Of a stretch of DNA of 42,871 nucleotides, positions 1-42,871 are shown one piece after another. Position numbers and translations under genes: made by a program. Numbering within the stretch: the first letter of the stretch is position 1; every line of letters starts with the position of its first letter. The notes beneath the pieces are model-generated. The model searched no databases. It saw only the letters and a program-made list of their open reading frames with translations, and had not been told where the DNA came from. The stretch is from Candidatus Levyibacteriota bacterium (GTDB lineage: Bacteria; Patescibacteriota; Microgenomatia; Levybacterales; GWA1-39-11). The stretch covers positions 1 through 42,871 of the forward strand of contig JAUSNA010000023.1 of assembly GCA_030645455.1 (NCBI GenBank), read 5' to 3'.

Positions 1-1230
1 GAGGTTAGAGTACCAACAGATGTCAGACTTGATCCTGTAACTCCTGTTCCAAGTGTTGTTCCATTAAGAACAGAAGTTCCATTGATGTAGTATGCTTTAC
101 CACTTGAAAGGTTGATATCTCCTGTTGATAGAACAGTGCCACTTCCTCCAAGAGGGGAGAGGGTGATATTTCCAGTTGTTGATCCTCCAATAGTGAGAGT
201 TTGGTTAAGAGTAGATTGCAAAGATCCTGCACTGTCCAATACTATGTTTCCGGAAACGGAGGCAATTTGTGTACCTCTAGTTCCGGCTGTATTTAAGAGA
301 GCAAATTTTGCACTAGTTGTAGCTGTTCCCCCATACAAAAAGTCCAATGTGTTGTTGTTAGGAGTAAGAGTTCCAAGAGCTGTATTTAGTGTAAAATTTG
401 AACCCCCAGTACCCGTATTAGAAATTGTTATAGTTCCTGCACCATTTGATATATTAATTCCTGTGCCTGCTGTAAGATTTGCAACTGAGAATCCATTTGC
501 TCCATCGTTACCTATTAAGAGTTGGCCATCAGTTACGGTAGACGTATTTAGTCCGGTTCCTCCCAATGTATTTGAGAGAGTTGAATTGACCGACCATGTT
601 CCTGAAGATAATGAAGGTACACCGGTTGAAGCAGAGAAATTCTGACCTGTTCCTCCGTATTGGCTTCCAATTGCCGTTGCATTCCATGTGCCAGATGTTA
701 CGGTTCCGGTATCGGCTGTGATGGCAAGACCGTTGATTGTTCCAAGTCCTGTAATATTTTGTGAGTTTCCGGTGATTGCCCCCGTGAGAGTTGCTGCTCC
801 AAATTGAAGTACTCCCGAACTTGCTTGGAGAAGGTGATTCCCTGTTCCCTGGAAATCAAGATCCGCTCCTGCACCTGTGGATACAAATCCTGTTGTACCA
901 GTAGCCGTTATATCAGTTCCCTGAATGGTATTTGCAGTAGAGATAGTTCCAAACCCTGAAGCGATTGAACCTGAAGCAAGAGCACCTACGCTGGTCAAGG
1001 ACGATCCCGTGACTCCTGTTCCAAGTGTTGTTCCATTAAGAACAGATGTTCCGTTGATATAGTATGCCTTTCCACTTGCAAGGTTGATATCTCCTGTTGA
1101 GAGTACAGTTCCACTTCCTCCAAGAGGTGAGAGGGTGATATTCCCTGTTGTTGAGCCTCCAAGAGTTAGGGTTTGATTAAGAGTAGTTTGCAAAGATCCT
1201 GCACTGTCCAATACTAAGTTTCCCGATACT
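1..1230 (-). repeat. About 240-bp direct repeat, copies at about 1-245 and 982-1225, inside the surface protein gene
   Basis: Near-identical text 'actcctgttccaagtgttgttccattaagaacaga.gttcc.ttgat.tagtatgc' through 'gcaaagatcctgcactgtccaatact' appears twice, about 970 bp apart. Confidence 0.9.
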
Positions 1231-3413
1231 GACGCAGTTTGTGTTCCTCTTGCTCCTGCAGTATTTAGAATTGCAAACTTTGCTGAGGAAGTTGAGCTTC
1301 CTCCGACCAAGATATCCAAACTGTTGTTGTTGGGAGTAAGAGTTCCTTCCGCATCGCTCTGAGTCCATTTTGAGGCTCCGCTGCCATTTGAAGAGATTGT
1401 GATTGTGCCTGCACCATTTGTAACTGTTATACCGGCCCCTTGTGTAATTGTAGACAAACTGTACCCGGAGCCATTACCGATTAGTATTTGTCCATTAGTT
1501 GCTGTTGAGTTTGTACCTGTTCCGCCGTTATCAATAGGTAAAATGCCTGTGACCTCGGTTGCTCCTCCTGCTAGGTTTAACGCGGCAGATGACAGAACAC
1601 CTGAACCATTCGATTTAACAATACCCGTTGAGAGACCTCCAAGGGTTATAGTGCCACTAGCTGAAAGATTTGCAATTCCTGTAACGTTGGCTTGTGTGCC
1701 TCCATCAGCAATAGTCAAAAGTGTATTGGTACCATCAGTTAGCAGTAAGTTACCTCCATTAGATATTGATATTGATGGAGAGGCATTCGAGAAAGCCAAG
1801 GGAGTAGCCGATGAAAAGGTCCAATTACCAGATATCGTTTCATTCTGATTATTTCTAGTAATCTCAGAATTTGGGTAGTCAATTGATACATTAATTTCAC
1901 CGAGAGGGGATTCTGATAGTATGAAGTCGGAAGCTAAGAAATCCAGAGTTCCGGATGTCGCGCTGACTGTTGTATCTCCCTCCTCAACAATAATTATCCC
2001 CGATGCTCCTCCTGTGTCTGACGCGCATTCCCACACATTTGTTCCTGTATTAAATTTCAAAACTTCCCCATTCCCGCAGCCTTGCAGAAGAGTTAGTTCA
2101 TTACTTGCTCCTCCAAACTCTAAACCAGAGAAAGAACTTACTGAACCTGTACCATCTTGAGCCGAAAGTAACGCAGCAGATACAATTCCAGAGCTGAGGG
2201 CTAGCCCATCACCTACACCTGTAACTGTTGCTGATGCACTATTTGCAATGGTCACCTTTTTATTAGTTGTATCGGTTGAAAGAGTTATCCCTGTTCCTGC
2301 TAAGAAGGTGAGTGTGTCGGAGGCGCCGCTTGCAGAAAATGAATTAGTGCCGTCGCTAACGGTTTTAAAAGTATTGGTACCTGGGACATTTGCTGAAATC
2401 TTGAGTCCATCTATTGTAACGTTATCTCCTTCTTCAAGCTCAATTTTGCCTGTTTTCCCCTGGAATGAGGTAACTCCTGTGTTAGTTATTGTTATATTTT
2501 GACCGCCTGTGATACTCAATCCATCACCTGCTCTTACTGAGTAGATAATGTTAGGAGCAATAATGTCGCTTGTTACTTCAAGTTTTTCTCCTTGTATATA
2601 CACATCTCCATTTAGAGTTGTTGTGCCGTCAACCTCCAGATCTTGTCGCATATTGACGGCATCATTAAAGAACGTTGGAATATTTACATTAAAAAAGCCT
2701 TTTAGTGCTTTTGTTTTTGCCGCAAGAACCGACGGCAACGAGCTTTGATAGATTTCCTCAGTCTTATCATTTTCCATAACAGCAAAAGCACTTCCAAGAA
2801 CAAATAATACAAACATGGCCGCAAATCCGATTTTTGTCGCTTTCGGAAAAGCAGCAAAGACATTTACTGTTCTTTTTGTAAGTAGGAGGGGGGTTTTTGG
2901 TAATGAGCTGAATCTATGCGAATTGGTAGCCGGAGAAATTTCATCTACAGGTAAACCGGTATTCGGTCTTGGTAAGTAGGTATTTCTTACGTCGACTCCT
3001 GTATCCGCCACTGGCGAAACTACTGGTGTACTTGGAGCATCGGCAAGAATTGTGGCTGAGGGGTATATCGGTTCTTCCGTCACGGGAGGGTCTTGAATAA
3101 CTGGTATAGCGGCCTGTTTTTCGTCTACTTGAATAGGTGGAGCAGAATCAAAAGAAGATGAAGGTTTTGCAATCTCTGAATACTGAGCAGGTGTTTCGGA
3201 TTGTAAAACTGGTGGTGTTAAAGCCTGTGTAGATTTCTTTCCTTTTTTTTGATCCGCTATGAAATCATTAATTTGCTGATCTGTATATCTCCGGTGGGCG
3301 CCTGCTGTTCTAGATGGCGTTAGAACGCCACGTTCTTCCCAACGACGTAAAGTCTTTGTGGAGACTTTTAACTTCTTGGCCGCTTCTTGAATGCTTAATA
3401 AATTCTCGGGCAT
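1..3413 (-). CDS. Partial (truncated by window start) repeat-rich surface protein: N-terminal MerR/excisionase-like HTH, low-complexity linker, one TM segment, long G/T/S/N-rich extracellular repeat region
   Basis: Manual minus-strand translation from the ATG at 3413: MPENLLSIQEAAKKLKVSTKTLRRWEERGVLTPSRTAGAHRRYTDQQINDFI..., TM KIGFAAMFVLFVLGSAFAV, then GGSTTGNITLSPLGGSGTVLSTGDINLSSGKAYYINGTSVLNGTTLGTG repeats. Sampled segments are open to the window edge. The ORF is missing from the supplied track, presumably because it has no stop in the window. Confidence 0.85.
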   Translation of the reverse strand, partial: MPENLLSIQEAAKKLKVSTKTLRRWEERGVLTPSRTAGAHRRYTDQQINDFIADQKKGKKSTQALTPPVLQSETPAQYSEIAKPSSSFDSAPPIQVDEKQAAIPVIQDPPVTEEPIYPSATILADAPSTPVVSPVADTGVDVRNTYLPRPNTGLPVDEISPATNSHRFSSLPKTPLLLTKRTVNVFAAFPKATKIGFAAMFVLFVLGSAFAVMENDKTEEIYQSSLPSVLAAKTKALKGFFNVNIPTFFNDAVNMRQDLEVDGTTTLNGDVYIQGEKLEVTSDIIAPNIIYSVRAGDGLSITGGQNITITNTGVTSFQGKTGKIELEEGDNVTIDGLKISANVPGTNTFKTVSDGTNSFSASGASDTLTFLAGTGITLSTDTTNKKVTIANSASATVTGVGDGLALSSGIVSAALLSAQDGTGSVSSFSGLEFGGASNELTLLQGCGNGEVLKFNTGTNVWECASDTGGASGIIIVEEGDTTVSATSGTLDFLASDFILSESPLGEINVSIDYPNSEITRNNQNETISGNWTFSSATPLAFSNASPSISISNGGNLLLTDGTNTLLTIADGGTQANVTGIANLSASGTITLGGLSTGIVKSNGSGVLSSAALNLAGGATEVTGILPIDNGGTGTNSTATNGQILIGNGSGYSLSTITQGAGITVTNGAGTITISSNGSGASKWTQSDAEGTLTPNNNSLDILVGGSSTSSAKFAILNTAGARGTQTASVSGNLVLDSAGSLQTTLNQTLTLGGSTTGNITLSPLGGSGTVLSTGDINLASGKAYYINGTSVLNGTTLGTGVTGSSLTSVGALASGSIASGFGTISTANTIQGTDITATGTTGFVSTGAGADLDFQGTGNHLLQASSGVLQFGAATLTGAITGNSQNITGLGTINGLAITADTGTVTSGTWNATAIGSQYGGTGQNFSASTGVPSLSSGTWSVNSTLSNTLGGTGLNTSTVTDGQLLIGNDGANGFSVANLTAGTGINISNGAGTITISNTGTGGSNFTLNTALGTLTPNNNTLDFLYGGTATTSAKFALLNTAGTRGTQIASVSGNIVLDSAGSLQSTLNQTLTIGGSTTGNITLSPLGGSGTVLSTGDINLSSGKAYYINGTSVLNGTTLGTGVTGSSLTSVGTLT

Positions 3414-3441
3414 AGGGCAGTTATAAATTCGAAAGTAAAAG

Positions 3442-3549
3442 TTGGACAAATTACTTCAAATGTCCAATTTTGCTGTCTATACTTATTACGGCATATTTTT
3501 TGAACTCTGTCAACATGCAAATAGGGATTAATTTGAGGCTAATTGTCCA
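3442..3549. promoter_or_regulatory. Candidate operator: TTGGACA...TGTCCAA dyad plus a third TGTCCAATTTTT copy upstream of the HTH-surface gene
   Basis: TTGGACA 3442-3448, TGTCCAA 3461-3467, TGTCCAA 3543-3549, in the upstream region of the minus-strand gene starting at 3413; a TTGACA (minus strand, 3508-3513) lies between copies. Confidence 0.4.
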
Positions 3550-4716
3550 ATTTTTAGGGACTCACGTGTTTTAGGTGTACATTTTTCACGAAAAAAAACC
3601 AAATGTTTCACGAGGAAAAAGGAGGTTTCTGGGTACTTCGGCATAGCCACAGGTCTACTGGTGTAGCGTGATACAGCTACTTGAAAGTGCCGTCATTTGC
3701 TGTTGTCTATTTGTCACAATAATACTGTTTGCAAATATATCTTGAGTCTTTTACTCAAAGGGAAAAATGTTCTAACAGGAAATTGCTGGTGTATCGGTAT
3801 CTATAGAACTATAGATTCCAAACACAGTAAGGGTTGGTCCTTCAACTTTCCTAGGATGAATATTGTCTTATTTTGTTTCGTTACTAAAATGTTTGGCATC
3901 CGGTAAAGAACCGCAAAGACATTGTGATTGGAGGAGCCGATATTTGGTACTATCTCTGACCGGTAAATTACAAAGATGCAGTTGGTGCTGGGGTATCTAT
4001 CATCGCGAAACTTGGACATTTAGGTTCAAAAAGTTGGTACAGATATAACTTTACACAATTCCAAATTGCATGTTTTATTGCCAATATTTGTAAGATGATC
4101 CTAGGCAACCAACTTACTGAATCGCAGATTGGGAGAGGGCAGAAGCACGCATTTTACTTGCCTATGAAGTTAAATTGAAGTACCAGGTTTTCTGGTCGAT
4201 AGATTACGATATTAAACCCAATGTTTGTCGAGTAGTCATCGAATAAGAGATGCCGATAGTGCCATAAGTATGCCAAGTTAGGTTTCGCATTAATTCAGAT
4301 GTTTGGCAACTCTAAATTAGATGATGGGGTTGTAGACTGACATTTTTAAAGTGTCTATGCCCTTCGAAGAGGCTGTAGTGGGGCGTGTATATGTTTCCGG
4401 CGACCTAATGTGCTAGAAGTGATCTATGTTCAAACTAGGCCTACCTTCGCGTAAATCTTGGAAAGGCCTTTTTAATAATATTTTCATCTTATAGAAAATA
4501 ATGCCTCAGATTTTTCACATCTTATAGAAAATTTTTATTAAAATTGCTTTCATCCCATAATTAAAATTTGGATTCAAAATTGCATACCAAAAGAGAACTG
4601 GTGGTTTACCATAATAATGTTTGTATGATTGGGTTCTTAGGTTTGGTTGACGCCCAATTACTAACACTCTGGGTATTTATTGAAAAAGAAAGCAGGAAGG
4701 TTTTTTAAAATGGATC

Positions 4717-5493
4717 CTATTTTACAAAAAGCAAATAGTAGATTATGGACAGAACAATTCTGTAGATACCAAATCCAATGAAGTCATTTTTTTGAACATA
4801 TTGGATAAGCCATTTAATAACTACTAAAGCAGTTACAAAAGAGAGAATGATCCCAAGAGCTAGAAACAATCCCTGTTGAGGTGTAAATGAGGGCGCTGTT
4901 TTTACAAGATCAAGTCCGGTTGCGGCTACCATTGTAGGAATAGCAAGTAAGAATGAAAATTCTACTGCTGATTGCCGGTCAAATTTTAGAGCCATTGCTC
5001 CAAAAATGGATGCGGCGGCCCGCGATACCCCCGGAATCATTGATACGGATTGTATCAAACCTACCATTAAGGCATCTTTATAGGTAAAATTGCTCAGACT
5101 CTTTAGTTCTTTTTTGTGATTTGTTTTTTTGAAATAGATCTCGATAATAATAATTAGAATGCCACCTAAGAAAAGGGTCAGTACGGGTACAAAAGTGCTA
5201 TTAAAGAGTGCTTTGATATAGTCAAAAAATAGGAATCCGAGGATTCCGGTAGGAATAAATCCAATGCACGCTTTATAGAGAAGGTCTATGTGACCCATTA
5301 TTTTTTTGAAATACAGTACGCTTACGGCAAGGATCGCCCCCAGCTGGATTGCTACCTCAAAAGTTGTGAGGAATTCGCTGTTTGGAATGCTGAGTATGCG
5401 AGAAGTAAGTATAAGGTGTGCAGTGGATGAGATGGGAAGGAATTCGGTGACTCCTTCCACCGTGGAAAGAACAAAAACGTGATATAGCTCCAT
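4717..5493 (-). CDS. uppP: Undecaprenyl-diphosphatase (UppP/BacA)
   Basis: EGVTEFLPISSTAHLIL and IPGVSRAAASIFGAMALKFDRQSAVEFSFLLAIPTM motifs; 258 aa, multi-TM. Confidence 0.95.
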   Translation of the reverse strand: MELYHVFVLSTVEGVTEFLPISSTAHLILTSRILSIPNSEFLTTFEVAIQLGAILAVSVLYFKKIMGHIDLLYKACIGFIPTGILGFLFFDYIKALFNSTFVPVLTLFLGGILIIIIEIYFKKTNHKKELKSLSNFTYKDALMVGLIQSVSMIPGVSRAAASIFGAMALKFDRQSAVEFSFLLAIPTMVAATGLDLVKTAPSFTPQQGLFLALGIILSFVTALVVIKWLIQYVQKNDFIGFGIYRIVLSIIYYLLFVK

Positions 5494-6114
5494 ATTTAAA
5501 GTATTAAGTATTAAGTATCAAGTATCAAGAGGAAAATCAGAGCAATTTTGTTAGGTAGAGAAGGTTTTTTATATGATTTGAATCATTAATGTATACATAT
5601 ATATACCCAATTTTCAGTTCATTAAATAAATTATGTAAAGAAATACTACATGGTATTGACTTGTTTTGATGGGGGTATATACTTATTATGCTCTTAGGTA
5701 GAAGGAAAATGGTTGTGTTTTCCTCTACAAATTCGAAATAGGGCTTGGAGCAGATATTCCGACACCTTGGTGTCGGAACGAGCTCATCCCGTTTAATATT
5801 TCGGGGAATCGCTATTTTCCATTCACTTAGGAGCAAGAATTTATATATATTTATTGCTCTATGGTTCTATTGTTGTATTGTTGAAAAACAATGTAACAAT
5901 TTACAATTCCCTGTTTACTATTCTTACCCGTTTATCAGTTTTATATCCAGCCCCAAATGATAGGTTTTGATCTGCTTATAGCAGGGTAATAAATCCAAAT
6001 CTTTCAAATCCATCATTTTTGGGGTATTATGGTGTATACAAAAGGTGATTACGTGAAAAATGGGGCAATTCGAAGGATTTTTAGCCTCATGGAAACTTAT
6101 AAAATGCTAAGGAA

Positions 6115-6187
6115 GCCATCTTAACTCAGTTGGTAGAGTAACTCTTTCGTAAAGAGTAAGTCCCGGGTTCGAATCCCGGAGATGGCT
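6115..6187 (+). tRNA. tRNA-Thr (anticodon CGT)
   Basis: Acceptor GCCATCT/AGATGGC, anticodon arm ACTCT-TTCGTAA-AGAGT, T arm CCGGGTTCGAATCCCGG. Confidence 0.92.
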
Positions 6188-6271
6188 CAAGAATTAGATT
6201 GTCGGTCGTGAGCGCCGCTATGCAACAGATAGTACCCTTGGGGTATTCGATTCTCACCATCGGCTCCAAAT

Positions 6272-6808
6272 ATGGTAAAAAAAATTGCACTCATAGGAAC
6301 CCTTGCGAGCGGGAAGACAACGCTTGTAAATATTCTTGGAAAAAGGAAGGGAGTCGCTGTTGTTCCCGAGGCTGCCAGGATTTACTACGCAGCGCATCCA
6401 GAGCTTTCTCCGGGAAGCCCTGAGGCAACCAAAGGTATTATAGAGCTCTCGCATGAGCTTGAGCAGGAGGCAGTAGGCAGCGGAGCGAGTCTTATCGTAT
6501 GTGATAGGTCGGCGCTTGATGCGATTGCATATTTTCGTGCATTTGGACACCTTCAGCTTGAGAATGAGTATTTCGAAATAATAAAGGGTAGGCTTTCCAC
6601 ATACAATCATCTTTTTTTGCTTGATCCGAAAGACATACCTTTGCAGAATGATGAAATAAGACGCGAATCCAATGAGCTCAGATTGAAAATTCATAAAGCT
6701 TTTGAGGAAGTATTGGCCGAAAGGGAAATTCCTTTTACCAGACTTATTGGAAGCGTAGAGGAGCGTTTGTCACGCATTGATCGGTTACTCGCAGAGTCTT
6801 TCACCTAG
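6272..6808 (+). CDS. AAA_28-like P-loop NTPase/kinase
   Basis: Walker A GTLASGKTT near the N-terminus, VVPEAAR and ICDRSALDAIAYF motifs typical of NadR/AAA_28-like NTPases. Confidence 0.8.
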   Translation: MVKKIALIGTLASGKTTLVNILGKRKGVAVVPEAARIYYAAHPELSPGSPEATKGIIELSHELEQEAVGSGASLIVCDRSALDAIAYFRAFGHLQLENEYFEIIKGRLSTYNHLFLLDPKDIPLQNDEIRRESNELRLKIHKAFEEVLAEREIPFTRLIGSVEERLSRIDRLLAESFT

Positions 6809-6829
6809 TAATTTTATATCCCGTAGTAT

Positions 6830-6858
6830 TTGATTTTAATCTTTTTTTTTGCTATAAT
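6830..6858 (+). promoter_or_regulatory. Sigma70-type promoter
   Basis: TTGATT - 17 nt - TATAAT upstream of the small-ORF block. Confidence 0.65.
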
Positions 6859-6950
6859 TTCTCCTGGTTTTGCTTTAAAGGTACCCATTAGCTGGGTTTT
6901 TGGAGAAGCAACAACTAAGTACATTAACAACTTGCAAAAGATATTTTTTT

Positions 6951-7073
6951 GCAGGTGGCAGCGAGGATAGGTAATAGTAACTAGTAATTAGGTATTAGGT
7001 TTTTAAAATTAATTTTTTAAATTTTCTATTCACTAATTACTATTCACTGATTCCTAGACCGGCTGCCATCTGC
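6951..7073 (+). repeat. Stem GCAGGTGGCAGC/GCTGCCATCTGC enclosing a stutter inverted repeat (AATAGTAACTAGTAATTAGGTATTAGG ... TTCACTAATTACTATTCACTGATTCC)
   Basis: Outer arms 6951-6962 and 7062-7073 pair over 12 bp including one G-U; the inner imperfect inverted repeat spans about 6966-7056. Confidence 0.7.
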
Positions 7074-7139
7074 AAGACAGAAGGGTGGCGTTCCGGTTTT
7101 ACCGGACACGCCAAAAGCGCATCAATACAAGGGAGAGGT

Positions 7140-7328
7140 ATGTCTAGCTCAAGTTTGAGAATCCTAACAGCCGCAGAAGAGGCGGTACATCATCGAGAGG
7201 AGGCGGACTTTCTCGCCTACCGTTTTTATGACGCTACTTCGGAGAAATCCGCGGCAGATCTTGTGAAGACGGCAAATCACCATCGAACCCGGGCCAAGGA
7301 GTTGGCCCCCAACAGGAAGGAACGGTAA
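7140..7328 (+). CDS. Small hypothetical protein (62 aa)
   Basis: RBS-like AAGGGAGAGGT upstream of ATG; the stop overlaps the next start (TAATG). Confidence 0.6.
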   Translation: MSSSSLRILTAAEEAVHHREEADFLAYRFYDATSEKSAADLVKTANHHRTRAKELAPNRKER

Positions 7329-7546
7329 TGTCAGACGTATTGTTGGTTCTTGTACTCCTTTGCGGGGTAGCTGTAGCCGTTCTTGGCTACTTTCAGTTCG
7401 AGCGGAACCGGGGACTCGGCCTCGTCATTTTTGGCGTTGGCCTCATCACCATCCTGATATGCCTCGCGGAGCTGTTCGATCTTCGAACGGCTCCGTCTGA
7501 AGGATTCATGTCGTCCGTAAGCACGGGACATGAAATGAGGGATTAA
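7328..7546 (+). CDS. Small two-TM membrane protein (72 aa)
   Basis: Hydrophobic helices VLLVLVLLCGVAVAVLGYF and LGLVIFGVGLITILICLAEL; start overlaps the previous stop. Confidence 0.65.
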   Translation: MSDVLLVLVLLCGVAVAVLGYFQFERNRGLGLVIFGVGLITILICLAELFDLRTAPSEGFMSSVSTGHEMRD

Positions 7547-7606
7547 GACCCCCCATGCTTGTGTCGTGAGCATTCGGCAAAGAATAACCCAAAACAGGGG
7601 GAAGTC

Positions 7607-7840
7607 ATGTTCGCTTGGTTGGTAAAGCCCTTCAGGGTCATTCGGGACTTGAGAGAAATTCTTTCTCCTCCCGAGGAAGTGCATCCTGATTACGACACTA
7701 TTCGACGTTTCGTTTCAGGCAGCCCTACTACCGATGATGATCAAGTCATCTTTCGCCACATCCACAATTGCACGGTGTGCGATCGGATTTGGTGGATGTG
7801 TTGGGGTATAGCCGTGCAAGAGGCTCTCAAACCCTCCTGA
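7607..7840 (+). CDS. Small protein with zf-HC2/anti-sigma-like HxxxC..C zinc-finger motif
   Basis: IRRFVSGSPTTDDDQVIFRHIHNCTVCDRIWW matches the Y/F-x-x-G...HxxxCxxC pattern; AGGGGGA RBS before ATG 7607. Confidence 0.55.
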   Translation: MFAWLVKPFRVIRDLREILSPPEEVHPDYDTIRRFVSGSPTTDDDQVIFRHIHNCTVCDRIWWMCWGIAVQEALKPS

Positions 7841-7934
7841 GGGAGGGAAGTTTCCTCGCTGCCAAAACCCCCTGGCTATGATTCATCTTTTGCAAGCGTC
7901 TTGCCATCCCAACCGGGACGGTAGGACACCAACG

Positions 7935-7965
7935 GCCCCGCGGCTCTCAACAAGAATCGCGGGGC
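7935..7965 (+). terminator. GC-rich hairpin ending the first small-ORF block
   Basis: GCCCCGCG (7935-7942) and CGCGGGGC (7958-7965) are perfectly complementary. Confidence 0.6.
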
Positions 7966-8090
7966 TACACTTCTATATCTGTACCCCAATTTTTTTCACT
8001 TTATGATACAATTTCACTCGTTTTAATTTATCAGGAATAATGCTTTTCCTGTGACGTTATAATTGCACTTTTACAATTTGCGATATTTTT

Positions 8091-8159
8091 TGTTGGCGAC
8101 ACCCTGTTTGATAGCTAATGGCTAATAGTTCATAGCTAATGATTGGGTTGTCGCTAACA
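8091..8159 (+). repeat. Stem TGTTGGCGACACCC/GGGTTGTCGCTAACA enclosing tandem stutter repeats TAGCTAATGGCTAATAGTTCATAGCTAATGA
   Basis: Complementary arms 8091-8104 and 8145-8159 with one bulge. Confidence 0.6.
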
Positions 8160-8207
8160 AAGTGACCCCACTTAAAAGGTGGGAACAAAAGCACGGGAGG
8201 AACATTC

Positions 8208-8603
8208 ATGAGTCGCTCCGATTACCACGCAAGGCTTGCCAAAAAGTACGCAACCCGAGTAATTTCGGTGAGCTACGGAAGGGCAAAGTACTTTTCGGTC
8301 AAGGGGACTCTGTTTTCTTTTCGTGTGACTCCCTGTCCCACGACCGGAAAACCGATTCTCAATTCGTCTATCGTCTATCCCGACGGTACCACCCTCGGGG
8401 CAGACCGCCTGGTTCTACTTATCAAGGGACTTCGTCCCTGCAAGGACGTTCCCTACGGAGGAAACGGCAGGCTTAGTATTCCCGTTTCGGGATTTCGTCT
8501 GACAACACGTATTGCGATCCGCGACTTTAGCAAACCGCGTCGCAGACGCAAGTACTTCCAGGAAATTCGACGGGCAGCTGAAGCTGCAGAGACCGATGAG
8601 TAA
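8208..8603 (+). CDS. Hypothetical basic protein (131 aa)
   Basis: GGGAGGAA RBS upstream of ATG; KPRRRRK-rich C-terminus; no family recognised. Confidence 0.6.
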   Translation: MSRSDYHARLAKKYATRVISVSYGRAKYFSVKGTLFSFRVTPCPTTGKPILNSSIVYPDGTTLGADRLVLLIKGLRPCKDVPYGGNGRLSIPVSGFRLTTRIAIRDFSKPRRRRKYFQEIRRAAEAAETDE

Positions 8604-8614
8604 AGGATACGTCC

Positions 8615-8830
8615 GTGGAAACATTCAACAGCTATTACTTCCTTGTCCCCCTGATGGCTGTGTCTATCGTGGGACTTATCTACAGTTCCATCGGGTGTCC
8701 TCACCCGGTGCGCATCTTTGGGCCGATACTCAACCAGCTCGGCGTTGATCTTCCCTGGGCGATGACCCAGGAGGAAATCCGCCGCGATGTCAGCAGAAAA
8801 ATGTTGAGGATGAGTTTCCGCTCAGGTTAA
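8615..8830 (+). CDS. Small single-TM hypothetical protein, GTG start
   Basis: AAAGGA RBS upstream of GTG; YYFLVPLMAVSIVGLIYSSIG helix; closely follows the previous ORF. Confidence 0.5.
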   Translation: METFNSYYFLVPLMAVSIVGLIYSSIGCPHPVRIFGPILNQLGVDLPWAMTQEEIRRDVSRKMLRMSFRSG

Positions 8831-8887
8831 CCCTGCGTTCGGTGAACAAACCGTTGATGCCGGATGAAGTATCGCAAATTAACAACC

Positions 8888-8917
8888 GTCCCGCTGGTTC
8901 GAAAGAGCCAGCGGGAC
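8888..8917 (+). terminator. GC-rich hairpin ending the second small-ORF block
   Basis: GTCCCGCTGG (8888-8897) and CCAGCGGGAC (8908-8917). Confidence 0.65.
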
Positions 8918-9018
8918 ACCACACTCCAAGTTGAACAATCCAATAGCTAAGAAATAGGAAGAGAAAATAGAAACAGGTGTTTAAAAGTTTGAGGGTATTA
9001 AATTTCAGTAGCCCGAAA

Positions 9019-9735
9019 TTAGAATCCGAAGAATTTTGCAAGACCGCTTTTTTTCTTTTCTTTGTCTTCTTCTTGATGCTGATCATGCGGGTGGGTAGAG
9101 GTTTCCGATCTCATTTCATCAGTACCCATTGTTTGGTCGGCATGCTCCTCCGGCATTTTTGGCATTTCTTCGTGCATTTGATCTACCGGTTGATCGGTTG
9201 GTTCTGCTGCTGATACGGGAGGTTGATATTCATCGTGTCTATCGTTAATAAATGGACTTTCTTGATCCTGTGTGTTTGATGGTTCTTGAGAAAAACTTTC
9301 CTGTGCGGGCACTTCCCACTGAGATGGCTCCGTCTGTACTGTTGCGGGTTCATTTGCAACTGCCTCGTCCGTTGTAGGTTCTGATTGCGCCTCAATTTTT
9401 TCTTCACGGGCCGGTTCGCTGATGCTTCCTTTTCCAATCCTTTGAATAAGAGATTTGAAATTTTCACTAAGCAAATTTTTCTTCTTATTATAAACGCGCG
9501 TTGTGTCGTGAGTAACTCCGATCATTTGCTGGATTTTCGAAAGCGGGTAGCCTTCCAAAAGACACCAGTAAAGTGCGAGTCTTTTGTACATCATCATCTT
9601 CTCCTCATTAGTCAAAAATTCACTGAAGAACTGCTTTTTTTCATCGTAAGAAAGTGAGTCGAGGAAAGTATAAAATTGGCTTTCAAGCTCTGTAACTGTT
9701 TCTGAAGAAAGTTGTGTTGTCGAACTGCGTGGCAT
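9019..9735 (-). CDS. TrpR/YerC-like HTH protein with long acidic disordered tail and basic/aromatic C-terminus
   Basis: FFSEFLTNEEKMMMYKRLALYWCLLEGYPLSKIQQMIGVTHDTTRVYNKKK resembles Trp-repressor-family HTH; E/Q/P-rich tail ends KEKKKSGLAKFFGF. Confidence 0.75.
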   Translation of the reverse strand: MPRSSTTQLSSETVTELESQFYTFLDSLSYDEKKQFFSEFLTNEEKMMMYKRLALYWCLLEGYPLSKIQQMIGVTHDTTRVYNKKKNLLSENFKSLIQRIGKGSISEPAREEKIEAQSEPTTDEAVANEPATVQTEPSQWEVPAQESFSQEPSNTQDQESPFINDRHDEYQPPVSAAEPTDQPVDQMHEEMPKMPEEHADQTMGTDEMRSETSTHPHDQHQEEDKEKKKSGLAKFFGF

Positions 9736-9907
9736 ATTGGACCTAGTATACCGATATATCTTTGCCTATGTCAAGAGGAAAATATGAATTTATGATATAG
9801 TCCCAATGTATTGAGGGACCGTAGTCTTTACACTCTACTTAATGTTTCGTATTTAGAGACCAAAGCACTGTATTGTCCGTTTGCCTCAAATCTGGTACAA
9901 TCTTACA

Positions 9908-10549
9908 ATGTTTTCCATTTCAAAAGAGCAGAGACTATTTATTCTGTTTGGGCTATTTATTAGTTTTCTTATAGCCATGAATGTTTTGGGTGGCAAAATT
10001 ATTCCCCTTGGCCCATTTTCAACCTCAGTTGCGTTTCTTATCGTTCCGTGGTCTTTTTTGGTGACAGATATAGTCGAGGAGGTATATGGAAAGGGAAAAG
10101 CACGCGAGATGATTGTGGCCGGAGTAGTAGCGCTTATTGTTTTTCTTAGCTTTATTCTGCTTTTTGTAGCACTGCCTCCCGCTTCACGGTTCAAACAAAA
10201 CGAAGAGTATAATGTTATTTTCGGAACCTCAGCGCGTATTGTATTTGCTTCAATTACAGCTTTTCTATTATCTCAATTTCATGACATGTGGTCGTTTTGG
10301 AAACTTCGGAGTCTTACAAAAAAGCGCTTTTTATGGTTCCGCACAAATGTATCTACCATTTTTTCAATGGTTATAGATACATTTGTTTTTATGTTCCTGG
10401 CATTTTATATGTTGACGCCTATGTTTACATTTTGGTTTGTTATTCAAATGATAATTCCTTACCTTATTTTTAAGATGGTATGGGGAGTTGCAAGTACTCC
10501 ACTTGTGTACCTCGGAGCGAATTGGCTGCGCTGCGGAAGGAAAGAATAA
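9908..10549 (+). CDS. Queuosine precursor transporter (YhhQ/VUT family)
   Basis: LIAMNVLGGKIIPLG..., PWSFLVTDIVEEVYGKGKAREMI, SQFHDMWSFWKLR motifs; multi-TM; likely start ATG 9908. Confidence 0.85.
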   Translation: MFSISKEQRLFILFGLFISFLIAMNVLGGKIIPLGPFSTSVAFLIVPWSFLVTDIVEEVYGKGKAREMIVAGVVALIVFLSFILLFVALPPASRFKQNEEYNVIFGTSARIVFASITAFLLSQFHDMWSFWKLRSLTKKRFLWFRTNVSTIFSMVIDTFVFMFLAFYMLTPMFTFWFVIQMIIPYLIFKMVWGVASTPLVYLGANWLRCGRKE

Positions 10550-10639
10550 ATGATTAAGAGATTAATGATTAAAGAATTGAGAAGTTGAACTTACTAGTAT
10601 TTTCTTTTTCGTTTTGTTAAAATTTCATGAGTCAAATTC

Positions 10640-10711
10640 GCCGCCTTAGCTCAGTGGTAGAGCAACGGTTTTGTAAACCGTCGGTCCAGAGTTCAAATCT
10701 CTGAGGCGGCT
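10640..10711 (+). tRNA. tRNA-Thr (anticodon TGT)
   Basis: Acceptor GCCGCCT/AGGCGGC, anticodon arm ACGGT-TTTGTAA-ACCGT, T arm CAGAGTTCAAATCTCTG. Confidence 0.92.
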
Positions 10712-10783
10712 CATATGCCCTGCCTCAATTGAAGTTCAGTCATTGCGAACACAATCCATTTTATTATCCTGGACCCCGATTTT

Positions 10784-10802
10784 ATCCCGACTGAATCGGG
10801 AT
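10784..10802. terminator. Hairpin ATCCCGA-CTGAA-TCGGGAT with a downstream T tract
   Basis: Perfect 7-bp stem; TTTTTTT tract about 16 nt downstream. Confidence 0.4.
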
Positions 10803-10873
10803 TTATCGGGGGAACCTTTTTTTAGCAACACAAAGAGCGGGTCTATTTTCGACTGGAACGGATATCTAGGGAG

Positions 10874-11032
10874 TTAGGCAAATCTTGTAATGTATATAGC
10901 GATGAAGAGAATTCCCAAGAGAATATAAAGAACCGTTACTAAGGAGTGAAGTGTTGGAATTTCACGCAAAAGAACATGCTTTTTCTTTGCAGTAGATTTC
11001 TTAGTTGTTTTGTGGGCAGCTTTCTTTGGCAT
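10874..11032 (-). CDS. 52-aa single-TM protein with Lys-rich N-terminus
   Basis: Manual translation MPKKAAHKTTKKSTAKKKHVLLREIPTLHSLVTVLYILLGILFIAIYITRFA*. Confidence 0.6.
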   Translation of the reverse strand: MPKKAAHKTTKKSTAKKKHVLLREIPTLHSLVTVLYILLGILFIAIYITRFA

Positions 11033-11107
11033 AGACGGATTACATATAAGCATATTTGTTTTTGATCATTCCTGTCAACTGATACAAAAGTTATCGTAAG
11101 GTAACAT

Positions 11108-11225
11108 AGTGGATTGTTTCATTGTTTCGTTGCTGTATTGCTAGATTGCTTCATCTGAAAAATAATATTTTTACTCTTTTCGTAATCGAACAATTGAACA
11201 ATTGGACAATTTAACAATATAATAG
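11108..11225. repeat. Stutter inverted repeat (ATTGTTTCATTGTTTCGTTGCTGTATTG ... CAATTGAACAATTGGACAATTTAACAAT)
   Basis: Arms about 11110-11148 and 11190-11222, imperfectly complementary, between two gene starts. Confidence 0.6.
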
Positions 11226-11231
11226 TTTGTA

Positions 11232-11810
11232 ATGAAAAAGTTGGTTCTTTTAGTAGTTTTAGTTTTGATTATTGCAGCAGGCGGTATTGCCTTTTATATT
11301 CTTTCCCAGCCTCCAAAAGAAAAGCTTTCAGATGAGTTTAAGCAGAAAGCAGTAACGAAGCTTTTGGGCCGAAAAGCTCAGCTTGATGCCCAAAATGTCG
11401 CTACAGGGAACAAGGAGTACGAAGGGAAATACATTTCATTTTCGTATCCTGCAAAGGCACTCATTTATACATACCGGAATAGTTCGACGGGTGCGCCTCT
11501 TGAGGACTTCAGCTTTGATATAAAATCACCTAAAATTGTTTTTAATATGCGAGTATCTGAAATTGCCGGGGGGCTTGAGGATTATCCGGCAGTGCGTCTT
11601 CGTGAAGTAAGAAGCGAATATAAGAAAGCCAAGTTGACGATCGATGGAGTTGCGGGACTCACTTATTACAAAACTGGTCAGGAAGCTGAAAAAAGTGGTT
11701 TTTTCGTGAGAAAAGGTAAAATGTATACAATTTCAATAACAGGCACAAGCGGTGAGGTGGTCGAAAAATTATTTGATGAAATTATTTCTTCCGTTTCCTT
11801 CGTAGAATAA
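11232..11810 (+). CDS. Membrane-anchored hypothetical protein (PsbP-like fold possible)
   Basis: N-terminal TM; KYISFSYPAKA ... TYYKTGQEAEKSGFFVRKGKMYTISITG pattern. Confidence 0.65.
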   Translation: MKKLVLLVVLVLIIAAGGIAFYILSQPPKEKLSDEFKQKAVTKLLGRKAQLDAQNVATGNKEYEGKYISFSYPAKALIYTYRNSSTGAPLEDFSFDIKSPKIVFNMRVSEIAGGLEDYPAVRLREVRSEYKKAKLTIDGVAGLTYYKTGQEAEKSGFFVRKGKMYTISITGTSGEVVEKLFDEIISSVSFVE

Positions 11811-12717
11811 AGGCTGATGCAGTAAGCAATGCAATTGAAACCGTTCCGATCACAACATACTTATTCAGCTCACCCAAAATAAAGAAATAGGAGCTATCAG
11901 TGAGGTTGAACCTATTTTTGCCATACTTCAACTTTACAGTTGTTTTGTAAATCCCTGGAAGAACTACATCTGCGTATTTGTTAATTTTGACTATGTATCT
12001 TCTTGTTGAATCAGGAAGGGTAATGAGTGAATCTTCATTTACGATGCCCCGCGCCACTTCATCACCCAACGGACTCGTGATTGTGACCGTGCCATAGGGA
12101 GTGAGATCAACATTACCGGTATTTTGGAGGCGGAACGTAACAGTTGTGGGGAATGAGAAGAGCCCGGAATTGTTGCTAATTTGCACGATATTTGCCCTTT
12201 CCTGCTCGTATTCGGAGCCTGCGCGTACAAACAGAAGCGTTGATAAAATTGCCCTTAATTTTACCGTTTTTTGCTCGTCCTTTTGTTGAAGCTCGGCAAG
12301 AACCGTGCCGTAGTGGCCACCCAGGGTCAATCTTTTTCTGTCGATAAATACCTTGACAGTTTTGCTTTCGCCAGGGGCAATTACCAGATTGTTGTTGGAG
12401 AATCTTGCCCAATTGGACAATCCAAAATTATAATCACGGCTTTCATTTGGGTCCAAAATGCCCGGAATTCCACGGTCCTCAAGTTCTTTAACGTCTTGCA
12501 TAGTGAGGGTGAGCTCAATCGTTTGATTGGTATTATTTGTATAAGTGTATTCAGCTTCGGCAGGGTCTTTGCTTAAATCCAATTGGATGAGCTGAGGACT
12601 GACGGTAATATTATTTTTGGATTGGGCAAAAGTAACTTTTGAAGTCAAAAGGCAAAAGGCCAAGGTCAAAAGTGTAATTGAAAAGCCAAAAGTTTTAGTA
12701 CTTATTAATTTAGACAT
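11782..12717 (-). CDS. Secreted Ig-like (DUF916/COG1470-like) protein with C-terminal TM anchor
   Basis: Signal peptide; NITVSPQLIQLDLSKDPAEAEYTYTNNTNQTIEL; C-terminal TM plus RRKRKK; convergent 29-bp overlap with the preceding plus-strand gene. Confidence 0.7.
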   Translation of the reverse strand: MSKLISTKTFGFSITLLTLAFCLLTSKVTFAQSKNNITVSPQLIQLDLSKDPAEAEYTYTNNTNQTIELTLTMQDVKELEDRGIPGILDPNESRDYNFGLSNWARFSNNNLVIAPGESKTVKVFIDRKRLTLGGHYGTVLAELQQKDEQKTVKLRAILSTLLFVRAGSEYEQERANIVQISNNSGLFSFPTTVTFRLQNTGNVDLTPYGTVTITSPLGDEVARGIVNEDSLITLPDSTRRYIVKINKYADVVLPGIYKTTVKLKYGKNRFNLTDSSYFFILGELNKYVVIGTVSIALLTASAFILRRKRKK

Positions 12718-12782
12718 CTAATTTCGCATTTTGAATTAAGCCGTACTCTTATTATACAAAGGATTGGAGTTGGTAAAATAGA

Positions 12783-13925
12783 TTATCGGGACTTACTGCG
12801 CTGAATTGCTCTATTGATGTACCATTTGAGTACAAAGCGGATAATAATGAAAAGCACGATTAGGGTAGCAAAAATTAAACCCAGCGCGGTGTAGGGGATG
12901 ACCCAGAAAGTCGTTGTGCCTTCAATAGTGACATCCTTTTGGCCATCATCGTAGACCATAAGAAGCCGGGCAGTGTAGGGACCAATACGAAAGCTTGTGA
13001 GTTTGTTCCAATTGATAGTAAGTTTTGTCACCGGTTTGCCGGCATCATCAAGTTTTTCAGCTCCATTTTCTATTACTTTTTCTTTTACCAAAAAACCTTC
13101 ATTCCAGGAGGATTCAAATTCCCTTTGACCCCCCGGGAGGATGCTGCCAACACCAGGATTTACCTCAAGAATTCCTATTTCATCTCCACCGCTTCGCGTG
13201 ATGAAGATATTTCCTCTGGGTCTTACATGCACATTTCCTTTGTTGGCAAGCTTGACTAAAAAGTCTACCGGAAGGTATTCACTGATGTTATTTTTAGCCT
13301 TAAAACTTACAAGATCTGTCTTTGAATTTGCTCCATCCTTGACCACCGTTAGGAGGGTAACTATAAGAATTTCACCTTTGACTTCCGCACCTGTAGTACT
13401 TATTCCGCTTTCCTGTTTTGGTGCGATACTAAAAACATAGTAGTAACCGTACGCTGCGGTCTCTGGGATATCAATTGTAAAGCTGACATCTTTCCATTCT
13501 CGGGGCTTAGCTTCAAAATCCGGAGTTTCAAATGTAACCCACTTCAATTCTTCCCCTTTTGCCTCGTTCTCGGGCACCGGACTGCCATCAGCCGGATCCG
13601 AAATAAGCCTACGTGCCTTTATTTCAAGCTCGATCGGGGTTGAAAGATTGTTTCTGACTCTGAATTTTTGAGTCACTTTTTCACCGGGTTTTGCGGTCAA
13701 CTCCATAACCGGCGGACTGACTGTTAGGTCAAGCCTGCCAGGCGATTGAGCAAAAGCGCCTCTCAAAGGCAAAATGCAAAAGGCAAAGGTCAAAAGTGCA
13801 AATAAAAATCCAAAAGTTTTTATTGGACTATTTAGTATTTTTGACTTTAAATTCCCGCCTAGACTCGCTGTGGCGTGACGCGAGCGCGGCGAGGCTGGTT
13901 GAATTTTGAATTTTGAATTTTGCAT
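12783..13925 (-). CDS. Paralogous Ig-like (DUF916-like) protein with C-terminal TM anchor
   Basis: LDLTVSPPVMELTAKPGEKVTQKFRVRNNLSTPIELEIK; ESAWxEGFLVKE-like block shared with the next gene; C-terminal TM plus basic tail. Confidence 0.75.
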   Translation of the reverse strand: MQNSKFKIQPASPRSRHATASLGGNLKSKILNSPIKTFGFLFALLTFAFCILPLRGAFAQSPGRLDLTVSPPVMELTAKPGEKVTQKFRVRNNLSTPIELEIKARRLISDPADGSPVPENEAKGEELKWVTFETPDFEAKPREWKDVSFTIDIPETAAYGYYYVFSIAPKQESGISTTGAEVKGEILIVTLLTVVKDGANSKTDLVSFKAKNNISEYLPVDFLVKLANKGNVHVRPRGNIFITRSGGDEIGILEVNPGVGSILPGGQREFESSWNEGFLVKEKVIENGAEKLDDAGKPVTKLTINWNKLTSFRIGPYTARLLMVYDDGQKDVTIEGTTTFWVIPYTALGLIFATLIVLFIIIRFVLKWYINRAIQRSKSR

Positions 13926-13929
13926 TATT

Positions 13930-14967
13930 TTACTTTTTCCTAAATATTCCCTTTACTTTTCTGATTATTGTGCGGCTAGTTGTAAAGAGCCCGATTCCTA
14001 CGAAAATCACAATGCCGATCAATACGAGTATAACCTTCCAGGGAAAGACGAAGAAAGAAATAGTTTTTTCATAGGTATAGTCTCGCGTGTCTCCACTTAT
14101 TAGTACGAGTGCTGTAGCAGTGTATTTTCCTACCCGAAGGTCCAATAACTTTTGATAGTGAATTTTCATCTCGCGCTCAGGTTTGTCATCATCGCCCAAT
14201 ACTTCAACTCCATCTTTCATTTTCGTTTCATAGGTAATAAATCCGTCGTTCCAAACGCTTTCGAAAGAGCGGTTGAGAGTAGGGAGAATGCCACCTTGAG
14301 ATTCATTGATTTCAAGAGTTGAAACTGTTCTTCCTAAAAAGTCCTTGATGAAGATATTGCCACGAGGTCTTATATGTACATTGCCGATATTTTGAAGATT
14401 GGTTGTGAATGAAATCGGAGGATATTCATAAAAAGTGGATCCGGTTCTAAATTCCAGGAATTTGCCCTCCGTCTTTGCTCCTTCCTTTTGGACGGATAGA
14501 AGAACAGGTACTGCAAGTGATGCAGTGAGTGTAGTGCCTGTTTCGCGGTTCTTTTGTCCATTTTCGGCGGTAAATGAAAGCGCCCAGTAGTATCCATATG
14601 CAGCACTTTCAGGGATTTGTATGGTGAAGTTAGCTGTTGTCCATTCCCGGGGTTTGAGGGTGAGTGTTTCATCTTTTACAGTTAGCCATGAAAGATGTTC
14701 TTCTTTTGTTTCTTTTATTGTAAGTTCTCCTGTTTCATCTCCGCCCATGATTCTTACTTCCGGTTTTACTGTTATTTCAGAATTGGTATTATTGCGGAGA
14801 CGGACTGACTGATTGAGAGTCGCACCGGGCTTTGCTGATAATTCAATGAAAGTAGGAGATACGGTTACATCGAAATTTTCAAGCGTTTGGGCGTGTGTAG
14901 AATGGATACCACTAAAGAAAAATATGGATACGAAAAAACTAAAAAAAAGTAATTTTTTTGCTATCAT
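13930..14967 (-). CDS. Paralogous Ig-like (DUF916-like) protein with C-terminal TM anchor
   Basis: FDVTVSPTFIELSAKPGATLNQSVRLRNNTNSEITVKPE; ends WKVILVLIGIVIFVGIGLF...RKVKGIFRKK; clearly paralogous to 12783-13925. Confidence 0.75.
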   Translation of the reverse strand: MIAKKLLFFSFFVSIFFFSGIHSTHAQTLENFDVTVSPTFIELSAKPGATLNQSVRLRNNTNSEITVKPEVRIMGGDETGELTIKETKEEHLSWLTVKDETLTLKPREWTTANFTIQIPESAAYGYYWALSFTAENGQKNRETGTTLTASLAVPVLLSVQKEGAKTEGKFLEFRTGSTFYEYPPISFTTNLQNIGNVHIRPRGNIFIKDFLGRTVSTLEINESQGGILPTLNRSFESVWNDGFITYETKMKDGVEVLGDDDKPEREMKIHYQKLLDLRVGKYTATALVLISGDTRDYTYEKTISFFVFPWKVILVLIGIVIFVGIGLFTTSRTIIRKVKGIFRKK

Positions 14968-14987
14968 GTCTCATTTTGGGGCAGTTA

Positions 14988-16124
14988 TTAGAATGACCCT
15001 GCTGCAACAACAGTCAAGGTGTCGGTGTAATCGGATCCGGCTGGTGTTGTAGCTGATGAACGGGCTTTTACTACCAGAGAGACGACATCACCACTTGTCG
15101 GAGTAGTATCTGTAGCAGTAATGTGGAATATGTTATATGCAAGATGACCTCCGGAGTCAGCATCTCCACCCTCGTATTCATCATTTACACATCCTGTTGC
15201 GCAACCTGATCCTGCATCGACATCCAGAACGTATCCACCAGTTGATGAGAGAGTCTGAGGAGTTCCGTCCCATGAGCCAGGACTTACAATATCTGCATTA
15301 GCAACTGTCGAATGAAGGGCACCTGCATTTGATCCACCATTGGTTCCACTTTTTACCCAACTGATCCAGCCATTCCTCGCATTAGTTGTTACTGTTTGGT
15401 TAATGCCTGATGCTGCAGCGGTTGAGCCTGAGGCAAGGGTTCCAAGAGCAGCAGTATTTCCGGAGAGAGCAAAGGTCATTTGTGCAGATACTGATGCTGT
15501 AACGGAGATCTGGTCTGCATTTGAAGTAACAACGTCAACTGCCCATCCTACATTTGCTAAGAATGGAGATCCGCCTTGAACTTGCAATATTCCAGTTTTG
15601 TTGTCCCCTGCAGCGCCTATGTCAGATCCGGCTCCTCCGGAGAAATTGAAGCAATAAAAGATATCATCCGTAAGGTCAGTTGCCGTCCAAGTTACCGTAT
15701 TTCCACTAACTGCGTAAGCTGCTTCTGTATTGGTAATACCTGCCCACATTGTTGATTGAGTGTAGGCTGGGGTTACATCAGTGGGATCATAAGGAAGGTT
15801 TGTGTCATTGGCAGTCCAATTGGCTGGGGTTGAATCAATTGTCCAATCAGTTGGAAATACAATTGAGACATTCGTATCGGTTCCATGTGATCCGGAAGTT
15901 TCGATACATGCGCTTCCAGAGATGTCGGCACCTGTTGAATGTCTATCGATTCTGACAAATGACTGTGTGAGAGTGGCATGGGCTTGCTTTGGCTGCATGA
16001 CAGGATAGATAAGTGAAATTATGGTGACGATGTAAAGAAGGAGGCTGATGATGGATTTCTTACCCTTAAGGTTAAGGGTTCTTGCCTCTGTTACGATTCT
16101 TTTAGGACTTGATAAATATTTCAT
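14988..16124 (-). CDS. Secreted beta-rich surface protein with C-terminal ...TTPAGSDYTDTLTVVAAGSF motif
   Basis: Signal/TM near the N-terminus; C-terminal motif shared with 16230-17360. Confidence 0.7.
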   Translation of the reverse strand: MKYLSSPKRIVTEARTLNLKGKKSIISLLLYIVTIISLIYPVMQPKQAHATLTQSFVRIDRHSTGADISGSACIETSGSHGTDTNVSIVFPTDWTIDSTPANWTANDTNLPYDPTDVTPAYTQSTMWAGITNTEAAYAVSGNTVTWTATDLTDDIFYCFNFSGGAGSDIGAAGDNKTGILQVQGGSPFLANVGWAVDVVTSNADQISVTASVSAQMTFALSGNTAALGTLASGSTAAASGINQTVTTNARNGWISWVKSGTNGGSNAGALHSTVANADIVSPGSWDGTPQTLSSTGGYVLDVDAGSGCATGCVNDEYEGGDADSGGHLAYNIFHITATDTTPTSGDVVSLVVKARSSATTPAGSDYTDTLTVVAAGSF

Positions 16125-16229
16125 ACAATAAATTGCTCTGCAGATAGCAAATCATAAATTAAATAGTTGTGTCAAGGGGGGAATTTTCCCTTTACTTCAA
16201 AGTAAAATCGTCATTAACAGTATAGGGTT

Positions 16230-17360
16230 TTAAAAACTCCCGGTTACAAGAATAGTGAGAATATCTGCGTAATCATTTGCTGAAGGTGTGGTATTGGATG
16301 CCTTTGCTTTGAGGGAAAAAGAAACCCTACCTCCAACAATTGGACTGGCACTTGTTTCATATATATAGCGTTTCTCAGTATCCAGCACGCCAACATTGTC
16401 AGAAGATCCATTATATGGAGAGAGGGCTTGAATTGGCCCACCTGATGTTTGGGTTGCGGTGCTACTAATAGCGCCATATCCCTGCGGTTGTGCCGTAAGA
16501 TCGGCTGTTGCCGAGGTTATTGTATGCGATGCTGAGGTGCTTTGTAGCCCGTTATTGGTTCCGCTGATAGAGACAAAGCCTCCGTTGTTGGCGTTTGTAG
16601 AAAAATCTACCCAGACTTTATCGGTTGATGTTGTAACCGATCCGACAGCCAGTTCTCCAAGTCCTAATGTATATGGTGCAGCAGATTCAGAATTGTCTGG
16701 GGCGATATCGATATCAAAGCTGATGGATGAAGTATCTGTTGAAGCAATTGCCGTCGGACTCCATATAAATTGCGTGTAAAATCTTCCCTGACGGGCTGCC
16801 ACTTGCACTGTATAGGTAGTTGAAGGGTAGAGTCCGATGATGTTACTGCCAGACTGCGCCCCCCAAGCAGTATAGGATTGCCAGTCTTCGTCATTTAGAT
16901 CATTTCCGACTGTCATGTCATTTTGTGCATATTGAAAGGTGCCTGATCCGCTGGCAATACGCACGGCATATTGGTAATCGGAAGGATCTGTCCCCCCTCG
17001 GTTGATAACGAGTTTTAATTTGTTGTACCAATTTGATGGGTTGGTAAAAGTGGGTGCGGCTGCAACCGTCGCCTGCATGGTGTATTCAAGACCTGCACCT
17101 ATAAAATAGTTAGCCGACGAGGGACTTCCTTGGTCCACTTGGACGAGAGTTCCAAATAGCGAGTAGTTGGAAGAACTGGAAGTGGCAGTTCCTCCTGCGC
17201 CAAACCCATAATCCATCAATTTATAATTACCGCTTGCAGGTGGGACCGCCTGGGCATAGATTTTCGTATTAAGTATTAAGTAGCACGTATTAAGTATAAG
17301 TACCAATATTGATATAAAAATTAATCTTCTAGGTGCATTTAATAATTTTGATCTCTGCAT
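16230..17360 (-). CDS. Secreted beta-rich surface protein with C-terminal ...NTTPSANDYADILTILVTGSF motif
   Basis: Start chosen at ATG 17360 (MQRSKLLNAPRRLIFISILVLILNTCYLILNTKIYAQA signal peptide) rather than the longer ORF from 17528. Confidence 0.65.
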   Translation of the reverse strand: MQRSKLLNAPRRLIFISILVLILNTCYLILNTKIYAQAVPPASGNYKLMDYGFGAGGTATSSSSNYSLFGTLVQVDQGSPSSANYFIGAGLEYTMQATVAAAPTFTNPSNWYNKLKLVINRGGTDPSDYQYAVRIASGSGTFQYAQNDMTVGNDLNDEDWQSYTAWGAQSGSNIIGLYPSTTYTVQVAARQGRFYTQFIWSPTAIASTDTSSISFDIDIAPDNSESAAPYTLGLGELAVGSVTTSTDKVWVDFSTNANNGGFVSISGTNNGLQSTSASHTITSATADLTAQPQGYGAISSTATQTSGGPIQALSPYNGSSDNVGVLDTEKRYIYETSASPIVGGRVSFSLKAKASNTTPSANDYADILTILVTGSF

Positions 17361-17466
17361 TTTATTGTTATAGATCTTAATAGATTGAAATATTGCTATA
17401 TATTTTGATATAACACTAAATTTTCGAATTAAATCGTAATACTTAATACATAATACGTAATACTTT
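17265..17466. repeat. Stutter inverted repeat (CGTATTAAGTATTAAGTAGCACGTATTAAGTATAAGTA ... CGTAATACTTAATACATAATACGTAATACT)
   Basis: Arms about 17265-17300 and 17436-17466; the first encodes part of a signal peptide, the second abuts the PIN stop codon. Confidence 0.7.
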
Positions 17467-17467
17467 T

Positions 17468-17893
17468 TCATATTGGTAGATAGAATGTATTTAGTCCATA
17501 GAGCGGGTGTAGATAGTCGAATGTACAAATAGTTGTAATATTTCTTTTGGATGCGACTACTGCCATGAGTGCTTCTGAGAATGTAAGATCCATTGAGTTA
17601 TAATTTGATACTGTCTTGAATGTGGCCTTTATTTCAGATTCTTCCGGTGTAAGTATATTTATATCGGAGAGAGCTACTATCCGCAAAAAGTCTTTTGCAA
17701 GGGAAGGACTCATTTTTTTAAAAATAATTTCATACGTTTGGTTGAGGTTGATGACATCCATGTAAAGTAAATATTCCTCTTCGGAAAAGTAGCGGAAGTA
17801 GGCCGATGCTTGAGCGTGCTTGTCGTGCGCACGGTCAATAAAAGCATATAGACTGCTTGGTGATAGATAGACCTTTTTTGATTGTGTAGGCAT
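17468..17893 (-). CDS. PIN-domain protein (VapC-like putative ribonuclease toxin)
   Basis: SSLYAFIDRAHDKHAQA, INLNQTYEII, NSMDLTFSEALMAVVASKRNITTICTFDYLHP: PIN-like acidic residue pattern. Confidence 0.75.
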   Translation of the reverse strand: MPTQSKKVYLSPSSLYAFIDRAHDKHAQASAYFRYFSEEEYLLYMDVINLNQTYEIIFKKMSPSLAKDFLRIVALSDINILTPEESEIKATFKTVSNYNSMDLTFSEALMAVVASKRNITTICTFDYLHPLYGLNTFYLPI

Positions 17894-18341
17894 AAAATTA
17901 AGCTCTAAATACTAAGTTCTAAATCCTAAACAAGCTCAAAATTCAAATTTTCGATTTTGTAATAATAGAACCAAATATTTTCATAAGTTGAGTAGCTTCA
18001 TTGATAAGGTTAATTCGCATACCTTCGGTGTCTTTATTATTAGAGGTAAGTAGTTTTAGCCAATAAATTGACTCTTTTGTTTCTTTGCGGCAGATTTTGA
18101 TTCTCATATAAAAATCTTTTTTGCTTAAGGCCTCATTAGCTTCAATATAATTAGCTCCAATGGATCCGGAGGATCTTGTTAATTGTTTTACATCTTCCAG
18201 TGAAATAATGGTTTTTTGAATCTGCTTTAAATACATTCTAACATTTTGAGCAAAACTAAAGGTTCTTCCTTCTAGGTCATATATTTTGACGTTTTGTGCT
18301 TGATCCATTGTTTAGTTTTTAGTATTTAGTGCTTATAATTT
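17894..18341. repeat. Inverted repeats flanking a four-helix-bundle ORF (cassette 1)
   Basis: Left arm (17894-17933) aaaattaagctctaaatactaagttctaaatcctaaacaa; right arm (18308-18341) ttgtttagtttttagtatttagtgcttataattt: strong imperfect complementarity. Confidence 0.8.
17943..18308 (-). CDS. Four-helix-bundle protein (S23/23S rRNA-IVP-like, Avd-like fold)
   Basis: RSSGSIGANYIEANEALSKKDFYMRIKICRKETKESIYWLKLL is the S23-family signature. Confidence 0.85.
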   Translation of the reverse strand: MDQAQNVKIYDLEGRTFSFAQNVRMYLKQIQKTIISLEDVKQLTRSSGSIGANYIEANEALSKKDFYMRIKICRKETKESIYWLKLLTSNNKDTEGMRINLINEATQLMKIFGSIITKSKI

Positions 18342-18366
18342 GTCGACTTTTATTCTAAAAGTCGAC
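18342..18366. repeat. Perfect palindrome GTCGACTTTT-ATTCT-AAAAGTCGAC at the 3' end of the HTH gene
   Basis: 10-bp perfect arms with a 5-nt loop; overlaps the HTH stop codon. Confidence 0.85.
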
Positions 18367-18639
18367 TGTTGCAGCTCTTCCTTGCATCTTGAGCAATGGG
18401 TCTGCGCTCGTAAATCTTTTAACTGTAGTATTGGCAGATTTTCTGAATGGATTTGCGGGACTTATGTCTTGCCGGGGGGTAAAATCACGGGAAAATGTCT
18501 GTAGGCTCGATTCTTTGATCCTTATATTTCCTCCAATTTTTACAGCCTTCAAAACCCCCTCTTTTATATAGCGTCGTATCGTGAGAGGGTGTACTTTCAA
18601 AATGAAAGCTGCTTGATTGACGTTAAAAAGATTCTCCAT
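18355..18639 (-). CDS. Excisionase/MerR-like HTH protein, candidate antitoxin/regulator
   Basis: MENLFNVNQAAFILKVHPLTIRRYIKEGVLKAVKIGGNIRIKESSLQTF HTH_17-like; C-terminal tail FTSADPLLKMQGRAATVDF. Confidence 0.8.
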   Translation of the reverse strand: MENLFNVNQAAFILKVHPLTIRRYIKEGVLKAVKIGGNIRIKESSLQTFSRDFTPRQDISPANPFRKSANTTVKRFTSADPLLKMQGRAATVDF

Positions 18640-18649
18640 GATTGCAATT

Positions 18650-18725
18650 TTTAATTTGAAATTTTAAATCAAATCAAAATTATTAAAAATTGAATAAAAA
18701 TTAAAAATTTGTAATTTAAAATTAT
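18650..18725. repeat. A/T-only stutter inverted repeat in the divergent intergenic region
   Basis: TTTTTAATTTGAAATTTTAAATC ... AAAATTAAAAATTTGTAATTTAAAATTAT. Confidence 0.5.
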
Positions 18726-18763
18726 ACTTTTCCAGTTTCTCTCCCTTTTCACAAAAAGTCAAT

Positions 18764-18801
18764 ATGCAATAGTATGCAATAGTATGCAATTTTATGCATA
18801 C
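18764..18801. promoter_or_regulatory. Four ATGCA iterons at exact 10-bp spacing
   Basis: ATGCAATAGT ATGCAATAGT ATGCAATTTT ATGCATAC, starts at 18764, 18774, 18784, 18794. Confidence 0.75.
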
Positions 18802-18869
18802 AGTGAATTTTTTTGACTAGCCTCATTTGAACTGAAAAAATAGATAGACATTATATATTTATACGCGCG

Positions 18870-21800
18870 ATGGCAAAAGAATTAAAAAAAATCTCATCTT
18901 ACCAAAAGCCCCTCTGGCAATACATTTTGAGCCCAAAAAGAGGTTTGTTCATTGCGATCTCTGCTGTTATTTTCACGGTTTTTGCGATGCTAAATATTGA
19001 CCTGAAAGTCAGTGCAGCCACGGGTATCAACCGCACCATCAATTTTCAAGGTAAGGTTGTAAATAGCAACGGGACAAATGTTGCGGATGGGCAATATACT
19101 TTTGTTTTCAAGCTACATGATGCGCCATCCGGAGGAGCAAATCCATGGACGGAAACCCAAAATAATGTTCAGGTGACTGGTGGAGTCTTCCGGGTAAGTC
19201 TTGGTTCTGTTACGACTTTTGCAAGTGCCGGGGTTGATTTTAATACAGATAATTTGTATTTAGGGATTAATTTCAATTCGGATGGGGAAATGACACCGCG
19301 GGTGAGATTTGCTGCGGTGCCATATGCCATAAACGCCGAGAAAGTTGCGGGGCTCACGGTTACCAATACGACCGGAACTTTCACACTCACAGACGGTAAA
19401 ACTTTTTCTGTTAGCAATACCGTTGGCTTTACCGGAACGGATGGGACGACATTTGCCCTTCCGGGTACTTCGGGCACAATTGTGACTCTAGATGCTTCAC
19501 AGTCACTAACGAATAAGACGATAGGTAGTAGCGGGCTTACTTTTTCAGGGGCAACAACGGACATTACAACGGGGACAAATGAAAGTCTTACTATTGCTGC
19601 AGATGGAACAGGAAATGTGCTTGTACAGTCCGGCTCTGGTGGTCAGGCGGCTTTGATTGTTGATAAAACAGGGAGTGGTGATATTTTTGCCGCCTCGTCT
19701 TCAGGAGTTACAAAATTTGTAATAAAATCCGACGGAACAGCTTCCTCTTCCGCTGGTTTTGTCGTTGATGGGGTAGGGAGTTTGCAAAGTACCAATAATC
19801 AAACATTGACCGTAGGTGGAGGGCAGACAGGGGATCTTGTCATTGGAAGAACCTCACAAAGAGTCTACCTCCCCGGTTTTGACACATGCACAGCGCTTGA
19901 AACTTCAGGAGGTATTCTTTCCTGCGGATCAGATAGCACAGGTGGAGGAGACAACTTCTGGCAATACGATTCGACTACCGGGATTGTTGCAAATGGGAAT
20001 CTCACAACTGACTTTCTTCTCGGTGCGACCTCGACTCCATCCGCTAAATTTGCCGTGCTTAATATCGCCGGTACACAAACTCCGGTTGCATCAATTTCGG
20101 CACAAAATGCATCTGCTCAAGCCTTGGTTTTGGGAGGGGATGGTACTATTCAATCTGTCAGAAATAATTCCCTAACTTTGGGTGGCGATACAACGGGAAA
20201 TATTTTTCTAAGACCGCAAAATAATGCCGGACTAGTTACTATCGTTCATGCAGGTATAGGTACTGGGGGATTAAAGCTAACGTCGTCCGAAGCTGATAGC
20301 GTAAATAAAGAAGGAAGAATCAAGATAGGCCATTATCTAAGCTCGGAAGAACCGGTTACCCTCATATTTGGGCAGTCACTCAACACTCAGAACAATATTT
20401 TTATTGGTGGAAATTCAGGTTCGGAGAACGCTGCAACTGAAATAAACTTTCTTACTGCCCTTAATAACACTACAGTTACAGGTACAAGAAGAATGCGAAT
20501 AAACCAGTATGGAGATGTGAGTATTGGTATTCAAGGAGTAGATCCCGACGCAAGACTTCATGTGAAAGGTGGAACAACCGGAGGCAACGCTTCAATGATT
20601 GTTGACCAGATAGGTGACTCTGCCAATGATATTTTTTCTGCTTCTGCCTCTGGTACCACAAAATTTGTCATCAAAAATGATGGAACAGCCAGTAGCAGTG
20701 CTGGTTTTGTCGTTGATGGGGTAGGGAGTTTGCAGAGTACCAATAACCAAACGCTAACAGTAGGTGGCGGATCAACAGGAGATCTTGTCATTGGTCGTGC
20801 ATCTCAAACAGTACAGCTTCCCGGTTTTGCCAATTGTACAGCACTTGAGACCTCAGGTGGAGTTCTTTCCTGCGGAAGCGACGCTTCAGGAATATCTGGT
20901 TATGACAACTTCTGGCAGTACAATTCGACTACCGGGATCGTTGCCAATGGCAACTTGACAACTGACTTTCTTGTCGGTGGGACCTCAACACAATCCGCGA
21001 AGTTTTCCGTTCTTGGAATTGCAGGTACTGATACGCCTGTAGCTTCAGTCAGTGCTATTGGTGGAGCAAATGATACCAAAGGCATTTATATATCAGGTGA
21101 TGGAAGCCTTCAAAGTGTCCGCAATAATACCTTGATCATTGGTGGAAATACAACAGGTGATGTGTCATTCAAACCTGGAAACGTTTCAACTCCAGCATTG
21201 TATCTTTCCTCCTCTGGAAATGTTGGAATTGGAACAACAATTCCAACATCAGCACTTGATGTCGTGGGAAGTCTACTCTTGGGTGCTAACTCTACTATAG
21301 ACACAAGAGCATCAGGATCTCTAAGTATTGGCACCGCAGCAAATACAACAAGCTTAGCACTCGGACGCTCAGGAAATACAACAACTTTTAATTCCACGTC
21401 TTGGACAGCAACACCAACAATTTCAGGACTAATAACAGCAACATCCGGAGTATCAATTGCAACAGGCCAGTCATATACCGGAGCCGGTACCGTTACTCTT
21501 TCCTCTGCCTCTGACAACGACTTGACGCTTACTGCAGCCGGAAGTGGAAATATTATCATCACATCAGATGCAAATACCGGCGTAAGGATTGGCGATAATG
21601 CAGTTGCATCAGCTCTATTTGTAGGTGGGGGCATTGGAGGGAATGCCGGATTTATACTCAATAGAGTTGGTTCAACAGATGATATTCTTGCTGCCTCTGC
21701 CTCGGGTACCACAAAATTTGTCATCAAAAATGATGGAACGGCATCATCTTCTGCTGGTTTTGTCGTTGATGGGGTAGGGAGTTTGCAAAGTACCAATAAT

Positions 21801-24800
21801 CAAACATTAACAGTTGGAGGAGGGTCAACAGGGGAGCTTGTAATAGGAAGAACAAGCCAAGTTGTTTGGCTTCCTGGTTTTGACTGTTCCGGTCAAGGAA
21901 ATGGTGGGAAGCTCACTACAACAAGTGGGGGAGTTCTTACATGTTCTGCAGATACTTCCGGTGGTGGAGGTAACTTCTGGCAGTACGATTCGACTACCGG
22001 GATAATAGCTCCAGGCAATTTAACGGCTGATTTATTGTTTGGTGGTACCTCAACTGCTTCAGCGGGATTTAGAATTACTGGTGCGACGAAAGATTACGGA
22101 ACAGTCGCGGCGGCATCAGTTAGTGCCAACACCTCATTTGCGGGGCTTGTAATTGACAATAAAGGAGTCGGAGATCTTTTTACAGCCTCATCATCCGGTG
22201 TTACTCAGCTGGTGCTTACAAATAATGGCGCGTTGGGAATTGGAACAAATGCGCCTACGGCCAAGTTAGACGTGAATGGTAGTGCCTCAATCTCGGGATT
22301 ACTTGCTTTTAGAACCGGAGCCGGGCAGATACAGACAACGGCCAATAATTCTCTTACTATTGGGGGTGGAACAACGGGCAACATTATATTTCCGAATGCC
22401 GGCGGAATTTTCTTAGGTCAAAATGAGTTGGTTAACGGTCTTATTACTCTATTTTCATCAGGAGTAGGTGAGACTGATCCTTCAATTTATGCTGACGCAA
22501 GCGGGAACCTAATTCTTTCCGCGCCAACAGGGACGGTGCAGATGGGAAATGGAAGCGGAAATATCACAATGTCTTTGACTAATGTCGCTGATCTATTTGC
22601 CGCAGATAAAACAGTGACATTAGCTTCAAATTACTCGGGTACAGACTTTTCATTTAGTAGGGTTTTAACCGGTGGTGCGAATAGTCAGGGAGGCGCGATA
22701 TTTAGCATCACCGACACGTCCGGCGGAAGCGGCACTATTAACCCCGACATGCTTCTTGTTAATGCAGCGCTTACCAGCGGTAATTTTCAGGGAACATTGG
22801 GACGTTTCCAGCAGTCTGGAATTGATAAATTAAGGATTTATGGGAATGGTACTTCTCCTGTTGCAACAATTTCTGCCAATACCTCATTCGCAGGATTAGT
22901 GGCAGATCAGAATGGGTTAGGAGATATATTTACCGCGTCGACAGGTGGAGTTACTAAATTTACTGTCATGAATAGCGGAGAGCTTTATACATCGAATTAT
23001 CGCAATAATGGAGGAATTTTGTATACAAATACAAATGGCATATTGGGACAAACGACCGTTGGTAGTAACAACGAGTGCTTGAAGTCAGTTGGTGGCGGAA
23101 CACCGACTTGGGGGACCTGCGGTGGTGGTGGGGCAGCAGGAACTTGGACGATTGATTCAACTACAGGAATTCATACACCCATAAATAATACTCTTGACCT
23201 TCTTATTGGTGGGACTTCAACGCAGTCCGCGAAGTTTTCCGTTCTTGGAATTGCCGGTACTGATACACCTGTAGCGTCCGTTTCTGCTACTTCGGGAGTG
23301 AATATAGACAAAGGAATTTACCTTTCAGGAGATGGATCTTTGCAGTCAGTCAGAAAGAACAATCTCACAATTGGTGGAAGTACCACGGGCGACATTTATC
23401 TCAGACCCGGCAATAGCCAAGGACTTGTGAAAATCATTCATCAAGATGCTGCCACAAGTGGTCTTTTGGTCACAGATTCTGAGACTCAAAGTACCAATAA
23501 AACAGGAAGGATAAAGTTTGGTTCATACGATGTTACTAATGGGTATGTTACCGGTATGCTTGCTTCCTCTGAAGTAAGCGCCAACCAGCTATTCATAGGA
23601 GGAGGGTCAGCAACAGAAAATGCTGCAACTGTTATTCGGTTCCGAACCGCCCAAAATGTGGGTACGTTGGCCGGTACAGAAAGGATGAGAATTGATAATT
23701 ACGGGTGGGTTGGAGTAGGTGAGATAGGTGATGCGAGCACGGCTTTGCAGTCGCAGTTATACGTAACCGGAGGATCTCAAGGTGCAAATGCGGCACTTAT
23801 CGTCAATCAGACCGGCAGTGCGACTAATGATATTCTGGTAGCATCTGCCTCAGGAACTACAAAATTTGTCATCAAAAATGACGGAACAGCGTCATCTTCT
23901 GCGGGTTTTGTCATTGATGGAGTGGGGTCTTTTCAGTCAACAAAAAATCAAACATTAACAATAGGTGGGGATACAACGGGTAATGTACTTATCAAGCCGG
24001 GAAATACTCAGGGACTTACTTTTTTGTCAAATGGAAGAGTGGGGATAGGTACCTCAAATCCTCTTTCAACTTTGGACGTTAGGGCACAAAATGGAACCGT
24101 TTCCGTAGCCTCAGTATCCGGAGCCACCTCATTTGCAGGACTTGTTGTAGACAACTCAGGCTCCGGAGACATATTCACTGCATCTTCCTCGGGTATGACT
24201 CGTTTTACGATTAGACAAAGTGGACTTGTTCTCATAGGTTCTGCTTCTAATGGTTTGTCATTTGATTATCTTAATGGCCCATCGGCTTCAAATAACGGAA
24301 TATTCTCAGGCACCGCCAGACCTACGAAGTCAATTACGTTATGGCCCGAATACGCCGGTGCTGTCATAACGGCATCGGGTTCAGCGTCAACAACCGGGAG
24401 TATGACCACCGATGCATCGGCATCTGCGCAGCTCAACAGGACATATTATGAATGGATATCAACCTCAACCTCGCTCCAAGATTATGTAGTCGCAATTAGG
24501 ATTACTTTACCTGCAGACTTTTCGGACTGGCCCAGTGGAAGTAATGCTATGACCATAAGTTATAACACCGGTAGCTCTAACACCTCAACAAACGGTCTTG
24601 ATGTCTATATATATAACTCTACTGACGATTCAACAGGACGTCCTGTCTATTTTTCAACTAATAACGTTTCTGCCAAGAGCTGGACAACTCTCAACTTAAC
24701 CCAAGGACAGCTTGACAACGGGGTGTCACCGGATTGGGATAGTGCCGGTGAGTCCGTAACTATTTACTTCAAAATGAAGGCTTCGGGTACGTATAACTAC

Positions 24801-24845
24801 ACTCAAATTGGAGACATCACCTTAAATTACCTATCAAAGTTCTAA
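18870..24845 (+). CDS. Giant (1991 aa) repetitive secreted/surface protein
   Basis: N-terminal TM/signal; RTINFQGKVVNSNGTNVADGQYTFVFKLHD; repeated blocks SASGTTKFVIKNDGTASSSAGFVVDGVGSLQSTNNQTLTVGGGSTGDLVIGR and FWQYDSTTGIVANGNLTTDFL. Confidence 0.9.
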   Translation: MAKELKKISSYQKPLWQYILSPKRGLFIAISAVIFTVFAMLNIDLKVSAATGINRTINFQGKVVNSNGTNVADGQYTFVFKLHDAPSGGANPWTETQNNVQVTGGVFRVSLGSVTTFASAGVDFNTDNLYLGINFNSDGEMTPRVRFAAVPYAINAEKVAGLTVTNTTGTFTLTDGKTFSVSNTVGFTGTDGTTFALPGTSGTIVTLDASQSLTNKTIGSSGLTFSGATTDITTGTNESLTIAADGTGNVLVQSGSGGQAALIVDKTGSGDIFAASSSGVTKFVIKSDGTASSSAGFVVDGVGSLQSTNNQTLTVGGGQTGDLVIGRTSQRVYLPGFDTCTALETSGGILSCGSDSTGGGDNFWQYDSTTGIVANGNLTTDFLLGATSTPSAKFAVLNIAGTQTPVASISAQNASAQALVLGGDGTIQSVRNNSLTLGGDTTGNIFLRPQNNAGLVTIVHAGIGTGGLKLTSSEADSVNKEGRIKIGHYLSSEEPVTLIFGQSLNTQNNIFIGGNSGSENAATEINFLTALNNTTVTGTRRMRINQYGDVSIGIQGVDPDARLHVKGGTTGGNASMIVDQIGDSANDIFSASASGTTKFVIKNDGTASSSAGFVVDGVGSLQSTNNQTLTVGGGSTGDLVIGRASQTVQLPGFANCTALETSGGVLSCGSDASGISGYDNFWQYNSTTGIVANGNLTTDFLVGGTSTQSAKFSVLGIAGTDTPVASVSAIGGANDTKGIYISGDGSLQSVRNNTLIIGGNTTGDVSFKPGNVSTPALYLSSSGNVGIGTTIPTSALDVVGSLLLGANSTIDTRASGSLSIGTAANTTSLALGRSGNTTTFNSTSWTATPTISGLITATSGVSIATGQSYTGAGTVTLSSASDNDLTLTAAGSGNIIITSDANTGVRIGDNAVASALFVGGGIGGNAGFILNRVGSTDDILAASASGTTKFVIKNDGTASSSAGFVVDGVGSLQSTNNQTLTVGGGSTGELVIGRTSQVVWLPGFDCSGQGNGGKLTTTSGGVLTCSADTSGGGGNFWQYDSTTGIIAPGNLTADLLFGGTSTASAGFRITGATKDYGTVAAASVSANTSFAGLVIDNKGVGDLFTASSSGVTQLVLTNNGALGIGTNAPTAKLDVNGSASISGLLAFRTGAGQIQTTANNSLTIGGGTTGNIIFPNAGGIFLGQNELVNGLITLFSSGVGETDPSIYADASGNLILSAPTGTVQMGNGSGNITMSLTNVADLFAADKTVTLASNYSGTDFSFSRVLTGGANSQGGAIFSITDTSGGSGTINPDMLLVNAALTSGNFQGTLGRFQQSGIDKLRIYGNGTSPVATISANTSFAGLVADQNGLGDIFTASTGGVTKFTVMNSGELYTSNYRNNGGILYTNTNGILGQTTVGSNNECLKSVGGGTPTWGTCGGGGAAGTWTIDSTTGIHTPINNTLDLLIGGTSTQSAKFSVLGIAGTDTPVASVSATSGVNIDKGIYLSGDGSLQSVRKNNLTIGGSTTGDIYLRPGNSQGLVKIIHQDAATSGLLVTDSETQSTNKTGRIKFGSYDVTNGYVTGMLASSEVSANQLFIGGGSATENAATVIRFRTAQNVGTLAGTERMRIDNYGWVGVGEIGDASTALQSQLYVTGGSQGANAALIVNQTGSATNDILVASASGTTKFVIKNDGTASSSAGFVIDGVGSFQSTKNQTLTIGGDTTGNVLIKPGNTQGLTFLSNGRVGIGTSNPLSTLDVRAQNGTVSVASVSGATSFAGLVVDNSGSGDIFTASSSGMTRFTIRQSGLVLIGSASNGLSFDYLNGPSASNNGIFSGTARPTKSITLWPEYAGAVITASGSASTTGSMTTDASASAQLNRTYYEWISTSTSLQDYVVAIRITLPADFSDWPSGSNAMTISYNTGSSNTSTNGLDVYIYNSTDDSTGRPVYFSTNNVSAKSWTTLNLTQGQLDNGVSPDWDSAGESVTIYFKMKASGTYNYTQIGDITLNYLSKF
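19676..23990 (+). repeat. At least four long direct-repeat copies within the giant surface gene
   Basis: Copies of 'acaaaatttgtcatcaaaaatgatggaac...tctgctggttttgtcgttgatggggtagggagtttgca' near 19710, 20655, 21712 and 23860; a second repeat 'gcgaagttttccgttcttggaattgc.ggtactgata' at about 20997 and 23230. Confidence 0.9.
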
Positions 24846-24849
24846 AAAA

Positions 24850-27800
24850 ATGATATACACAAATACAAAAAACAGATTTATGCGGATCGTTAGCATTGCG
24901 CTTCTTGCTTCTTTATTGTATTCGAGTTCCCCCTACATAATATCTGCGCAAGAGCCGATACTATCAAATTCAGCCGAAGAACCCTCGCAATACGATAGTC
25001 CCCAAATTGATTACTCTAATTACTCGGCAACAGATGCTGCAATAAATTCCTTGACGCGACCAGAGCAGCAAAGTTCTGCCAGTTTTAAGGAAAGCTCTTT
25101 TATAAGACGGCTGAAAAAGAGGGATTTTCGGGCAAGTGAAAAGGTAAGTGTCGTTGTCGAAAATGCATTTGCAAAGAATATAAGCGTAAAAGTCTTTTAT
25201 GCAGACGGTCAGCAAATACCGGTTGAAGTTGTGGAGGCGAGTGACACCAACCCCGCAATCCTTCAACTTTCACTGCCTTTCAGCGCAAAACCGGGACGAT
25301 ATCGAGTAAAAATTATCGATTCATCAACCGGTCAAGAGTCTATACAGAATTTTACTTGGGGAGTGTTAGCTATTAATCCCAACAAGTCTATCTACTTGCC
25401 TAGTGAGACTGCAAAATTATCTCTTGCAGTACTTGATGAGGTTGGAATGATGGTTTGTGATGCAGATGTTGAGCTTGAAATAACTGACCCTGCCGGCGCA
25501 AAAGAACTTTTAACAACTAAAGATGGTCAAATTAAAGTTAACAACGAGTGTAGTACTAAAGATTTTATAGCTGTTCCCGACTACGAAGCCAACTATCTAA
25601 CAGGTGGGGCCGGAGTTTATCAAATGAATTTGTCAGCCATGACAAAGAACGGTACACATGCAATAACTGACACTTTTGAAGTAAGGGATAACGTTGAATT
25701 TGATGTTGAAAGAATCTCTGCTACCCGTATTTATCCGCCTGTTGACTACCCGATGCAAATTAATATCAATGCTAACCAAGACTTTAGTGGGGTCGTGTCA
25801 GAGGTAGTTCCCTCAGACTTTGAAATAAACCCATTAAAAGGTGCCATTTCCTATGAAAGTGTAGACACCAAACAATTAGGATCATCTACAAAAAGTGTTT
25901 TAGGGGCTCAGGTCTTTAATATAAGATTACCTTTTAAAGAAGATTACCCAATAACTCAAGGTTTTGGTGCTCTAGATCGCGACCCGCTTTTAAAAGAAAA
26001 ATATCAGCAAAATGGGGTTATCGGACACGATGGAGTCGATTTTGATCTGCCAAAGGGGACAACAGTACTAGCTGCCGATTCGGGTGAGATTGTACGTGCG
26101 CGTGAGAATTACGATTACGGAACAACAATTGTTATCCAGCACGATTGGGGAAAGAGTTATTACGGTCATTTAAGTAAATTGTCTGTTAAAGAGGGGCAAA
26201 AAATTGTCAAGGGTGAACCTATTGGGTTATCAGGAGATACAGGATTGTCAACCGCCCCACATCTGCATTTTGGTATAAAACCGAATGTTAACGACCCGGA
26301 TAATGGTTATTTTGGAAAAATAAATCCGCTTCCCTCACTTGGTGTCGATTCAAAGAACGAATCGTATCCGGAGACTGTATCTAGGGACGTTTTAGGTGCG
26401 TCAACTGATGGTTCGTACAAAGTGATTAGTTGGAAGGTCAGTGTTAAAAAAGGTGAAAATATAACCCTTGGTTACACATTCAAAGCCCCACCGGTTAGTC
26501 CTCAGTTCTATCTTTTAGGTCCCCTTGAATTTGAGGAAGAAAGTAGAGTTGTTTTTAAAGAAGCTCGCCAATGGCAAATAGCAGCGGATGTAGTCAATCC
26601 TGATGGGAGGCTTTACTACGGTGATGCAACCAACACCGGTGTTGTTAAATTCCAAACAAATACTTACGACTTTACCTTTAATGGAGAAGTAAGTACTGGG
26701 GTTGCAACAACAGCGAGCCATATCGCATACATAGTTGCAAAAGCCAATCCGGCGGGAGATGAAACGATGATGGGGCATCTAAAGGTGGATGGGAGGCTTG
26801 ATATGATCCGATGCACCGGAGCATGTGATGCCGCAGGGGACTTTGATACAACTAATGACCAGAGTGTAACAAGTAATAACGCAATGTCGTGTGGTACAAC
26901 CGGTACTGATTGTACAAGAACGTTTGACGTTGTTTACGAATCTTTATCAGGCAGAGCGATGATTGTTTATGCTGGGGATACGGCAGACGGGGGAAGTGTG
27001 CCTGACAGCCAAAAGCTTTATTATTGTATTTGGAACGGGACAGCGTGGAGTCCGGTTTCGACCTGTGCTCCAACCAATGGTTCAAACGATATAACTTTGA
27101 CCTCAAATGGTAGGCCAACTTTTGTCACCCTCAAAAGGCAATCTGGCTCTAACCAAATACTTCTGGGAGTCTCAGTTGATGTAGCTGGCACTCATGAAGC
27201 AGAAGCTTTTATTTGGAATGGTAGCTCTTGGGGAAATAGTGTAGTTGCTACCGATACCACAAATCTTACTGCACTGACTCTTGAGGAGGGAAATTCTATT
27301 GACGTAGAGTGGGGAGAAACAAGTGGAGATGCATTTATCATTTATGGAACCGCCGCAACAGTAGAGGTCAAATACAAACGGTTTACTGGGGGAAGTTGGG
27401 GTAGTGAGGCAGATGCATTTGATAGCGCGGCAGCTGGCGGTGATGCAATAGGTATGAATGCAGATAGAGATCCCGAATCTGACAGAATAGCTGTTGTAAC
27501 CAATGATGACAATAATGATCTTTCTGCTGCAGTGTGGAAAGCTGATGGTACAACTGCTGGGTGGACTAGCCTTTCAGCCTCAGTGAACGAAGCAACTCTA
27601 GAAAATATAGCTCTCGGCCCTCCTTATACTGATATTGTTTGGGAAAATAGTGGTTCTCAGGCTATTATAGTTGCTCGAAACGCAGCAAATTCTGATGGGG
27701 CTGAGTATTCAAGAATTTCATGTACAGGTAGCGGGTGTACTGCAACTGGTATAGCCGCAGTAACGAGTGCCTCAGGTGCTGATGATGGGTCATTTGTAAG

Positions 27801-28695
27801 GCTAGTATCTTCCTCAAATAGCGATGACATAATGTTTTTGATAGGAGATACCGACAGAATTCTTACGGCTCAACACTGGAATGGTAGTGCGTGGGAAGCA
27901 GCTGATGCCGGAATTTTAGAGGCGGATGTCTCAGGTGCATCAGGAGGAGATCAGGGTACTTGCGGAGCTACTGTATGTCCAAATAATCTCCCCGCTACCT
28001 TTGTATACATTCCATATTCTCCATGGGGGAGGAATTGGAGATGGACGGATGATCTGACTACAAACGATCCAACTACCTGGCTCGCAAATGAGGATGTTGC
28101 ACCAACAGACTTTAGCCCTAGTGGTGCAACAGTACGTCTGCGCTATAACTTTGCAGAGCTTTCGGGAATGGCAGAGACAAATACAAGAAAAAAGCTTCAA
28201 TTCGTAGACTCGGTAACATGTTCAGACCCGGATAGCTGCGCAAGCTCAAATTGGACTGATGTAGGAGCTCAGGGAAGCGGTGCAGCGTGGAGGTATGCGG
28301 ATTGTGACTCGTCAGATGCGACGCAGGACGACGACGACTCTATAGGTTCGCAAAAGTTAACCGGTTCTACCCAGAATGGTACATTCGTTGAGAACGGCAC
28401 TGCCGCATCGGTTTCTGACCACAATGCCTTGGCGACAATCGAGTACGACTACTGTCTTGAGACAAATGGTGCGACCGGAAGTACTACCTATTATTTCCGA
28501 GCATCCGACTTGGAGCAAGGAACTATATATAGAGATCAAAGATCCGGCTCGGGCGCCAACACTTGTGGTCCTTCCTCCAACCAAGCATGCACCTATCCGA
28601 GCATCCAAACAGGTGTATCCGGTCCGACACTGGGTCAAACAATGAGGCATGGAAAATGGTTCAGCAACGGGGTAGAACAACCATTCACTTTTTAA
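24850..28695 (+). CDS. Giant (1281 aa) secreted protein: Ig-like N-terminal region, M23 (LytM-like) peptidase domain, WNG repeats, conserved-looking C-terminus
   Basis: [50 protein letters not shown]...[43 protein letters not shown]; C-terminus [21 protein letters not shown]. Confidence 0.9.
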   Translation: [1281 protein letters not shown]

Positions 28696-29158
28696 TGACT
28701 AATGATTAATGACTAATGATTGATGATTAAATATGGATAACATACAGAAAAACAAAATAATAACAGTTGAGCAAATTCCCGTATGGATTAAAGCTCATAT
28801 TTTTGTGCTCGCAATTTACAAAATAACAAACACTTTTCCTAAATCGGAGTTATTTGGATTAATTTCACAAATCAGACGTTCTTCAAGCTCCATTCCGGCC
28901 AATATTACAGAAGGTTTTTATAGGAATACGACTAAAGAACTTATTCAGTATCTCTATAATGCACGCGGATCATTAGGTGAGTCCTCATACCACCTCAGGC
29001 TTGCTTTGGATCTGGGTTATATCTCAATTCAGGAATACCAGAATTTTAAGGAAGAAATAGACAATATTGGTAAGCAAATCAACGGGTGGATAAAGAGCCT
29101 GAAAGGAAAGATTAAATGAATTTTTTAATCATGAATCATCAATCATTAATCATTAAAA
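28690..29158. repeat. Inverted repeats flanking a four-helix-bundle ORF (cassette 2)
   Basis: Left (28690-28731) TTTTAATGACTAATGATTAATGACTAATGATTGATGATTAAA; right (29121-29158) TTTTTTAATCATGAATCATCAATCATTAATCATTAAAA. Confidence 0.85.
28733..29119 (+). CDS. Four-helix-bundle protein (S23/IVP-like)
   Basis: FGLISQIRRSSSSIPANITEGFYRNTTKELIQYLYNARGSLGESSYHLRLALDLGYI. Confidence 0.92.
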   Translation: MDNIQKNKIITVEQIPVWIKAHIFVLAIYKITNTFPKSELFGLISQIRRSSSSIPANITEGFYRNTTKELIQYLYNARGSLGESSYHLRLALDLGYISIQEYQNFKEEIDNIGKQINGWIKSLKGKIK

Positions 29159-29176
29159 GAAAGGGGGTGAATATTT

Positions 29177-29257
29177 ATGGCTGCTAAAGCTGTTAAAAAA
29201 GTAAGAAAACAACTAAAGCTTTTCGTGTATTTCTTGTCAGCATCATACGCCAACTAG
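29177..29257 (+). CDS. 26-aa microprotein candidate
   Basis: Strong SD AAAGGGGGTGA then ATG; MAAKAVKKVRKQLKLFVYFLSASYAN*. Confidence 0.45.
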   Translation: MAAKAVKKVRKQLKLFVYFLSASYAN

Positions 29258-29402
29258 TTAGGTTATAGGGGGTAGTGAGTAGTGAGTAGATGGGTTTTTT
29301 GATTCTTCAACTGATAGACCTCAAAAAACAGCCTTTACTACACTGCCACGAATAGCCGATCTTCTGACTACAACCTACAACCTAATACCTACAACCTAGC
29401 CT
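29258..29402. repeat. Stutter inverted repeat without a 4HB ORF, between two tiny ORFs
   Basis: TTAGGTTATAGGGGGTAGTGAGTAGTGAGTAG ... CTGACTACAACCTACAACCTAATACCTACAACCTAGCC. Confidence 0.7.
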
Positions 29403-29561
29403 ATGAAGAACTGCCTGGAAATCGAAGAGATTTTAAAAAAAGTCATCGGAGACGGTGTGGTAGGGTTTTTTGAAAGAAACCTGACCACATCCATACAGGA
29501 GGTAAGGGTATTTACCCCTGTATATGTAAAACAAACCAAGTCGCAAGATTTTGTTAACTAA
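29403..29561 (+). CDS. 52-aa hypothetical protein
   Basis: MKNCLEIEEILKKVIGDGVVGFFERNLTTSIQEVRVFTPVYVKQTKSQDFVN*; plausible composition, below the ORF-track length cutoff. Confidence 0.45.
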   Translation: MKNCLEIEEILKKVIGDGVVGFFERNLTTSIQEVRVFTPVYVKQTKSQDFVN

Positions 29562-29679
29562 TTTTTGACAAGAGGTAGAAAGCCTATTATCCGGTTTAGC
29601 CCCAGTCTCGCGTAGGCGCAAGTCTAGGCGGGCCGGCTTGCTACTTCTTTCAAGGATAGATCGATCCGATACTTAACTA

Positions 29680-29702
29680 ACTCTCCTATATATTAGGAGA
29701 GT
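29680..29702. terminator. Hairpin ACTCTCCTA-TATAT-TAGGAGAGT followed by an A/T-rich tract
   Basis: Perfect 9-bp stem, then ATATATATTTTTG. Confidence 0.65.
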
Positions 29703-29793
29703 ATATATATTTTTGTTCTTTAGCCTCCAAAGGTGGTCGTTTTTTCGTAGTTAAAATATTCCATTTGTGCTACGATAATAGGTAAGCTTGCCT

Positions 29794-31998
29794 ATGAAAA
29801 AGGAAATATTATTGTGTTTTGTTTTTATTCTGATAAGTACCTCGTTAGTAACATTTAGTCCTGTTTTCGCCTCGATTTCGGAATGTACGACTTCTGTAAC
29901 CCCCAATACAATGACACAAAGTTCAACTGACAATTTTTATTTTACCGTCCACAATTCTTCCTCATCCAATGTGAGCTGGATTAAAATTACAAGACCCTCG
30001 GCCCATTTTGACCTCAGCGGAGCTACAGTAAGCGGCTGGAGTGCTTCAACAACAACCAGCGATGTCACTCTGACCGGTGGAACTCTTGCTGCCAACGGGT
30101 CGGTCAACGTAACAGTAAGTGCTTCGTCCGGAAGTACAGAGGTAACGGGTGTAAATTGGACGGTTCAAGCCTCAGATGACAGTGGGGGGGCGAGTCCGAC
30201 AACATGCACGGGAGGTCTGGAGGCTGAAATTGCGGGGGAGCCATCTGATAATACCGCACCCACCATTTCAAGCGTAACGATTTCTGACATTTCGGATACA
30301 TCGGTAAAAATTTCATGGACAACTGATGAGAGCTCAGATGCTGAGATTTTCTATAGCGCTGATCAGTCATTTGATCTTTATTCTCAAGATACGACTTTAA
30401 GCACTTCTCACAGTATTACGCTGAGTAGTCTTACAGCAAATACTACCTATAATTTTAGGGTCAACAGTACTGATGCGGCTGGAAATACGGGACAATCGTC
30501 CGACAGTATATTTACAACTGCCAAAACAGGATCAACAAGTACAACCGTTACCGTGACCGTCACAACGACAAAAACCATCACTCCAACCCCAACCCCCACT
30601 CCAATTCCTGACAAAACAGCTCCGACAATTATTGTCAGTACGGATTTTTCAAAACCATTTAATAAGGCTCCAAAGATAAGCGGTCGTGCAACTGATGGCA
30701 AAGGTATCTCAAAAGTGGAATACACTATTGATAATGGGGTTAATTGGCAGCCGGTTGACAATGCCAATCTTGGAAAGGCAACGGTTAGCTTCGATTTTAC
30801 ACCTTCATATCTTGATGATGACACATACAAAATTAAAGTAAGGGCCGTGGATAGCTCCGGCAATGTTGGAGTAAGTGGTGTGAGCCTGCTTACCATTGAC
30901 AGGCTTCCTCCAAATGTTGGTAGTACATTTTTCTCTATTGGTCCACAACCACTGCGTCCATTAAATGATGGTAGGATTTATGGCCTAGAAGGAATGGATC
31001 AAAAAATTACTCTTTCTGCTGTTGGTGGGCCTATTAGTATAGATGTTACATCTAGCCCGCTTCGACCTAGCGTTAGCGAGGCGAGCAATAAAATGTTCTC
31101 ACTCGTTAAAAATATTGATAATGGACTGTGGTCCGGGATATTGAGTTTTGACACTCCGGGTGAATATGAATTAATTGCAAAATCAATCGATGGGGCGGGG
31201 GCAAAGACAGAGAGAAATTTAGGAACTATAGTAATTTTGCCACGGGGCAAAATACTTACAAAGGACAGCTCAAATATTAATGCATCAGTTAGTGTATTTT
31301 ACTTCGACCGCATAACTAAGCAGTTTGTTCTTTGGGATGGAAAGGCGTACGGTCAGATGAATCCGCAGATAACTAAATCGGATGGAAATTATAGTCTCTA
31401 TCTTCCAGCAGGAAAATATTATATTGAGGTAAAAGCGCCTGGATATAGAAATCTTAAGACTGATATTTTTGAAATTGAGAACAGCTTGCCGGTTACGGCT
31501 AGCTTCAGGCTTGAGAAGCGTTTTGCTTTTTTTGATATTACTCAAACATCAGCAGTAGTTGACGTTTCTAAAGTTTACGCGAGTAAAGAAAACCGGAGTT
31601 TTCTTATTGGACAACAGTTGCCGGACATAGAACTTTCTGATGCTGACAAAATTGTACAGACATCTTCATTAAGAGGAAAGCGTTTGCTTGTTTCGATATT
31701 GAATAGTTGGAATCCGCAGACTTTTGCGCAAATATCTATTCTAAATGGTGTTGCAAAGAAAGGCGAAATAAATATTGTGGCTTTATTTCCTCAAGAAACT
31801 GCTTCTCGTATTAACATATTAAGAAAAAGAGGGGAGTATTCTTTCCCGATGTTGGCAGATCAAGACGGGTTACTCATAGAGCCTTTAAATATCCTTCATC
31901 TGCCCATGAACTTATATATAAGTAGGAACGGAACTATTGAGAGAATTAATTACGGAATTTTAGGTGAAGAAGAAATAGAAAGAAATCTGCTTGATTAG
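29794..31998 (+). CDS. Secreted multidomain protein: FN3-like and Ig-like domains, carboxypeptidase-regulatory-like domain, C-terminal thioredoxin/TlpA-like domain lacking CxxC
   Basis: DNTAPTISSVTISDISDTSVKISWTTDESSDAEIFY (FN3); T/P linker; GNYSLYLPAGKYYIEVKAPGY; FLIGQQLPDIELSD...LLVSILNSWNPQTFAQI...FPMLADQDGLL...LHLPMNLYISRNGTIERINYG. Confidence 0.8.
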   Translation: MKKEILLCFVFILISTSLVTFSPVFASISECTTSVTPNTMTQSSTDNFYFTVHNSSSSNVSWIKITRPSAHFDLSGATVSGWSASTTTSDVTLTGGTLAANGSVNVTVSASSGSTEVTGVNWTVQASDDSGGASPTTCTGGLEAEIAGEPSDNTAPTISSVTISDISDTSVKISWTTDESSDAEIFYSADQSFDLYSQDTTLSTSHSITLSSLTANTTYNFRVNSTDAAGNTGQSSDSIFTTAKTGSTSTTVTVTVTTTKTITPTPTPTPIPDKTAPTIIVSTDFSKPFNKAPKISGRATDGKGISKVEYTIDNGVNWQPVDNANLGKATVSFDFTPSYLDDDTYKIKVRAVDSSGNVGVSGVSLLTIDRLPPNVGSTFFSIGPQPLRPLNDGRIYGLEGMDQKITLSAVGGPISIDVTSSPLRPSVSEASNKMFSLVKNIDNGLWSGILSFDTPGEYELIAKSIDGAGAKTERNLGTIVILPRGKILTKDSSNINASVSVFYFDRITKQFVLWDGKAYGQMNPQITKSDGNYSLYLPAGKYYIEVKAPGYRNLKTDIFEIENSLPVTASFRLEKRFAFFDITQTSAVVDVSKVYASKENRSFLIGQQLPDIELSDADKIVQTSSLRGKRLLVSILNSWNPQTFAQISILNGVAKKGEINIVALFPQETASRINILRKRGEYSFPMLADQDGLLIEPLNILHLPMNLYISRNGTIERINYGILGEEEIERNLLD

Positions 31999-32416
31999 GT
32001 TTTGGTGAGTAGGTTGTAGAATTATCAAAAATATGAATTCATATAAAGAATTAACCGTTTGGCAAAAATCAGTAGAACTTTGTGTTTCCGGTTATAAGAT
32101 TACAGAAGAATGGCCAAAAGCCGAACAATTTGGGTTAACTTTTCAGGTAAGAAAATGTTTCGTGAGTATTCCTTCAAATATTGCAGAAGGTCAAAGAAGA
32201 GGACATAAAGCGGAATACATACAATTCATAAGGATAGCATACGGTTCCGGGGCAGAATTGGAAACTCAATTACTTGTTGCGTTAAAAGTTGGTTACTTGA
32301 GTAAAAAAGTGTACGATGAATTGGATGGGCTTTTAGAAGAAGTCATGAAAATGCTGAATCGACTTTTGTCTGTTTTACAGAATACTACTGACTACAACCT
32401 AAAACCTAAAACCTAA
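31995..32416. repeat. Inverted repeats flanking a four-helix-bundle ORF (cassette 3)
   Basis: Left (31995-32019) TTAGGTTTTGGTGAGTAGGTTGTAG; right (32391-32416) ACTACAACCTAAAACCTAAAACCTAA. Confidence 0.8.
32033..32416 (+). CDS. Four-helix-bundle protein (S23/IVP-like)
   Basis: FGLTFQVRKCFVSIPSNIAEGQRRGHKAEYIQFIRIAYGSGAELETQLLVALKVGYL. Confidence 0.93.
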   Translation: MNSYKELTVWQKSVELCVSGYKITEEWPKAEQFGLTFQVRKCFVSIPSNIAEGQRRGHKAEYIQFIRIAYGSGAELETQLLVALKVGYLSKKVYDELDGLLEEVMKMLNRLLSVLQNTTDYNLKPKT

Positions 32417-32417
32417 T

Positions 32418-34010
32418 ATGTGGTTTCAATTTTTTCTTATCAATTTGCATTTTGCAATAAATATTACAGCAGCACTTATTTTCTTTGCTGTTTTTTGGTT
32501 GTATTTTGATGCGTGGGTTGGGAGAAAAAGATACAGAGAATTTATACGTTTTTCAGGTTTTCTTGCTCTTTCTATCTCCTTTATTCTTAGCGGCCTCTAT
32601 ATTGAATCTTCAGTTCTAAGTGTTCCGATATTCAGCCAAGACTTACATATGGCCTTTCTCATAGCAACAAGACTTATTGGATACATATTTATAATACTTG
32701 CACTCTTTATAGACCCTCTTATGCAAAAGCCAAAACACCAAAGTAGTGTGGGGCTAGTATTGCCACTGGGTATAAAGAGTCTTTCAATATCTTTTGTCTC
32801 ATTCTTATTTCCGGTACTTTCGGCATTGGCGGGTTTTTTGTACCTAAAACGCGCAACCGTAGGGCTGGAAGATCACCTCAAGCCCGTCGCATTCTCATTT
32901 TTCTTATTAAGCCTTTCTGAGTTGCTTGCGCTTGGTTATATGCTTCGGGAAAGTCAAAATAGCACACTTTATGCATTTGTTGCTCCTTATTCGATACTCT
33001 GGATGATCCAGAGTGGGGTGATACTTCTTGCAGTTATAGTTCTTAGAAAGTGGATATTTTTCTATCTTCTCAAGCGCATTCAATCCCAGCTTTTTATGAT
33101 TTTTGTGAGTTTTACAGTTGCATTATTTCTTTTAATAACCTTAGTATTTTCAGCTCTGCTTCTGAAAAATATCGAGAGCGAAGCACTTGTCTCGCTTACG
33201 ACTGACGTTAACGTTTTGGAATATGCAATAAATTCCAAGAAAGCTGAAGTAATATCTGATGCACAGGTAATTGCTCTTAACCCTGAGGTGATTGATGCGA
33301 TTGATAAGAATAACAAGTCCAAGCTAAAATCTATAGCAATTTCAACTCTCCTTGCGAAAAAACAATCAGTTGTTACTATCCTTTCAGGTGAGGGGGTTGT
33401 GCTTGCCCGAGGAGATGATCCGGAAAGAATAGGGGATTCACTTTCAGGGGATGTGCTTGTAAAAAAAGCGGTGGGTGGAGAGGATGCAGTATCTGTTATT
33501 ACAAAAGACGGAGTATTGGCGCCAACTGTGTCAATAAGATCTGCAGTCCCTGTTAGAAGCGGCAAAGACATCGTTGGAGTAATTATGGTTGGTGCGGATA
33601 TCGATAATGCTTTTGTTGATGGAGTAAAGGAGACAACAGGGCTCAATGCCTCAATATATGCAGACAACATACGCAGTGCGACTACTTTTATTGCTCCTGA
33701 CGGAAAGAGCCGTTGGGTAGGGGTGAAAGAAGAGTCTGAGGTAGTTAAAAAACAGGTCATCCTTCAAGGTAAGTTATATGCAGGGTCTCTTAATGTATTA
33801 AATGTTGCTTATTTGACAGCAATTCTTCCCTTAAAGGATATAGATAATAATGTGGTGGGTATGCTTTTTGTCGGGCGCGAGCAAGTCAGTCTTTTGCAGG
33901 CTGCGGGAAGATCAATAGAGCTGACATTTTTAGTAGCCGTTGTGTTGTTGGTTTTGTCAATAATTCCCGCGTACTTTATCTCAAGATATATCAGTAATCA
34001 GTTAAAATAA
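32418..34010 (+). CDS. Multi-TM protein with periplasmic-type cache-like sensor region, no transmitter domain
   Basis: N-terminal TM bundle; EYAINSKKAEVISDAQVIALNPEVIDAI...VTILSGEGVVLARGDDPERIGDSL...AVPVRSGKDIVGVIMVGADID; ends just after a TM helix. Confidence 0.75.
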   Translation: MWFQFFLINLHFAINITAALIFFAVFWLYFDAWVGRKRYREFIRFSGFLALSISFILSGLYIESSVLSVPIFSQDLHMAFLIATRLIGYIFIILALFIDPLMQKPKHQSSVGLVLPLGIKSLSISFVSFLFPVLSALAGFLYLKRATVGLEDHLKPVAFSFFLLSLSELLALGYMLRESQNSTLYAFVAPYSILWMIQSGVILLAVIVLRKWIFFYLLKRIQSQLFMIFVSFTVALFLLITLVFSALLLKNIESEALVSLTTDVNVLEYAINSKKAEVISDAQVIALNPEVIDAIDKNNKSKLKSIAISTLLAKKQSVVTILSGEGVVLARGDDPERIGDSLSGDVLVKKAVGGEDAVSVITKDGVLAPTVSIRSAVPVRSGKDIVGVIMVGADIDNAFVDGVKETTGLNASIYADNIRSATTFIAPDGKSRWVGVKEESEVVKKQVILQGKLYAGSLNVLNVAYLTAILPLKDIDNNVVGMLFVGREQVSLLQAAGRSIELTFLVAVVLLVLSIIPAYFISRYISNQLK

Positions 34011-34011
34011 T

Positions 34012-35319
34012 ATGTCAGTTAGACTGAAAATAATTTCGATAACAGTACTCGTAATTTCACTTTTTGGAGCTACGATATATTTTGTTGGCTCAAAGGTACT
34101 TATTAAAAATTATTTGGAAATTGAAAAGGAGAGTGTAATAAAAAATTTAGAAAGAGTTAATGATGCAATTGTAAGCATAACTTCTCAGCTTGATGTTAAG
34201 ATTGCTGATTGGGCAACGTGGGATGATACATACAAATTTGTACGGGACAAAAACAAGGCATATATAAAGTCAAATTTAACAAGCGTTTCTCTCCAAAATC
34301 TTAAGATAGACGGAATGTATTTTTATAACACAAAGAGGAAGTTAATTTATAGTAATATATCGGAGAATGAAAGTATTGCTTCAAAAAGCGTAGAAATGTA
34401 CTTTTCGTCTCATCCTGACATAATTACCCATAATACTCTTGATAGTTCTAAGACAGGTATAATTTCGTTGCCTGAAGGGAATTTATTTATCGCTTCAAAG
34501 CCGATTCTGACCAGCGAAGGAGAAGGACCTGTCGGGGGGACTTTGGTATTTATCAAGCAATTCGGCAAAGAAGAAATTAAAAGTCTGAGCAAATTAACTC
34601 ATATATCCGTAAATATTTTTCCCTACGACTCTTTGTTGCCTGACGATATTATTGCCAAAAAGAACTTGTCACTAACTAACAAATATTTTGTTAATGTACG
34701 ATCAATTGATGTTATTAACGGATATTCGTATATTTATGATTTAAATGGTAGGCCAATTCTAATATTAGAGACTGATTTCCCGCGTACGATATTTAAACAA
34801 GGTCAAAAAACCACCCTAACTTTTATGGCGATTGCGGGAATTTTTAGCACTATTTTTGGAATATTCCTGATATTGTTGATCGAAAAACTTATTATTCTAA
34901 GATTTACCAAGCTGGGTAGTCAGGCTAGGGATATTGGAGAGTCACATGATTTATCAAAAAGAATTAGTGTAGATGGAAAAGACGAGATTGCAAAGCTAGG
35001 ACAATCAATAAATAAAATGCTTGAGGATTTGAAGAATTCTGAGGATGAGAGGGAAAAAGCATTAAGTAAAAATGAAGAGATGGGTAAAAAACTAAAGGAG
35101 CATGTGGAAGAACTTGAAAAATTTAATCAGCTTATGGTAGGGCGTGAGCTTAAGATGATAGAGTTGAAGGAGACCCTTCGGCAGGCTTCCTTCAACAATG
35201 TTAGGGACAAGCAGAGTGAGAAGCAGAAAGATCAGGCCGTTCGAGGCTCTGATGAGCGTTCAGGCTCCAGAATAGTTGAAAAACCCGAGAAAAAGCATTC
35301 AAGAAAGGTGAAAAAATAA
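34012..35319 (+). CDS. CHASE4-HAMP sensor protein ending in coiled coil, no kinase domain
   Basis: KIADWATWDDTYKFVRDKNKAYIKSNL (CHASE4); HAMP after the second TM; coil KFNQLMVGRELKMIELKETL. Confidence 0.8.
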   Translation: MSVRLKIISITVLVISLFGATIYFVGSKVLIKNYLEIEKESVIKNLERVNDAIVSITSQLDVKIADWATWDDTYKFVRDKNKAYIKSNLTSVSLQNLKIDGMYFYNTKRKLIYSNISENESIASKSVEMYFSSHPDIITHNTLDSSKTGIISLPEGNLFIASKPILTSEGEGPVGGTLVFIKQFGKEEIKSLSKLTHISVNIFPYDSLLPDDIIAKKNLSLTNKYFVNVRSIDVINGYSYIYDLNGRPILILETDFPRTIFKQGQKTTLTFMAIAGIFSTIFGIFLILLIEKLIILRFTKLGSQARDIGESHDLSKRISVDGKDEIAKLGQSINKMLEDLKNSEDEREKALSKNEEMGKKLKEHVEELEKFNQLMVGRELKMIELKETLRQASFNNVRDKQSEKQKDQAVRGSDERSGSRIVEKPEKKHSRKVKK

Positions 35320-35322
35320 TTT

Positions 35323-38300
35323 ATGATTGAAAAACTGCCCGTAAAATTTGTAACTTGCAAGAAAATTGCAAAGGATACGTATGAGGTTATATTTGAGTAT
35401 GACCCAAATCTTTTCTCTTTTGCTGCCGGTCAATACGTCAGGGTAACTGTCCCGCGCTTAAAGTATAAAGATCCTAAAGGCTCTAGTCGTGATTTCTCAA
35501 TTGTTTCATCCCCCAATACGAAGGGTAATTTTTCAGTCGCATTCCGTAACACCGGCAGTGGATTTAAAAAAACCTTGATTCAGTTAAAAAAGGGTACGAC
35601 CGTTGAAATTACAGGTCCGCAGGAGATTATTTCATTGAAAAAAACTGAAGGAAAATCGGTAGTTTTTATTGCGGGTGGAATTGGAATCACGCCATTTTTG
35701 AGTATGATACGCTTCGCAACAGAGAAAAAACTACCTCAAAAAATCATTCTTATATATGGAAATAGTGAAAGGGAACGCGCGGCGTATCTTGAGGAATTAA
35801 AAAATCTTGAAAAACAAAACCCCAATTTTAAGATGGAGGTCTTTTTTGCCCACATTACGAAAGATATTATCCAAAAAAGTGTAAAGGACGCAGTTGATAA
35901 ATGTTATTGCCTTGCGGGACCCTCGGCAATGACAGGAAGTGTCGCAAAAGAACTAGCCGACATGGGAGTTAAGGGCAACAAAATATGCATAGAGGAATTT
36001 TCCGGTTATGAGAACAAAGAGGTGGTTTTGGTGGACTCCATAAGAGAAAAGGCAGAAGCAAGACTTGAAGCGTTGCTTGCGGCGCTTGATAAGTCAGCAA
36101 TTGTTAGTATGACTGATGTTAATGGGAATATTACGTATGTGAATAGAATATTTGAGCAGATCTCAAAGTATTCGGAAAAAGAGTTGATCGGTCAAAATCA
36201 TAGAATACTAAAATCCGGATACCATTCGGAAGAGTTCTACAAAGAGATTTGGGATACGATCTCCTCCGGTAAGGTGTGGCACGGACAAATTAAAAATAAG
36301 GCAAAAGACGGGAGTTTTTACTGGGTTGAATCATCAATCAGTCCTACATTTGATGAAAAGGGGGAAATCATTGGTTACGTTGCCATCCGATTTCCGATTA
36401 CAGACCTAAAAAATACTTTCGACAAACTGATGGAATCCGAAATGAGCTTAGATTTAAGGACAAAATTAACTCCGGTTGGGATAATTGAATGGGATAAGGG
36501 TTTTAATGTGACACTGTGGAATCCTGCAGCCGAAAAGATTTTCGGATACGCAAATAGTGAAGCTATGGGCAGGCATGCAAATTTTATAATACCCAAAGAG
36601 GTAAGACCTCATGTTGATGAGATATGGACCCAGTTGCTTTCGGGAAAAGTTACTTTGTCAACCAACGAGAACATTACAAAAGATGGACGTACGATTATTT
36701 GTGAGTGGCACAATGCGCCGCTAACTACGCAAGAGGGGAAAGTATTTGGTGTCGTTTCGATGATATTGGATGTTACCACTCGCATTGAGACCGAAAGAAA
36801 ATTGGCGGAAAGAGAACAACTATTGAATGACGCCCAAAAACTTGCGGGTCTTGGGATATATAAGACTTATTTTACTAAAGACCGTTGGGAAAGCTCCGAA
36901 ATTCTTAACCAAATCTTTGGGATAGATAAGAATTTTGTGCGCAGTGTAGAAGGATGGGCTACAATCATTCATCCCGATGACAGAAAAATGATGACTGATT
37001 ATCTGACAAATGATGTCATTGGTAAAAAGCATGATTTTGACAAAGAATATAGGATTGTACAAAAAAACAGCGGTCAAGAAAGGTGGGTTCATGGATTGGG
37101 TAAGATGACATTTGATAAGAAAAATAGGCCTCTTACAATGATTGGGACTATTCAGGATATTACCCAGCGTAAAAATATTGAGGAAGGATCAGTTTTGCAG
37201 GCTACGGCACTGCAGGCATCGGCAGATGCTATCGTTATTACGGACAAAAAAGGGACAATAGAGTGGATCAATAATGCTTTTACCAAGCTCACGGGTTACG
37301 ATTCAAGTGAGGCTATCGGGCATAATATGAGCATTATTAAATCAGGTTTGCAGAAAGATGCTTACTACAAAAAATTCTGGGATGACATTCTTTCCGGAAA
37401 GACTATCCGTAAAGAGGTTATAAATCGCCGAAAAGATGGGAATCTCTACAATGAAGAGGAGACAGTCACTCCTGTAAAAGACGAGAATGGTCAAATTATC
37501 CACTTTATCTCCATAAAACGTGATATTACCGAAAGAAAAAAATCTGAAGATGCACTTCGTGAAAGCGAGGAAAAATTCAGACAATTTACGGAAAATATAA
37601 GTGAAGTATTGTGGATGACTGATCCTGCCAAAAATACGATGCTTTACATAAGTGCTGCTTACGAAAAGATTTGGGGAAGAACTGTTAGTAGTCTTTATAA
37701 GCAACCGAAAAATTGGATTGATGCAATTCATCCTGATGACAGACAAAGAGTTCTTAAAGCAGCCATAGAAAAACAAGTAAAAGGGGAGTACAACGAAGAA
37801 TATAGAATTATTCGTCCCGATGGGAAGCAGCGTATTATTAACGACCGAGCCTTTCCTATAAAAAATAAAGAAGGAAGAGTTTATAGAGTCGTTGGTATTG
37901 CGCAAGACATTACGGAGAAAAAAGAAATAGAGCGTGAGATTTATGATAGTGAAGAGCGGTTCCGGCTTGCCTCAAAAGCAATTAATAATATCATTTGGGA
38001 CTGGGATCTTGTGCAGGACACGATACTATGGAGTGAGGGAATTAATATCCTTTTTGATTATAAAATTGAGAATCTTGCGACCCCATATGAGTGGTGGGTT
38101 GACAATATTCATCCTGAAGACAGGGCGCGCATTAGAAAAAGTATAACGGGTGTTGTCGAAGGGGACGGGGATTATTGGAGAGATGAATATAGATTTGTTA
38201 CCGGAAATGGAACGTATGCTTATATTGAAGATCACGGGTATGTAATGAGGGATAAAAAAAGAAAAGCGTATCGCATGATTGGGGCGATGAGTGATTTGAC

Positions 38301-38826
38301 AGAAAAAAAGGTCGAAGAGGAAAAGATTAGAACAAATGACGAAAGGTTTTATAAGCTTCTTGAGAACAGCCAGGATGTAATTCTTATAAGTGATCCAAAG
38401 GGTGGGGTCAGTTATGTTAGTCCTTCTGTCAAGCGTGTTTTGGGATTTACCCCTGAAGAATATAAAGGCATAGTCATGAAGCAGGTGCATCAGGATGATC
38501 TTCCTATTGTATACGATGCGGTTAAAAAAGTGATGGACCCTCATTCAAAAGGACCAGTTACGTCAGTCTTTCGGGTAAAAAATAAAAAAGGCGAATGGCG
38601 ATGGATTGAAAGCATCGCTATTTACGAAAATGATGAAGTGGTTTCCGGGATAGTTTCAAATTGTCATGATATTACTGAATTAAAAAATAATGAAGAAAAT
38701 GCCGAGGCGCGCGCTTTCGAGCTAGCAAAAACTAATGCTCTTATGGTTGGACGGGAATTGAGGATGATAGAACTTAAAAAAACCATTAAAGAGCTTGAGG
38801 AAAAGCTTATGAAGTACAAAAAATGA
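35323..38826 (+). CDS. FNR-like FAD/NAD(P)-binding oxidoreductase fused to about seven PAS/PAC domains, no kinase
   Basis: GQYVRVTVP..., SSRDFSIVSSP, VVFIAGGIGITPFLSMIRF, YCLAGPSAMTGSV; then repeated PAS/PAC units and C-terminal coil NALMVGRELRMIELKKTIKELEEKL. Confidence 0.88.
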   Translation: MIEKLPVKFVTCKKIAKDTYEVIFEYDPNLFSFAAGQYVRVTVPRLKYKDPKGSSRDFSIVSSPNTKGNFSVAFRNTGSGFKKTLIQLKKGTTVEITGPQEIISLKKTEGKSVVFIAGGIGITPFLSMIRFATEKKLPQKIILIYGNSERERAAYLEELKNLEKQNPNFKMEVFFAHITKDIIQKSVKDAVDKCYCLAGPSAMTGSVAKELADMGVKGNKICIEEFSGYENKEVVLVDSIREKAEARLEALLAALDKSAIVSMTDVNGNITYVNRIFEQISKYSEKELIGQNHRILKSGYHSEEFYKEIWDTISSGKVWHGQIKNKAKDGSFYWVESSISPTFDEKGEIIGYVAIRFPITDLKNTFDKLMESEMSLDLRTKLTPVGIIEWDKGFNVTLWNPAAEKIFGYANSEAMGRHANFIIPKEVRPHVDEIWTQLLSGKVTLSTNENITKDGRTIICEWHNAPLTTQEGKVFGVVSMILDVTTRIETERKLAEREQLLNDAQKLAGLGIYKTYFTKDRWESSEILNQIFGIDKNFVRSVEGWATIIHPDDRKMMTDYLTNDVIGKKHDFDKEYRIVQKNSGQERWVHGLGKMTFDKKNRPLTMIGTIQDITQRKNIEEGSVLQATALQASADAIVITDKKGTIEWINNAFTKLTGYDSSEAIGHNMSIIKSGLQKDAYYKKFWDDILSGKTIRKEVINRRKDGNLYNEEETVTPVKDENGQIIHFISIKRDITERKKSEDALRESEEKFRQFTENISEVLWMTDPAKNTMLYISAAYEKIWGRTVSSLYKQPKNWIDAIHPDDRQRVLKAAIEKQVKGEYNEEYRIIRPDGKQRIINDRAFPIKNKEGRVYRVVGIAQDITEKKEIEREIYDSEERFRLASKAINNIIWDWDLVQDTILWSEGINILFDYKIENLATPYEWWVDNIHPEDRARIRKSITGVVEGDGDYWRDEYRFVTGNGTYAYIEDHGYVMRDKKRKAYRMIGAMSDLTEKKVEEEKIRTNDERFYKLLENSQDVILISDPKGGVSYVSPSVKRVLGFTPEEYKGIVMKQVHQDDLPIVYDAVKKVMDPHSKGPVTSVFRVKNKKGEWRWIESIAIYENDEVVSGIVSNCHDITELKNNEENAEARAFELAKTNALMVGRELRMIELKKTIKELEEKLMKYKK

Positions 38827-41800
38827 GCAATATTTATCCTATAGAGCAAGACAAAAAATTATCAAAACAACTCCTGATTTCCGGTGTTGCTGTTGTTATC
38901 GTTGAAATATTGGCTACCATCTATTCCTTTCTTGGGCTTTTTGAAATAGTGCCGATTACAGTTCCTATTTTTGCCTTGTTGCTTATTATACTTTTATCTG
39001 TAAATTCCATGATGTTTTCTATCGTATGGAAGAAGATGGAGCGGATTGGCGTGCGCACGGCAATTGCTCTTATTATTTGGTTTGGAATGGTTGTGGGGTA
39101 TTGGATTTTTGCTCCTATATACTATTTAATTTCCATGTATTTTGATGCCGCCCAGTTCAAATGGGTAGTTTTTGCTTTTATCTGGGAAGTGCCTGCGGTT
39201 GGAGGAATGTTTATTCTACTTGTTCTCTTTCTGTTCCGTCCTATCTACCGTTTTTTGGCAGGTGAAAAGTCAAAAGAAAGTGTTGCTTATATTTATAAGC
39301 GTCTCAATTTATTTCCGATTTTGGTTGGACTACTTTTAGTCGTAATTGTAACGTTCGGGTACATAATTGGAACCATGCAGCAAAAGTACTTTGCTAACAT
39401 GCCCCCTCTTGAACAATGGAAAAATGTAATAAGCGGCGGAACAACTGCGCTTCTTGTGGGGGTATTTTTGTCACTTTTTATTGATTCATATTTCAATAGG
39501 CTCCGGTTTTATTTGAATAAGAACTATGATGCCAGCACAAAGCATCTCAAAAGATTTAGCACAAAAATTATTATTTCTACCATGGTCATCATCATTGCCG
39601 GTATGAGTATGAGTACGATGATAAGTTTTAAGTCCGCCCAAAATATAGCTCTTAAGATGGCTGTCGAGCAAACAAATGACGACTTGGATAAATTTACCTC
39701 ATCCGAGTGGTTGCTGATGAGTAGGAAGGACAAGGATGAAGAATTACATCACATAAAAAAAGGGCAGAACGGAATTGTATTTATAGCAAGCGAAGAAAAT
39801 TTAAGTAGACTTCCCGTGCTGGATCAAACGAGAGATTATATCAGGAATAATCATTCGGGTGTTGTTGATGATTACCAATTTAACGTAAAGAGAATTATTT
39901 TTAAAGTAAATCCTATTTCCGGTGAGAAGATAGTATCTGTAATTTATGTTATGGATTCATATGACAAGATAAGTGCTGAAGCTATTCTTGCTTTTTTTGG
40001 ATGGCTTTTTATTCTTGTTACGACCGGAATGCTTATTATTTTCTTCAAAAGTGCTATTGCAAAACCTATTATATTAATTCAAAAGAAAATTAGTCAAGAA
40101 TCATCTGACGATTCCCAGAGTCCGGATATTGCGACCGGAGACGAATTTGAAGAGCTTTCTGATGCAATTATTCACTATAAATCACAACTTCAAAAGGCAA
40201 ATGCCAATTTAGAATCCAAAGTTGAGGAGCAGACGGGCGAATTATCAAGACAGATTTTGGAAATTGAAGAGAAAAATTCATTCTTGGAAGATACAAAGCG
40301 CGCCGTAATGAACATATTAGAGGATGCCCAAATAACCGAAGTTGATCTCAAAAAAAATAATGAAGAGTTGGCTAAATTCCAGCTGGCAGCAGAAAACGCA
40401 TATGATCATATCATCATAACTGATCAAATTGGGAAAATTATTTATGCCAACAAAGCTGTAGCAAAAACAACAGGCTACACAAGGGAAGAAGTAGTGGGTA
40501 AAACACCTGCCTTGTGGAGTGGAAAAATGCCAAAAGAATTCTATAAAAAGATGTGGGAGACGATAAAGAACAAGAAGGAAACATTTGCAGGAGAAGTTAA
40601 AAATAGAAGAAAAAGTGGAGAGGAATACACTGCAGAAGTAAGTATTTCTCCAATACTAGATGAAAAAAAAGGTGTGAAGTTTTATATAGGGATTGAAAGA
40701 GACGTTACCAAGGAAAGAGAGCTTACGGAGGAATTAAGGCAAGAAAAAGAAAACGTCGAGAAAAAAGTTGAAGAAAGGACACGTGAGCTGACAGAGGAAA
40801 AAGCCAAGCTTCAGGCTTCAATAAATAGTTTGCCGATAGGTTTTGTCATGACAGATGTAGAGCAAAATGTAATTCTAATGAATGGAATTGCAAAATCCAT
40901 CCTTTGCCCTAATTCAGGTCTCACTATAGGAATTACGCAAAAAAATCACGAGCATAAAGAGTGTGACCTTGATGAGATAGAGTTAAGGTTGAAGGAAAGC
41001 TTTGATATTAAGAGTGCAATTGACAAGGTCATCACAAATGGCAAACCATTTGAAGTAAAAGAGATTCTTCTAGATGATGTCTTTCTGCACGTCTTTATAA
41101 CTCCAATAGTAATTGTAAAAGAGAAGAACCTTTCCGTCATCGGATGTGTTGTATTGGTTGAAAACGTAACGGAGGAAAAAGTCATTGAACGCAGTAAGGA
41201 TGAATTTTTCTCCATCGCCTCACACGAATTGCGTACACCATTGACTTCAATCAGGGGAAATATATCGCTTATCCAGGAGTACTACTCAGAACAAGTGAAA
41301 GATAAGGAATTTAAAGAAATGCTTGAGGATATTCACATTTCAACCGTGCGTCTGATAGATGTTGTTAACGACTTTTTAAATGTTTCGCGCTTAGAGCAGA
41401 AAAGAATGGTCTTTGCAAAAGTTGCATTTGACGTCTCTTTAGCACTTGAGGCTGCGATAAAAGAAACAGAAGGTGTGGCCACTGAAAAAAAGCTTTTTGT
41501 CAAACTTAAAAAGCCCGCAGCAAAAATAGAGGTTATAGGAGACGTAGATAAAGTCAAGGAAGTAGTTATCAATTTGATTGGCAATGCTTTGAAATTTACA
41601 AAAAAGGGCGGAGTGACAATTGAGTTTGGGACTAAAGACGGATTTGTGGAAGTTATGGTTACCGATACCGGGCGTGGAATTGCAAAATCCCAGCAGGGTC
41701 TTCTATTCCATAAATTCACACAAGCTGAGAATAACCCATTAACAAGGGATACAACTCAAGGAACGGGATTGGGGCTATACATTTCAAGAATGATGATTGA

Positions 41801-41918
41801 AGGAATGGGAGGAGAGATGGTGTTGAAATCCTCAGAAGTCTCTCATGGATCCACATTTTCTTTTACCTTACCCCTTGCAACAAAAGGGGAGTCGAAAAAG
41901 AATATGGGGACTAGGTAG
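38823..41918 (+). CDS. Membrane histidine kinase (TM, HAMP-like, PAS, HisKA, HATPase_c)
   Basis: HELRTPLTSIRGN H-box, VINLIGNALKFTKKG N-box, DTGRGIAKSQ, GTGLGLYISR; 4-bp ATGA overlap with the upstream gene. Confidence 0.95.
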   Translation: MSNIYPIEQDKKLSKQLLISGVAVVIVEILATIYSFLGLFEIVPITVPIFALLLIILLSVNSMMFSIVWKKMERIGVRTAIALIIWFGMVVGYWIFAPIYYLISMYFDAAQFKWVVFAFIWEVPAVGGMFILLVLFLFRPIYRFLAGEKSKESVAYIYKRLNLFPILVGLLLVVIVTFGYIIGTMQQKYFANMPPLEQWKNVISGGTTALLVGVFLSLFIDSYFNRLRFYLNKNYDASTKHLKRFSTKIIISTMVIIIAGMSMSTMISFKSAQNIALKMAVEQTNDDLDKFTSSEWLLMSRKDKDEELHHIKKGQNGIVFIASEENLSRLPVLDQTRDYIRNNHSGVVDDYQFNVKRIIFKVNPISGEKIVSVIYVMDSYDKISAEAILAFFGWLFILVTTGMLIIFFKSAIAKPIILIQKKISQESSDDSQSPDIATGDEFEELSDAIIHYKSQLQKANANLESKVEEQTGELSRQILEIEEKNSFLEDTKRAVMNILEDAQITEVDLKKNNEELAKFQLAAENAYDHIIITDQIGKIIYANKAVAKTTGYTREEVVGKTPALWSGKMPKEFYKKMWETIKNKKETFAGEVKNRRKSGEEYTAEVSISPILDEKKGVKFYIGIERDVTKERELTEELRQEKENVEKKVEERTRELTEEKAKLQASINSLPIGFVMTDVEQNVILMNGIAKSILCPNSGLTIGITQKNHEHKECDLDEIELRLKESFDIKSAIDKVITNGKPFEVKEILLDDVFLHVFITPIVIVKEKNLSVIGCVVLVENVTEEKVIERSKDEFFSIASHELRTPLTSIRGNISLIQEYYSEQVKDKEFKEMLEDIHISTVRLIDVVNDFLNVSRLEQKRMVFAKVAFDVSLALEAAIKETEGVATEKKLFVKLKKPAAKIEVIGDVDKVKEVVINLIGNALKFTKKGGVTIEFGTKDGFVEVMVTDTGRGIAKSQQGLLFHKFTQAENNPLTRDTTQGTGLGLYISRMMIEGMGGEMVLKSSEVSHGSTFSFTLPLATKGESKKNMGTR

Positions 41919-42039
41919 TGCTCCTGATTTAGGTGAAAGGTAGTCTTGAAAATTCTAATTTGTTCCAAGTGCATTTCGGTCATAAGACTAATATTTAATA
42001 ATTATTTAATAATTGTGCTCTAATCTAAATATACATTCT

Positions 42040-42708
42040 ATGAAGCTACTTCTAATCGAGGACGATTTTGAAATTGCAATAACTTTAAAAGAAGAATTGG
42101 AAAAAAATTATATTGTCAAAATAAGCGCCACAGGAGAAGATGGGGAGTATCAAGCCGAAATTAACGATTATGACCTCATTTTATTGGATTTGGGATTGCC
42201 TGATAAAGACGGATTAGAAGTATGCAGGAACATTAGGAAAAGTGGAGTTAGAGCGCCAATTCTTGTTTTGACCGGGCAAGCAGATTTAAAAATGAAAGTC
42301 AGTCTTTTGGATGCGGGAGCCGATGACTATCTAACAAAGCCATTTAAGCTGGAAGAATTAATGGCAAGAGTTAGAGCACTTTTGAGAAGACCAAAAGAAA
42401 CGCTACTTTCCAATACACTTTCAACAAGTGATCTAACTCTTGATCTTGATAAGAAAACTGCCAAACGCGAAACTCAGTTAATTGCGCTTCGAAAGAAAGA
42501 GTTTTACCTTTTGGAATATTTAGTACGAAATGCCGGAAATGTTGTAAGCAGGGGTATGATTTTGGATAACGTGTGGGATAACGATTGTGATTCATTAACC
42601 AATATTGTAGATGTTCATATAAATTATTTACGGGATAGAATCGACAAGCCATATGACAAAAAGCTTATAAAAACAGTGCACGGATTAGGATATAAAATCG
42701 AAGCATAA
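42040..42708 (+). CDS. OmpR/PhoB-family response regulator
   Basis: MKLLLIEDDFEIAI, LILLDLGLPDKDGLEVC, DYLTKPFKLEELMARVRALLRR, winged-helix C-terminus; ATG 42040 preferred over TTG 42013. Confidence 0.93.
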   Translation: MKLLLIEDDFEIAITLKEELEKNYIVKISATGEDGEYQAEINDYDLILLDLGLPDKDGLEVCRNIRKSGVRAPILVLTGQADLKMKVSLLDAGADDYLTKPFKLEELMARVRALLRRPKETLLSNTLSTSDLTLDLDKKTAKRETQLIALRKKEFYLLEYLVRNAGNVVSRGMILDNVWDNDCDSLTNIVDVHINYLRDRIDKPYDKKLIKTVHGLGYKIEA

Positions 42709-42741
42709 AATATCATTATGTAAGAAAAGGAGGTGAATACT

Positions 42742-42858
42742 ATGAAAAACATTGCTACACAACTATTAATAAACAAATCATCTAGAAGTGAGAAAGCATT
42801 GCAAAATGTAGTCCTTGCGACAGCTGATTCCATGCTTGCATGGGGAAGCGAAGACTAA
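42742..42858 (+). CDS. 38-aa microprotein candidate downstream of the response regulator
   Basis: SD AAAGGAGGTGA then ATG; MKNIATQLLINKSSRSEKALQNVVLATADSMLAWGSED*. Confidence 0.55.
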   Translation: MKNIATQLLINKSSRSEKALQNVVLATADSMLAWGSED

Positions 42859-42871
42859 TAGATAGTCTGTA

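What the first reader, a model, noticed from the sequence alone, without database searches (positions are those of the whole stretch)
17894..32416. Three S23/IVP-like four-helix-bundle ORFs, each enclosed by its own stutter inverted repeats and placed between neighbouring genes: candidate intergenic IVS-like mobile cassettes
Sequence: ORFs 17943-18308, 28733-29119 and 32033-32416 belong to the same family, and each is bracketed by 25-40 nt imperfect inverted repeats built from a short word repeated in degenerate tandem. The words differ per copy (TTTAGTATTTAG; AATGATTAATGACT; AGGTTTTAGGTTGTAG). In the two plus-strand cassettes the left arm begins at the upstream gene's stop codon. In cassette 3 the right arm encodes the ORF's own last codons and the next gene starts 1 nt later. 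Established: S23-family ORFs occur in intervening sequences of 23S rRNA helices (e.g. Leptospira) flanked by complementary ends. Inference: here the same arrangement sits between protein-coding genes, suggesting a mobile or RNA-processed element family. Different words with conserved geometry suggest that structure, not sequence, is selected.
Basis: partly seen in the sequence, partly recalled or inferred. Interest (0 to 1): 0.85.

Follow-up and report, generated by a model that had tools for sequence, protein, structure and literature searches.

The report
Mobile gene cassettes with seven-letter-repeat ends
Three small genes in this bacterial genome each sit between two mirror-image runs of a seven-letter DNA word, and comparison with relatives shows that such cassettes jump into the gaps between genes and into ribosomal RNA genes, which offers an explanation for the long-unexplained seven-letter repeats scattered through many bacterial genomes.

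Summary
All three ORFs are PF05635/TIGR02436 four-helix-bundle (4HB, 'S23/IVP') genes. Of 104 intact copies from relatives, 89 have flanks that are inverted-complementary (p<=0.05), against 5 of 112 control ORFs. The arms are tandem arrays with a period of 7 nt, sometimes 8 or 9. Cassettes insert at the upstream stop codon, or into 16S rRNA helix 6. Empty sites exist for window cassette 2, for two junctions on Nostoc plasmids and for three sites in a sister species, so the cassettes are inserted DNA. The 'structure, not sequence' idea is mostly wrong. The word tracks the 4HB protein lineage after synonymous sites have saturated, the order of unit variants is hardly complementary between arms, and a few cassettes carry direct arrays. 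Heptamer arrays without the gene occur genome-wide and their density rises with 4HB copy number (rho 0.80, 14 genomes). The own genome showed no RT or Y1 transposase match. Best reading: a mobile element without a recognisable transposase whose 4HB pentamer recognises its own word and acts on arrays in trans. Classic rRNA IVSs would be its ribosomal members, and cyanobacterial STRR heptamers probably its ORF-less debris. The insertion chemistry is unknown.

The parts
17943..18308 (-). Cassette 1: 4HB (S23/IVP) ORF, 121 aa
   Evidence: PF05635 44.6 bits, TIGR02436 61.8 bits, both over cut-off
18311..18335 (-). Cassette 1: left (5') arm, heptamer array (TTTAGTA type; reads CTAAATACTAAAAACTAAAC on the ORF strand)
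   Evidence: lag-7 self-alignment score 12; IR p~0.005
17905..17930 (-). Cassette 1: right (3') arm, inverted heptamer array
   Evidence: lag-7 score 11; IR p~0.005; terminal stem in fold
28693..28728 (+). Cassette 2: left arm (TAATGAC/TAATGAT heptamers); begins in the upstream gene's TAA stop
   Evidence: lag-7 score 21; IR score 26 against null 9.9
28733..29119 (+). Cassette 2: 4HB ORF, 128 aa
   Evidence: PF05635 126 bits. Relative G149 has the junction without it; G023 has it filled, with a different word
29127..29156 (+). Cassette 2: right arm (AATCATT heptamers, inverse of the left arm), ends just before the next gene's Shine-Dalgarno
   Evidence: lag-7 score 19; fold z -2.7
31995..32020 (+). 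Cassette 3: left arm (TTAGGTTTTGGTGAGTAGGTTGTAG); begins in the upstream TAG stop
   Evidence: sequence; pairs with the right arm in the fold
32033..32416 (+). Cassette 3: 4HB ORF, 127 aa; its last codons are the right arm
   Evidence: PF05635 124 bits; PDB homologue 2gsc E=5.6e-20
32384..32416 (+). Cassette 3: right arm (CTACAACCTAAAACCTAAAACCTAA); next gene starts at 32418
   Evidence: lag-7 score 18
29259..29398 (.). ORF-less pair of facing arrays (29259-29289, 29368-29398) with the same word as cassette 3
   Evidence: lag-7 scores 14 and 16
17266..17463 (.). ORF-less pair of facing arrays (17266-17297, 17430-17463), GTATTAA word
   Evidence: lag-7 scores 13 and 17
6967..7048 (.). ORF-less pair (TAGGTAATAGTAACTAG.../...CTATTCACTAATTACTATT)
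   Evidence: lag-7 score 21
11113..11222 (.). ORF-less facing pair with period 8 (11113-11150, 11184-11222)
   Evidence: lag-8 scores 16 and 21
5499..5529 (.). single heptamer array (AAGTATT)
   Evidence: lag-7 score 22
13765..13926 (.). heptamer arrays (13765-13802, 13899-13926)
   Evidence: lag-7 scores 17 and 19

Best explanation
The three ORFs are the coding members of a family of small mobile elements (about 0.4-0.5 kb). Each element is one 4HB (S23/IVP) gene between two arrays, usually inverted, of a short word of 7 nt (sometimes 8 or 9). SHOWN: elements are inserted DNA (empty sites), placed at the upstream stop codon or in rRNA stem-loops; both neighbours stay intact at the sites examined; the word is inherited with the protein lineage; ORF-less arrays occur elsewhere in the genome and their number rises with 4HB copy number. 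INFERRED: the 4HB protein, a pentamer in its solved relatives, recognises its own word and promotes insertion or expansion of arrays in cis and in trans, using host repair, replication or RNA-processing enzymes or an unrecognised activity of its own, because neither a reverse transcriptase nor a Y1 transposase was found in this genome. When transcribed, the arms fold into a long imperfect hairpin that RNase III could cut, as in known IVSs; with the stop-codon placement this would make insertion nearly harmless.
For: Flank complementarity 89/104 against 5/112 controls, and element-specific (median rank 1% among all right arms). Period 7. Empty sites: window cassette 2 against G149; Nostoc plasmid operons 91-98.6% identical with cassettes at two different junctions, each empty in others; G044 against sister species G059 at three sites. 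ORF-less array pair inserted inside a 4HB ORF (L171). Array start against upstream stop: median -1 nt, 44/67 within 10 nt. 4HB in 16S helix 6: L014, and L135 with the uninterrupted helix in G059. The same gene junction hit by 4HB lineages only 19-20% identical. Word shared by 3-6% of pairs below 40% protein identity, 36% at 50-60%, 51% at 60-70%, 95% at 70-90%; Mantel 0/2000; synonymous sites in such pairs mostly saturated and, where measurable, dN/dS 0.05-0.18. Arrays away from 4HB genes track 4HB copy number, rho 0.80, p=5e-4; four of five 4HB-less genomes have none; periods 5, 6, 8, 9 do not show this. RT in only 24/137 genomes, no RT or Y1 match in G000. Same anatomy in Bacteroidota, Clostridia, WOR-3, Planctomycetota and Cyanobacteria.
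Against: No transposition has been observed, and most empty sites are between species or paralogous plasmid operons. Target duplications of about 5 bp are seen at three sites (L164, L157, L136) but are imprecise, and the ORF-less insertion in L171 shows none. No catalytic domain is known in 4HB proteins, so the source of insertion activity is unexplained. Coxiella S23p seems not to be expressed and is decaying (PMC4990558). The array/4HB correlation rests on 14 genomes of one class without phylogenetic correction. G059 has arrays but no 4HB (read here as relics).
Confidence: 0.68

Rival explanations
1. RNA-hairpin model: the arms exist only because the transcript must form an RNase III-cleavable stem, as in rRNA IVSs; the word is incidental and the stem is the selected feature.
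For: Terminal stems in the folds, z -2.0 to -2.7; copies in 16S helix 6; RNase III excision is established for Coxiella, Salmonella and Leptospira IVS (PMC4990558); slight G-U excess per element, 46 against 28, p=0.047.
Against: Order of unit variants hardly complementary between arms; G-U test overall p=0.08; some copies have direct arrays; the word is conserved with the protein lineage; single unpaired arrays are common genome-wide (61 of 222 have an inverted partner nearby).
Confidence: 0.13
2. Microsatellite model: heptamer arrays arise by replication slippage (7 nt as a polymerase footprint, the explanation cited from Mrazek 2007) and 4HB genes merely sit in repeat-prone gaps.
For: Arrays vary in copy number and drift in sequence; heptamer repeats are known to be over-represented in some bacteria (PMC4679880, PMC4692102).
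Against: 4HB-less genomes of the same class mostly have no heptamer arrays while other periods are unchanged; arms share a word with each other and with the 4HB lineage; empty sites show gene and arms absent together; periods 8 and 9 recur in 4HB clades.
Confidence: 0.06
3. Trans-mobilised hitchhiker: the element is moved by a reverse transcriptase (DGR or group II intron type) or by a Y1/RAYT transposase, with 4HB as an Avd-like accessory.
For: 4HB is homologous to DGR Avd (bAvd hits; PMC10053308); 4HB count correlates with Y1 count, rho 0.43.
Against: No RT or Y1 match in G000, which has 4 4HB copies; 37 of 51 genomes with >=4 4HB have no RT match; the two Y1 genes inspected are flanked by their own REP palindromes, not heptamers. 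G000 is only 88% complete, so absence there is not proof.
Confidence: 0.1

Closest known systems
23S rRNA intervening sequences with an S23p/IVP ORF (Coxiella, Leptospira)
   Same: Same protein family, same size (about 430 nt), complementary ends. The Coxiella IVS even has tandem heptamers (GACAGAT) directly before the S23p start codon (PMC4990558).
   Different: Here mostly between protein genes at stop codons; arrays on both sides; word linked to protein lineage; many copies per genome; ORF-less array relatives. Some relatives are in 16S helix 6.
STRR / degenerate heptanucleotide repeats of cyanobacteria (including the tRNA-Leu intron P6b hairpin; PMC3488679) and heptamer repeats of Xanthomonas, Nostoc, Beggiatoaceae (PMC4692102, PMC4679880)
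   Same: Degenerate 7-nt tandem arrays, dispersed and intergenic, often inverted pairs forming hairpins, strain-specific.
   Different: The papers read name no protein as the cause. Here the arrays bracket 4HB genes, including on Nostoc plasmids, and scale with 4HB copy number.
REP/REPIN elements with RAYT (Y1) transposases
   Same: Short dispersed hairpins associated with a gene thought to act in trans.
   Different: REP has a fixed palindrome and a Y1 nuclease; here heptad arrays with a lineage-specific word and a 4HB protein; no Y1 match in G000.
DGR accessory protein Avd
   Same: Homologous pentameric 4HB fold.
   Different: No RT needed by co-occurrence; template/variable repeats were not searched for; NCBIfam Avd cut-off not met (53.4 and 34.0 against 80 bits).

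Membership tests
S23/IVP four-helix-bundle family (PF05635, TIGR02436) | profile score over curated cut-off | tested here: met
   all three ORFs
S23/IVP four-helix-bundle family (PF05635, TIGR02436) | homopentameric toroid | not testable with these tools
   homologues 2gsc and 2rld have five chains per entry; the oligomer of these proteins is not known
rRNA intervening sequence (IVS) | located in an rRNA helix, replacing a loop | tested here: not met
   window copies lie between protein genes; relatives L014 and L135 are in 16S helix 6
rRNA intervening sequence (IVS) | complementary ends forming a stem | tested here: met
rRNA intervening sequence (IVS) | excised by RNase III without religation | not testable with these tools
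   needs RNA data
STRR-type heptanucleotide repeats | degenerate 7-nt tandem arrays, dispersed, mostly intergenic | tested here: met
REP/RAYT | Y1 tyrosine transposase in the genome | tested here: not met
   0 PF01797 matches in G000, which is 88% complete
Diversity-generating retroelement (Avd) | reverse transcriptase in the genome | tested here: not met
   0 PF00078 matches in G000; Avd NCBIfam cut-off not met
Diversity-generating retroelement (Avd) | template repeat / variable repeat pair | not tested
   no TR/VR search was made
Classical IS/MITE | precise target-site duplication | tested here: inconclusive
   about 5 bp at L136, L157 and L164; none at the ORF-less insertion in L171
Classical IS/MITE | transposase ORF in the element | tested here: not met
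   only the 4HB ORF; no transposase domain
Mobile element (general) | filled and empty orthologous sites | tested here: met

The most novel reading that the evidence does not exclude
S23/IVP four-helix-bundle proteins are the specificity (and perhaps catalytic) component of a widespread class of mobile elements without a recognisable transposase. The protein recognises a lineage-specific heptamer word and builds or spreads heptamer arrays genome-wide. rRNA IVSs, intergenic 4HB genes (including many assigned to CRISPR and other loci by neighbourhood) and STRR-like heptamer repeats across bacterial phyla would be one phenomenon. Two invariant glutamates (E52 and E75 of cassette 3, 100% of 116 aligned sequences) hint at an uncharacterised active site.
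Probability: 0.4. Interest if true: 0.93.

Novelty: new variant of a known kind. Interest (0 to 1): 0.82.

Why it matters
It joins two old puzzles. The function and mobility of S23/IVP genes in rRNA IVSs have been open for more than 25 years. The over-representation of 7-nt repeats in some bacterial genomes has had no accepted cause in the papers read; polymerase footprint was the suggestion. The prediction is direct: a 4HB protein binds its own heptamer word, and heptamer arrays should be rare in genomes that never had a 4HB gene. It also warns against reading function from neighbourhood: 4HB cassettes sit between cas10 and cmr3 and between cas6 and cas4 on cyanobacterial plasmids, probably simply as inserts.

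Tried and rejected
Stem-selection tests (unit-order permutation, G-U asymmetry) were weak or negative. RT and Y1 as required partners were rejected by co-occurrence. The phage collection had no match. The downstream gene of cassette 3 has no ortholog in close relatives, so no empty site could be sought there; cassette 1 was not tested. Paper searches for an existing account of 4HB genes with heptamer arrays found none beyond the Coxiella repeats; the library lacks most subscription journals, and one relevant paper was not held. Of 104 copies, 8 had neither inverted nor direct arrays at p<=0.05.
Full report
WHAT IS THERE. The window is contig C54 of a 1.2-Mb draft genome, 88% complete, in 82 contigs. 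That it is a Patescibacteria/CPR genome is an inference from the nearest named relatives and the genome size. The three ORFs are members of PF05635/TIGR02436; a fourth, truncated copy lies on C32. The arms are arrays with a period of 7 nt: 17 such arrays lie in 43 kb against 0.3 per shuffle.

MORE THAN CHANCE. 4HB copies were collected from the family (38 in 8 genomes), the class (104 of 137 genomes have at least one) and named distant genomes. Of 104 intact copies, 89 have inverted-complementary flanks at p<=0.05 (73 at p<=0.01), against 5 of 112 other ORFs in the same loci. A copy's own right arm ranks in the top 1% of all right arms (median). The best period is 7 in most arms, 8 in a minority. 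A few copies carry direct arrays instead of inverted ones (L057, L068, L094, L111).

INSERTED DNA. Window cassette 2: in G149, from the same order, the orthologous upstream gene ends ..HGEWFSNGIRQPFTF*, followed after 9 nt by the AAAGGAGGTGAAT Shine-Dalgarno and start of the next small gene; in the window the cassette lies exactly between these two. In G023 the site is filled, with a different word. On Nostoc sp. ATCC 53789 plasmids pNsp_a and pNsp_c, operons 91-98.6% identical carry cassettes at two different junctions, so each is the other's empty site, and further Nostoc plasmids have both sites empty. Site A empty: GGTTCTAG-GTT-ATG; filled: GGTTCTA-AATCAGGAGTCAG..4HB..CTTCTGGATTCTAG-TTATG. 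Site B empty: GAGGTAATGGGATTTG; filled: GAGGTAATG-TTAGGGGAAAAGGG..4HB..GAATTATG-GGATTTG. G044 and G059 belong to one genus, with 8 and 0 copies; three G044 sites are empty in G059, one of them inside 16S helix 6. Three sites show an imperfect repeat of about 5 bp at the stop/start overlap. In L171 an ORF-less pair of arms has landed inside a 4HB ORF, without a visible duplication.

WHERE THEY LAND. 87 of 102 upstream neighbours run in the same direction as the 4HB gene. Where it could be measured, the left array starts at the upstream stop codon (median -1 nt, 44 of 67 within 10 nt). L014 and L135 are classic IVS-like insertions in 16S helix 6. L112 lies in an insert of the 16S gene that weakly resembles a group I intron (18 bits, below the gathering score). 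Unrelated 4HB lineages, 19-20% identical, have hit the same junction between the same two genes (L017/L087 against L030).

WORD AND PROTEIN. Words are shared between copies in step with protein identity: 3-6% of pairs below 40% identity, 11% at 40-50, 36% at 50-60, 51% at 60-70, 95% at 70-90, with the polarity relative to the ORF conserved (Mantel 0 of 2000). Synonymous sites in pairs above 60% identity are mostly saturated, and dN/dS where measurable is 0.05-0.18. The protein is therefore under purifying selection, and the word appears constrained beyond neutral expectation. Periods 8 and 9 also recur within protein clades. In contrast, the order of unit variants is only marginally complementary between arms (17.3 against 16.1) and G-U asymmetry is weak. 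I conclude that the word, rather than exact pairing, is the main conserved feature, although the arms can pair.

IN TRANS. Heptamer arrays away from any 4HB gene are common in 4HB-rich genomes and absent from 100-kb samples of four out of five 4HB-less genomes (rho 0.80, p=5e-4, 14 genomes), while periods 5, 6, 8 and 9 do not follow this. The exception, G059, is the sister of a 4HB-rich species. This suggests, but does not prove, that the 4HB protein acts on arrays in trans. RT genes are too rare to be required, and the window's genome showed no RT or Y1 match (it is 88% complete).

BEYOND THE CLASS. The same anatomy occurs in Bacteroidota, Clostridia, WOR-3, Planctomycetota and Cyanobacteria.

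KNOWN RELATIVES. The Coxiella IVS has GACAGAT heptamers in front of S23p, varying between strains, and RNase III excises it (PMC4990558). Heptamer repeats are documented without an accepted cause in Calothrix, Nostoc, Xanthomonas and Beggiatoaceae (PMC4692102, PMC4679880), and degenerate heptanucleotide hairpins in the Nostoc tRNA-Leu intron (PMC3488679). The best solved match, 2gsc, is XCC0516; the Xanthomonas campestris S23p structure is described as a homopentameric toroid in PMC4990558, and Xanthomonas is one of the heptamer-rich genera.

WHAT IS NOT SHOWN. Binding of word by protein, the insertion chemistry, transcription and RNase III processing, and the timing of insertions within a species. 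The link to STRRs rests on shared form and co-occurrence on Nostoc plasmids, not on a genome-wide test in cyanobacteria.

Noticed in passing
L162, L156, L161 (cyanobacterial plasmids): 4HB cassettes lie between cas10 and cmr3 and between cas6 and cas4, so their reported CRISPR association may be a by-product of insertion into operons.
   Followed up: partly
L112:540-1450: A 4HB cassette in the loop of a group-I-intron-like insert (RF00028 18 bits, weak) inside a 16S rRNA gene, where a homing endonuclease would often be.
   Followed up: partly
L117 around 10941; L137 around 1364: Y1 transposase genes in G059 and G044 are flanked by classic REP palindromes (TTGACAAGGACGGACCTTGTCAA), a separate repeat system from the heptamer arrays.
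   Followed up: no
G050, several contigs: About ten Y1 transposase copies with identical score and length in a 0.9-Mb CPR genome: a recent IS200-like burst.
   Followed up: no
L137:7493-7897, L140:2275-2690 and similar in G044: Composite arrays up to 400 bp in which the heptamer word changes along the array and long blocks recur between loci; they look like nested insertions.
   Followed up: partly
4HB alignment, residues E52 and E75 of window cassette 3: Two glutamates are invariant in 116 diverse 4HB proteins, with Q38, N49, S45 and an R nearly so; unexpected for a mere scaffold.
   Followed up: no
window 29160-29255 and L252/L251 equivalents: A very short gene with a strong Shine-Dalgarno follows cassette 2 and is kept in G023 and G149 in the same place.
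   Followed up: no
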